64,000 nucleotides of DNA from Eledone cirrhosa. Lineage: Eukaryota > Mollusca > Cephalopoda > Octopoda > Eledonidae. The notes below the pieces were generated by a model, which saw only the letters and a program-made list of their open reading frames with translations, was not told where the DNA came from and did not search any database. The position numbers were made by a program, and so were the translations under genes. Numbering within the stretch: position 1 is the first letter of the stretch; each line of letters opens with the position of its first letter. Shown here in pieces: positions 1-64,000 of the stretch. The stretch is from assembly GCA_964016885.1 (NCBI GenBank), contig OZ024743.1, positions 16,203,472 through 16,267,471 on the forward strand, read 5' to 3'.

Positions 1-200
1 TGAAGAAGTGCCAGGAAATGCCAGTGGAAGGAAGCTGTACTGCAGTTAGACCAAGAAAGGTGGTGAGAACTGGTGTCATATCACTGAGACTCACAGACGA
101 GATAAATGCTGTGATTGGAGAGTTGCTGTGCTGAGACGGATACATTCATACCATGTGAGCATGGTAAAACGTACGTAAAAATGATGATGATGATAATGAT
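1..200 (+). mobile_element. LINE 3' end remnant (family A-like)
   Basis: The first ~115 bases translate on the plus strand to a degraded LINE C-terminal segment with the pattern K-C-Q-E-M-P-V-E-G followed by R-P-R-K. The same segment occurs antisense at 19794-20048 (KCQEIPVEG, RGRPRKTW). It is followed by a GTGAGCATGGTAAAACGTACGT-like tail and a (GAT)n run ending near 200, the terminal structure of the LINE A/B families in this window. The element continues off the left edge. Coding capacity is lost. Confidence 0.7.
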
Positions 201-235
201 TCTACATAATAACACAAAAGTATTTACAAAAACAA

Positions 236-335
236 AAATAATTGTTTCTACTTTAGGCACAAGGCCAGCAAATTATCCAGTGCATTACTGGTACTTTATT
301 TTATCGACCTCGTAAGGATGAAAGGCAAAGTCAAC
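236..335 (-). mobile_element. tRNA-derived SINE, 3' half
   Basis: Reverse complement of the SINE body and 3' end. It contains the complements of GGCCTTGTGCC, AGTAATGCACTGG, AATAAAGTACC and CTTTCATCCTTAC. The tRNA-like head is absent, so this is a 5'-truncated or eroded copy lying directly after the (GAT)n tail of the preceding LINE remnant. Confidence 0.85.
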
Positions 336-602
336 CTATACACACATACAAACACTCACATATGCATACACACAATGTATATCATCATCATTGTTATTTA
401 ATCTCCAGTTTCCCTGCAAGCCAGAGCTAATTGGATCTTCACAAACTGAGTTAGTGCTGAAGTGGGGCTATTGATCTCCTAGACAGGCCAGGGGTTTGCA
501 TTGTGCTTACATATAGTTCCACATATAGTTATATGCAAAAGGATAAGATATTACTAAGTGGGGCTAGTAAGATAATAATTCAACATATTCTACATTAAGG
601 TA

Positions 603-634
603 CCCTATAAGTCATATTGCTATGACTTATAGGG
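603..634. repeat. Short perfect inverted repeat (13-bp arms)
   Basis: CCCTATAAGTCAT and its exact complement are separated by 6 bases. It lies immediately upstream of the SINE beginning near 636. It may be a chance hairpin or part of the insertion site. Confidence 0.6.
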
Positions 635-635
635 T

Positions 636-856
636 TGTGGATTTGCCAATTGATAGAATGTTGTACAACATACTTTGTGGCATATAATCCAACCCTTTAC
701 ATTCTGAGTTCAAATCCCACCGACAATTGATTTGCTTTTCATCCTTACAGGGTTAATAAAGGAAAGTACCAGTAATGCACTGGGGTCGATTTAATCGATT
801 TGCCCACTTCCCCCAAACTTGCTGACCTTGTGTCTAAGTGTGAAACCATTATTATG
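636..856 (+). mobile_element. tRNA-derived SINE, near full length, diverged
   Basis: Contains a B-box-like GAGTTCAAATCC, the CTTTTCATCCTTAC body, AAGTACCAGTAATGCACTGG, the longer TCGATTTAATCGA spacer variant, and a 3' end close to GACCTTGTGTCTAAG followed by ATTATT. The head is more diverged than in the copy at 2001. Confidence 0.85.
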
Positions 857-1370
857 ATATATAGGTCCTACAATCATGTTTAAACAATTTCAGTGATGCA
901 ATGGTAAATAAAAGTTACATTTCTGCCATTGATTATCCCATAGATAGATTAGAATGTACATTGGAGAAAAACAACGATAAATAAAAAGAATAAACATAGA
1001 AATAGAACAATCAAAGGAGTCAATCTATGCTGGGATAAGACTCTGTATAGTGTGATTAAAAGGGTATAATTTAGCGGAGCATAGTATGTTTTGGAAGTTC
1101 ATTGGTGAAGATTGTGATTTATAGGTCTTGGTTGTTCACATGCCATAAGTTAATTCATTTGTGTCTGTCTCAGCAGACATTTGTCTGTTTCTTGTGTGTG
1201 ATTGTTCTAGCTGTTGGAGCTATGTCTGGTGTCATTATATTTTGATTAATGTTTTTTTTTAATGTATATATATATAGATGTATATTTTTGCAGGGTGTTA
1301 TTGTGTGTGGTATTGTGTAATACAAAATAATAATGAAAATTATTGTGTACAGTGCACAGGTGCAATACAA
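857..1370. other. Unassigned AT-rich stretch
   Basis: No supported gene or recognised repeat. Holds short A-runs and a short (TA)n near 1265-1275. Reading frames are short and compositionally random. Confidence 0.5.
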
Positions 1371-1374
1371 CTAA

Positions 1375-1890
1375 TCAAAAGTGCATATATAGTACATTAA
1401 AAAATGTACAAAATTCAGAAAAGGGAACAGTGTATGAGTCGTGATATACACACAGACAAACACACACATGTAGGCGTATGTATGGAGGGGAATACCAGGT
1501 GTAGTGTTGGCAAATTTCAGGAAGCCTGCAAGTTTTGGAAGATGCACTGTCCTGACAACTAAAAACTGATGCAGGTAGTTTGTTCCATGCTTCAGCAACT
1601 CTGAGAATGAATAAATGTTTCCAAACTTCATGGGAGCTGTACTGTTTTCTGATTTTGTAAATATGTCCATGGGTGTTAGATACATGAAATTCAAAAGGGT
1701 GCTTAAGATTGTTGTTGAAACAATGGTTAATAAACTTGTGGGTGTCTACCAAGTCAATTACCAGACATTGGCGCTTTAAAGTATCCATGCCCATGGAAGT
1801 AAGGCGTTCAGATTATGGTAGAAGCCTGATGGAGGTTGTTCGTTTGATAATGTAATAACGTATTAATCTGTTGGGTACATAATATATGTT
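1375..1890 (-). pseudogene. LINE reverse transcriptase C-terminus, CR1-like fragment
   Basis: The minus strand encodes the region downstream of the reverse transcriptase palm that is typical of CR1-like non-LTR elements. It has an ERLTSMGMDTLKRQ segment (usual form ERLKxLGLxTLxxRR), then DLVDTHKFINH, then HLFILRVAEAWNKLP (usual form FFSxRVxxxWNxLP). There is an in-frame stop just upstream of the ERL motif. The frame is disrupted after the WNKLP motif, and downstream the peptide is microsatellite-derived. No catalytic motif is present, so this is a 5'-truncated, dead copy. Family membership is recognised from the RV-x-x-x-WN-x-LP signature; the exact clade is inference. Confidence 0.75.
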
Positions 1891-2000
1891 GTAGGACAGG
1901 GAATATGTTACTGTTAATTCATTTGCTTGTGTTGGAGGATGTAATTTTGACAAGTGATGAGGTTTCTGTATTTGTAATTATTTTTTAATCAGTACGCGTG

Positions 2001-2188
2001 TGGATTGGCAGTATCGGTAGAGGGTCGGACGCCATGCTTTGACGCATAGAGTTACGGCCCTTGCCATTCTGAGTTCAAATCCCGCCGAGGTTAACTTTGC
2101 CTTTCATCCTTACGGGGTCGCTAAAATAAAGTACCATAATGCACTGGGTAATTGCTGGCCTTGTGCCAAAAGTATAAACAATTATTTT
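2001..2188 (+). mobile_element. tRNA-derived SINE, full length
   Basis: One of the best preserved copies here. It starts TGGATTGGCAGTATCGGTAG (A-box region), has a B-box GAGTTCAAATCCCGCC, a body with CTTTCATCCTTACGGGGTCG and AAAGTACC, and ends GCTGGCCTTGTGCCAAAAGT then AATTATT. The head has the spacing expected of an internal RNA polymerase III promoter. It belongs with the tRNA-derived SINEs known from octopuses (OR/OK-type); the exact subfamily is not determined. Confidence 0.92.
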
Positions 2189-2520
2189 TTAATCGGTACC
2201 AAAACAGAAACACAGAGAAAAATCTGCTGAGATAGAGACAAATATACATTAGTACAGATGATATATGGATTCGCCAGACACATAAAACAATCTTGACAAG
2301 TGATCATCCCCCCAGCTCAAATAAAAACTTTCACTACCTTCTGCACCTGTCCCTAAAATAATGTTTTTAATCGCAATGATATATCTAATATAAACTTCTC
2401 AGGATTTATTCAGTCACTTGAATGTTCCTTTTACATTTGTATTCATTTTTATTGTAACATTCCTTCTCTCATATATTTCCCCACAACCATTGGAGATATA
2501 ACTCCACCTACAGGTGGGAT
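2189..2520. other. Unassigned stretch
   Basis: No coding or repeat signal that I can name between the SINE and the (CA/TA)n tract. Confidence 0.45.
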
Positions 2521-2521
2521 G

Positions 2522-2699
<178 letters not shown>

Positions 2700-3085
2700 A
2701 AAGCGAAACCTACAGTCAGTAGGCACTTCTAACAAAAATATACCCCCCCCCCACTACCCCCCCCCCCCCCCCCCCCCTTAAATGTGAAGTTATGTTGGTA
2801 CCACAACATCCAGTCCGAAACAAATGAGGTCGTGTAGGTGTCACGACAAAAAGAAACACACAGCCCACGCTGTAATGTGTCCGTGTAGGTAACACGGTAA
2901 AAACCTCCCAGTCCACACTGTAAACGTGGTTGGTGTTAGGAAGGGCATCCAGCTGTAGAAAACCCGCCAGACTGTCCTATACGAGCAGGACAACCAATCT
3001 TGCCTCAAGTGGGAAAACTCCCGTCCAAACACATGCAAGCGTGGAAGATGGATGTTAAACGATGTTGATGATGATGATGATGATA
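2700..3085 (+). mobile_element. LINE 3' UTR and tail (family B), plus orientation
   Basis: Matches, in opposite orientation, the segment 10675-11275. Shared blocks include the ACCTACAGTCAGTAGGC border, a poly-C run (2743-2777), ATGTTGGTACCACAACATCC, the GGTTGGTGTTAGGAAGGGCA block and the tail AAACACATGCAAGCGTGGAAG followed by ATGTTAAACGATG and (ATG)n. Only one copy of the 112-bp unit is present, whereas the copy at 10.7 kb has three. No coding part remains. The left border is the long (TA)n. Confidence 0.85.
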
Positions 3086-3088
3086 TTA

Positions 3089-3463
3089 GGATTGGTGCTC
3101 TGAAATTGCGATATATACACGAATGTATGTAAAGTATATTTGGCAATATACAGTATGTTTAATTCAAAACATTTAGAAGACCATTTAGAAGACCATATAC
3201 TATCAGTTTTAAAGTAGTGACTATGTCACTTACTTCTTTTCGGCGGAAGAAGTGGAGTACGTGGCACTGATGAACACAAACCAGCGTGAAACAGACTGTC
3301 AGCTTCTCTCCCTTCTATCACCGAAAAGAAGTAAGTGACATAGTCACTACTTTAGAACTGATAACGCATGGTCTTCTAAATGTTTTTAATTAAACATACA
3401 GTTTATCGCCAAATATACTACACATACATTCATGTATACATCGCTATTTCAGAGCACCAATCC
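3089..3463. mobile_element. Foldback/MITE-like element with ~150-bp inverted arms
   Basis: The left arm begins GGATTGGTGCTCTGAAAT and the right arm ends with its complement ATTTCAGAGCACCAATCC. The arms stay inverted-complementary inward for about 150 bp to the matching TTCTTTTCGG/CCGAAAAGAA pair, leaving a loop of about 85-90 bp. Both outer ends are flanked by TA (3087-3088 and 3464-3465), which fits a TA-duplicating Tc1/mariner-type transposon, but no transposase is present. The left arm has a small internal duplication (TTTAGAAGACCA twice). Confidence 0.75.
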
Positions 3464-3560
3464 TAATACCTAATTTTTGCTGGACCAGCAATCGCTCTGT
3501 AATCGATCCTGATTATTACTGGAATTCTATAACAATCCAGCTTCTATAATTTTTGGCGGA

Positions 3561-3705
3561 ATGAACGCCAACCAGCATGAAACAGACTGAAAAAGAAGTA
3601 AGCAACATAGTCACTACTTCCCAACTGATAGCGCATGGTCTTCTAAATGTCTTAAATTAAACATACAGTATGTTGCCAAATATACTATACATACATTCAC
3701 ACACA
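3561..3705. mobile_element. Partial second copy of the foldback element (loop plus right arm)
   Basis: Direct-orientation match to 3274-3435: CCAGCATGAAACAGACTG, then AAGAAGTAAGCAACATAGTC, then GCGCATGGTCTTCTAAATGT. It lacks the ~25 bp of loop (3301-3325) present in the first copy. It lies less than 100 bp beyond the first copy and decays into CA/TA repeats. Confidence 0.7.
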
Positions 3706-3730
3706 CACATATATATACATAAATATATCA

Positions 3731-3747
3731 CATATATATATATATAT

Positions 3748-3825
<78 letters not shown>
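3731..3825. repeat. (TA)n followed by (AG)n microsatellite
   Basis: (TA)n at 3731-3750 and (AG)n at 3751-3824 with one C interruption. It directly abuts the 3' terminus of the minus-strand Penelope-like fragment. Confidence 0.97.
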
Positions 3826-3827
<2 letters not shown>

Positions 3828-3828
<1 letters not shown>

Positions 3829-4420
3829 TCATGCTGCCAATAAAAACACACACGCCTGTTGGTTTTAACTTCAATTTATTATAGGCTTCCGGTTGCGTGA
3901 TTGGTTTGATAACCACAAGGTTGTTTACATATTGTCAAACCTCTTTCGTCACACTTTCTGCGACCTCCTCAGTGACTAGTCTTTTATTTTGTGTGTATCT
4001 CATTTGTTTTGTCCTACACTATCTTGTTTTTGTTTGACGTGTGTTGTGTGCTTAGTTTGCGCATGCGTTACGTTAGTCAGTCTGTGTGTGTGTTTATTAT
4101 TTATTTATGTTTATTTACTTGTCACTAGTTGGTATTTTGTTCTATCTGTGTGTGTCTGACTTGTGTTGTTAGTTTTTTTTTGTGTGTGTCTGCATGCCTT
4201 CAGTTTGTCCTTAATTACCAGTTGTGATGTTGCTATTCCTCTCATGTTTCTGTTTAATTTTGGTTGGAGTTCGTTTATATTTGTTGCCTCTGATTTATAT
4301 GAGCATTGCATCTTTTCTCTGTGTGGATATCATTTGTTATCTCAGTCTTCTCTAATGTGCCCCTTTGTTATATTTTGGCATGTTGGTGGAGTACTATTTT
4401 GAGAATTTGGTTAGGTGTCA
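3828..4420 (-). pseudogene. Penelope-like element: GIY-YIG C-terminal end plus 3' terminal region
   Basis: On the minus strand the coding part ends with NINELQPKLNRNMRG, which parallels NIKELQPKLNRKYEW at the end of the GIY-YIG endonuclease at 49.3 kb. Upstream residues (QHAKI, then HTEKRCNAH after stops) match QHAKMEHKG and HRKDAMFRQ of that copy, so only the C-terminal half of the domain survives and it contains stops. The 3' non-coding region is shared too: GCGCATGCGCA-like block, GTGTGACGAAAG, TAATAAATTGAAGT, and the terminal TTATTGGCAGCATGACC. The GIY-YIG catalytic N-terminal half is missing, so the copy is non-functional. Confidence 0.8.
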
Positions 4421-5267
4421 ACTGTAATTAAAATCGTGTGCCATCGCATATGACAGACAGTGGTTTTTAGACAACCCGGGCTAATGAAATATTTGTCAAT
4501 AATTGAATAAACCCTTCTGTAGAGCTGATCCATGTTATACTTCACTCCATTTATATATATATATATATATTGGGTGTTCACCCAGCAGAGCACTCGATGT
4601 TTAAGTTCATGTCAGTGTCGAGGTGTAGAGCTAGACAGAGTGTACTATAATAATACAAGGATGATTTGTTAGGCCTTGATTACGTTTATTGATTGATGAC
4701 GCGCATTTTGTATTAATCTCAGCCCAACTCTGTAATCAAAAGCTCATTGGACCTCTGTTGTAGTAATGACAGAATGAAAATATTTGGCATATACATGTCT
4801 AACGTTCGTATGGTGGTCAGTTTATGTTGTTTTGATTGGTGGGTTAATTGTGAGCAAGGTTTTGGCATGTATGATAGGTGGGGTGAGGGGGTGAACGTAG
4901 TTATGAGGTAGTGGTGGGGAACAATGGTTGATGTGAGTTGTGGTGTGTGGTGCTTTAGCTTGCCCTAGACATGTCAGCATGTACGTGGTGAGGCGGTGGT
5001 GCTGAGTGTGGTGTGAATGTGGAAGGACTGTGTGTGATATGAGAGGAAAGAATGCGGTGTTGTACTAGGGATAGGGGGATTTTAACCTGGTCATCAGTTT
5101 GTCATGGGGCAGTGGATATGTTGTCCTGTTTAGACGTTGTTAAAGGGGATATGCGCTATAAAAAATTAATGAAGTGATGCGAATGGTATGAGGTTAGTGT
5201 ATGAAAATATATAAATATATATTTATACAGATGAGGAATTATGGTATACGGCTAGTGTTTGTAAAAA
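4421..5267. other. Unassigned; includes a G+T-rich block
   Basis: No gene recognised. About 4800-5130 is markedly G/T-rich on the plus strand (repeated GTGGTG, GTGTGG, GGGGTG) with few C residues. The rest is AT-rich with a short (TA)n at 4551-4570. Confidence 0.5.
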
Positions 5268-5560
5268 CCATAGAAAAGACTAAGGAACATTTTATAGAAA
5301 ACATTGTTGCTAGAACCCTGCATTTAGGGGCAAGATAGTTGTTCAGCAATATTGTGTGAAATAGTATAAAAAGGAAAATAAATATACATGTGTACACACT
5401 CACCCAAAGGCATATCTCTGACTCACAGCCCTATTTATTTATTTATTTTCCTTTTTATACTATTTCACACAATATGCACTGAACAGGTATCTTGCCCCTA
5501 CACGCAGGGTTCTAGCAACAATGTTTTCTATAAACATTTTCTTTATAGTCTTTTCTATGG
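5268..5560. mobile_element. Foldback element, ~117-bp inverted arms
   Basis: Left arm 5268-5383 begins CCATAGAAAAGACTAAGGAA; right arm 5442-5560 ends with the matching CTTTTCTATGG. Long internal matches include GAAAACATTGTTGCTAGAAC with its complement and GTGAAATAGTATAAAAAGGA with its complement. The loop is about 58 bp. No reading frame. This is a non-autonomous inverted-repeat element of unknown superfamily. Confidence 0.75.
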
Positions 5561-5563
5561 AGG

Positions 5564-5880
5564 TTAGATTAGATGAAAATACACAAAAAAAACTTAATTA
5601 GTATTAATTTTATTTAGAGTTATTAGTGTTCAATGTACAAACAAACTTCCTTTTTAAAATGATATAGACAGATAGATAGATGAAAAACACAGTATTTGCA
5701 AGCTTATTAGTAGTAAATTCTCCTTCAACCTGCTCCCCCTTATTCTGTTTTCAGAAAATGAATTGACAGGGAGATTGTCGGAGGTCAAATTAGTTGAAAA
5801 CACTAAAAAAAACTTAATTATTATCAATTTTATTTAGTATTATAAGTGGCCAATGCAAAAACTTCCTGTCTTTGTGTATT
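5564..5880 (+). repeat. Direct repeat pair (~90 bp each)
   Basis: 5572-5655 and 5792-5872 share GAAAA, an A-run with CTTAATTA, ATTTTATTTAG, and a final AAACTTCCT, with scattered substitutions. The copies are about 220 bp apart in the same orientation, suggesting an old local duplication or two copies of one short element. Confidence 0.6.
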
Positions 5881-5932
5881 TTTGTACATTTGTGTGTAAG
5901 TAGAATTGTCAAATATTTAAGTATTTCACTTC

Positions 5933-6148
5933 ACAATTGTTTTTGTATTTGGAATAAGACCAGCAATTTGAAGGAAATGGGGGAAGGTTGAATACATTTA
6001 CCCCAGTGTGTTATTGGTATTATATTATCTCAACCCTTTAAGGATGAAAGGCATAGCTAACCTTATTGGGGTTTGGACATATAACATAAAGGGATGTAAC
6101 TATATGCTGCAAAGCATGTTGTCCGACAATCTACTGATACTACCTAAC
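5933..6148 (-). mobile_element. tRNA-derived SINE, diverged
   Basis: Reverse complement of the SINE: AAGACCAGCAATTTG (3' end), AGGATGAAAGGCATAG (body), GGGATGTAACTATATGCTGC and CATGTTGTCCGACAATCTAC (head). More substitutions than the copy at 45066. Confidence 0.8.
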
Positions 6149-6390
6149 CACTTTCCAGACATAATGAACTGGGCTCAAAACTTTGTGTGACATCTTGGGT
6201 CATTTACCATAGACTGAAGTTGACACAAGTCTTGTAAGTGAAATTGGTTAGTTTGAAACTATTTAGAACCGGTTCCATGGATTTTTCATTTAATCCAATT
6301 GTTGACCACATTTTATCACATGGAAACATTCTGAAAATTAAGGTTAAGGGAAAATTAGTGTCTGGGAAATGGTCAGTTACTTTCACATTA

Positions 6391-6541
6391 ATTTCATGAG
6401 CAAGTTTTTCTATACATCAAACAAATGGAAAACACATCACTGAGACTGATGGAGATCCATTCTATTATAGAATGGATCTCCATCAGTTTCAGGGATGTGA
6501 TTTCCATTTGTTTGATAAATAGAAAAGCTTTCTCATGAAAT
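6391..6541. repeat. Near-perfect 151-bp palindrome
   Basis: The two 75-bp halves are reverse complements apart from a few mismatches and meet around a single T at about 6466 (CTATTATAG centre). Outer ends are ATTTCATGAG and CTCATGAAAT. There is essentially no loop. Confidence 0.8.
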
Positions 6542-6544
6542 CAC

Positions 6545-7039
6545 TGAATATTGATCTAAACCATTATATATATATATATATATATATATTTACAATATTT
6601 GCTATCTTAAAATAAGGGATTTCAAATATGCAAATTATGTTATTCAGAGACATTTTGCTGAATTTGTTTATTTATATTTTCATTTTTGTTTCTAAACAAA
6701 GTGAAAAATAAAACAGAATACATATGCATGAATTCCTGGATAGCAATTACAAATATTTTAATTCATGCCATTTAATGCATCCCAGATCATTTTTGTTTCA
6801 ACATGCTTTACTCAACAATTTATCACAGAAAATTAGTAAAAATATTTTATAAAAGATATAAAAATTTTAATTGCAATGTGTAATGTACAACATCAGTTAC
6901 ACTGCCTTCATATATGTTAAGATTGTCAGTAGTGTATAACTAAAATATCATGATTAATGAGGAAGAGGAAATGTTTACTGCATTTCAGCTACCATGGCTT
7001 TCATGTTTCATATTTCATCTGTTTTTTGCTTGCTAAATT
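6545..7039. other. Unassigned AT-rich stretch
   Basis: A short (TA)n at 6567-6590 and otherwise unremarkable AT-rich sequence. No supported reading frame. Confidence 0.5.
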
Positions 7040-8536
7040 CATCATCATCATCATCATCACCGTTTTACGTCCGTTCTTCCATGCTAGCATGGGTTAGACG
7101 GGTTGTCCTGTTGTGGGCAGTGTCTGGTCGGCTGACCATGCCTTGCTCATACAGGAACTGATCTGGCTTGATTTCTACAGCTGGATGCCCTTCCTAACAC
7201 CAACCTCATTTACAGTGAGTGCTGGGTGCTTTTTCGTGGCGCCTACACGTCCACTTTACAGTGTGGGCTGAGTGCTTTTTTGCCGTGGCACCTCCACGAC
7301 CACCTTGCGGTGGGGGGAGTGGGGGCATATTGTTTATATGCTTCAGCATGTACCCATGGGAGGTCGGGTACCCTGTATTACTGCGTGACGCCAGAAGTCA
7401 CGGTCGTGTATCATTGACTTTGAGAGGTGTAGTTGGGTAAGGTCGGCTTTTATCACCTCATCCCAAGTCATCTTGGGTCTCCCCACTCCGCGGTTTCCAT
7501 CTGAACCTTTTTATGCAGCTGTCATCCTTCATACGCATCACATGTCCATACCAGCGTAACCGCCTCTCCTGCACGCAGCATTTGATTCCTCTTATGCTCA
7601 GTCTCTCTCTCAATTCCTTTATGCTTTGTCGTTCACGTATATTACTGTTACACATCCATCGGAGCATGCAGGCTTCGTTTCTCTCTAATCTACGTAAGTC
7701 TTCCACCTTCAGCGCCAGGTCTCACTACCATGCAACATCGCTGTTCGGATACACGCATCATACAGTCTGCCTTTCATTCTGAGGGAGAAGCCTTTTGCAG
7801 CTAGCAGTGGTAGTAGTTCCCTAAACTTCTTCCATCCCGTTCTTACCCTAGTTATTGTACTTTCTGAGCACCCACCTCCGTTGCTAATTCGGTCACCTAG
7901 GTAGCAGAAGCTGTCTACTGTTTCTACAGGGCCCTCCCAGAGATTGGTGGTACTTGTTTCCTGTGGCTGTTTGCTTGCTGTTTCAGCACAGCTGCTGCAT
8001 GTGAATCCTACATTCTTAATTAAGCTTCCTGAGATCCTGCTACATCTCTTGTGTACCCATTGTTTGCATTTGGGGCAGAGAATGGAGTTCCTACCTACAC
8101 CTTTCCTACATACTGAGCAAGGCCATTTCCCTGAGGGGATCTGGGTTCTGTTTTCTCGTCTACTTACAAGGACCTTAGTCTTTGTCATGTTGACTTTGAG
8201 GCCCTTTCTCTCTAGTCCCTGCTTCCAGGTTTGGAATTTATTCTCTAGTTCTACCATAGATTCAGCTATGAGTGCGAGGTCATCAGCATACAGGAGTTCC
8301 TATGGGCATCCGGTCTTAAACGCCTCCGTTATTGCCTGCAGGACTATGATGAACAGGAGAGGGCTAAGAACAGATCCCTGGTGGACCCCAACCTGTACGC
8401 TAAATTCCTCGCTATACTCATTGCTAATCCTAACTTTGCTGACTGCTCCCCTATACATGGCTTGTACCGCTTTCACAAGCCATTCATCTACTTCTAGTTT
8501 TCTAAGAGCCCACCAGATTACTGCACGTGGAATTAA
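7040..8536 (-). pseudogene. LINE family A: reverse transcriptase palm, PHD-like finger, C-terminus and 3' UTR
   Basis: Read on the minus strand from 8536. IPRAVIWWALRKL, then QVGVHQGSVLSPLLF (RT motif B), then an in-frame TAG (8302-8300), then ELLYADDLALIAES (catalytic YADD). Next comes a cysteine-rich C4HC3 segment C-x2-C-x10-C-x2-C-x4-H-x2-C-x14-C-x2-C resembling a PHD finger, then YDACIRTAMLHGSETW. A frameshift at about 7708 is followed by LRRLERNEACMLRWMC and LRWYGHVMRM. A further deletion near 7505 replaces ~17 bp of the 25.4-kb copy with 3 bp and shifts frame again. The 3' UTR ends in a CCATGCTAGCATGG palindrome and (GAT)n at 7040. The copy is 5'-truncated inside the RT domain, so it is inactive. 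Clade placement is uncertain. Confidence 0.88.
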
Positions 8537-8811
8537 TGATTAATGATGTTCCCTGCTGTATTAGCGATACATTTTCGAGGGTTTTTCTTAGTAGTTTTTC
8601 ATGACGTTATTATTGTTAATTTTACTGATGTAGTATTAACTTGGATATTTACCATGCGGTATTCTAATTCTATTGTATCTCTCTCAGTTATTTACCATGC
8701 GACCCTCACTTCCTACCTCACATTCTAAATCAAAATTGTCATGAAGGAAAGCATTGTTCATTCTCACTAGACAATTTGGAATACTATAAAAAGCATATAT
8801 TTTATCCGAAA
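8537..8811. other. Unassigned stretch
   Basis: AT-rich, no recognisable element between the LINE truncation point and the inverted block at 8812. Confidence 0.4.
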
Positions 8812-8875
8812 CAGGATCATTATCATCATTATTTATAACAATTTTCCACTGATTGTTATCAATAACATCTTCATA
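8812..8875 (-). repeat. 64-bp block, inverted copy of 9325-9390
   Basis: The reverse complement reads TATGAAGATGTTATTGATAA and ends ATGATAATGATCCTG. The same series occurs in plus orientation at 9325-9390 with a few substitutions. Unknown element. Confidence 0.75.
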
Positions 8876-8884
8876 GGGCTCCTC

Positions 8885-9000
8885 ATCATAAACACCACCA
8901 GCACCAGCACCAGCACTATTACCACCTCCACCATTACCACCAACACTGCCACAAATCACAACCACTACCACCACCACCACCATCACCACCACTTTTTTAA
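8885..9000. repeat. (CCA)n-rich low-complexity tract
   Basis: CCA/CAC trinucleotide-rich sequence. The apparent Gly/Val-rich antisense peptide is a by-product. Confidence 0.85.
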
Positions 9001-9224
9001 AATTGCAAATATCACAAAAATCAATCCATAGCTAAAAATAAATGGTTGTTTGATAGTATAGAAAATATGTTCTATCATACATTTCCTGCCTTGTCTTTTT
9101 AGAAAACAAAATAGGGTTAGCAAGGGCCACTATGATGTATGTGATGAATACATCCCAAAGTTATTGAAGAGGATCACGATGACTTTACTAGGGCTGTGAG
9201 ACAGTATTTAGAAAGATTCAAGAA

Positions 9225-9390
<166 letters not shown>

Positions 9391-9778
9391 ATGTAGTATT
9401 GGCAGTAGTGATATATATATATGGAGATTTGCTTCCATTCTGATTAAATTTTTGGATCTTTAACAAGTATCCCATTCATTCTCTAGAACAATGCCTAGCA
9501 CTTTTGTAGAGAATTCAATACTAGTGGGATAAATGAGATAAAGAAACTGCAACACAGGTATCTTAAAATTGGATCCTGGATCCGAATGCTGGCAACAAAG
9601 TATACCCAGCTAAAGGCCCTCAAATGCCAACTTGTAACATTGAACAAGTAAACAAATGAAGGCTTACATCTCAGTTCAATTATACGAGGTTGTTTAAGCA
9701 CACTAACATGACACATCATTTGGAGCATACTTGATTCATTTTTTTCCCAGTCTTTACAGGTCTTGTGCAGTTAAGGCT
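9391..9778. other. Unassigned stretch
   Basis: No recognised element. A 78-codon open frame on the minus strand (9495-9728) has no domain signature that I recognise. Confidence 0.4.
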
Positions 9779-10110
9779 CATGTTTCACTGCCATGAAGCA
9801 TTGCAGTGTGCATGCAGGCATATATGGAGTGCCAGTTTTAAACTCCTTGGTGATGGCCTCAAGGACAATGATAAATAGGAATGGACTGAAGACTGAGCCC
9901 TGGTGGACGGCCACCTGCACTTCAAATTCTTTTCTCTACTCACTTCCAATACTCAACCTGCTGGCTGTTCCACCAAATTACAAAGTGTGGGCCCTGTGAA
10001 AGGCCTTCTCCATATCTACAAGAACCATATACAATGGCTTACTCATAGCTACATACCACTCTTGTAGTTGTTTCACCAGAAAGAGGTCGTTGGTTATAAC
10101 CCTGCATTGC
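9779..10110 (-). pseudogene. LINE family A-like reverse transcriptase fragment with internal deletion
   Basis: The minus strand gives LYMVLVDMEKAFHRAH (RT motif A; the usual family form is VDMEKAFDRVP, so the catalytic Asp is kept), then several stops, then QVAVHQGSVFSPFLFIIVLE (motif B). The sequence then jumps from EFKTGTP straight into a C-terminal YMPACTLQC segment equivalent to YDACIRTAML. The YADD motif and the cysteine-rich finger are therefore deleted. It is a relative of the LINE at 7-8.5 kb but more diverged. Confidence 0.8.
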
Positions 10111-10674
10111 TTAAATCCAAAGTAACTACCTCTGCCTGGTATAAATCATCTCTGAATTATCAATTATATACTTCTTGTATTTTTATTCCATTAGAAGTCA
10201 CCCTATACATTCAGTTGCTCAGAGATTTACCATCTCATGCTTCTGCTGAATACAGTTTCTGAACTAAGGACTATATGGTTATGTAGAACAAATGGGCACT
10301 TCCTCTAATAGTATATTTCGAGAAATTTTGCCAAGTTGAAACCATCACACCCAAGATTTACTCACTAGAAGATTTGAACTTTGCACGGCAGGATAACAAA
10401 TTATTTGTTAATAATAAACTGCTCCTGCTGTTTAAAACAATAATATGCACATATTACTGTGTGATTTGGAGTAGCAAGTTTTAAGTGTCACTAGACCACC
10501 TGTGACCCATTGGGTCACGTTCCCTTTAACATATTTTTAAGATCATGTTCACTTACAAATAATTTTTTAATAATTAAAATTAAAATCTTAATATAATAAT
10601 AATTAAAATTTTTATATAAAAGGAAACTGGAAGGCCCATATATATATATATATATATACGTGTGTGTATGTATA
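10111..10674. other. Unassigned AT-rich stretch
   Basis: No supported gene. Contains runs of AATTAAAAT near 10560-10615 and a short (TA)n at 10638-10658. Confidence 0.45.
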
Positions 10675-11480
10675 TCATCATCATCATCATCATCAACGTT
10701 TAACGTCCGTGTTCCACGCTTGCATGGGTTTGGACGGGGGTTTTCCCACTTGAGGCAAGAGTGATTATCTTGCTCGCATAGGACTATCTGGTGGGTTTTC
10801 TACAGCTGGATGCCCTTCCTAACACCAACCACATTTACAGTGTGGGGCTGGGAGGATTTTACCGTGTTGCCTACACGGCCACATTACAGCGTGGACTGTC
10901 TGGCAGGTTTTCTACAGCTGGATGCCCTTCCTAACACCAACCACATTTACAGTGTGGGGCTGGGAGGATTTTACCGTGTTGCCTACACGGCCACATTACA
11001 GCGTGGACTGTCTGGCAGGTTTTCTACAGCTGGATGCCCTTCCTAACACCAACCACATTTACAGTGTGGGGCTGGGAGGATTTTACCGTGTTGCCTAAAC
11101 GGCCACATTACAGCGTGAACTGGTGTGTTTTTTTGACGTGACACTACACGATCTCATTTGTTTCGGCCTGGATGTTGTGGAACCAACATAACTTTACATT
11201 GAAAGGGGCGGTGTGGATGGGGTGGGGGTGGTGGGACGGGGGTGTATTTTGTTAGAGATGCCTACTGACTGTAGTAGGTTTTACTTTGTATTTAGGTAAG
11301 GCGGGTCTTCTCTATTACTGAGTACCGCCAAAGGTCTCGGTCCAGTGACATTGTCTTGGTGAGGTGTAAGTGTGTGCGGTCGGAATTTATCAGCTCGTCC
11401 CAGGTTTTTCTGGGTCTGCCTATTCCGTGGCTACCGTCTATCTTTATTGCCCTGCACTTTGTTATACAGCTATCGTCCTT
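10675..11480 (-). pseudogene. LINE family B: C-terminal end and 3' UTR
   Basis: The minus strand from 11480 encodes KDDSCITKCRAIKIDGSHG, then GRPRKTWDELINSDRTHLHL, ending LWRYSVIEKTRLT and a stop. This aligns with KDDSCIKRCRALEVDGNRG and GRPKMTWYEVIKADLTQLHL of family A at 25.4 kb. The RT palm is missing because the copy breaks into a (TA)n tract at about 11480. The 3' UTR contains a G-rich stretch near 11205-11250, three copies of a 112-bp unit, and a terminal (GAT)n. It is a 5'-truncated copy. Confidence 0.85.
10783..11118. repeat. Three tandem 112-bp units in a LINE 3' UTR
   Basis: Units start at 10783, 10895 and 11007 and each runs ACTRTCTGG through ACATTACAGCGTG. The period is exactly 112 bp with very few substitutions. 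The unit contains GGATGCCCTTCCTAACACCA, a block found once in the tails at 2.9, 7.2 and 25.55 kb. Confidence 0.95.
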
Positions 11481-11645
11481 ATATATATATATTATATATA
11501 TATTATATATATCGTCCGTATATATATATTTAAATGTGTGTGTGTGTGTGTGTATATATATACATATGTGGGTATCTGTGATCTATATACACTGGTCATA
11601 GACACATACGCATACACACACACACATATATATATATACAAACAC
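11478..11645. repeat. Mixed (TA)n, (GT)n and (CA)n tract
   Basis: Alternating simple repeats with a duplicated ATATCGTCC motif (11470 and 11510). Confidence 0.85.
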
Positions 11646-13349
11646 TCACATATATTTATACACAACACCATAATCAGCTTACTCTCTCTTCCTTTCTCCT
11701 TCTCCTTCTCTGTCTCTCTTTCAATCTACTCTCTCACAACCACTATCTCCGTCTCACTATCTTTCTCTCTCTCTCTGTTTATGAAGGTACCCGGAAAAAC
11801 CCATATCTCGGGAACCCGTATTCCGATTTACGCTAAACTTGTTTTATTCCATTTGTATTCCCATTTCAGGGGCAACTTCCCTTCAAAGTATTTTCCCTTT
11901 ATATGCCCTTTTCGCTGTATTACATTACAGAGAAGCAAGGAAGCAAGCAATCAGAGAGTTTTAGTAGTACATAGATAGATAACTAAAAGAACACAATGCA
12001 TCAGTAGTGCCAGGATACAAAACTGAAACTTAAGCTGCATGCCTAATCTGATTTCCTCTTTGGCAACCAAGGCAATTGGGATGTTCCAAAAATCGAAGTT
12101 GCTAAAGTTGCCTGATGTTTCTAATGAGAAGCATGTGTATGATGTAAGCCAAAATATATGGACAAATCGCTAAATTTATTGCTTTGTAATGTATTGTTTC
12201 TAACGTGCTAGAACATACTATACTAGTTCAATTTGTTGCTTCAGTACATACCATAAATGTTGAGGTTTTGGAAGAAATGTATGCCACTAATAACATTTAT
12301 TGCAATTGTAAACTTTTGATAGGGTCATTTACCTTCAGTTGTTGACCGATTGAGCTGACAGTTGGAGATTCTTTCAGTTTTTTAATTTCTTGTTTGTTTC
12401 TTTTGGTCTCTTAATTGAACAGTATGCTATGAAAAACACCAACTGTATCCATCATCATCATCAATAACATCATCACCTCCATTATCACCACCAATAAACC
12501 CATCAACCAGCAACATCAACAAAAAAATTACAAAAACCGCATTTACAACAATTCTGATGGATCATGTCTTTAGTCCATACAGGCACTGAATTATATGTTG
12601 ACAAGTTTTAAATGAATGACTTAGTTGCATTTAATCCTAAAGCTTGAATGAAAATTGTGAATAAGAAGAAATCATATGAAAGTTGCATACAAGTTGTCAT
12701 AAAACTTAACTCTGGTTATCCTATGCAAACATAAAAAGAAAAGAAAAGAGAATTATATTGATAACGTCTATGACAAGATGTTAATGTATTGATTTTCTTG
12801 TTGTTTCAAGGCTGCAATAACAGTTTCGTACCAATAATGAATTAAATATAAAAAAAGCAAAGCAAAATGTAACATAAACAATTAAATAACGCTGAACTCA
12901 GAATAATATAAACTAAGGGGAATATAAAACTATCTGTAACTCAGAGAAGCTGTTAATCTCCTCTTTAGTGGGGAGGGAGAAAACAAGATAGTAAAATTTA
13001 AGTACTGAAGAAAGTTTTGCAAATTAACAGCTGAAAAGAAATAGAATACAGATAACCTGATTCAAATAGACTTTTTTTTTGCAAATAGCTATGAAGTTGG
13101 GTATTTCTAAATAGAGGAAATATAATGATATTTCTTTCATTACATTCATTCAAAAATACATTTACAATTTAAATGATGTGAGGTGATGACATCTGGGAAT
13201 AGATGTGAGCTTTGGTTATTGACTAAGGAGAAACATAACTTCTTGCTTTCAAGCTTATACACTAATACATATTTAATTTAGGCAGCAGTTTCACCTAATT
13301 TCTTATTATGTATTCTATTTATTATTATGTATTATATTTCATTGTAACT

Positions 13350-13353
<4 letters not shown>
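11646..13353. other. Unassigned stretch
   Basis: CT-rich up to about 11780, then AT-rich. A run with ACCCATATCTCGGGAACCCG (about 11800-11822) is compositionally unlike its surroundings but I cannot name it. (ATC)n-type low complexity at about 12450-12520. No supported gene. Confidence 0.45.

Positions 13354-13408
<55 letters not shown>
13354..13408. repeat. (TA)n tract, left flank of the hairpin element
   Basis: Pure (TA)n directly abutting the AGGAA start at 13409. The (TA)n resumes after 13603. Confidence 0.97.
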
Positions 13409-13411
<3 letters not shown>

Positions 13412-13601
13412 AAAAGGTTCAGGACCCTGACGGCAGAGCTCAAGCCGTTTCGACGGCTATTTCTGGACTAAGCTTGAGCTCTACCGTCGGGGTCCTGAAC
13501 CTTTTCCTATTACCCACTCTACTACACAAACTATCGAGTACTTTGGTGCGTAATGGTCCACCTCGTTCCTTACCACTTCGTTCCTTACCACACTTCCTTC
13601 G

Positions 13602-13603
<2 letters not shown>
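13409..13603. mobile_element. Hairpin-bearing short element, copy 1, inside (TA)n
   Basis: The 5' arm AGGAAAAGGTTCAGGACCC, then TGACGGCAGAGCTCAAG, is answered at 13473-13508 by its complement with two mismatches. The inner stem seen in copy 2 is partly lost here. The hairpin is followed by a ~95-bp tail containing CGAGTACTTTGGTGCGTAAT and ending ACTTCCTTCGTT. Both ends join (TA)n directly. The tail and inner stem match the copy at 57818-58010. There is no reading frame and the family is unknown to me. Confidence 0.8.
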
Positions 13604-13654
<51 letters not shown>

Positions 13655-13656
<2 letters not shown>

Positions 13657-13735
13657 GGTGTTCCAGAATCCCACATTTTACACGAAATTGTTTTTTTCTT
13701 AGCTCCCTGTGCATTTTCTCATGCCATTTTGTATA
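13655..13735 (+). repeat. Left terminal inverted repeat of the DNA transposon
   Basis: Diverged inverted match to 16140-16224. The best conserved blocks are the outer ~12 bp and the CTCCCTGTG block. Confidence 0.6.
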
Positions 13736-13800
13736 TTATCAATTTATAATGTAATTTAGATTATTTCAGACTAATTTAAGTCTTGCCTAATTGCAGAATA

Positions 13801-15900
13801 ATGGCGGAAACCAGTGGGTCTAGTTGTAGCTACTCGCTCCGTTGTGATGATCGAGACATATGGCTCCTGTTACATCCTTTTCACCAAACAAAATACCAAC
13901 AAAGGGGGATGTTCTATGAATACATACATTTACACAAAAAGCAAATGTTCTAAGTAAAACAAAGAAAAGGAAGCACTATTTATTTCTGAATTGGATTCGT
14001 ATTTCTACATTTCACACACTGATGCTGAAAAGAACATTTTGAAAGACCCTCTTCGTAATAATGAACAGAAAATGGAAGATGCTACATTTCTCGAAGCCCT
14101 GCGTTGCCAGAAAAAGTATCTCTGGGTACTGAAGACAAGGGTTACCAGAAAAAGGTATCTTCAAAGTTTAAGCGTGATCATGTTTCTGTGGCTCGTCGAG
14201 AGTCAGATAACTATAGAAAGCGTTTGTTAGGATCTGTAGCAACACAACTTCCATGATGAAACTGTAGCAACACAACAACCAATGATGAAACTGAAGTGAA
14301 CAGGATCCTGAATTTCAGGCCTCAAACCCACCCAGGACAGCTCAAAGTCAGACAAGAAACGAAAGATCCAGCTGGAACTCCCAAAGAATCAATTTCAAAG
14401 TCCAAATATTTATCTAATGGCTGATCGTTTAAACCTGACACTGGGCCAGAGAACAGCATTTATGGCACCGATTATTTCTGAGGTTGGGACTGACATAGAT
14501 GCCACAACTCTCTCCAAGAATAGTAGCAGACGTGCAGCTAAGAAGATCAGAACTGTGGGGGCTGAATACATAAAGGAACAATTTGCTGTACCAGACTTTG
14601 TTACCTTGCATTGGGATGGCAAAATAATTCCTTTTGACCACGAGAGGCTAGGTGTGCTAGTTGCTGGAACTTCGGACTTCAGAGAAGGTAAACTCAGTGT
14701 TCCCATAATCCCTGATGGCACTGGAACCACCCAAGCCAAAGCATCATTTGATCTTGTTAAAGATTAGAATATTAATGGGTCTGTGGTGGGTTTGGTCTTC
14801 GACACAACTGCGTCGAGTTCTGGATGGAAAAATGGTGCCTGCGTGAAACTAAAAGAGATGCACAACAAAAAGGTGTTTCATTTTGCTTGTCGGCACCATG
14901 TCATGGAGCGTATCTTGTGTGCAGTGTGGCAACAACTATTCGGAGCAATGTGCAGTCCAGACAACCCAGAGATCAAGGATTTCAAAAAAGATTGGGTGTC
15001 ACTCACGGACAAGACCAACTTTAAAACATTGATCATTTGTCGACCGGCGGCTCAAGCATCTGTTCTCTGAGAACATCAAGTTCCTGCAAGATTTGCTGAC
15101 ATCCGACAATGGGAAAATGAGTTTTCTTCCACGGGACGACTACCGAGAATGTGCCGAGTTGATGTTGATCTTGCTTGGTGTCACCCCTCCCCGTGGAATT
15201 CATTGGATACTGCCTGGTGCAAATCATAACGCTTGGTGGATGTCCACAATCATCTATAGTGCAAAGATGTATGCATTTGGTGAGAAACTCAATTACGATC
15301 AAGCTAATATGTAAAAGTTGTGCTCTGTTCTACGTGCGATAATGGCTGACAGCAGTCAAGTGTGCTGATGCATCATCCAATGACCTTCAATTCTACGTGG
15401 AAGTTGACACAGTACAATAAGTTTAACAGAGATCTCTCGCAGGCAGTCACTACTGCTCTGAGCAGGCATCTTTGGTACCTGATGGAGGAAGCCATTCCGC
15501 TAGCGCTGTTTTCAAGTCGGGTCCAAGAGTTCGAGAAGAAACAAATAGCCCAACGTCTTGTCAAAACGAAAACGTATGGGCCTCTCGATCGTGGTGCTCC
15601 AGTATTTCCGGAGTTGAAGTCGTCCACGAAGCTGCCTCATCTCGTTGGGAAGAAATCGATCTCCTTGGTCTCGACGATACTTGGCTTGAGCTGTCACCTG
15701 CAACTTGATCATCACAAGCGTCATATCAAATGCCTGTGCTGTTGTTCACAATATTAAGGTAGTCAACGATCTGGCGGAGAGAGCAGTCAAGTTGATAACT
15801 GATTTTGTTGCCATCACCTAGAATGAGGAGGAGAAGCAGTGTGTTCTTCAAGTAGTCGAAGCGCATTGTCGCAAAGGTCCCGGATTTCAAAAAAAAAAAA
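13801..15900 (+). pseudogene. RNase H-like transposase-type protein, multiply broken
   Basis: Starts near an ATG at 13801 (ATGGCGGAAACC). The best part is 14417-15070, one frame with a single TAG at 14765. It has LMADRLNLTLGQRTAF, then NSSRRAAKKIR, VTLHWDGKIIPF (first acidic residue), LVFDTTASSSGWKNGAC (second) and FACRHHVMERIL (C-x2-H type). After a frameshift at ~15070 come LPGANHNAWWMSTIIYSAKM, HLWYLMEEAIPLALF (15466-15510), DDTWLELSPAT, and finally VVNDLAERAVKLITDFVAIT (15760-15822). This order matches a widespread but poorly named metazoan family carrying WDGK, FDTTASNTG, ACRHH and VVNDxAERGVKL motifs. The D...D...CRHH layout recalls hAT-like RNase H transposases. That placement is inference. 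At least three frameshifts and several stops: a dead copy. Confidence 0.7.
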
Positions 15901-16139
15901 CCTCTGAAAAAAATATGACTGGTATTAACTTAACTGAACTTGTTTCTTCCTTGTACGCCTTTATATTTAAAGCTGGTCTACTAAATATAATGGATTAATA
16001 AAATAAACAATTATTGTATGGTCATATTTGGTTTCACATTTTCATGATTTCATGCAACATAATCACACGTTCCACTATAATCACCATGATATAGGCAAAA
16101 CTCAAAATAATTTATTTTATACAAAATATATTTTATTTT

Positions 16140-16212
16140 ACCAATTGGGGCATTTATAATGGGAAAATACACAGGGAGCATTAGTATTGTCACCTTGCTT
16201 TTTATGGCACAC

Positions 16213-16226
<14 letters not shown>
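16140..16226 (-). repeat. Right terminal inverted repeat of the DNA transposon
   Basis: Inverted, diverged counterpart of 13655-13735, ending CACTCTA and running into (TA)n. Confidence 0.6.
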
Positions 16227-16259
<33 letters not shown>

Positions 16260-18714
16260 CAACAGTGATATATACATTCACCCTCTTATATAAAATAAAA
16301 ATGGCTACCTCTACAGATTGTTTGACGCTTTTAGAAATTATACGAGATTTCCTCAAGGGCAGGTAATTTCGAATTTACCTATAAACACATCTTTTAGATA
16401 AATGTAAAGGGATGAAACTATAAAAAAAAAACTACTTTTGTAAAGTTAGTAATTCAAAGAAATTAAATTCCTTGAAATTAAAATCAGTTAGTCTGGTCTA
16501 TACCATTTTCTCAGAATGATTTTCACTAAGTGTGGACAGCATCTAAAGCCATCGGGGTGAGTATTTAAGCCGGGTTTCTCTTAAACAAGATTGAACACTC
16601 ATTAAATATCTTCTTCTGGCCAATTATTCTTACCTAGTTCTTCCTGCTTTTCCTGGCACCATATTTATACTTATATATATATATATATATATACTGGTGC
16701 AGGCATATATGTTCCTGCACTCTACCGAATGTATTGTATTATAGTATCAGCACTAGGGACATTGCAATGTACTTGACACAGTTGAAAACCCCCTTCCCCT
16801 ACTGTTTGTGTAGCAAGTTTTCTTTAGCTAGATGAATTTTCTATGACCAAACACTTTAGAGCAGTGAGTTAGTCATTCTCTTGAAGCATTCGTTTGTACT
16901 TGAAAGTGAATGTGGATATGAAACCCTTGATAGCAAAAGGTTTATTGCATATGGATAATAAAGCCATTCTTCTACCATATGCAGCATTGACATGGTTAGT
17001 GTTAGTCATGTATACACAATGAGTGTAAATTGTACAGGTTGCATTAATTATATTTCTATTTTTGGCAGATGTATTTCCTTCTGGACATCCAGAAAGATGG
17101 TCTTTTAGGAGTTAAGCTCTTCCTCTAACCTGTATCAACCTTTTTTCAAGGAGACGTCTCTCCTAGATATCTTGCTTTCACAGTCTCACGGTCCACATCA
17201 ACCCTGTGCAATCCTATGTTTTCAAAGTGATAGTCCACCTTTATGGGTTGTCTTCCCTGTCTTCTGGAAACCACATTCATTCCATTCAGTTTAATATATT
17301 TGGAGTTAATATTCTAGATGAATGTAAAATAATGATGTTTATAAAGGTAATGAGGATAACAATGATGATGAAGACAATGATGATGATGATGATGAATTTG
17401 AATGATAATGGTGATGATAATTGATAATATTTTAAATGCTAAAGGGTTAAACTATATTTATGGCAAGTAGATTTGGCTGGCTTGAATTATAAATTCTTGA
17501 GAAGTAAAAGCTGATTATTTGTGAGACTTTTCAACAAAAGATATATTCATTTAAAGAGAATAGCTAGAGACTTGAAATATTAAAATAATTTTTTTAACCT
17601 ATTCACGAAATGTATGTATAAGCCTTATTGATGCAGTTATATGTTTTGTGACAAGTGATGCCAAAATGATATCTGTTGTACATGTGTATGCCTGAAAGGA
17701 ATTGGATAAGCATGTTTGTGTGTGCATGTGATGTTTCAATGAGTATGCATGTGTGTGACATTTCAGTGAGTGTGCACGTGTGAATGTACATAACTGAAGT
17801 TAAGTAGTGGGAGGCACTTATTTCAATGGAAAATATAGGATCATACTGTGCTAAAATAGGAAAAGCTTCCTCCTCCCTGGGGTGGGTGGCAGTTAGGGGA
17901 AAGATCTAAGCTTTAGACCCAGTCTTCCATATATATATAGAGTATTCTTTTCCTTTTAAATATGTACATTTCAATAATCTATATTATTATTCAATTCATT
18001 TCCTGTAGTATTTTGGGAGGTCGATTTTTATTTTATTTTTACTCTATTAAAATGGATTAAATACATTTATTTACTTATATATGTTTTTAAAACAGTTTTT
18101 GTTTATTTAATTACATTTTATTTGTTTGGATTTCCTTTTCTGAAATTTTATTTGTTTATTTTTTTTATATATTTATATATTTTTTATGTTTCTTCTTTTT
18201 TTTGTTAAGTGCCTTTATCACGATACAGGATGTAAGAATGTAAAAATAGAAGAACAGAACAGACTATATATAAAAATCATTGCCAAAACCATCACGGAAT
18301 AATAAGATGATGGAAAATCTTAGCAGAGGCAAAAAATAGAATTCAGTTATAAATGAAAAGAAAATATTCATAAACAATAAATATAATACAGTGTATATCT
18401 GCAATTTATCTGCAGCTTCTCTAATTTCCTGTTCTCTTTGCACTTGATTACATAGGAATTTTCAACATCTCAACTGAAATTTTATTCAAACATGCAACAA
18501 GATTTTTCAATGCTTTAATTTTTCCTCTATAGACAAGAGGTGTAGAAAATAATGAGCTATATCGTGACTGTGAAACAATTTCACCTTCTTTTACATTTTA
18601 CATCTGAAATCTTTTACAATCACCAGCATATAAATAGTTTAAATAGCTGATTTCAGAGCAAACACACTTTTGTGAGTATATGTAAGTGTATGTGGATATC
18701 AATATAAATATCCA
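16227..18714. other. Unassigned AT-rich stretch
   Basis: (TA)n at 16227-16250 and 16675-16692, a GATGAT-rich run at 17355-17420, and T-rich sequence at 18000-18200. About 17060-17280 has more balanced composition but no recognisable frame. No supported gene. Confidence 0.45.
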
Positions 18715-18835
18715 TTCACACACCTGCACACACTTCTCCATATATATGTGTGTGTGTGTATGTGTGTATATAAGTATACATATATATAAATATATATATG
18801 TATATATATATATATATATATACATATATATATAC

Positions 18836-18917
<82 letters not shown>

Positions 18918-19110
18918 TAGTTTACATACTGTTTTATGTGTTTGTATATATATACTTGCATATACCTGCACATATATTAGATACACACATGTAAAATAAA
19001 TTATCTTGGTGAGGATGATATATGTATATATATATATATATTTCACACACATATACACATATACATCCCCTTCACACAAACACAGCTCTGCATGCACAGC
19101 TCTGCATGCA
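18715..19110. repeat. Microsatellite cluster (CA, GT, TA) with a small tandem duplication
   Basis: Long (TA)n/(CATA)n from about 18750 to 18915, more TA/CA to 19060, then CACAGCTCTGCATG twice in tandem at about 19080-19108. Open frames here are repeat artefacts. Confidence 0.95.
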
Positions 19111-19777
19111 CACACACATAATATGAAATAATATTGATGTGAGAAAGTTTAGAAACTTTTTCAGGCCAAGTTATTCATATTAATTTTGGTTTTGCAATAT
19201 TTTCTTATTTCTTCTTGAATAAAATTTTATTTTCATATTGCTAACAAATATTGATCTCTGTGTTGAATAACATTCTTTACTGAAGACAATTTACTTAGCT
19301 CTGTTTAGACTCAGCATAGATGCTTTACGCTATCTTATATTGTCTCATTGTTCAGAATTCAAATAAAGTCAGAGCCAATTTAAAAACTTATCACTGCAGG
19401 ATGTATTATATTAGTCTCTTCAATTGTCACTGTCATTATTATAATTTATTAGGCCTAAAGCCAGCATTTATTGTGGCGGATTATGATATCTAGGACAAAT
19501 TATTCCAGGTATCCTTGGCCTTAAGGCCAACTCCCTATTCACCACTATTGGCACAGAGTTGGTGAACAGCAGGTGTATGCCACGTGAGCCGGATTAGCTC
19601 TTCCAGCACGTGTCCCTCACTATTTTCCAGTGAAATGCCTTCTCTATTCTGTTTGCTGGGACCACATGGCAGCCAGGGCATGGGCTCCCATTTACTCATA
19701 ATAGCAAGGGATGGGGAGAACGGGAGTTTGAGGCAGTGACAGTGGGAGTTTGGTTACATTGTGTTCAGGCCTAGTGT
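19111..19777. other. Unassigned stretch, GC-richer at 19440-19735
   Basis: 19440-19735 is GC-richer than its surroundings (GGCCTTAAGGCC palindrome near 19520; CCAGGGCATGGGCTCCC near 19675) and looks like part of an older repeat leading into the LINE tail. No frame recognised. Confidence 0.4.
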
Positions 19778-20315
19778 CATCATCATCCTCATTTTACGTT
19801 CGCTTTTCCTTGCTTGCAAGGGTGGGACGGGTCCTATTCAGCACAGCATCTATCCACTTGTCACGGCCTTTCCTCATCTCCTCTGTGAGCTGCATGTATC
19901 TGAGGTCTGCTCTCACCACCACCACCCATGTTTTTCGTGGTCTTCCTCTACTTCGTCTTCCTTCAACTGGGATTTCTTGGCACTTATTTACCCAGCAGTT
20001 ATCCTCAATGCACATCACATGTCCATACCAGTCTTCTCTCCTGCACACTACAACTTATCCCTCTTATACACAGTTTCTCTCTCAATTCATCTATGCTCAG
20101 TCATTCACACACATTGATATTACACATCCAATGGAGTATGCTTGCTTCATTTCTCTCCAGTTGTCGAATATCCTCTGCAGTTGCTGCCCATATCTCACTA
20201 CCATGCAGCATCACGCATCTCTCACAGGCATCATATAACCGGCTTTTCATATAACCCTTCTTTGTCAACAGAGAAAGCAACTCCCTAAGCTTCTTCCAAG
20301 ATACAATGGTCTGTG
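19778..20315 (-). pseudogene. LINE (family A relative): C-terminal end and tail
   Basis: Minus strand from 20315: SWKKLRELLSLLTKKGY, SRLYDACERCVMLHGSEIW, then IRQLERNEASILHWMC, a break near 20090, then YGHVMCIEDNCWVNKC, QEIPVEGRRSRGRPRKTW and VVRADLRYMQL. These correspond one for one to family A segments at 7.5-7.9 and 25.7-26.0 kb. The two coding pieces are in different frames, so there is at least one frameshift. The RT palm is absent (5'-truncated). The 3' tail is a short (GAT)n at 19778-19790. Confidence 0.85.
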
Positions 20316-20861
20316 GTAAATAAATATGTAAATAAATATGTACAGTATTTACCACACCACATTTTATTTGCAGTTGTATAAGTGACATGGCGAGTAACTA
20401 ATTGATACGACAAATGACAGTAAACCACTAATTAAAGACAATGAGGTATATTTCACTGTTATTGAGTGATCACATGGAAGCTCTTTCATTGGGCTGTAGT
20501 ATTTCTAGGATCATATAACAATGTAAAATTTTAACACATACTTAAACATACAGACATGTAAATGTAAATTAACTGAGATTATTCACTATTAGAAGAGATG
20601 CTTGTTAATCAGGAGTTCAATATCACTACTGAAATCTTATTGTACATTTGGGGAGAAGACTGATTTTATATACTTCATTTCACGCTCAATCTTGGTAGAA
20701 AATTTTACCTATCTATGTTCCCGAAGCACCTTCCTACATATTGATATCAGGTTAGAGACAACCAATTGCAAAATCTAGTCTTATGAGTTGAACTTACTCT
20801 TAATGAATGTTTCATGCTTTCCACCAGGACATAGATATAACATTTTGACAACCACCTTAAT
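20316..20861. other. Unassigned stretch
   Basis: AT-rich; no recognisable coding or repeat structure apart from a small AAATAAATATGTA duplication at 20318-20342. Confidence 0.4.
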
Positions 20862-21062
20862 GCAGGTGCCATGATAAAATGCACATGGTTGAGCAAGGGT
20901 CTTTATGTAAGCAAGATGCAGGCTCACGGGCTGTCTGGAAGATCAGTAGACCTGTATCTATACTGACTTAGTCTGTGAAGGCCAATCCAGCCCTTGCTGT
21001 CAGGTAAAACAGTCGTTAAATGATGCTGGGGTTGCTGGTAATGTTGGTGATGATGGTGCTGA
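20862..21062 (+). mobile_element. Diverged LINE tail remnant
   Basis: GCAGGTGCCATGATAAAATG, later CAGCCCTTGCTGTCAGGTAA and CGTTAAATGATGCTGG, then GTTGGTGATGATGG. Order and spacing resemble the 3' UTR of the A/B-type LINEs (gene-distal block, AACGATG, then GAT repeats). Strongly diverged. Confidence 0.4.
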
Positions 21063-21251
21063 TTTATTTAAGACATTCAGATGTGATTTGAAAGTGCTGT
21101 AACTGCTATTTCAAGCAAGCTATTGGAACTTGTAGATATTCATCATTCAGAATTTTGGCACTACATTGTGTATTGATGGGCAATAATACATTCTATGTTC
21201 CATCTCTCATGGAATAAATAGCAAATATATTCCATGAATATTATCAAAGAC

Positions 21252-21308
21252 ACCCATGCTATCATGGAAAAATGGACGTAAAATGGTGATGATGATGATG
21301 TTGTTGAT
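21252..21308 (+). mobile_element. Short LINE A-type terminal tail
   Basis: CCATGCTATCATGGAAAAAT, then GGACGTAAAATGG and (GAT)n: the last ~55 bp of the family A 3' end with its small palindrome. Confidence 0.65.
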
Positions 21309-21592
21309 AACCAATATCCTTTTGGTAGTGATTTTACTTGCATTTACTTACGACAAAGAAAATAGAACCTGATAATAGCATTTCAGTGCTCTTCTATTAG
21401 ATGTGAAATGATCTTTGTTATTCTTAATGTAATCATGTTATTTAGCACTTGTGTTATTTCTAATTAATCAAAACATTGAGCAAAGCATTCCAATCATGCC
21501 AAGTTCATCATGTATTCATATTCTAACTTTATCCTGAGAGTATATAATGTATAGTATGCTTTCCAATCATTCCAGGGTTAAAAATATGCAGC

Positions 21593-21716
21593 ATTATTCA
21601 TAGGTAGTCGATTAAATGAAGTACCCCGTACGGGGTCGATTAAATAAAGTACAAGTAATACACTGGGATAATTGCTGGCGTTGTGCCAAAAGTAGAAACA
21701 ATTATTCATAGGTAGT
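21593..21716 (+). mobile_element. 5'-truncated SINE with flanking direct repeats
   Basis: The SINE 3' part (GGGGTCGATTAAATAAAGTAC to GTGCCAAAAGTAGAAACA) is bracketed by ATTATTCATAGGTAGT at 21593-21608 and 21701-21716. Part of this 16-bp repeat overlaps the ATTATT tail. Between the left repeat and the SINE there is a small scrambled segment with GTACCCCGTACGGGG. This is the clearest target-site duplication in the window. Confidence 0.8.
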
Positions 21717-21719
21717 GGA

Positions 21720-24207
21720 TTATGACTTCCCAAACAGGTGAGACAACCTGGTTTTGTGCAGAAATTGCTTAAAAAGGTCCAAGAAAAGCTATCATTGCAT
21801 GTTTACATATACATTTTCCGATAAGCATATGACAATTGTCTCATCACCAGAGGTCACTTTTCAACTTGAGAGAAAAACAAGAATGTGTAGTTTGAGAGGA
21901 ATTTAGCTGCTATTTCTAGCAGATCAAGTGACTGTGGAGTGAATCCTTCTTTGGCTAGTGTAAATGTAATTCAGATGGTTAGATGGATGGAAAGAAATAT
22001 AGATAGAGGGTTACATGGTAAGAAATAATAAGCTGGTGCAGTCTCTTTGTTTGAACTGCAAATGTTAAGTTTATAAAATATGCTTTATGATTCCAATCAT
22101 TTAATACTATATTCGCTCAGCTATTTTAACTTTGATTATAATAAATGATATAGCTATGGATAACAAGTTTCTTCAAAGAGATTTATTGCCAGTAACTCTA
22201 CAGAAATTCCCCATTTCTATTTTTACATCTTCACTGCTAACTGATAAATGATAATGTAAATCAAAAATAAAATCTATTAATTAATATAATTACATTTGAT
22301 TTTCCTTTTTCCTTTCCTTATCAACCAAAATCTTCAGTCTCTTTCCATACTATTTAATTGACTGCTTCTTCTCCCTCTATTTATTGTCTTTATTGAGGAA
22401 GCATCGATGTAGTCTATTAAAATGCCAAAAGAATCATACAAATCCCACTCAAATCCCACCTTGCCGTCTTATAAAATAATACATAATATATTGTTATCTG
22501 TGTTTCTCTGCATATAGGAAAAACAAGATGATAGCTAGAATGTCTTTGGTTAGGGTTGACATGGATCTAAATACCTTTTCTACTTTTCTATCTTATTCTA
22601 AATGAATGATTCTCAATCAAAGAGTAATATTATCCCCTGGATGTAAAAATTTACATGTTAGAGGGTAAATATATATAAACTAAAAATATATTCTAAAATC
22701 TACAAATCTTTTGCTGAGCCTAGTCATACATATATTATGCAATGGTGGAAGGGAGTATATAAGAGAAGGGGAATTAATTTTGATGTTTGATAGATTTTTA
22801 TTGTCATTATCATCATCATCATTATTATTATAAATATCATCTTTATTCAACATTTGTTTTCTCTAGTAGCAAGCATTGGATGGGTCATCAGAGACTAAGT
22901 CAGTATATAATAGGACTAACTGATCTCTCAGATAAATTGGGTGCTTCATATCACTTATATGCAATCTTTCACTCTAAATAGAGTGCCATGCGTTTAATCA
23001 TAGCCTAACACTAGGAAGGTCATCATATCTTTTATACAAATGAAGAAGCTTCTCTATCCTTGGTTAGCAAATTGTCTATAGCTGTATGTCATTTCTATTA
23101 TTTACCAATTTACAAAGTATACTGGCTACAGTCTATCATGTCACAAACACAAGAAATATTTTTTCCTGACCTTGAGTTCTCTCAACCCTTTCTAGACCTG
23201 GACACCTTTCTATCAGGATTTATGACTGGAAGGTTATTTCAAACTTTACATAGTGTATTAGGTCAATTTTATTGTGGAAGCATGACATTCAATTGACTCA
23301 AAGTTCCTCCCTACACTATGGATGGGGAAGGAAAGATATGATGTCATTGGTAAGTGACAATATGTGTGAGGGGGAGTGGGCGATGACAGTATAATGTCAT
23401 GGAATTATGACATGTATGGTGTTGAGTGGTTTAAAGGGATAGTGTAGGGTGGGTGGAAAATGGGATGAATGACATCTCCATGAAGCCTAACTACTGAGAT
23501 TTCTATTTACCTTTTATACATACCTCACTTGCTTATACCATTGCAGTCATTTGTACACTATATTGGATTCTTCTCTCAGCTTGTCCACATTATCTCATTC
23601 ATGCACACAAACACTACACATCTACCATTGTGTATTCACTCCATCTCCCTCTTGTCCTTGCAGGTCCTTGGAAGTGATTGCCTATGTCTACTGACTGTAG
23701 CATCACTGATCACATGCAGGCATCACATAGTTTACTCGTCATGTCTAAAGCAAATCCACTTACTGACAACATATTTGAACTCCTTAAGTATTCTCTAGCA
23801 CAATCTGACTGGTGTGCTCACATACAGAGCATCCATGCAGAGCTGTTGACTAGGTCACACAAGCAACACAATCTTTCAATAAGCTCTTGGGCAATTGAGA
23901 GAATTTATTTCATGCATGCTCCTCTTTCCTGCATTCATATCATACAAGGAATATCTTTTCTGCTAACCTATTTGTAATCATGGTACATCACTTACATATT
24001 CATATGGCACTTTTGTGAATCTCTCTTCAACATATCAAATAAGAATAATCTCTGACGGTGTCTAGTTCTTGTCCTCCATCCCACCTATCGAGATCTTTCT
24101 CTTCATCAAGCCAAGTTTATGTTTAGGCTCATCGATTCAAGAGTCCTCATTAATGTCTAGGATGTTGCTTCTAACTCCCCCAGCGAGAGGTGACATGTCT
24201 GCAAATA
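21720..24207. other. Unassigned stretch with one dispersed block
   Basis: No supported gene. At 21898-21950 is GAATTTAGCTGCTATTTCTAG with CAGATCAAGTGAC, a block whose core GCTGCTATTT recurs at 48.2 and 53.0 kb. The rest is AT-rich, with (CAT)n/(ATT)n around 22810-22840. Confidence 0.45.
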
Positions 24208-24713
24208 TGTCTAGCTGCAAGATGATAATTGAACTATAATTAGTGCCATATAATAATGATAAAATACAAAATCATGCTCTTTTAATTTGGATTACATGTA
24301 TTTGGGGTAAGTCATTCTGCATAAAACATTTACATATCGTGAGATATGGTATTGAAAATAGAATAAAAAATAATATTCGATTCCCAAAGATTATATTGAT
24401 TTGGGGGTGAATAATTCTTCATAAAACATTTACGTAACGTTGGACCTGACCAAGAGAGAAACATCTTTTCTTATCTGGTCTGTATTAAGATATTCAACAA
24501 ACTTCTTTCAATGCTGATGGAAGCAGTATCTTATCATGATGGTTAATTCATATGAGAATAGAGGGGAAATGGTGGAACGACAACGTTAATGGAAATAAGT
24601 GTGGCAATGAAGATGAAATACAAAATAATATATCAATGTGCGTGTCTAGCTGCAAGCTGAAAATTTAGCTATAATTAGTGTATGGTAATGAAGATAAAAT
24701 ACAAAATAATGCT
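24208..24713 (+). repeat. Nested direct repeats (two pairs)
   Basis: 24208-24278 and 24643-24713 share TGTCTAGCTGCAAG, CTATAATTAGTG and GATAAAATACAAAAT. In between, 24300-24340 and 24400-24440 share TTTGGGG and CATAAAACATTTAC. A third partial copy of the ATGAAGATGAAATACAAAAT motif is at 24607. The region looks like an internally duplicated segment. Confidence 0.65.
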
Positions 24714-24774
24714 ATAACTTAGTCTAAAGGGTAAATGGCAAATTAGATCAAACAAAAGAGGTAAAGAGCAGAAA

Positions 24775-25390
24775 GGTCTTTTTCTCTTTAATCCTTCTTA
24801 TTACTATTCTACCATATTGGTTTTTTTCTTCCATCTCAGCTTTACTTTTGTCTCTGATACATACACTCTTGGCCACTTTCATGCTCCATCTTTCATTCTC
24901 TCAATCTATATTTTTTCAATCATTCTCTCATAATTCTCTCATTCCTCTAATCAACATTCTTTCTCTCTCTAATGTCTGTCCTCTCTTCTGTAGAACATCT
25001 GTCTACATCTTTCTACCTATTTCAGTCTCTATTGAAAGCTGTTGCTTTTCTCCTTTTGTATCTCATATTCTTTTTATTTTTATATCCCTCTCACATCTTC
25101 CATCTTACTACTCTATCTATATTATTTCTCAAACACCAATTTCATTTTACCTTCTTATATTTCATAATTCCAGTCATTACTCCCCCAATCTCTTGCTTAC
25201 TCTTACTCACACTATTTCTTCGAAATATTTACTTGTCATTCTAATTTTATTTCTATCCATATATCACCTTTCCTCACTTTCCTTGTTATCTTAAGTTCGC
25301 TCTATTCACTTTGCTTCTGTCTTCACAACATTCCTTTACATCTTCTATGCTTTTTCTTTGATTTGTGAGTAGAATTGCATTTTTCCTTCC
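24775..25390. other. Pyrimidine-rich stretch
   Basis: The plus strand is strongly T+C-rich, which alone explains the 148-codon open frame at 24848-25294 (Ser/Leu/Phe/Ile-rich, no domain). No gene supported. Confidence 0.7.
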
Positions 25391-25406
25391 AGCTTCCAGC
25401 CGAATT

Positions 25407-26052
25407 CATCATCATCATCATCATCACCGTTTTACGTCCGTTCTTCCACGCTAGCATGGGTTAGACGGGTTGTCCTGTTGTGGGCAGTGTCTGGTCGGCT
25501 GACCATGCCTTGCTCATACAGGAACTGATCTGGCTTGATTTCTACAGCTGGATGCCCTTCCTAACACCAACCTCATTTACAGTGAGTGCTGGGTGCTTTT
25601 TCGTGGCGCCTACACGTCCACTTTACAGTGTGGGCTGGGTGCTTTTTTTTTTGCCGTGGCACCTCCACGGCCACCTTGCGGTGGGGGTGGGGTGGGGGGG
25701 GGGCATATTGTTTATATGCTTCAGCATGTACCCATGGGAGGTCGGGTATCCTGTATTACTGCGTGACGCCAGAAGTCACGGTCGTGTGTCATTGACTTTG
25801 AGAGGTGTAGTTGGGTAAGGTCGGCTTTTATCACCTCATACCAAGTCATCTTGGGTCTCCCCACTCCGCGGTTTCCATCAACTTCTAGTGCTCTGCACCT
25901 TTTTATGCAGCTGTCATCCTTCATACGCATCACATGTCCATACCAGCGTAACCGCCTCTCCTGCACGCAGCATTTGATTCCTCTTATGCTCAGTCTCTCT
26001 CTCAATTCCTTTATGCTTTGTCGTTCACGTATATTACTGTTACACATCCATC
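25407..26052 (-). pseudogene. LINE family A: C-terminal end and 3' UTR, young copy
   Basis: Near-identical to 7040-7650. Minus-strand coding from 26052: GWMCNSNIRERQSIKELRER, CVQERRLRWYGHVMRMKDDS, CIKRCRALEVDGNRGVGRPK, MTWYEVIKADLTQLHL, ending TRPPMGTC and a stop at about 25721. This copy keeps the ~17 bp missing at 7.5 kb, so its C-terminus is in one frame. The 3' UTR has a G-run (25681-25701) and a (GAT)n end at 25407. It is 5'-truncated at 26052, upstream of which the sequence is unrelated. The RT palm is absent, so it is inactive. Confidence 0.88.
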
Positions 26053-26235
26053 CCAACAGTGAATTAGCAGTAGCAATATCAACAGTGGCACCAGCAGCAG
26101 GAAAAGTAATGTCATATTTATTATTTTTATAGTTGTTATACATTTTGTTATTCTAGGGATGGTGGGGGTGTTGGTGGGTGAGGTGAGGTAGTTATGGAAA
26201 TAGAAAGAAATTATTGAAAATAAGTCAATCAGAGG

Positions 26236-26702
26236 ATTATTATTATTATTGTTCTTTGAGTCTCAGTCATTGATGTTATTTAACTGCAAAGTTTGTTGAA
26301 ATGAATATCAAGCCGCTACCTGCAGCCTCAGATATTCAGCACGTATCGGACAGTTCTTGCTGTTCCCAGCAAGCATGCCTTTTGAAGTGTTCCAAAAAGC
26401 AGGGCTGGACTAATCTTCTTTAAACTTCCTTGGAAACTCTTTGAGACAGTACCTAGCGCGCCTATGACAATCGGGACGACCTTGATTTCATGGCAGTTCC
26501 AAATCCTTTTTAACTCCCACTTTAAAGCCTGGTATCGGTTAATTTTCTCCCGCTCCTTTTCTTGCACTTTCGTGTCAAATGGGCAGGCTACATCTACAAT
26601 CAGGCACAATCTTTTTTTCTTGTCCAAAACCACCAGGTCAGGCCTATTGTGTTCCAGTTTCTTGTCTGTCTGTATCATAAAATCCCATAGAACCTTCACC
26701 TG
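26236..26702 (-). pseudogene. REL-type LINE family C, copy 3: endonuclease C-terminus
   Basis: The minus strand (26699-26328) encodes HNRPDLVVLDKKKRLCLIVD, then VACPFDTKVQEKEREKINRY, PIVIGALGTVSKS, LQKACLLGTARTVRYVLNI and a stop. The RPD...(I)VD...K..RY pattern is the PD-(D/E)xK restriction-like endonuclease found at the C-terminus of R2/R4-group non-LTR elements. The 3' UTR carries ATGACTGAGACTCAAAGAAC and ends in (AAT)n at 26236-26250. The element is 5'-truncated at 26702, where it directly meets a SINE fragment. No RT domain. Confidence 0.85.
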
Positions 26703-26816
26703 ATCGTAACGGGGTCGATAATTTAAAGTACCAGTAATGCACTGGCTAATTGCTGGCCTTGTGCCAAACGTAGAAACAATTATTATTATTATTATTATTA
26801 TTATTGTTATTATTAC
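26703..26816 (+). mobile_element. 5'-truncated SINE with (ATT)n tail
   Basis: ACGGGGTCGATAATTTAAAG, CAGTAATGCACTGG, GCTGGCCTTGTGCCAAACGT, then (ATT)n at 26779-26816. The left edge is the truncation point of LINE C copy 3. The tail is continuous with the 3' end of LINE D copy 1. Confidence 0.85.
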
Positions 26817-27945
26817 CTTTGCATTTATCTTGCTTTACGTTCATACGAGTTATCACCAAGTCACCACCAGTGACCTCAAGAGACAACAAGGTCTGCCATG
26901 TTCAAGAAAGAACACACACACACACACATGCATCTTTAGGTGTTTTGACTTGTGATGTACATATATTGACAGAACCTTCCTTAGTATATGGGCAGTTCCC
27001 ATTAGTACTATCTTTTGTATTTTTCCTATACGCGGGTTTCCTGGGAATTTGCGATAAGTAATCATTAGACCTCTTAGGTATCATTCCTAGAGCGCCTACA
27101 ACCAGTGGTATGGTTTTAGTTCTCAATTTCAACATTTTTCCAATTTCTATCTCCAGGTCCTTATACTTGCTCAATTTTTCAAAAGTTTTTATAGATACAT
27201 TCTTGTCTATTGAAACGGACATATCAATTAGCAGGCACACCCTCTTTTTAAAGTCCTTCAGTATTATATCAGGTCTATTTGCATCTATTTTTCGGTCTGT
27301 TTGGATGCTAAAGTTCCACAAGATTGAGATGTGATTTTTTCAATCTTGGGAGGTAGTTGATGCTCCCACCAATTCTTTTGATGGGGCAGGTCAAAATGCT
27401 TACACATTATCCAATATATATATTGTGCAGCTCTGTCGTGCCTGTTTCGGTAATAGGTTGGAGCTATAGGACTGCACATTGAAATTATATGATCAATGGT
27501 CTCTGGTTGTTTTTTACATACACGGCATAATGGGTTGCACCCATTTTTTATTATGTTGGCTTGGTAATTTTTTATTGGCAGACACTGATCTTGCACTGAT
27601 ATAATTAGTCCTTCAGTCTCCGATTTCAGTCCAGAGGATGCCAACCACTGATGGGTTAAAGTTTTGTCAACATCAGGATTGTTAGCTCTTTCTGGGTATT
27701 TTCCATACAGCGGCTTTTCTTGCCATTTCTTATACAGTTTCTGTAGCAGTTCTTTGCTTGCAGTTACTTTTACCTACTTTGCTTTTTCTGTGTTTTTCAT
27801 TTCAGCAGTACATGGAACTTCTGAAATATGTAGTTCATTACTGTATCTTGGTGCATCTTTTGTAATGGAGTATGATCTTTTGATGCTTTCGTGTTTCAAA
27901 ATGAGTTTGATCACCCAATCATGTGATTCCCTTAGATATGTAGAT
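26817..27945 (-). pseudogene. REL-type LINE family D, copy 1: CCHC and endonuclease region
   Basis: The minus strand from 27945 encodes ESHDWVIKLILKHESIKRS and ISEVPCTAEMKNTEKAK, then a stop, EKPLYGKYPERANNPDVDK and WLASSGLKSETEGLIISVQD. A CCHC finger follows (CRVCKKQPETIDHIISMC, i.e. C-x2-C-x7-H-x4-C). After a frameshift near 27300 comes the REL endonuclease (ANRPDIILKDFKKRVCLLID, KTFEKLSKYKDLEIEI), then PLVVGALGMIPK. The RT domain lies upstream and is missing (5' truncation at an (ATT)n tract). The 3' UTR (26817-26900) contains AGACCTTGTTGTCTCTTGAG. The element is bounded by (ATT)n on both sides. Inactive. Confidence 0.85.
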
Positions 27946-28028
27946 ATTATTATTATTATTATTGTTCTTTGAGTCTCAGTCATTGTTGTTATGTTACTGG
28001 AAAGTTTGTTGAAATGAATATCAAGCCA

Positions 28029-28730
28029 CTACCTGCAGCCTAAGATATTCAGGACATATCGGAGGGTTCTTGCTGTTCCAAGCAAGCATGCCTTTTGAAG
28101 TGTTCCAAAAAGCGGGGCGGGACCAATTTTCTTTAACCATCCTTGGAAACTCTTTGAGATAGTACCTAGTGCGCCTATGACAATCGGGACCACTTTGACT
28201 TCATGGCAGTTCCAAATCCTTTTTACCTCCCACTTTAAGTCCTGGTATCGGTTAATTTTCTCCCTCTCCCTCTCTTGCACACTCGCATCGAATGGGCAGG
28301 CTACATCCACTATCAGGCACGATCTTTTTCCCTTGTCCAAAACCACTAGGTCAGGTCTGTTGTGTTCCAGTTTCTTGTCCGTCTGTTTGATAAAATCCCA
28401 CAGCACCTCCACCTGATCGTTCTCTATCACCGACTCTGGCTTATGCTCATACCACTTCTCAGAATGTGGTAAATTATTTACTTTGCATATGTGCCAATGG
28501 ATCACCTTGCCCATCACATCATGTCTCCAGCCCTTATAGTGAGTCTGGGCTAGGTATTTACACTCGGATACAATGTGAGCCATAGTCTCCTCTCTCTCTG
28601 CACAGATCCTACACAGTGGGCTAGCCTCATCATTGTAAATATGGTGTTTCAGCCACGTTGTTTTGAGGGCCTGCTCTTGCGCAGCCATTAGCATTTCTTC
28701 TGTAGCCTTTTTAAGGTCTCCTCTTTTCAA
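28029..28730 (-). pseudogene. LINE C copy 1: CCHC finger and restriction-like endonuclease
   Basis: An open frame of 233 codons. KRGDLKKATEEMLMAAQEQA, then CRICAEREETMAHIVSEC (C-x2-C-x7-H-x4-C), then YKGWRHDVMGKVIHWHICK, HNRPDLVVLDKGKRSCLIVD (PD...D), VACPFDASVQEREREKINRY (K..RY), PIVIGALGTISKSFQGWLKK and CLLGTARTLRYVLNI. This is the C-terminal half of an R2/R4-group ORF: zinc finger for target binding followed by the nuclease that nicks target DNA for target-primed reverse transcription. About 185 bp of stop-containing sequence separates it from the RT frame. The nuclease motifs look intact, in contrast to the RT. Confidence 0.85.
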
Positions 28731-28917
28731 CCAGTTCCATGTCTGTGGATCTCTAAATTCAGTTTTCTCAAAGAAGGTACAATGAAGGGATTTTTCATGA
28801 AGGTTGCTCTTTCTCCTGGTTGTTATTTCTTACTTGGACATCCCCTGGTCTATTGTCCTCTCCTTCAGTACAATTTAGAGCATTGGCTCCCTACACGTAT
28901 TTGTGTAGGTTGTTGTT

Positions 28918-30279
28918 CTACATCTGAACACAGTCCTCTATGCTGATAAGACCTCTTCCACCTTCAGATCTCCTTAAGTAGAGTCTATCGACATCACTCC
29001 TCTTGTGGAACATGTTGTAGATAGTCAATAGCTTCCTAGTTTTCCTATACATTTCTTTTTGTTCAGCAACATTCCATCTCAGAATTCCAGCACTGTACCT
29101 AATAATAGACACAGCTCGGGAATTTACTGCACTTATGGCATTCCTACTGTTCAGATGTGACTTTAATACGCTCCTTATTCTCCGAATGTATTCAGATCTT
29201 ATCAATTCCTTCATCTTTTTGTTCTTGATGTCATCAGCCTCCAAAACACCTAAATATTTGTATCCTTCTTCAGTATCAATTTCCTTTATCATCTCACCTG
29301 TTGGTACCTGGATTCCGTTGCTTCTGCTCAATTTACCCCTCTTCATCACAAGGACTCCACACTTACTAATACCAAATTGCATACATATATCATTGCTCAA
29401 AATACGTACAGTATCAACAAACACACCCAACTCCTTCTCACTCTTCCCGAAGAGCTTAAGATAGTCCATGAAGAGGAGGTGATTGTTGGTAAGCTCTCCT
29501 TTTCCCAACTTGTATCCTGCTCTCACTTTTCGCAGTATAATGGTCAGTGGGATCAAGGCAAGGACAAACAACAGACGGGCCAAACTATCTCCCTGGAAGA
29601 TAACTCTCTTGATCTTCACGCCTCCCAAAGATTCTCCGACCGATATTAACTCTGTTTTCCAGGACTTCATACTTTTGCTCAAAAACTGTCTGATGTTATC
29701 TGCCACCTTGAAGATCTCTAGGCTTTTGGTTATCCAAGAATGAGGTACCATGTCGAATGCCTTTTTGTAGTATATCCATCCCATGGCAAGACCAGTGTGT
29801 CTCCTCCTACAATTCCTCATTAGTATCTTATCAATAAGTAACTGGTCCGTTGTACCACGGGACTTCTTTCGGCATCCTTTCTGTTTGTCCGGTAACAAGT
29901 TGTTTATGTGGTGGTGCTGGTAGATTTCCTCAGACACAATGCTTGTTAACAGTTTCCACATTACGGACAGACATGTGATAGGTCTATAGTTGGTAACATC
30001 ATTACCCTTGGTTCGGTCTTTCATTACCAGAACTGTGGTACCTTTTGTCAACCACTCTGGTACCTCACCTGACATTAAGCAGTCATTGAAGATGGTTGTC
30101 AGTTTCAGGTGGAGGGATGTTATATTTTTAATCCAATACACCTGCACACCATCTGGGCCTGGTGATTTCCAGTTGGTTAGTTTTTTGGCCTGCCCCATAA
30201 GAGTTTCAACTGTGATACTCAAATCAGTTTGTTGGTGTGCTTGTTCACTAATCTCCTTTTGTACTGTCTCAATCCACAC
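28918..30279 (-). pseudogene. LINE C copy 1: reverse transcriptase domain with two catalytic Asp changed to Tyr
   Basis: 453 uninterrupted codons. The RT fingers and palm are clear: NWKSPGPDGVQVYWIKN (motif 0), NYRPITCLSVMWKLL (motifs 1-2), motif A region AMGWIYYKKAFDMVPHSW, motif B IFQGDSLARLLF, motif C HLLFMDYLKLFGKSE, then thumb residues EGYKYLGVLEADDIKNKK. In this family motif A is normally WIDYKKA and motif C FMDDLKL. Here the catalytic Asp of motif A is Tyr (TAC) and the second Asp of motif C is Tyr (TAT), each one G-to-T change. Motif B has AR in place of the usual SP. A polymerase lacking two of its three metal ligands should be inactive. Frameshifts lie upstream (~30285) and stops downstream. 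Confidence 0.9.
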
Positions 30280-30284
30280 TGCCT

Positions 30285-30900
30285 GAATGTTATGTTTAAA
30301 ATCCTCTCCAGAATGTCTTAGTTTGTTCCGCCTTAGGGATCATGTCGTTGCCTCTTTCTTTCCCTTCAAACTGTCCAAACAGCATCTTCTGGTTGTTGTC
30401 AAACTTGCGGTTCTGTCTATACTGACCGACTCTGCTCTCGTATCGACTAATCTTTGCGCTCTTTGCTACAATGCGTTGCTTCAGTTCCTCTATGATACTA
30501 TTTAGCTTTTTCCTCCTAGTTTTGTACTTTATTTCCAAACTATTTTTAGTGTATATGTTTTGTAGTGTCCCATTCACTAGGGACTCAAGCTTTCCAATGT
30601 CATTTCTCATTTCACGGATTTGACCATTCAGTCGTTTATTCCACCAAGGTCTGATCTTTCTTGTTTGTTGTTTACTCTCTCTTTTATGTAAAGTAATTTC
30701 CTCACCGCATTTGCTGTTGCTTTGAGGATATTATGGCACTGGTGAAGCTTCCTCACCTCAAGGTATGGGATGACTTTGTTTACATTAGCTGGTGTTTCCT
30801 TTAACATTTTCCTGTTTACAAATCTTAGGTTCATAGGTTTCCCACTATCATTGTTCATTTCATCTACCACTAAGTTTAGGATATCAACGAAATCTTGTCC
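30285..30900 (-). pseudogene. LINE C copy 1: N-terminal helical/basic region
   Basis: Two frames read GQDFVDILNLVVDEMNND (30900 downward), LEVRKLHQCHNILKATANAV, then MRNDIGKLESLVNGTLQNIY, IIEELKQRIVAKSAKISRYE, QYRQNRKFDNNQKMLFGQFE, KTFWRGF. A one-base frameshift precedes the RT frame, which resumes at HNIQAVWIE. The region is Lys/Arg/Gln-rich and probably coiled-coil. It corresponds to the segment in family D just before its RT. The extreme N-terminus and 5' UTR are missing. Confidence 0.75.
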
Positions 30901-31548
30901 TATTATTATTATTGTTATTACTCTTTGAGTCTCAGTCATTGATGTTAGTTAACTGGAAAGTTTGTTGAAATGAATATCAAGCCACTACCTGCAACCTCAG
31001 ATATTCAGGACGTATAGGAGGGTTCTTGCTGTTCCCAGCAAGCATGCCTTTTGAAGCGTTCCAAAAAGCGTGAAGGGGTCAATTTTCTTTAACCATCCCT
31101 GGAAACTTTTTGAGATAGCCCCTAGTGCGCCTATGACAATCGGGATCACTTTGACTTCATGGCAGTTCCAAATCCTTTTTACCTCCCACTTTAAGTCCTG
31201 GTATCGGTTAATGTTCTCCCTCTCCTTCTCTTGCACTCTCGTGTCGAATGGGCAGGCCACATCCACAATCAGGCACGATCTTTTTTCTTTGTCCAAAACG
31301 ACCAGGTCAGGTCTATTGTGTTCCAGTTTCTTGTCTGTCTGTATCCTAAAATCCCACAGCACCTTCACCTGATCGTTTTCTATCACCGCCTCTGGCTTAT
31401 GCTCATACCACTTCTCAGAATGTTGTGAATTGTTTACTTTGCATAGGTGCCAGTGGATCACCCTGCCCATCACATCATGTCTCCAGCCCTTATAGTTAGT
31501 CTGGGCTAGGTGTTTACACTCGGATACAATGTGCCACAAGTCTCCTCT
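30901..31548 (-). pseudogene. REL-type LINE family C, copy 2: finger remnant and endonuclease
   Basis: The minus strand (31539-30997) reads HIVSECKHLAQTNYKGWRHD (second half of the CCHC finger), VIHWHLCKVNNSQHSEKWYE, HNRPDLVVLDKEKRSCLIVD, INRYQDLKWEVKRIWNC, PIVIGALGAISKSFQGWLKK and ACLLGTARTLLYVLNI, then a stop and a 3' UTR with ATGACTGAGACTCAAAGAGT. It is 5'-truncated inside the finger. (ATT)n lies on both sides (30901-30915 and 31549-31580). One open frame covers the whole remaining part, so this copy is younger or less damaged than copy 1. Confidence 0.87.
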
Positions 31549-31580
31549 TATTAATATTATTATTATTATTATTATTATTG
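31549..31580. repeat. (ATT)n junction tract
   Basis: Joins the truncated 5' side of LINE C copy 2 to the start of the Tx1-like LINE. Confidence 0.95.
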
Positions 31581-31789
31581 GCGACCTACTTAGTAAATCG
31601 TATCATCGTGAGCTCCGCTAAGGTCTGTTATTTCCGTTTGTTAAAAATTGTCATTTATGGAAAATTTTTATTGTTAACTATATATATGCGCACATACATT
31701 GTTTTCCGAAAAGGACACCCAAAAAGATTGGGGCCTGGTGCCCAAAATTTAAACTTTTATGATTATCAAAAAATTTTTTTGAAAAAAAA

Positions 31790-33779
31790 ATGGCTAATTC
31801 AACTCTGCACCAAGCAGCTGAAAGCCTTCTTCACAAATTAACACCTCACACCGACACCACCATTATAAATGTTACTACGTTTTCCAACACTAAAAAAAAT
31901 ATAAGCAGTAGCAATATTTTAAATTCGTCTGAGGCAGACATTCATTTCCCGCCATTACAAATGACTGCAGGTGTTAAAGCCTCCACCACCACCACCACCG
32001 CGACAACCACCACCCCACCACCACCGCGACAACAGAAACAAAAGGAAAAAATAAATCAACTCGTGATGTCGAAATAATTTCAACCAAAATGGACTCTTCC
32101 ACTTCCACACCGAACACCACTGACGTCACCACCACCACAACTGAAACTAAAATTAATAATAACAAAAATAACGATAACAACAACAGCAACAATGACATTA
32201 AAAAAACCACCCTGAGTTTTGCCGGAGTAGCAAAACAGTGCGAAGCATTTACGGTAACTCAGGAGGAATTAGAAAATGCCAAACAAATGGTAAAGAAAGA
32301 TGGGTACAGGGTCAGCCTCACCCCCCACCTAATAAAATGGAGCATCGGCGCCTATGCACCGTGTCGTATCGAACAATAAATGTAAAATCGCGCCGAGTGG
32401 AACGGGTATCCTAGTCCCAAATCCAAAAAGCTTTGGGACATTGGTGGGCAAGAAAAACCCACATCAGACGTGGGCAGAAGTATGGAACCGTGGACGTGTT
32501 CTTTGAAACACCAGAGGAGGCTAGAGAACACTCCATGGCCCCATTAGGAAGTGACGACTTCACAGTCGTCCCAAGCTATTGTGGCCAGAGACTCGTAAAG
32601 ATCAGGGTGACCCACGTTCCACCGGCCATCGAAATTCCCTGGCTAATAGCGGCCGTCCTCGCCGGCATCGAAGCCAACACAAAAATAATAGCAATAGCAA
32701 AAGAAAAGCAGGAGAACTGGTCCGGATCTGGGATGGAGCTCCTGATCCAAGCGGACCAAAAAAGCATTGAGGAGATCCCAGAGGTAATAGACCTCACTGA
32801 CGGCAGCCACCTCACCGTAATTGTCGAGGACAGAAGGCCTAGGTGTGTCGTTTGTGGTGAAGGAACCCACCTAAGGGCTTTCTGCCCTCAGGCTAAAAGG
32901 TTGAGGCCACCTCTCCTACCCACCCAGTGACTCAACCATCAACACCACCAGTAGCAGAGATGGCAGCAACAACTGTAGCAGCAACAACAGAAGCAACTAT
33001 AACAACAACAACCCCAGCAACAGTAGCAAAACCAACACCACCACCAACAGCAAAACCAACACCACCACCACCCAACGCTTCAGAACTAGCACCAGCGCCT
33101 ACATCATCCACCACGCCACAACCAAAACTAACGCCTGTGGAGGATTTTCCACTCCCCGGCCTATCACAACTGGAGACAGATTGTGACGACGAGGATTGGG
33201 AAACGGTATCAGAAAAAAAAAAAAAACCAAACATAAAAAAATTCTCTTCCTGACCCCTCCAAAAACAAAATACAGAGGGAAACAAATAAATTAACAAACA
33301 AAAAAGTTAGGACAGATATGCCACCATCCATAACAGCATCACCAACCCCATCAACCCAAACACCTACACCATCACCATCATTAACCCCAACACCACCATC
33401 ACCTACACCTCAAAAGTCACCAAAATGCGAAACAGAAACAAACCCACAACAAACGCAAACAAAACAAAACAACCAAAACGATACACACTACACAGCATTA
33501 AATTTGAATAACAAGCAATTATTACACTACATCCAACACAACAGCAGCATCACAGAAAAAGACTACACAACAACCCAAAAATTCACACCACCTCCACACA
33601 TACAAATCACTCGCATCACACAGAAAACGTACATGACACTAAAACAAAAATTCCCCAAAGACATCGGAGACTTCCGACAAGCACTCTCCAGGAGGATTCA
33701 TAAGGACATCCTTCCTGAGGAGGCCACAAGCAGTGAAAAGGATGGAAAAACCGTCCTTCCCCTACGAGAAGTAAGGTAA
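31790..33779 (+). pseudogene. Tx1-like LINE copy 1: ORF1 (RNA-binding, CCHC knuckle)
   Basis: The ATG at 31790 gives MANSTLHQAAESLLHKL. A Thr/Pro- and Asn-rich low-complexity section follows, then a frame change to SFAGVAKQCEAFTVTQEELE and YRVSLTPHLIKWSIGAYAP. A further frameshift near 32420 leads into KYGTVDVFFETPEEAREHSM, RLVKIRVTHVPPAIEIPWL and the knuckle CVVCGEGTHLRAFC (C-x2-C-x4-H-x4-C, about 32842-32885), then a stop at 32928. Further Thr/Pro-rich frames (32927-33253, 33318-33779) may be the C-terminal tail of ORF1 or a spacer. ORF1 proteins of this type bind element RNA. At least two frameshifts, so inactive. Confidence 0.78.
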
Positions 33780-33813
33780 GTGGTCTTTCCCATCTTTTCC
33801 ACTCCTTTTCAAC

Positions 33814-36800
33814 ATGACCTCACTCAGAATAGGCAGCATAAATGCGCGTGGCTTGGGGTCGTCATGGAAGCAGGGCCACCTGCTCAATGACCTCAGGTCA
33901 CTAAACATAGATGTAGTGGCCATCAGCGAGACCAGAATCTCCGAAGCACGGGCCCTCGCACCGATCTTCGTCGGCTACGACGTGTACGCATCTCCCAGCC
34001 GTCTGGGATCGGGAGGAGGAGTTGCTGTTCTTTTTCGGAGAGGTTTAGATCTCGCCATACGGGCCATCTTCCTGGACCCAGAAGGTAAGTTGGTGGTGCT
34101 GGACGTGACCAGCGGAGACGGGCAAGCTTTCAGGTTAGTGGGCATCTATGCCCCGACAGGAGCAGGGCGGCCTGATTTCTTCCGGCGTTTGGAGACCTTT
34201 CTTGGAACGTCCCGCTCTTTAGTGTTAGTGGGCGACTGGAACGGGATCTTAGATGCACGCTGGGATTGTGTGGGATTAGTGGATAGAGAAGGAGGGTGCA
34301 AGAGTCTCACCAACCTGCTTAGGCGTTTTGAACTATCTGACAGGTACCGAATTGATTTCCCGAATGTACCAATGTGGACTTGGACAAATCGAATAGGGTA
34401 ATCCAGATCATATCTAGATAGAGTATTTTGTAGGGAAATAGATAGGTCTAGCATAGGCTGTCCACAATTCAAGATAGTCAGCTACACGGACCACAAATTC
34501 GTGATCTGTGTGCTTGACTTAGATAGGCTTCATAGACGAGGACCCGGCTACTGGAAGCTAAACGCGTCCTGACCAGCGCGCAAGGCCTACAGAGACCGGA
34601 TTAGCGAACTAGTTAAGCGGGCGTTGACGGGGCACATCGTCAACAAGAAGTGGTGGTTTGCTCTGAAAAGAGCAATTAGAATAGAGTCCATTAGGTTTAG
34701 TAAGGCTTTAGCAATAGAGAAAAATAGAGCAGAGGGAGAATTAGTTAGAAAATTAGACGAGGCGCTTAGCAAAGGCATCGAGACCGACGTACTTGCGGCG
34801 AAATTGGCCCTTGACCAATTCTTCAATGCAAAGCACGAAGGCTGCGTTGTCAGAGCTAGGTAGCGTGCTCTCAGACACGAGGGGACGAAATCCGTTCAAT
34901 GGGCCCGAGTGGCGGAGGCACGTCATGGCAACAAATCCACGATCCGGTCTTTGGTGGACCACGACGGGCGCATGCTACTCGATCCCGGGCAAATGTGTGA
35001 AGCTTTTCAGCGACACTTCGCTCAGCTGTTCGGGGGAAGTGGCGGGCCGGATCGAGAGATGGACTTTAGTGTCTACCTCGACGGACTGCCCCGGCTTTCG
35101 GCCACTGAGGCGGAGTGTTGCGAAAAGCCGATAACAACCGCTGCAGTACGGGAGGCAATGACTGGCTGCACAAGGGGTAAATCGCCTGGTTTGGATGGTC
35201 TGCCCTATGAACTTTACGTACAAATGCCAGACTTGTTCGGAGGCCTCTTGGCGGTCGTCTACTGCAACTGGCAACAGAACGGGAGAATTCCCAGCTCTGT
35301 AAGCCGAGCAGCGGTGGCACTGCTGAGAAAGGATCCGAACAAGGGGGATAACATAGATAATTTTAGGCCCATAACTCTGCTAAACACAGAGTTCAAGATT
35401 TTGGCCAAGGTGCTAGCAAAGAGGTTGGCGCTTGTCGTTGGTCGTCTGGTGGGAGAGGCACAGACATGCGCCATTCCGACAGATCCATCCACGTCAACCT
35501 CCACCTCATGCGATACATCGTAGAGAGGGTAGCTACGGAACCTGGCACGGGTGGGTCTTTGATCAATTTAGATCAGTCGAAAGCCTTCGATAAGGTCGAC
35601 CATCGTTACCTAGCGGCAGTCCTGAGGGCGGCTGGCTTTGGGCCCGTCTTCAGAGGCTGGATCGCTGCCATGCACAGCGACATCTGCTCTGTAGTGAGAG
35701 TGAACGGTCACCTTTCGGAACCGTTCAACATCATGCGCTCCGTCTGCCAAGGATGTCCCCTCTCGTTCCTATTGTACGTATTGACTCTCGAGCTATTACT
35801 GCACAAACTGGAGACGTTGAGAGGGGGGGGGGTCCCGCATGAACTAGGATGCGGAGGATCCGTGTCAGCATATGCGGACGATGTCACCGTAGTGGTGTCG
35901 AACGCCAAACACATCGAGGCGATCGGCACTGCACTAAGAGAATACGAAGCGGTGACACGAGCAATGATCAACCAGGAAAAGTCAGTGGGCCTGCAGCTCG
36001 GCACCTGGAGAGGCAGGTCCATGCCGTCCAACAGCGTCGTCGGGCGCTGGACGGACGGACCGGTTAAATTGCTAGGGGTCTGGTTCGGTCCAGACCTCCA
36101 GACGGAACAAACTGGACGAGGTGACGAGCAGGGTGGCTTCTCTCACCCAGAAATGGGCCGAGAGGAAGCTATCCATGAAAGGTCGAGCGGAGGTGGCTAA
36201 CGCGTAGATCGCGTCCGTCAACTAACACCGCCTGACCGTCGTACCTTGTCCTAAGCCCCGCCTGACTGCGCTGGAGCGTTTGCTCTTTCGCCTCTTGTGG
36301 AAGGGACGCGCTCCGATGGTCAGGCGGTCCATCTGCTGTCAACACCCGCTACGTGGAGGGCTGGGCATGCCGTGGCTGATGATGCGCAGACACGCTCTCA
36401 GGCTACGACATCTCCACCTCTTCCTCGACGGTGATCAGGTGTGGTCGCTGTTTGCTAGACACGTTTTTCCCCAGCTCGTCTCCTTGACGGAGCTGCAATC
36501 CTGGGTCAAGCGAAGACCGAGAGGGAGCGCTTGGAGACTCGAATGTCTTCAGGCGCTCACAGCCCTCGACCAATCGGGCAATGTGATCGGTGGAAACTCT
36601 ACCTTGGCGTTCTATAGGGGATTAGTGGAGGGGAAGAGCCACGACGTACTTGGAGAAACTCTAGGCGTCGACGAAAATCAACTAGCCAATCTCTTCGGAA
36701 GGACTTTCGGGCCGGGGCCTATGGACAACTTCCAGACATCTCTGGCCTGGCATTGCTACCGAGGAGCCTTGCCAGTTTGGGATAAACTCTCCAGGCATGG

Positions 36801-37236
36801 AGGTGCCGTCAGCCGGGCATGTCCGAGATGCGCACTGGGCGACGAAACCGTCCTTCACGCACTCGTCCAGTGTCCGAGCATTGCTGACTTGTGGGTTTAT
36901 GTCGAACACCTGCTGTCACGTGTAGGACGGATCCAGCTATCAGCTGAGTCCACCGTGAGGATTGCCCCGCTCTCTTACTTTAGCCGGGAAGGGTAGGCAC
37001 TTTTTATCTGTCTGGTGGCCATGGCGAAAGAGATAGTATGGTGGACACGTTTGAAAGGGCTGAAGACGAGCACTTACCTCTTCGGTGATGCCCTGATTAA
37101 CTTTTTCAAATTTCATTTGAAAAGGAAAATCAGGGTAGAGAGGGAAGTGCTCTCTTCCAAGCATTTTGTTGAAAGATGGGTGAGAGAAGCAAGAATGGCC
37201 CGAATGAATGGGCCTTCTCTGAGTATGTGTCTGTAA
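33814..37236 (+). pseudogene. Tx1-like LINE copy 1: ORF2 (endonuclease, reverse transcriptase, CCHC)
   Basis: ATG at 33814. Apurinic endonuclease: SINARGL, AISETRIS (catalytic Glu), GIYAPTGAGRPDFF, VLVGDWNGIL (Asp/Asn), and after a TAA at 34399, SYTDHKFVI (His). Stops also at 34570 and 34861. RT: GKSPGLDGLPYELY, NFRPITLLNTEFKILAKVLA; a one-base frameshift near 35477; motif A SLINLDQSKAFDKVDHRYL; motif B RSVCQGCPLSFLLYVLTLE; motif C SAYADDVTVVV, all catalytic residues present. A second frameshift near 36100 is followed by RRSICCQHPLRGGLGMPWLM and the C-terminal finger CPRCALGDETVLHALVQC (C-x2-C-x7-H-x4-C). Stop at 36994, then AKEIVWWTRLKGLK. ORF2 nicks target DNA and reverse-transcribes the element RNA. 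Dead here, but the ancestor was complete. Confidence 0.87.
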
Positions 37237-37483
37237 TTTAAAGGTGGAAAACTGGGAGAGGGCACTTGCCCTGGTGGTCAGGGTCACTGTGGTCTTTTAA
37301 TGGGCTTTCTCCACAAATGTCCCTCGGAAGTCTCCCCCCCTATTGGGGAATTTTTCTTTGTTATTTTATTACATCCTCTGTTTTTTTTACACGCAGAAAT
37401 GCCCATTTGTACCGTCCTGTATTGTCCTGTACTGTCCTTAATGTCTACTTCATGTAAACCCTTGTGGTTAATAAAGAAAACAT
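37237..37483 (+). other. Tx1-like LINE copy 1: 3' UTR
   Basis: Contains TATTGGGGAATTTTTCTTTG, repeated GTCCTGT, then CCCTTGTGGTTAATAAAGAA before (ATT)n. The 3' end of copy 2 (43100-43298) has the same layout: ATAGGGGAATTTATTTTG, GTCCCTGTC, GGCCTTGTGGCCAATAAACG, (ATT)n. Confidence 0.8.
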
Positions 37484-37506
37484 TATTATTATTATTATTA
37501 TTATTA
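37484..37506. repeat. (ATT)n shared by two convergent LINE tails
   Basis: The 3' tail of the plus-strand Tx1-like LINE and the 3' tail of the minus-strand LINE D copy 2 meet in this single tract. Confidence 0.9.
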
Positions 37507-37650
37507 CAGTTGCATTTATCTTGCTTTATGTTCATACGAGTTATCACCAAGTCACAACCAGTGACCTCAAGAGACAACAAGGTCCGTCATGTTCAAGAAA
37601 GAACATACATACTCACACATGCATCTTTAGTGTTTAGACTTGTGATGTAC

Positions 37651-37952
37651 TTATATTGACAGAATCTTCCTTAGTATATGGGCAGTTCCCATTAGTACTA
37701 TCTTTTGTATTTCTCCTATACGCGGGTTTCCTGGGATTTGCGATAAGTAATCATTAGACCCCTTAGGTATTATTCCCAGAGCGCCTACAACCACTGGTAT
37801 TGTTTTAGTTCTCAATTTCCAGATTTTTCCAATTTCTATCTCCAGGTCTTTATACTTGCTCGATTTTTCAAATGTTTTTATAGATACATTCTTGTCTATT
37901 GGAACAGACAGATCAATTAGCAGGCATACTCTAATTTTTGGGATTGTTTGTC
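37651..37952 (-). pseudogene. LINE D copy 2: restriction-like endonuclease remainder
   Basis: IRVCLLIDLSVPIDKNVSIK, KTFEKSSKYKDLEIEIGKIW, LRTKTIPVVVGALGIIPKGS, IPGNPRIGEIQKIVLMGTAH, ILRKILSI and stop. It starts after the RPD part of the nuclease motif, so the first metal-binding Asp is deleted. The C-terminus matches LINE D copy 1, which loses frame after PRKPAYRKN. Confidence 0.85.
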
Positions 37953-38953
37953 TCATCATTCTTCGGAAGCAGGAATGTAATGCCGTTAACTAGCCATGAT
38001 GGTATCTTTTCTGGCTCCTTAACTATTTCATTGTAAAGTTGGGCTAACAGCTCACGAGACTCTGTGAAGGCATTTATCCAAAAGTTTTGTATTTTGTCTT
38101 TTCCTGGGGATTTCCATTTGCTGGTTTTTATTAGAGCCAAGCCCAACTGTTCAACTGTTATATTTTCCCATATTTGTTCATCAAGGTGAGCTGTATCTTT
38201 CATTTGTCTGTCTATCCATGGGGCATGTATGTTATGAACTTTTTCTTCGGCCCAGATCTTTTCCCAGAATTCTTGCACTTCCTCCTTGGGTGGTATTGAT
38301 TTAGCAGTTATTGTTGACTTACCAATTTTTCTGTAGAAGTTTCTTTGGTTGTTTTTGAGCATATTATTGTCCTTATAGAATCTAGATCGTTTTTCAAAGC
38401 GCCTTACACGAGCAGCATTGGCCGACACTTTTTGTTTGATTATTTCTATCAGCATATCTATGTCACTTGTTGATTTTATACTGTACTTTTTTTTCAATTT
38501 TCTAAGTTTAGTTTGTTTAACATGTTCACCTACTTTATAGTTTGTTAAAATTTCTATGTCAGATCGGAGTAGGTTTATTTGGCGATTGATGTTCTCTTGC
38601 CAAGTAGATTTCTTGTGGGAATTCCTTTGCTTTTTCATCTTCACTCCACATAAGTGAGTGGTGACTTTAGCCGATGCATAATAGAGATGATTTAAATCAG
38701 TAATGTTTAGTTTGTTTGTGATGATAATGTTTTTGAGAATTATGTTAGTCTTGTGTATTATCTTTTGGTTCTGTTTGGAGTTCTGGATCTTAGGGAGGGT
38801 GTCTCGTTGCCCCATGTCAGATTCTTTCATTTTCATCCATTCGATCATAATTTCATCCTTCAAGTTGGCAAGTTCATTCTCATTCATTTCTTTATCATTT
38901 ACGATCTCATTATTTTCATTTGGAGTTTCATCTTGAGCATGCACTCCCTCCAC
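37945..38953 (-). pseudogene. LINE D copy 2: linker and start of reverse transcriptase
   Basis: From 38953: DEIMIEWMKMKESDMGQRD, LHGVKM-type linker, then LIEIIKQKVSANAARVRRFE, NNQRNFYRKIGKSTITAKS, VQEFWEKIWAEEKVHNIHAP, WKSPGKDKIQNFWINAF (RT motif 0) and ITFLLPKNDETNNPKN, where the RT breaks off just before the expected YRPIT. The segment AARVRRFE...RNFYRKIG parallels family C (KISRYE...KMLFGQFE), showing C and D are sister families. It overlaps the N-terminal frame by 55 bp in another frame, so there is one frameshift at about 38900-38950. Confidence 0.85.
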
Positions 38954-39510
38954 TTTTCGATCCTTTCTTTAATTTGTTCTGTTGCCAGTAATTTCGCCCC
39001 AACCCTGGGATTCGAAGTGTTACAATTTACCTCGTTTTCACTGACACATGTTTCATTTTCCCTTCGCTGACTTTGTGCTAATAGCTTGATCTGATCAATT
39101 TCTATATCAGTTAGTAACTTTTTTCTTACAATATTTCTTCGTATATTGGCTAGTTTGTTACTGTCAATATAGCCTCTGTTTTCGGGATGTTTCTTTTTAC
39201 AGTTGATATATGTCTGTTCTGTATTCGATGTATTTGATGGGTAGTACATGGCAGTGTAGAAAGCCTCAAGGACTTCTTTATTATCTTCCCTTGACCATTC
39301 TTCTCTCTTTTTCTTTGGATTTCTTGGTGGTGAGCATGGAGGGCCAACAGTAGGAGTATTCCAGTTATGGGAGGCCTCCAGCTCCGAAGTGATGGGAAGG
39401 TTTGAACCATTAGCTGATTTTTCGACCCCAGTCTGGTTCCTCTCTGAAGGACGCGGCCCTTTTTTACCCGGGTGACGGCCGATCCGGTATGAGATTTTAT
39501 CATTAGACAT
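38899..39510 (-). pseudogene. LINE D copy 2: N-terminal Myb-like DNA-binding region
   Basis: The ATG at 39510 gives MSNDKISYRIGRHPGKKGPR. A Pro/Ser-rich stretch follows (VGPPCSPPRNPKKKREEW), then WSREDNKEVLEAFYTAMYY, NCKKKHPENRGYIDSNKLA, NIRRNIVRKKLLTDIEIDQI. The tryptophan-led helix, the KLANIRR...LLTDIEI pattern and the position N-terminal to RT match the Myb-like target-binding domain of R2-group elements. Such domains contact the insertion site. The frame is open for 203 codons, and a frameshift ends it near 38900. The start codon is preceded by the leader at 39511-39670. Confidence 0.8.
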
Positions 39511-39670
39511 TTACTTTATTTTGTCGCGTTTTATCCTTATCCGCCAAGGGGTAATCATTTCGTGTTACCACCTCTAGAACGAGTGTCAACCAAGACTAGA
39601 GGGGTCGTTCTCCCCTAGAGACACGGCTATTCCCCGCCGGCCGCCATCCCGGTATTTCTTGGTCACGGGG
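39511..39670 (-). promoter_or_regulatory. LINE D copy 2: GC-rich structured 5' leader
   Basis: On the minus strand the leader runs ACCCCGTGACCAAGAAATAC, GGGATGGCGGCCGGCGGGGA, then AGGGG-AGAACGA-CCCCT (a 5-bp hairpin with a 7-base loop) and a TCTAG...CTAGA pair enclosing TCTTGGTTGACACTCG. It is far more GC-rich than its surroundings. Members of the R2 group often start with a self-cleaving HDV-like ribozyme. That this leader is one is inference from position and base composition only. Confidence 0.4.
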
Positions 39671-39749
39671 TTTTCTTTTTGTTGTTTTTTTTAAATTGTT
39701 ATTATCATGAGTGGTTCCTTAATGAGAGAATTGCGTGGCTTAAGAATGA

Positions 39750-39806
39750 AATTATTAATAATTGTCTCCACTCTAGGCACAAGGCCAGCAATCACCCAGT
39801 GCATTA
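39750..39806 (-). mobile_element. SINE 3' end fragment
   Basis: AATAATTGTCTCCACTCTAG, GCACAAGGCCAGCAATCACC, CAGTGCATTAC: the terminal ~55 bp of the SINE in reverse. Confidence 0.8.
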
Positions 39807-40617
39807 CAATAATATAATATACTTTTTGCTGAAGTTGCCTGTTATTGTTGTTGGCTATATCGGTGGTGGTTCTGGGGCTATTTATATTGTTGGTGAGAAA
39901 GGGGTGAGCCAGCAGTGCCATAGTTGTTGATGTTGACGTTTGACCGGTGGCCAGGTCACTAAGTCAATCTATTTATATCTTTTGCTAGCTTCTCCCTTGT
40001 CTAGTGATACCGCCACCTTCCCCTTTCTCTCTCAAGTTAACAGGGGAATAGTGGTGGTAGCAATGAAGGAGTGGTGGCGGCGGTGATGGGATAGTGGTAG
40101 CAATGATGGATGGAGTGGTGGCGGTGAGTTTTGTGTTATGAGTGTGTGTCGCGTATGTTTAATATATATTGTGTTGACATATTCCCGTAAAATTGGGATT
40201 AAACATTTTGTTAAAACTTGAGACAATAATAATAGTAATTATTATTATGATGCTGGGATTGGTGGTGCTGGTGAAATTGCCGTTATCTGGCTGTTATATT
40301 TAGTGTGATGGGGTAGGTGGTGTATCAAGTTTCTGGTGTTGGTGAAATTGCTGTTATTTGGCTGTTCTATATAGTGTAGACAGAGAGTGTTTTCTTCCAA
40401 TTATATCCATTTTCTTTTTTGAATACAAAATATATAATACAAAATTGAATATTTGAGCGATATAACAATATAATATGGATCCGAAATTTTATGGGACTTG
40501 ACTCGGTGGTTTATGCAACATTTGTACTAAGAATTGTTATTTCACAATTGATTTAAATATGTTAAAAATCAAAAACTTACGGGAGCGATTTCATGACCTT
40601 CTACCACCTCGTGCGTC
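39807..40617. other. Unassigned; contains two small tandem duplications
   Basis: 40035-40125 repeats GGTAGCAATGA and GTGGTGGCGG at a period of about 44 bp. 40264-40378 contains two copies of GGTG-TGGTGAAATTGC...GGCTGTT about 71 bp apart. No gene supported. Confidence 0.55.
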
Positions 40618-40619
40618 TT

Positions 40620-40663
40620 CTTCCCTTCTTCTTCTTCTTCTTCTTCTTCTTCTTCTTCTTCTT

Positions 40664-40737
<74 letters not shown>

Positions 40738-40745
40738 TATTATTA
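40620..40745. repeat. (TTC)n followed by (TTA)n
   Basis: (TTC)n 40625-40693 then (TTA)n 40693-40745. It borders the truncated 5' end of Tx1-like LINE copy 2. Confidence 0.97.
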
Positions 40746-43298
40746 TATGGACGCACATGTATGAAGACGTACAAGTCTGTGGGGAAGCAACGCATCTGAA
40801 AGCCTTCTGCCCTCAACTAAAAAATGCAGGGGTTCGCAAACCTCCTTTGTTGCCAACGCCAGTGTCATCACGGAAAGCCGCACCACCACCAAAAGCAACA
40901 CCACCAACATCAAAAACAGCCGGTCAACCACCAACACCGAAACCAATCCAAGGCGAAAACTAGGAAAGCTCTCCCCTAACCGTTCCAATTATACATATAG
41001 AAAAAATAATAAACGCACACACAGACACAGATACACTCACAGCCACTGACCCTTTGTCTTCCATCAGAGAAGATGAAGGAGAACCCAAAAGTGCCAAAAA
41101 ACAGGGTCACCTCGACCTCAGATCTCTGGAAATGGATGTGATTGCTGTCAGTGAGACCATAATTTCTGACACGCGCACACTAGCCCCCATTTTCGACGAT
41201 TATCAGATCTTCGCATCTGTTAGCAGGCTGGGAATGGAAGGTGGGGTGGCAGTGCTGTTTAGGAAAGGACTGGATCACGAGGTAAGGTCGATCTTCCGCG
41301 ACCCGGACGGTACGTTGGTGGACTTGGATGTGAGCAGTAGTGAAGGTGGTGCTTTTAGACTGCTGGCCGTTTACGCCCCTACTGGGGCCGGACGACCGGT
41401 CTTCTCTAGGCGCCTGGAGACTTTTCTGTGTACGTCTCGCCCTTTACTGTTAGCGGGGGACTGGAACGGCATGTTAGACGCATTCTGGGATTGTGTGGGA
41501 GTAGCTGATAGGGACGTGGGGGGGGGGGGGCAAAAGCCTCAAGCATCTAATCAGCTAGTTCCAACTGTCTGACAGGTATCGACTAGATTTCCACAATGCG
41601 CCAGTGTGGACATGGACCAACCACATTGTGTCATCTAGATCGTATATAGACAGGATCTTCATTAGGATATAGATAGAAATAGTGTAGACTCTCCACTTTC
41701 TTAAACGGTCGCCTATTCAGATCACAAATTTGTGATCTTTACGTATTGACTCTCGAGCTTTTACTGCGGAAGCTGGAGCTGCTGGACACCTCAGAAATCG
41801 AGGTGGTCGGCAACTTATTAGAGGCATATTAACGGTTGACGGGTGCAAAACTTAACCCGGAAAAGTCGGTGGGCTTGCCGTCCAACAGCATCGTTGGACG
41901 GACGGACCCGTAAAGTGGTTGGGGCCAGACCTCCAGGTGGAAAAGAATTGGGACGATGTAACGAGCAGGGTAGCCAGTCTCATCCATAAATGGGCTGCGA
42001 GGAAGCTATCGCTGAAAGGTCGCGCGGAGGTGGCGAATGCGTACATTGCGTCCGTCATCTACTACCTCCTGACCGTCGTGCCTTGCCCCCGTCCGCGCCT
42101 CAAGTTGGAACGGCTTTCCTTCAAATTCTTGTGGAAAGGACAAGTTCCGTTGGTGAGGCGGTCCATTTGCTGCCAGCACTCTCTACGCGGAGGGCTAGGC
42201 ATGCCGTGGCTAATGATTCGCTGAGGCTGCGAAATCTCCAGATATTCTGCCTAAACGGTGAAAAGGTCTGGTCGCCGTTTATCAGAGGGGCCTTTCCGCA
42301 GGTCATTTCTTTGATTGAGCTGCAGTCCTGGGTCAAGAAGAGACCGAGACTGGGTGACTGACACCTGGAATGTTGCCAGGCCCTCCCTGCCCTCTACCAA
42401 GCGGGCAATGCGATCAGTGAGTCTTCTACTCTCGAGTTCTATAGAGGATTAGTGATGGGCAAGTGCGATGACGCCCACGGAGAAGCTTTGGGCCTTGACG
42501 AAGTCGAACTGACCAGTCTGTACCAGAGGACTTTCGAGCCGGGGATGATGGACAATTTCCAGAAATCCCTCGCTTGGCAGTGCTACCGGGGAGCACTGCC
42601 AGTTCGGAATAAAATCTACAGGCACGGAAGTGCTGTCAGACGGACCTGCCCAAGATGCGCACAGAGCTACGAAACGGTTCTGCACGCACTTGTCCAATGT
42701 CCGTACATTACTGACTTGTGGAGATATGTCGAAAAGCTACGGTCACGTGAGGAACGGATCCGGCTATCGACCGAGCCCATAGTGAAGATCCACCCGCCAC
42801 CTTCCCTTAGTCAGGAAGAGCAGGACATTTTCCTCTGTCTGGTGGACGTTGCGAAAGAGGTTATATGGTGGACCAGATTGAAAGGACTGAAGACAGACAT
42901 TTTTCTCTCCGGCCAATCCGTCATCAATTTCTTCAAGTTTCACCAGTACATTTGCTAAAAGGTGGATCAATGTGGTGAGAATGGCCCGTGTGAATGGGGC
43001 TACTCTGACCATGCGCCTATAGGCTAGCTAACTTGAGGAGAGGGGTGCTCTCCCTGGGTGCCCTAGAAGCGCAGGGTGGTTCATGATTGGTGGGGTACCT
43101 GAGTCACCCCTGGGTCGTCCACCCCCTATAGGGGAATTTATTTTGTTATATATTTATGCATAGTTTATTTTATATTTTTTATATCTTTATTGTTAAATTA
43201 GTCTTGTCATTGTGCACTTTTACTCGACCTTATTGTAAACCCCCACGGTCCCTGTCTTTGTATTGTACCCTACATGTCGGCCTTGTGGCCAATAAACG
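40746..43298 (+). pseudogene. Tx1-like LINE copy 2, 5'-truncated, with most of the RT deleted
   Basis: Begins inside ORF1 at the knuckle (VCGEATHLKAFCPQ), followed by the Pro/Thr-rich tail. ORF2 endonuclease: AVSETIIS, VYAPTGAGRPVFS, LLAGDWNGML; the N-terminal INARG motif is lost. After a G-run (41519-41530) come YRLDFHNAPVWTWTN and SDHKFVIF. The sequence then jumps at about 41740 to YVLTLEL (just after motif B) and again at about 41795 past the YADD box to EKSVGL. The remainder is collinear with copy 1: NWDDVTSRVASLIHKWAARK, RRSICCQHSLRGGLGMPWLM, CPRCAQSYETVLHALVQC (finger), AKEVIWWTRLKGLK. The 3' end GGCCTTGTGGCCAATAAACG then (ATT)n. No polymerase remains. Confidence 0.85.
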
Positions 43299-43350
43299 AA
43301 ATTATTATTATTATTATTATTATTATCATTATTTTCATTATTATTATTTT
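43299..43350. repeat. (ATT)n tail of Tx1-like LINE copy 2
   Basis: (ATT)n with later interruptions, continuous with the LINE 3' end. Confidence 0.95.
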
Positions 43351-43554
43351 GTTCATTCATTTAGTGACACGTCTTAGAGATCTTTCTTGTAAGTTTGTTA
43401 TTCTATTGTTGAATATTTTATACTGTTGAACCAGTATCTTCGTGAGTGGGTTAGTTTTATTGTAACAGTAGCCCCTATGTTTCATTTTCAAACATGACCC
43501 TCAATGCCTTCTTGAAGATAAGGTGGTGGAGGAAAGAAAATTCATTCCACCTGA

Positions 43555-44790
43555 GCAATATAACCGGCCTGTCCCTCTAGCATCTGACGAATAAGTTGAA
43601 TAGCATGCATTTGCGTCTCAAGGTGCCAAGCTGTAAACCCACCGACTTATCTGGGTTGATCTCTGTTCCCATCGAGGTTTCATACTCTGCTAAGAAGTTG
43701 CGGACCTCTTTGATTTCGGAACATTCAATACCATCATGGTTTGAGTGGGATGTGTTCCACCAGCTCCAGCTTCTACAGTAAAAGCTCAAGAGTCAACACA
43801 CACAGAAGTGAGGAGAGAAGGCACCATTGATGAAATGATCAAACGATCTGAAACGGTTCCAAAAGGTCATCTTTTTCTTTGATTATTGTGTCCCTTTGTA
43901 ATTTTCAGCTGGGCACACAAGGCTCACAGGTGTGTGGCTTTACGACAAACAAAACAGTGCAGCCATTTGTCTTCAATAATGATTTGTATTTTTTACCCGT
44001 CTGGCATTTTGACATCCTCTGGTCTGGTATGGAGGAGAATCACCAAACCAGTACTGGACCACCTCTCCCTCTTTGTGAATTTCATATTGAGGATGGTCTC
44101 AGAACCCACTGGTGCCACAGATCCCAGGAGTCACCAAAGGTCCAGTTTTGGTGGAATCCTGAAAGCAAAGACGCTTACTGCCATCCTTCCCATGTTGGGT
44201 CGGTGTATCGCTATTTGGTCCCAACTTGAAGAGAATCACCGAATGCTTGATCGTGAAAGCCTGAGTTTTGAAAAGCACTGAGATGCTTCCAAATTGTTTG
44301 GCCCTTCGCATATGCTCCATGTCGTTAACGATGCACCTCAGTGCAGCCTCTACTTGTCCTTTGGAGGCTATCTCTGTTTTATGAGATTACACCAAAATGT
44401 ATCTATATTTCAGAGTTCTCTGCAACAGCCATCACAATTGCGGTAACGTTTAAGTTGTCCCAGGTCTTTTCTCTGGTGTTAATGTTTGCTACCTGGGCCA
44501 AGCCTTCATTATTTTCTGTTAAATCTATTGAATATAAAGTTTGATCTTTTGCAGCTGTGGCTGCAAAAGTACTCCTGTTATTGTTCACGTTGTTATTTCG
44601 CGCATTTGCGGCTTTTCATTGTTGTTGTCATTGATGCTATTGTTCTCCTTATTGCAGTTGTTGTTGCTGCTGTAGTCGTTCTTGCAGTTGTTGGCGTTGT
44701 TGCCATTATTCCTGTTGCTGCTCTTAAATATTTGGTTTTTGTTGTTGGTTATACTGCCTAAAGTGGTGTTGATTTTCATAATTTTGGTGG
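43555..44790 (-). pseudogene. Tx1-like LINE copy 3 (older): ORF1 joined to part of the RT
   Basis: Minus strand from 44790: an Asn-rich low-complexity start (NNKNQIFKSSNRNNGNNANN), then QFGSISVLFKTQ (compare KYGTVDVFFET in copy 1) and the knuckle CFVCRKATHL-stop-ALC (C-x2-C-x4-H-x4-C). Within a few codons the sequence passes to RT motif B remnants (EPFQIV, then CVLTLELLL), then EIKEVRNFLAEYETSMGTEI and NPDKSVGLQLGTLRRKCM. The whole endonuclease and the N-terminal half of the RT are missing, and so is the YADD box. Several in-frame stops. Orientation is opposite to copies 1 and 2. The ends are poorly defined. Confidence 0.75.
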
Positions 44791-45065
44791 TGGGTGTGGT
44801 GCCATTCCACTCTAAATTGAGCTGCGGTCACGTGACAGTTGACTTAATGCAATGGGGCATATTCCATCTATATATGAAATAGAAAAAATATTTGTAATAA
44901 CACGAAATAAAGTTCAGATATTATAGGGAATCCCTCCTTGAATGCAAATTATGTAAAAAAAAAAAAATATATATATTAACAAACCAATGTTTTAAATACG
45001 TTAAAACAATAAACTTACTCAAGCTCAAAATAGTACGTCTTCTCACTTCAATCACCAATAATCCC
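44791..45065. other. Unassigned stretch
   Basis: AT-rich with an A-run and short (TA)n near 44955-44980. Nothing recognised. Confidence 0.4.
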
Positions 45066-45247
45066 AATAATTGTTTCTACTTTTTGACACAAGGCCAGCA
45101 ATCCCAGTGAATTACGGGTACTTTATTTTATCGACCCTGTAAGGATGAAAGGCAAAGTTAACCTAGGCAGGATTTGAAATCAGATCATATAGGGCCGTAA
45201 CTCTATGCTGCAAAGCATGGTGTCTGACCCTCTACTGCCAATCAACC
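45066..45247 (-). mobile_element. tRNA-derived SINE, full length
   Basis: In reverse it shows the complete series: head with TGGCAGTAGAGGGTCAGACA, GATTTCAAATCCTGCC (B-box), AACTTTGCCTTTCATCCTTA, AATAAAGTACCCGTAATTCA and GCTGGCCTTGTGTC, then AATTATT. Well conserved. Confidence 0.92.
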
Positions 45248-45328
45248 CCCCTAATAAAGAATTATTGTAATTAAATTTTACTGTAAGCACAGTGAACTGG
45301 AAATGATCCACAAATCTTTTCAATGAAG

Positions 45329-45519
45329 GAACGCAGCACAATATTGAAGATGTGACTGGGGTTATATCATTAAAATCCTGGTTTGGAAGTGAAGCTGCTG
45401 CATATGTGACAGTAAGTCCACCTAAAATGGAACACGCAATAATATTGAAGATGCGACAGCAGCTATATCGTCAAAACATTAGCCAGGAGCAGGAAGCTAA
45501 GCTACTTCACATTTGACAG
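45329..45519 (+). repeat. Two diverged tandem units of ~100 bp
   Basis: 45329-45412 and 45430-45519 both run GAACxC...AATATTGAAGATG, ATATC.T.AAAA, GGAAG..AAGCT and T.TGACAG. About 75% alike by eye. Unknown origin. Confidence 0.6.
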
Positions 45520-45837
45520 CAAATATTTGAGATATTTCTGCTTAAAATATAAATAGTAGCTAAAATCTCATTAAAACAACCTTTGCTATATAAAAATAGA
45601 AGGCATTGCATAATGTAGTCACGTTCATATTGTTTAGAAATAAAATGGCATATATATGATTAAAATACATTGATTACTGATCTACTTGATTGGAACTGAC
45701 CTGTGCCCAAACAAAAACAATACTGTGGTATTTAGTTACTTGTCTCCACATTCCTTTGGAATTTATTTTGCTTCTATGCTTCCATAGTCAATAAATCACA
45801 GGTCAAGTTGATAAAATTGAATTTTCCTTAAATTAAA
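45520..45837. other. Unassigned stretch
   Basis: AT-rich; nothing recognised. Confidence 0.4.
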
Positions 45838-45955
45838 CGTTTCTGGTTTTGTGCTTATGTAAGAAATTCCAGCAACACACTGAGGTCGATTTAATCAGCT
45901 CCCCTTCCCCTCAAACCGCTGGCCTAGTGTCAAAAATAGCAACAATTATTATTTT
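45838..45955 (+). mobile_element. SINE 3' half, diverged
   Basis: CAGCAACACACTGAGGTCGA, TTTAATCAGCTCCCCTTCCC, CGCTGGCCTAGTGTCAAAAA, AATTATTAT: the TCGATTTAATCGA-type spacer variant of the SINE. Confidence 0.8.
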
Positions 45956-46327
45956 ACATAAGAAATATTTTATTGTGTTGTGCTAAATATTTTATAGCAT
46001 CAAATTTTGTCTCTTGTTCATATGTTTTATTGAGTTTGACTCATTTTTCTAAGATAAGAAGCAGTAGCAGGAATAGAGTTAGCACCAAAGCGGCAAACAC
46101 TAACTGCTTAACTAGAACAGCAACCGAACCAATAAGAGGGTGTCTATGTGGCCTCTCAACAAGCTAGAAATAATAGCCATCTCTCTTTTGAATTACATGC
46201 CATGACATATTGAAAAAAAGAAATTATACAATAGATAAACACACCTAGAGGTAAGAAAAAACACTTTTTGGTCATGGCTAGAATGTATTTGATTATAAAA
46301 TATTACTGAAGTATGACTTAATAGTAG

Positions 46328-46540
46328 CAATATTGGTTTCTAATTTATGCACAAGGCCACCAATCTCTTTTGGGAAGGGTAGAGTTGATTGAATCAACCT
46401 CACTACTTGACTGATACTATATTTTATTGACCATAGAAGGATGAAAGGCAAAGTTGACCTCGATAGGATTGAAATCAGAATGGAAAGAGCCAGAAAAATA
46501 AGGCAATGACACTGTATCTGATGCTTAACCAATTCTACCA
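46328..46540 (-). mobile_element. tRNA-derived SINE, diverged full-length copy
   Basis: In reverse: tRNA-like head remnant, ATTTCAATCCTATCGAGGTC, AACTTTGCCTTTCATCCTTC, GTTGATTCAATCAACTC spacer, GGTGGCCTTGTGCATAAATT. The spacer is the longer variant. Confidence 0.8.
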
Positions 46541-46670
46541 ATTTACTACCTTTAATAGTCACAATATTGACAACAAGAACACCACAATTACAATGAGAAG
46601 TAGCAGTAGTTGTTGTTGTAATTGGAATATTGATATTAGTACTGGTATTATTACTATTATTAGTAAGTCA

Positions 46671-46885
46671 TTGGATTGGCAGTATCAGTAGAGACTCAGT
46701 CACCATGCTTCGCAGAATAGATGTATGGTCCTTTACATTCTGTGTTCAAATCCTACTGAGGTTAGCTTTGCCTTTCATCCTTACTGGTCAATAAAATAAA
46801 CCACCAGTAATGCACCGGTTTCAATTTAATTGACTTCCCCACTTCAGATTGCTGGCTTTGTACCTATAGTAGAAATTATTATTAA
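46671..46885 (+). mobile_element. tRNA-derived SINE, full length
   Basis: TTGGATTGGCAGTATCAGTA, TGTGTTCAAATCCTACTGAG (B-box), GCCTTTCATCCTTACTGG, CCAGTAATGCACCGG, AATTTAATTGACTTCCCC and GCTGGCTTTGTACCTATAGT, then ATTATTATT. It lies only ~130 bp from an opposite-strand SINE. Confidence 0.9.
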
Positions 46886-47440
46886 TAGTAGTTGCTGTTG
46901 TACTAATAACATGGGACGCAATCTTTGGTTACAATTTTACTATATGATACTTAAATTCATATTTAATCATGTGAAACTTTGATGTAATGATGATTTTGGA
47001 TACATTAGTAGCAATAGTATTGGTAATAATAGTATAAATTGATACAATCTATAGAAGTTAAAGTTTAAAAAAGCAAGAGAATGGTGGAAATGATAAAACA
47101 TCAGATTAAATGAGTTTCAGTATTTTCATTTAAAATCTTTACATATTTTAAGTTTAAATAATGATGGTATTTCCACTGTTGTCATACTTATTGTGGCTTA
47201 GTTTTAGGTTATTCCTGATTTAGCTAACCTATGATGAAAGGTATTTAAAACAAAATTTGAAGCATCGTTTGAATGAAGAAAATCAATAAAAAATATAACA
47301 GAAAGTAATTGTCAGAGTATTGGCATAAGTGGTGTTTTTCGCTTGAAGACGTCTGCAATCATGAAATATTGAAAGAAATATATATATTCTTTCCATAAAC
47401 TGCTGTTATTTCTGTTTATCTTTTACATACATATATTTAC

Positions 47441-47471
<31 letters not shown>

Positions 47472-49310
47472 ATGTTTATGTATGTGTTTGTGTAAGGGGT
47501 GTAGAAGTGTGAAGAAGAAAAGTTGTTGCCTATGTAGCCTCCAGGTCAGCATTGGTAATCAAGCATGTCTGTGATACAATTGGTAGTTAGTCAAATATCT
47601 AAGTGTGATTTACATATCTGTTGGTTCTGATATATCATACCTCCTACTAATAGGAGGAAGAATTCTTGTTTATTATTGATGGAGCATATCTATGAAGAAA
47701 ATTGTTCTATCCCATGACGAAACTGATTTACATTTTTCTTTTAGGTATTGTGTATCTTTTTGGCAGAGATTTTAGATTGTCAGGCAGACAAATTTACATT
47801 ATTTATTAGGATTCACTGAGTCTGAGTTCAAATGTTGCTAATGTCTACTATATATATTTTATCCTTTCAGTTATTGCGAAACAAACTACAAATTAAGATT
47901 TTGATTGGTGGAATTGCTACAACATCGAACAAAATTGCATGCAATAGCTCCTACAGCTCTTTGTTGTTGAAGTTCAAGATCCCCTCTTATCACTGATTTT
48001 CTTTAGGGGGAAATGTATTTGTATCCTTTTGGACCCAGCTAATGATGATTGTTTTTCTATGTAATATGGAGTTATGTGTCAATTAGAGCAACATCTTGCA
48101 TTAGTCTGTATAACTCTGCACTACATTCAGATAAATAACAGTATAAAAAGAAAAGAAAAACAATCTTTAGCTAATCATGCGACTTGTGAGATATCTGGCT
48201 GCTATTTTAAATTGGTTGAGTAGCCACAGAGGCTCAGTTGTTACAAAGCTACATATTGATAAATGGTAAGATTTTGATTTTCAGAGGAGACAGAAGAAGT
48301 GAGATTTTGTAACATTCATACATTTCCCCAATTCTATGATTTAGTTCAGATATCAAGTTTTTCTGATGTCAATTTTTCCCTGACTCTCTTTGGGGAAGTT
48401 TAACTGCTAAAAGAGGATTACATCAATTCCATTTAAAAATATTCTTCCTTCCTCCTACTAGGAAAAATAAATGTATATTGCTGTTGTTGTTTAGTGTCAT
48501 GTAAGCCATGGTAGAAGCATAAAATATACTGTAGTTAAATAGCGTTCCAGACATGAAATTCCAGTCATTTTACAGACATAGTGTATATAATACAAAATTA
48601 TCCTATGTTACACTCCCCTATAAATGGAGCAAGGTATAATTTATGTAAGATTCAGTTGTTATTCGTAGCAAATATCTCAAATATATAGTTCAATATCCTT
48701 TGACTTGTCATTTATTTGGAATTTATTGTTATGATTATGAAGGTAAATAAATGGAAGCAAGATTAGATTGGTAATCTTAAGCATCTTACATGTGATTATT
48801 TTATTAACCCAAACCCCTCCCACGCACAGACAGACACATTACAAATCAACTCTCTACGAAACAAATAATATATATTAATTATAATAGTATCAAGTTGAAA
48901 TTTAGTTGCTGAAGGTAAAGCAGATTAGACATTACACACTGACGTAATACAATTTTTGCCACATTGCAACTCTGAAAGAAATTAATATTAAAAGAGCTAA
49001 ATACACATGAAACCCAAATTTAAATGCTCTACAAAACGTATACCCTGTAACAGATGATTATAAGGTATAAGAAGTTAATTATGTTGAATTAGGGTGAAAT
49101 TTGGTATTTCTGGCAGCTCTCTTCACCGAAGGAGGAATCTGGTTCTACACTGGGGAGGGCTCAAAGTACACTGTCAGATATTTTCTATTCATATATACCA
49201 ATTGATTTACATTTGTACATTTTATATACATATTATATGCTAACATTGAACCTTGTTAGTATCCTTAGATTCTACTGCCTCACTTACGTCATTAATAAAA
49301 TGTAATAAAT
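46886..49310. other. Unassigned stretch
   Basis: AT-rich DNA, a (TA)n(GA)n tract at 47436-47472, and a block GAGATATCTGGCTGCTATTTT at about 48189-48209 that shares its core with blocks at 21.9 and 53.0 kb. No supported gene. Confidence 0.45.
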
Positions 49311-50060
49311 AAATGTAAAATAAGCCCCCATATTAACTGTAAAACTAGAAATGTAGTGTATAGCATAAGATGTACTGAAGGACAATGTAGAGACAAAAAT
49401 ATAGTGTACATAGGTGAGACAGCTCGTAGTGTAGGGGAACGGATAAATGAACACTGGCGAGACCTTCAAGATAATAAAGAATCATCTGTACTCTACCAAC
49501 ATGCTAAAATGGAACACAAGGGTAAATTAGAGAACATAGAAATAAAAATAGAATCTACACACAGAAAAGACGCAATGTTTAGACAAATTACAGAGGCAAT
49601 AAACATAAAAGAATTACAACCAAAATTAAATAGAAAATATGAGTGGAACAGCAACATCACAACTTACAATTAAGGACAAAATGAAAACACACACACACAT
49701 AGAACAAACAACCAACCAGTAACATGTAAATAAACAAATAAATAAATGAACATAAACACACACAGACACCCGGATGTGGCGCATGCGCAGACTGAGCACA
49801 GAACACACACAGAAACAAAATGGCTTAGGACAGAACAAAGGAGAGGCACAGAAACAAAGAAAGGAATCCACAGTCACTGAAGAGGTCACAGAGTGTGTGA
49901 CGAAAGAACTAGGACTATATATAAACAACTATCTGGTTGTGGAACCAACCAACCAACCAGAAATTTATAAATTTATAAATTTATTATAAATTTATTATAA
50001 TAAATTGAAGTGAAAGCAACTGGTGCGTGTGTTTCTTATTGGCAACATGACCCTCCCAAA
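49311..50060 (+). pseudogene. Penelope-like element: GIY-YIG endonuclease and 3' terminal region
   Basis: The open frame through about 49320-49673 encodes PHINCKTRNVVYSIRCTEGQ, then IVYIGETARSVGERINEHWR (the VVYSI and VYIGET strands correspond to GIY and YIG, with the conserved Arg and the EH pair), KESSVLYQHAKMEHKGK, RKDAMFRQITEAINIKELQP and KLNRKYEWNSNI, then a stop. Penelope-like retroelements carry this nuclease C-terminal to their reverse transcriptase, where it cuts target DNA for priming. The RT half is absent, so this is a 5'-truncated copy with an intact-looking nuclease. The 3' region shares GCGCATGCGCA, GTGTGACGAAAGA and TTATTGGCAACATGACC with the minus-strand copy at 3.8 kb. Confidence 0.85.
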
Positions 50061-50861
50061 GTATAACAATATCGGGTTCAACACACGATTTCATATAAAG
50101 AATCTTGCTAAACAAATTCAGAAACAAAATGTAATTAATTTAATACTTAGAATAAATTATAAGTAAAAGCCTTTGTACTACAAAGGCAAACTTATTACAT
50201 ACATAGAAATTTAGTTTCCAATCATAACTTACTTTGATCACACGCACATGTTTCTTTTTTAATTATGTCTTTTCATAATTATATGTAAATGTGGCAATCA
50301 TACATTGTACAGAATGTAATTAATTGGTTGTTGAAAAAGAAAATTAAATTCTATTGCTCGTCTTTGGTCTTCAAATGTGTATCTCTGAAGTAGACATAAT
50401 AAACAGAAACTGAACTCCTATTGGCACAGAAAAAAAAAACAATATGCAGATAGAGTGGCAATGTTTGATTTAACTTTTAACACCCTATAATCATTTAGCA
50501 GAAAATATCTAAAAACAACTCTATTAATTCAAATGCTTATTGTATCTTTATTAGTGGAACATCGTTGTGAAAATGTGCAGTATTAGAATGAAGATATCAA
50601 TTCTTAATTTGATACAGATATATAGTGCTGCTTTATGCATTTCAAGAATATTTTGCTAATACGGTTTCATGTGCTACAGAAGGTTTAGTGTTAATGGGTA
50701 TTTTGCTATCTATAATTGCTATTTATAAGTGATAGTATAAGTATAACCCCATGACTGATATTTGATAGCAATAGAAATGATGGAAAAGAGGTAGAGAGGG
50801 ATAGAGAGAAAGGAATACATTAGTAACTAGCTGGATTAACCTTTGTTCTTTTTTTAAACAG
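50061..50861. other. Unassigned AT-rich stretch
   Basis: No recognised element or supported frame. Confidence 0.4.
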
Positions 50862-51080
50862 TTAACTACAACAATCGAATATATGAGACTCTTTCTATTG
50901 CATTGCCTACCAATGATGCCAATACTAAATGGGCATCTAAAAACAATGTTTAAACCACAACGAAGGTACAATTCCGATCACGTGCCATTAAGTGGACCTA
51001 ATCGCTATGGACTTCAGCGATGGACAGGGAAGAACTATCATTTTGCAGTGGCATTACACGCAACAGGAAGCAAGGGGTAG
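50862..51080 (+). other. Possible terminal exon, weak
   Basis: A pyrimidine tract and AG (CTTTGTTCTTTTTTTAAACAG, ending 50861) look like a splice acceptor. The frame is open from the first base after it for about 72 codons (LTTTIEYMRLFLLHCLPMMP ... YNSDHVPLSGPNRYGLQRW) to a TAG at 51078-51080. Base composition is less AT-rich than around it. I do not recognise the peptide, and no partner exon or donor is visible. It could equally be an old repeat. Confidence 0.2.
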
Positions 51081-51824
51081 TGAATATTCCGGTTGAATCA
51101 TCAACGGAGGCCGGGGAGGGTGACAGCCAAAGCAGTTCAATATTCATGAGTTAATAGGAAACTTGGAAACTTCGCCTTTTGGATGCAGTTTTGGTAATAT
51201 CATATATGCATAGACACCGATTGTAAGGTATATAATATGCAATTTCAGAACGTATTGTACTTGTGAACATTTCGTTACGCCCATGTATGTTCTGAATCAA
51301 ATCCTACCTTTCACCTTTCCAGGCCTATCTAAACTATAATAAAGTAAGGAGTGCAGGACTGCGTACAATTTATTTTTTTAATCCAGTTAGTAAAATAAGT
51401 TTGATTATTTTGAATAAATAATGAATGAATATTACACAATTTATATACTAAATTTCGTAGCTGTTGATTAAATGTATGCTATTGATTATTTAAAAGTTCA
51501 CTTTTTTAACATTTTCAAATGTCAACACTTCCGGTTAGCGATCGTTTAAATATACATTCATATATTTCCGTCACTACCTTTCTCCTAATGCAGTTTATAT
51601 ATAATATCGTCTTTTTTTAATGTATCATGGATTACTAACTACATAAGACAGTGTAACGCAGTCTCGTTCAATTTCTGTGTATATTGTTAATTACGATTTT
51701 ATTTGATGCATCATTTCTACATGCATATATACTTGTATATAATATCAATATCGGGTGGTCTTTCTGCTACTTTAAATAACTACTGATGTCGAGCTACTCG
51801 TCTCTTTTTTTACTCAAAAGATGG
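51081..51824. other. Unassigned stretch
   Basis: Starts GC-richer (GGAGGCCGGGGAGGGTGACA near 51104) then becomes AT-rich. Nothing recognised. Confidence 0.4.
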
Positions 51825-51865
51825 CCTTGTGCCAACGTTAGATATAATAATAAGTAATTATTTTT
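51825..51865 (+). mobile_element. SINE 3' tail remnant
   Basis: GATGGCCTTGTGCCAACGTT then AATAATAAG. Only the last ~30 bp of the SINE. Confidence 0.55.
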
Positions 51866-51887
51866 TATTAATATAGAGTTAGGGTGG

Positions 51888-52075
51888 TGGATTGGCAATA
51901 TCGGTATCGGTAGAGGGTCGGACGCACGCTTTGTAGCATAGAGTTACGGCCCTTTATGATTTGAGTTCAAATCCCGCCGAGGTTAACTTTGCCTTTCATC
52001 CTTACGGGGTCGATAAAATAAAGTACCAGTCACGCACTGGGATCGATTTAATCGACTTTCCCCTACCCCTAAAAA
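51888..52075 (+). mobile_element. tRNA-derived SINE, near full length
   Basis: GTGGATTGGCAATATCGGTA with a 6-bp duplication (TCGGTATCGGTA) in the A-box region, GAGGGTCGGACGC, GAGTTCAAATCCCGCC, the CCTTTCATCCTTACGGGGTC body and the GATCGATTTAATCGAC spacer. The GGCCTTGTG end is missing. The internal promoter boxes are intact. Confidence 0.9.
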
Positions 52076-54644
52076 TTGATGAAAACATTATTTAAGGTAG
52101 AGTTCGATGGGTATGTCTGCAATATATAGTTATGGTTCCATATGTTCTAGGTGTAAGTTTAGAGATATTCAAGTGTGCTTGTCATCCTCCAAATATCAAT
52201 AAAATGGGGTGCTAGTAAGCAAAAGAGCTGATTCCTATGATGCATTCTGTTGGAATGGAATTAAAATAGAAGACAGAATAGAGTTACAGCACTGGAGCCT
52301 CAGAGAGATACAACTCCTTACAGATATACCTTGCATGATGTTGTTGCGAGCATTTATATTTCTCTATTTAAATATTTGTTGAGTTTTGTTTTATTTTTAA
52401 CTCACTACTGTTTATATATAAAAAAAGAATATACCAGTCACATGTTGACTTCTTTCATATTTATTTGTGGATTTCCATTGAGTTTTAAAGTACAAACAGA
52501 ATGGCTAAAGCGGTAGAATACTAGAATAAATTATTTTGCACTATTTAGGTACAATGTTTTCGTAGTCCTCTGTTGACTGAACCTTGTCCTATCGCACCCC
52601 ATTTCCCACCAACTCCCCAGTGTAATGAAATAAATTAGCATCATAATTCCCAAAATAAATATCGAAGAAAGAGAAAAATATATATTCAAAATTTGTTTGA
52701 AAATGTATTTAACATAACTGCATCAATCAGTAAAAAAAAAAAGAATTACAAATATCGATTATAAAAAAAATGGGATACGCTAGCTGCATCACATATGAAC
52801 AGCAACGTACTGAAAACAATCTGTTTTGTTTGTAGTATTTGCTTGTAGTATTTGATATATTTGCTTTTGATTTGTTGTTGTTAACTGCTACTGCAGACGG
52901 TGCCAAGAAAAGATCTGATCGAAGTTGTTTTACCTGTGAAAATATCTAAATCTTTTCTTTGAAATATATTATCCAATATGTCCTTCGAAGATAAGTGCTT
53001 ATTTTGAGGGAGATATAGCTGCTATTTGTTGTAGGTTGATCAAACATGTAGAAGTTAATTTGTTATCTAGAGGTCTGTAAAGTGTTGTTGATATTCTTGA
53101 TTTTGCAGTAATGGTTTAGTCCTAAGTCAAAACTGATTTATTAGGTCCTCAATCGAACGCGTTCTCTTATGAACCACTGGTCATGTTTTCAAGGCTAACA
53201 TAATTAAGGGTGCAATGTCGATTGAGCTCTCCATAAAGCGAAGTTCCTGTTCACACGCGTCTACTATTTCCGTATCCATATATACATGTGGCATGTCCAC
53301 TTGATTATATAAGTTTTTTTTATGACACGTACTTTTGTAATTCGAATAATGAAGGGCGATGAAATACGTAACATACTGATACGTGGATAGGATAGATTAA
53401 ACGCTTGAGTATGGCGGCCCAGCATGGCCGCAGTACAATGACTGAAATTAGTGAACGCGTACCAGACTAACTTTTAAAATTCGAACAGCATTTTATTTGG
53501 AAAAAAACAAACAAACATTTATTTAGAAATGTTGATTATATAACTCTTTTTACACTGGTAGAAATTACATTCGGCACATTTTCATTAAATTATTTATGCT
53601 TGAAATTGTATTTGAGAAACAATCTCTCCTCCCTCCCCTCTTTCTCTCTCCGTTTCTCAATTCTTTCTCAAATACAAGTTAAAAAAAATATATCAGTTGG
53701 TGAATTCGTTCCAAAGCACAACGAGTCATGCAATCTGTTACAGTTTTATTGCTGTTGTTTAGCCTCAAGTCAGGCATCATTGACTAGCAGAAATCAAAGG
53801 CATTCAAGCCTGTTTGACTATCTTATTTCCGTTTTCAAAGAGTATACAAACAGAAGAATATTATTTAATGTGTCCGTTTTTGTAAACACATTAAGGTAGG
53901 ATTTATGCGAAATTTTGCTGGTATTTTTAGCAGGTCAACCAATATGGGATTGGATTGCACCCATCTTCACATGAGGAAATATTTATTAAAAAATAATAAC
54001 AAGTAGGTGTTACAATGTCGTTGTTAATCGATCTGCTAGTAATAGCTAAGTGTAAGTCAATCTGGTTAGTTTCAATAAGAGATAGCAGCTTATATAATAA
54101 TGAGTCATTCAATGCACACTACAGGAAATAGACAAAAACGAAGACGGGATGGCCTCAACTGGAATCGCTCTCTATAATTATGAAGAAAACAACACATTTT
54201 AAAGAGAAAGCGCAAAAACTGTAGTTAAGCATGTGATAGCAGTAAAGAAGCGCACTTGTATTCCTGTACATGATTGGACGCATACATGTATGCATATCGG
54301 TAGCTGTTATCAAGACTACATATCGCCTCGTCGTTGCTGAGTTACATACATTTGGACATGTAAAATTAAAGACTCAAATGTTTGCAAAAGAAGGATGCGT
54401 ACAATAAGTTCCTATGCACTTCTACTGCAAAATTAGTTTAAAAAGGTTTCCTGACTCTTACATAGAGGCTAAGTCATTGATTGTAATATATGTAGCGTTG
54501 GTTAGTGTTTGAATAATATGCAAAAGTATAATAAAGACCATTCAGTTTATCCTTGAATATTTACTTTCTATTTCGTTTCCCGAAATCTACTTTCTCCAAT
54601 GTACATGAGCATTCATTAACCCCCCGCTTTTTTCTGTATATCCA
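52076..54644. other. Unassigned stretch with dispersed blocks
   Basis: No supported gene. 53007-53045 has GAGGGAGATATAGCTGCTAT, the core block also found at 21.9 and 48.2 kb; 53918-53945 has a looser match. 53408-53450 has ATGGCGGCCCAGCATGGCCG then ACAATGACTGAAA, which resembles the downstream part of another cephalopod SINE (moderate confidence). Confidence 0.45.

Positions 54645-58010
<3,366 letters not shown>

Positions 58011-58047
<37 letters not shown>
58011..58047. repeat. (TA)n, right flank of hairpin element copy 2
   Basis: Pure (TA)n directly after the element. Confidence 0.95.
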
Positions 58048-58048
<1 letters not shown>

Positions 58049-61000
58049 TAGATAAGATTTCACCCATCTAACCTTCATCTGATAACTTTCAATTACACAA
58101 TATTGGTAAACCCAGGGTACGATTTAACATGTATCAGTGGACTTCACGACTTCAAGAGGTTGCAGTTGCAAATGCTGCGTGACTTTATATAATTTTTATT
58201 TAGAGTTAATATCACTCTTTCACTCACCAACCAGTTTTTATAGTAGTCTTTTCGACTATCAACATATAGTTTTATATTAAAAGTTCCTATGTAAGTTATT
58301 CCTGGAAAAACCGATTCGAAATTTCCGTTTCTTATTTGCATTAGCTATTTTGGAAATTTCGAAGACAATTCATTATTGAATAGATGGACTCTCTTGATAG
58401 CGGATAAGTGTCAATTTGTTATCTTTACCTGTATGACTTTCAGCAAGTTTTAGTTAATGTACTTTTCTAAAAGCAATTTTGATTTTGCTTCTGCAAATAT
58501 TTTGCTGCTCTAGAGCCTATAAATGTGTCTTGTGAGACAATGTGTATTCATTGCAAAGAAAGTTCTGCATTTTATTAGAAGATCTGCCAACCCACATCAT
58601 TTGTTGATATTGTATGTGGCCTTCTTATGTGTTGACAGGTTAAAAATGGAGTTTGAATACAAATCGCAATAACTTGCCTATAGTCAGAACAGTTGCTGCG
58701 AACATAAACTAATAAACAGCAAACTCAAGTCGATAGATTTGCCGAAATCTTGTTTACAGCAGTTTGGAGAGAAAACATTTCTCGGGTGTCTGGTGCAAGA
58801 AAAGTAAAAGAAGAAATATTTTCTTTAGCTTTCAAAAACCTGAACCCGGTCGAGGGATCTTGAGTATATTTGTCTGATAGTAAGCGATATTGGCACAATA
58901 ATCCTAATTTTTCGGTAAGGTCTTCAATACTATAAAATACCGCAAACAAAATCTCATGTTGAAGAATTTTAGTTTTGAATAAGTACCGACATAACTGAGT
59001 AAATAAAAGGACTTCCGTTAAAACATGCTGAATTAATGTACACAAACCTATTGTCATTTAACTAATATATTCCGTGGAAATGTTTTTGTGGTCTTGTTCG
59101 CAGAGTGCAGCCTCAGTACTATAGCACCCTAGACCTAGAGCCCAGCATCCTCTCCCTTCCCATTATTTTATGACCCTTGAGCTCTCACCTTTCCCTTCTT
59201 TTTCCGTTTTCATAACCACAAAAAACACATAAATACAATATATATATATACACTCTCTGGCGTAGATATTTACTCAATACTATTAACAAACGTTGGTTGT
59301 TACCACTACTTCATATATGGGGTGTACGTTAGTCAAATACTCATTGATATATTGCCTACGAAATTAACTCATTATCTAATCAATTAATGTAAAGTAAGTG
59401 TGTTCTTATTGCCGTATAACCTCAGTAAACTTGTAATTTCAAAGGAAAAGTAAATTCGTAAGTGTATGTATACAATATCTAAGGAGTTAGTGGTATAATT
59501 ATATATTCATAAACGTAATGTAATTATTTACATATTTTGCAGATGTTTGTAATTCAGTCAACTTGCGAAATGTAAAATCTTTTGATGTCGACAGTCAAAT
59601 ATCAATATTATTTCTATTCTCTACCGTGGAATCTGAAATTAACACATTAAACATTTAAGTAAAACAAGATAAATCACCAATTAATATTATTTATTCATTG
59701 GTGAATTTCTGTTTCGTATTTTTCCTAAAATATATTTGCCTCAATGTAGTTTGTAATACTTATACTTCAGTCACAGTCAGCATAAATAATATTATATCCA
59801 AGACATGCGTTTGAAGTGAGAACTATAAGTTAGTTGACATCTAGCTTGTATTAAGAACACATAATCCATTTAAGCGTAGATTTCAATCCATATAATGAAT
59901 AGAATCAATGTTGATATGTGAATATCAGCAGAACATGTTCACATTTTTGTCGGGTATGTTTTAATTATCTATGTACATAAAACATTCAGTTTTGCAATTA
60001 AAAAATGTGAAAGAGAAAACTGAATGGAAATGAAACTGCAAACAGAGAGACGAGAAGTTAATAAAATGAACCGGAAGGACAATTAAGCACTAGAGCCATG
60101 TAGCATTTAACGTGCATATTGTAGTTCTGTTGATGGTAATGTTATCGGATTGCATGTTAATCCAGTAAGGAGCAATCATAAAATGTTGCACACCTTTAGA
60201 AATTTACTATTTTAAAATGTATGCAAAAGAGCCACGCTGATTTAATAGATGACTTTATATATAAACGGAGATTATTGTATACTGTTACCACATCACGTTC
60301 ATCTAGGTTCCCCAGATACATTTATCGTCATACATTCTGAAAAGTAAGAATTTCATTAGCTGTCCGTTGAAGAATGCTTTGAAACGACTAGTAGAGAAAT
60401 ATCAAAATAGATTATTTCTAATATTCTAAACGATTTTATCTTGTTGCAATTTCCATCTGGAAATGCTGAAACCTTCTATAGATTCCAATTTGATTCTGGA
60501 GCTAAATCCCGGCAAAATCATTTGGAAAAAATCGTCAGTAACTCATTATACATTTGTTCGTGTGGAATATCAACTGAACAAATTATGTGGAAAATAAACT
60601 GATTAAATATATTGAGCAGATTAAGAGAAAATCTTTGTTTTATTTCACATTTTTGTTGTTTTTGTTTATAATTGTTGATGAAACTGCTGACATTTGGGAA
60701 AGAGCAATTTGCTACTTATTATACGACATGTTGATACAAAGATATTCGATGAAAACATTCGTAAAAAATTCCTGATTTTGCAACACTAATTAAATTGTCT
60801 GTCGTCGTCATTAGTAAATCAATACTTGATCATTTTATAAAATGTGGGTAAGTCGAGAAACAGTACTAGGCAAAGGATATGATAGCTGCTCTACAATAGA
60901 AGGAAAGGAAGGTGAGTGCAAGCTAAAATAAAGAGCACGTATCCAAAATATGCTTTTTGTTAACTGAGATCCACATTAAATAGTTCTTGATGTGAATGAT

Positions 61001-61264
61001 CTTGTACTATCCGAAATAAAGAATCCTGTTGTCTCTGTCAAAGCATCGTGAGAGTAAAAGTGATATTCTCCTAAGAGTAATATTACATTTTGTTCTTCTA
61101 CAGTTGTTAATGATGGATCAATCAATCGATTAAAATTCAGTTGTTTAACCAACTGAATGTCCAACAGAGTTAACAGGAAAATGATTGAGTATTCCAGACA
61201 CTCGTGTAAACTTAACGTAATTCCCAAATCGAATCACTGTGATACAATATTTGACAAGGCCTTT
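58048..61264. other. Unassigned stretch
   Basis: AT-rich single-copy-looking DNA with no recognised repeat or gene. Open frames up to 110 codons (58725-59057 minus) show no domain signature. Confidence 0.4.
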
Positions 61265-61412
61265 TGAATTACAGATAGTGTCCATATCCCTGACCGCCAT
61301 ACTGTTTCACTCCATCCACTGAGAAGGATTGGGTCAAATCCTGCCTAAGGCAAAGATACTTGCTCAGGTAACTAGGCGGTGAACGTCTTAACCACTCAGC
61401 CATGCCTGCACC
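61265..61412 (-). mobile_element. SINE remnant with tRNA Ser/Leu-like head
   Basis: The reverse complement starts GGTGCAGGCATGGCTGAGTG GTTAAGACG. TGGCTGAGTGGTTAAGA is a canonical A-box of class II tRNAs, and GATTTGACCC is in the B-box position. The rest (TTCTCAGTGGATGGAG) resembles a second cephalopod SINE family, different from the common one in this window. It is not a functional tRNA: no acceptor stem or T-arm folding is evident. Confidence 0.6.
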
Positions 61413-62313
61413 TACATCTGGTAAAGTTAAACAATGAAAATATTAAACTAAGTTTCGAAAATCTTATTTTTGCTTCTAGAAATTAGGTTAATTTTGATTA
61501 ATCTATTTTCAAAAACTCCACATCGTGTGAATTACATGTTAGAAATAAAGTATATAGTTCATGTAGCTGTACCACCGAAACTTTTCAGAAAATGTTCAGT
61601 GTCAAAACAGACTTCTTTAAGAATGTTTTGAAGCATTTTGAAGTTTTTCCCCATAAAATATTAATGATGATCTATTGGTCAACTTTCCTTTTAAGAAGAT
61701 CATAATGATGTGGGTATATCATATTTCTACTCTTTGATTCATTGCACCATTTTTCTACTCATTCAACCTGAAGATTATCATTTCACTCTATACATGTTCT
61801 GTCTAAGTCTATATCAATTGATCCGCCTCTCTTTCTTTCATTCTCTCTAACTCTTATTCTCACACACACATTTTCTCTATCTCTTGCTCGCTCTTTTCTA
61901 TTTCCTTTCATCAACTAATCCAATTCCACTCATTGATTTCTTGCCAATTGCCCATTACATCCTGGACATTCGCTACAAGCTAGAGTAATGTTACTTAGAT
62001 TTAATGCACTTTGGTAAAGGTAATCTGATTCATATATACATCAATTCATGAAGTTGCAAGTTGTGAATTAATAATTCTATTGACAGAGTAGTCATTAATT
62101 CATAAGTTGACATGTGGAACTTTCTACATGTCTGCATATATATATTATAAATAATATATATAGAGTACATATATGTATGTATCTATAACAGGCAAAGGTA
62201 ACCATTTTCGAGCAATCGCCTTTTATGTTGTAGCTCATAATAAGGTGGACTGCACTAGGAAAAAATCCAAGGCAATTTTAAAGGCCGCAGTTTCACCATG
62301 AGTGAGATACGTG

Positions 62314-62315
<2 letters not shown>
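61413..62315. other. Unassigned stretch
   Basis: AT-rich, CT-rich near 61830-61900. Nothing recognised. Confidence 0.4.
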
Positions 62316-62404
<89 letters not shown>

Positions 62405-62405
62405 C
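62316..62405. repeat. (TA)n microsatellite
   Basis: Two (TA)n runs separated by AAACA. Confidence 0.97.
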
Positions 62406-62759
62406 CACATAAATACAGTTTGCAAGATTTAGCATTCTGGAGCCACTTTTCACTGTATATAAAGCACACAATTTACCCATCTCATTACAGTTGAAAATTG
62501 CAAACTTGACTGTCATCACAGATTATGAACCTGAAGATTGCGAAAGCATGAAAGTACATGTTCAATTAATACTTAACATTTAATATTCTACCATACAATT
62601 TCATTCTAATACCATTATACATTTTAAAGGATTGTAAATAAATCGTGTAAATTAGACAGAGTTGGAATTCCTTTTATTATTATAATCTTCTATACACAAT
62701 CATACACACCCGTGTATATTATTATCTATCTATATAAGTATATATATTCCTATTGTGTA

Positions 62760-64000
62760 ATTTATTTTGACCAGACCATGAGAAGTAGTAAAACCAGGAG
62801 ATCATTCTCAAGATCTCAACAGAGACTACCCGCAAGGAACGGGGAAACAAAACGTAGAATAACCAGATCACTCTCCAGATCTCAACAGAGATTACCCACA
62901 TGAAACTGGGCGAAAAAACGATATAAACCTGAAAGCAAAACTAGGACTTTTCCCCAGATTGTTAAAAATAATGCTAACAAGAAATGGAAAAATAATATAC
63001 ATAATACCAAAAATAGGATAAAATACATAACGAAACCAAATATAATATCACGACCAAAAGTTCATCAAGCAAACACCAACAGGAATACAAATCCTGAACA
63101 GAGAAAAATCCATTTTTTAACGTCAGGACAACAAAAACCGGAAAAAGAAAAACTCCAGGATGAAACATACCCAAAACAACTGTACACGTAGATCCTAAAA
63201 TAATTAATTTATCCAAAAGAGACCTTGACAATGCTGAAATGCAATTTCTGTCAAAAGGACTGAAATTCACACCGACTCCAACAGTCAACCACCAAGAACT
63301 GAAGGAGGATACCCAAGAATTCTGTCGAAAATTACGTCTTGTAGAATTCTTCGCTTATAAAAGTAATGAGAGTGATGAATCACTAGTAAAGAATAAATCA
63401 AATTTCACTCCGCCAAATCAGAAATGTCTGCACTTAAACGTATACAACATGATAAAAAAATAATAATTAAACAAGCATATAAAGGGGGTGCAGTTGTTAT
63501 AATGGATGCTGAATACTACGAGAATTTGGTTGAGGAACAACTGAAAAACATAACATTCTATCATGAAAAACTGTCAAATATAGACCACAACATCATGAAG
63601 AAGATCAACAACCTGACTTCAAAATACCACAATTCACTTACTGATAAGGAAAGAGACGACATCACCAATTTTGAGCCAAAACCCAGCAACCTGTATGGCC
63701 TACCTAAAGTTCATAAGTCAAAAGAAATACAACTGGCTGTAAGAGAACAAAACAGTGTGTACATTAAATTACTACACCCAAAATACTTAAAACTTAGACC
63801 TATTATAGCTGGTCCAACATGCCCCACCACCGTCTAAGCAATTTTGTTGACATTATTTTGAAACCACTATGTATTCACATATCCAGTTTCATCCGGGATG
63901 ATATCGACTTCCTGTCTCAACTTCCCAAAACCACGGAAACGAATTCACTTATGATGTGGTAAGCCTTTACACCAACATTACACATGATTTAGGAATGAAG
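62760..64000 (+). pseudogene. Penelope-like element: N-terminal region and start of reverse transcriptase (runs off the window)
   Basis: The N-terminal frame (62779-62901) is Arg/Ser-rich with a 22-residue tandem duplication (SFSRSQQRLPA and SLSRSQQRLPT). After a stop and ~340 bp of broken frame comes FLSKGLKFTPTPTVNH, QEFCRKLRLVEFFAYK (63244-63360), characteristic of Penelope-type proteins. A frameshift near 63425 leads into KQAYKGGAVVIMDAEYYENL, SNLYGLPKVHKSKEI and LKLRPIIAGPTCP. Another shift near 63830 gives RLSNFVDIILKPLCIHISSF and IRDDIDFLSQLPK. A last shift near 63950 gives YDVVSLYTNITHDLGMK (RT motif A with its Asp) at the right edge. At least three frameshifts make it inactive. Whether a GIY-YIG domain follows cannot be seen. 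Confidence 0.85.

Follow-up and report, generated by a model that had tools for sequence, protein, structure and literature searches.

A likely LINE/SINE pair in an octopus genome, suggested by a common tail hairpin and a common ATT-repeat target

Which autonomous element copies the abundant SINE of octopus genomes is the question raised by the locus of Eledone cirrhosa considered here, a window of 64,000 nucleotides (the whole stretch of DNA that was analysed). A preliminary description of the window had paired the SINE with a Tx1-like LINE. This LINE/SINE pair remains the best reading and is likely, with support from structure and target more than from the length of the common sequence; the long exact match that had been given as the reason is partly an accident of one LINE copy.

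The SINE motif GGCCTTGTGNCNAA occurs at 204,842 places in the genome (2.98 Gb searched), compared with 16 for the control. There are two SINE types, the younger S1, and S2, which contains an extra GTCGATTTAATCGACTTTCCCCTCCCC-like stretch and ends in GAAACCATTATT, as does the tail of the LINE family F4. In the window, S1 is represented by a full-length copy on the forward strand at 2001..2182, whose target duplication starts with ATTATTTTTTAATC, by a 5'-truncated copy on the same strand at 26703..26778, followed by (ATT)n and then by an opposite-strand R4/R2-like LINE, and by a reverse-strand copy at 45066..45235 identified by BLAST. A copy of S2 with the characteristic stretch occupies positions 46329..46491 of the reverse strand.

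Two relevant LINE copies lie on the forward strand. Copy 1 (family F1, 31580..37481) is full length, 5.9 kb. Its 5' end, GGCGACCTAC at 31580, is situated directly behind an ATT run, (ATT)8, and its 3' tail is present, with the hairpin AACC-CTTGT-GGTT at 37457..37469 (forward strand) that is found letter for letter in 24 of 27 F1 tails. Copy 2 (family F2, 40502..43300, the 5' limit being approximate) has broken frames. Its tail hairpin GGCC-TTGT-GGCC (43279..43290, forward strand) has one C fewer than the consensus GGCC-CTTGT-GGCT, and the (ATT)n tail behind it extends over 43301..43348. The two families are related (68.9% over 626 columns, 73.4% over 1099). With 40 scored of 1713 candidates, the 3' 433 nt of copy 1 match at least 40 genome places (copy 1 included) with an identity of 98-100%, and one fragment with 73%. 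The tail pattern ATGT-N5-CTTGTG-N3-AATAAA was found at 13,836 genome places, compared with 6 for the reversed control, and the F4 tail CTTGTGNNNAATAAAGAAACCATTATT at 578 places, control 0. The GAAACC of the latter is native to F4: it is present in 84 of 100 copies listed with this base left free in the pattern, and an artefact of a GAAACC-forcing pattern was thus excluded as the source of the F4-SINE match. One more family, F5, ends with TTTC(ATT)n; its C-terminal reading frame is, as we assume, reminiscent of CR1/L2-type elements.

The LINE likely belongs to the L1/Tx1 clade, Tx1 being plausible, as suggested by the LINE-1-like endonuclease, zf-RVT and microsatellite targeting. Pieces of the Pfam domains Exo_endo_phos, RVT_1 and zf-RVT are found in copy 1 in broken frames. 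The endonuclease is of the APE type and L1-like both by the Exo_endo_phos domain and by its best four PDB matches, chains named LR1, LTX and LINE-1 endonuclease (E 6e-5 to 1e-4); LR1 and LTX are, we presume, L1 endonuclease variants. A piece of the reverse transcriptase yields 47 bits in PDB with 8gh6, which we take to be R2Bm, and 36 bits with the LINE-1 ORF2. Some members of the Tx1 clade insert target-specifically, and such insertion is seen here in the head-to-tail nesting and in the 5' starts behind ATT runs described below. The sole named cephalopod relative is a protein of the cuttlefish Acanthosepion pharaonis (PF00078+PF13966); this reverse transcriptase relative and the repeats are consistent with DNA from an octopod. 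A search for mollusc relatives in genome contigs produced one 27%-identical bacterial reverse transcriptase (L089), and viral contigs produced none.

The tail strings quoted in the preliminary description are indeed present in the window. In LINE copy 2, GGCCTTGTGGCCAATAAACG at 43279-43298 is followed by AA(ATT)n; in copy 1, CCCTTGTGGTTAATAAAGAAAAC occupies 37459-37481 and (ATT)n follows at 37482..37506, just as had been described, with an opposite-strand R4/R2-like LINE abutting the repeat. However, the exact GGCCTTGTG is a quirk of copy 2, namely a one-base deletion relative to the family consensus GGCCCTTGTGGCTAATAAATGAAATC, which was derived from 29 family-2 tails in the genome. As these tails read GGCCCTTGTGGCTAATAAATGAAATC, the identity of copy 2 with the SINE over GGCCTTGTG was discarded as family evidence. 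Eight exact places of GGCCTTGTG exist in the window, six in SINE copies (BLAST), one in LINE copy 2, and one other at 51823; allowing at most one mismatch, there are 22 places versus 8.5 expected. The quoted SINE string is a fair composite that neither copy contains letter for letter, the SINE at 26755 reading GGCCTTGTGCCAAACGTAGAAACAATTATTATT and that at 2157 GGCCTTGTGCCAAAAGTATAAACAATTATTTTTTAATC. ATT repeats do follow the SINE copy at 26703..26778, whereas at 2157 the flank is the target-site duplication, AATTATTTTTTAATC being present in front of the same SINE too. The (ATT)n itself was discarded as evidence of pairing, as it serves as a target too and also occurs with F5 and the opposite-strand R4-like LINEs.

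The LINE and the SINE have in common a hairpin with the CTTGT loop and compensated stems, and the distance of this loop to the ATT repeat. They also share the GAAA end and insertion at targets of the C^ATTATT type. The common stretch covers about 22-26 nt. The distance from the loop to the ATT repeat is 21 nt in F1, S1 and S2, and 22 nt in F2. The same loop at the same distance arises in 5 to 21 of 20,000 shuffles; this test, like several others, was framed after the data had been seen. The preliminary description had proposed to compare the consensus tails with shuffled controls, and the outcome depends on the alignment. When tails are aligned on the ATT repeat and the best of three shifts is taken, the p-values are 0.022 for F1-S1, 0.0030 for F2-S1, 0.0022 for F2-S2 and 0.0023 for F1-S2, in favour of the claim. 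By free local alignment against dinucleotide shuffles, F1 and F2 are marginal or not significant (F1-S1 p=0.141, F2-S1 0.075, F2-S2 0.058, F1-S2 0.011), and at this level the likeness to the SINE tail is suggestive only.

F4 and S2 match more clearly than the SINE and the two window LINEs do. The F4-S2 pair is the best tail match, with 18/26 in register (2/20,000 shuffles), and F4-S1 has 17/26 (15/20,000); free alignment of F4 gives 158/20,000 with S1 and 190/20,000 with S2. The F3 family has 17/26 and 18/26 with the SINE in register (p 0.0002 each, 5000 shuffles). Relatedness beyond shuffles in register is seen in F3, F4 and the single copies L092 and L098, with p 0.002-0.022 for F1/F2. When longer tails are compared, F1-S1 (1872/4000) and F2-S1 (1160/4000) are at the level of chance, F1-S1 being no better than the control F5-S1 (1858/4000); above chance are F2-S2 (103/4000), F4-S1 (51), L099-S2 (13) and L092-S1 (18).

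The hairpin is upheld by compensatory changes. In 24 distinct tails, 86.5% of cells are paired, three of the four pairs have changes on both sides, and the covariation is 0.516 versus 0.259 in shuffled alignments (0/500), slid controls reaching at most 0.237. This set comprises 20 fetched genome tails (two of them duplicates here), four variants of the SINE, and the consensus tails of F1 and F2; the fetched tails had been chosen for unlike stem letters from 100 listed LINE tails, by a pattern that fixes CTTGTG and AATAAA. All 20 were included in this recount because a set of 16 tails had been chosen (L090, L092, L095-L098, L102, L105, L106, L108 and consensus rows, leaving out the other 10 and window copy 2). 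In the chosen set 92.2% of cells are paired, the covariation is 0.613 versus 0.231, and RNAalifold returns the same hairpin unaided; its row L090 has CATTATT, taken from L094, in place of its own CATCATT, a difference that lies outside the helix. The stem variants around CUUGU include AACC/GGTT, GGCC/GGCT and UGGC/GCCA. The counts of paired cells are 106/108 in F1, 112/116 in F2, 155/172 in S1, 61/80 in F4 and 43/64 in S2, and thus the helix has 4 bp in F1, F2 and S1. In F3, F4 and S2 it is mostly reduced to 3 bp, as the outer pair does not form in the majority of F3 and F4 tails and often fails in S2 as well. Of the 20 fetched tails, 17 keep at least three of the four pairs, and L091, L101 and L103 keep two; L093 and L099 have a break within the helix. 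Single tails fold no better than shuffles, and single hairpins are weak.

The weak folding, the short common stretch, the near-chance free alignment of F1 and F2 with S1, and the partly post hoc tests would all be expected if the AATAAA-type end of the LINE and the end of a tRNA-derived SINE had independently gained a small hairpin and A-rich letters in front of (ATT)n, by convergence or by chance. We consider this decidedly unlikely, given the rarity in shuffles of the same 5-nt loop in the same register, the F4-S2 match, the covariation, and the failure of three control tails to match the SINE. Besides, convergence via recognition by the same protein would still mean a pair.

The control tails are those of F5 and of two R4-like LINEs, and they give p 0.41-0.95 in register and 0.89-1.0 by free alignment. 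The statement that the other LINE families of the window (A to D in the preliminary description) end differently holds to the extent of these tails. The F5 tail has 9/26 and 8/26 with the SINE in register (p 0.52 and 0.78). Outside the known stems the motif has 260 matches, and the 100 listed are all LINE-like or SINE-like by letters, with no third family among them. There are 32 genome matches to GGCCTTGTGCC that have no SINE letters in front of them. As proof that no other family exists this count is limited: a module in the LINE 5' UTR escaped it because its upstream ATTG letters are common with the SINE.

Target-site duplications of at least 10 nt were found at 16/28 SINE ends, and 15 of these 16 start with ATTA within 2 nt, typical insertion sites being C^ATTATT. 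The 28 ends were taken from the first genome places listed, some of which were skipped; a few of the 16 duplications lie in ATT arrays, and the one at L004 may match a neighbouring SINE. On the LINE side, all seven 5' starts in the fetched DNA lie behind an ATT run, and six of these runs end exactly with ATTATT; six of the seven starts belong to loci that had been selected by a LINE tail or an ATT array. The spacing of LINE tails is less subject to this bias. Neighbours of LINE tails within 7 kb, counted for the first 100 tails listed, comprise 27 on the same strand and 1 on the opposite strand, with about 2 expected; at 2-7 kb the counts are 22 versus 0, and 16 lie at 5.0-6.3 kb, a distance close to the length of one element. 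Some of these head-to-tail neighbours could be due to local duplication. Clear duplications at LINE insertions outside arrays are few (L042, L061).

SINEs and LINEs also nest in each other. A same-strand SINE starts at most 120 nt behind 16/60 LINE tails, in the ATT repeat, compared with 0 on the opposite strand and 1.4 expected; the 60 tails were sampled as best matches of the window copies, with two of the loci being in the window, and a bias towards the same strand (10 vs 3) is also present among background SINEs behind LINE tails. Conversely, LINE copies L024 and L050 start inside SINE tails. In front of 16 (ATT)7 arrays, the first distinct forward ones on contig C1 (12 were fetched and 4 assigned from the coordinates of the SINE-motif and LINE-tail places), we identified by eye the LINE group in 5 cases (one decayed), the SINE in 2, F5 in 3 and other sequences in 6. 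Behind the 12 fetched arrays, a same-strand SINE occurs 3 times and a LINE start once. The same ATT arrays contain R4/R2-like LINEs with a TAA tail on the opposite strand, whose reverse transcriptase is nearest to R2 in PDB. Thus the SINE and the F1-F4 LINE group share the integration target. This target is not unique to them: F5 also ends with C(ATT)n, and hence the target and the repeat alone do not single out the F1-F4 group.

The SINE could be moved by some other LINE that ends with (ATT)n and targets ATT repeats, such as F5 or an RTE element. Of the 16 arrays sampled, 3 are preceded by F5, which has a TTTC(ATT)n end. In the accessible parts of a 2026 repeat annotation of O. vulgaris, CR1, RTE and Dong-R4 LINEs are listed as recently active along with L1-Tx1 (PMC13282606), and elsewhere the V-SINEs of bivalves are said to have a 3' end in common with CR1 (PMC5135761). 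On the other hand, the F5 tail resembles the SINE no better than shuffles do, and no third family appears among the 100 listed motif matches; the tails of other families that were compared are those of F5 and the two R4-like LINEs. We regard mobilization by such a LINE as quite unlikely.

The preferred reading is that the F1-F4 LINE group probably mobilizes the SINE by stringent recognition of the hairpin. The LINE probably copies the SINE because the hairpin, its distance to the end and the kind of target are the same in both. The LINE protein would recognize an RNA hairpin with the loop CUUGU placed 21-22 nt before the terminal AUU repeat. The ORF2 protein would nick opposite C^ATTATT, and the AATAAT end, once annealed to the RNA's terminal AUU, would prime reverse transcription. 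Any RNA presenting this hairpin end, LINE or SINE, could then be copied in trans; the SINE RNA, with the same hairpin, register and end, would be accepted as a template, its tail having presumably been derived from the LINE. The fixed orientation within (ATT)n would follow from the end pairing. Indeed, the R4/R2-like LINEs with the TAA tail lie in the same arrays on the opposite strand, as such pairing predicts.

A second hairpin is found in the LINE 5' UTR about 146 nt into the element, GGGC-CTTGT-GCCCAAAATTTAAAC, with the form GGGC-CTTGT-GCCC in L010 and L017. In copy 1 of the window this module occupies 31726..31754 (forward strand), has the loop CTGGT and is followed by AAAATTTAAAC. The 34-mer around the 5' hairpin has 497 exact copies in the genome, control 0. 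In similarity to the SINE tail this module equals or surpasses the LINE 3' ends: the scores are 34 for L010-S2 (1/10,000), 32 for L017-S1 (3/10,000) and 30 for the window copy and S2 (10/10,000), while L013 scores only 23 and 21 (231 and 411 of 10,000). The hairpin holds when the 5' rows of L010, L017 and the window are added to the alignment (covariation 0.612 versus 0.249, 0/500). An ATT run behind the module is clear only in L010 (TTTTATTATTATC), and less clear in L017 and the window copy.

Either the recognition hairpin is present at both ends of the LINE, or the LINE acquired the tail of a retroposon in front of its ORF1. The SINE tail may be tied to the 5' UTR hairpin rather than to the LINE 3' end, the tail having been captured upstream of ORF1 or the SINE having taken its tail there. 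The high scores of L010, L017 and the window copy, the pairing of the 5' hairpin in their alignment and the number of exact copies all speak for such a tie, and head-to-tail insertion into (ATT)n would favour capture at this position. It is nevertheless unlikely in view of the low scores of L013, and the capture is given lower odds because the ATT run behind the module is clear in L010 alone. The SINE tail may thus come from either end of the LINE; the partner would still be the F1-F4 LINE. A broader picture can be offered tentatively, as a possibility: an animal L1-group LINE with stringent hairpin recognition would carry the hairpin at both RNA ends, the 5' one being a retroposon tail captured via head-to-tail (ATT)n nesting, and would power the dominant octopus SINE expansion.

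The ages of activity, which the preliminary description expected to coincide, do so only in part, the sampled LINEs being younger than the sampled SINEs. The median divergence is 0.5% in F1 (26 best hits to the window copies) and 1.8% in F2 (23 best hits to the window copies), compared with 5.7% in S1 (14 copies, minimum 1.3%) and 11% in S2 (5 copies). The S1 value is near JC 0.065, at which SINEs and LINEs of O. vulgaris expanded according to the accessible parts of PMC13282606; there SINEs, which rank among the main repeat classes of octopuses, constitute 11.6% of the genome.

In the main text of PMC13282606 the words 'partner' and 'tail' are absent. No paper naming the autonomous partner of the octopus SINE was found in the open-licence literature, so far as its texts were accessible; work in subscription journals may exist. 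The question of the SINE partner becomes directly testable with a candidate whose recognition element is defined (about 22 nt) and whose target is known. If the pair is real, an animal L1-group element would stand on the 'stringent' side. It has been proposed for plants that L1s once recognized a specific tail and later relaxed (PMC3747384, available in part), and a stringent animal element would fit this proposal.

Target-specific LINEs of the Tx1 clade have an APE-type endonuclease and insert into multicopy repeats, as is the case here. Some of them insert into microsatellites (PMC4640811, citing Kojima and Fujiwara 2004). The octopus LINE differs from the known ones in its target, (ATT)n / C^ATTATT. 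No tail-sharing SINE partner of such LINEs was found in the literature searched. UnaL2 and ZfL2 are members of the L2 clade. The 3' stem-loop is the recognition element in UnaL2/UnaSINE and ZfL2, and the eel UnaL2/UnaSINE pair has a 3' end common to LINE and SINE, as here; there the role of this end was demonstrated by experiment, whereas here it is inferred (PMC3747384, PMC5135761, both available in part). The Bov-B LINE and the Sauria SINE, as described in the accessible parts of PMC13295347, are similarly tied by the pattern of target duplications together with the 3' end, but belong to the RTE clade and have a different target signature. The closest parallels come from PMC3747384, in whose available table parts no animal L1-clade pair is present: the L1-clade LINE1-1_ZM with ZmSINE2/ZmSINE3 of maize/sorghum and L1-1_CR with SINEX-3_CR of Chlamydomonas, which like the present pair combine an L1-group LINE with a tRNA SINE. 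These pairs differ in the common stretch, about 50-80 nt there, and roughly 50-100 nt across plant and algal pairs, versus about 22-26 nt here, and the octopus pair has an (ATT)n 3' repeat and an animal host; the loop is UCU in the plant pair and CUUGU here. Yet, as in maize/sorghum, where 'stringent' recognition was proposed, the LINE and the SINE of the octopus have a short 3' hairpin with a conserved loop and a variable, compensated stem (PMC3747384).

The LINE group to which the SINE is proposed to be a passenger tends to follow itself on the chromosome. Among the first 100 listed matches to the tail pattern of this group on contig C1 of the same genome, there are 16 same-strand neighbours at 5.0-6.3 kb, forming head-to-tail arrays. 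Such arrays are expected if new copies of the LINE insert into the repeat that ends an older one. On the same contig, at ~217.40-217.61 Mb, opposite-strand pairs of LINE tails with 2.9 kb spacing occur three times, with ~100 kb between recurrences; this looks like a segmental duplication.

Within its 5' UTR the LINE carries another CTTGT hairpin, which resembles the SINE 3' tail (window 31726-31754, and single loci L010, L013 and L017). The 34-mer around this hairpin has 497 exact occurrences in the genome.

A candidate rival partner for the SINE is the repeat family F5 (window 1445-1337, minus strand, and loci L110, L114, L115 and L033), which ends in TTTC(ATT)n. Its C-terminal reading frame presumably resembles that of a CR1/L2-type LINE.

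The (ATT)n runs have other neighbours in the window. R4/R2-like LINEs lie on the minus strand at two places (26791-30730 and 37482-39515, 92.8% identical over 459 bp); across such a run, the tail of the first faces that of the SINE, and the tail of the second that of LINE copy 1. An (ATT)n run likewise adjoins the start of each copy of a stretch occurring three times with ~90% identity (26236-26707, 27949-28593 and 30901-31548), whose minus-strand frame we take to resemble the C-terminus of an R2/R4-type LINE. The reverse transcriptase of the R4/R2-like LINEs is nearest to R2 proteins in PDB, and their target is assumed to be TAA, as in Dong-like elements.
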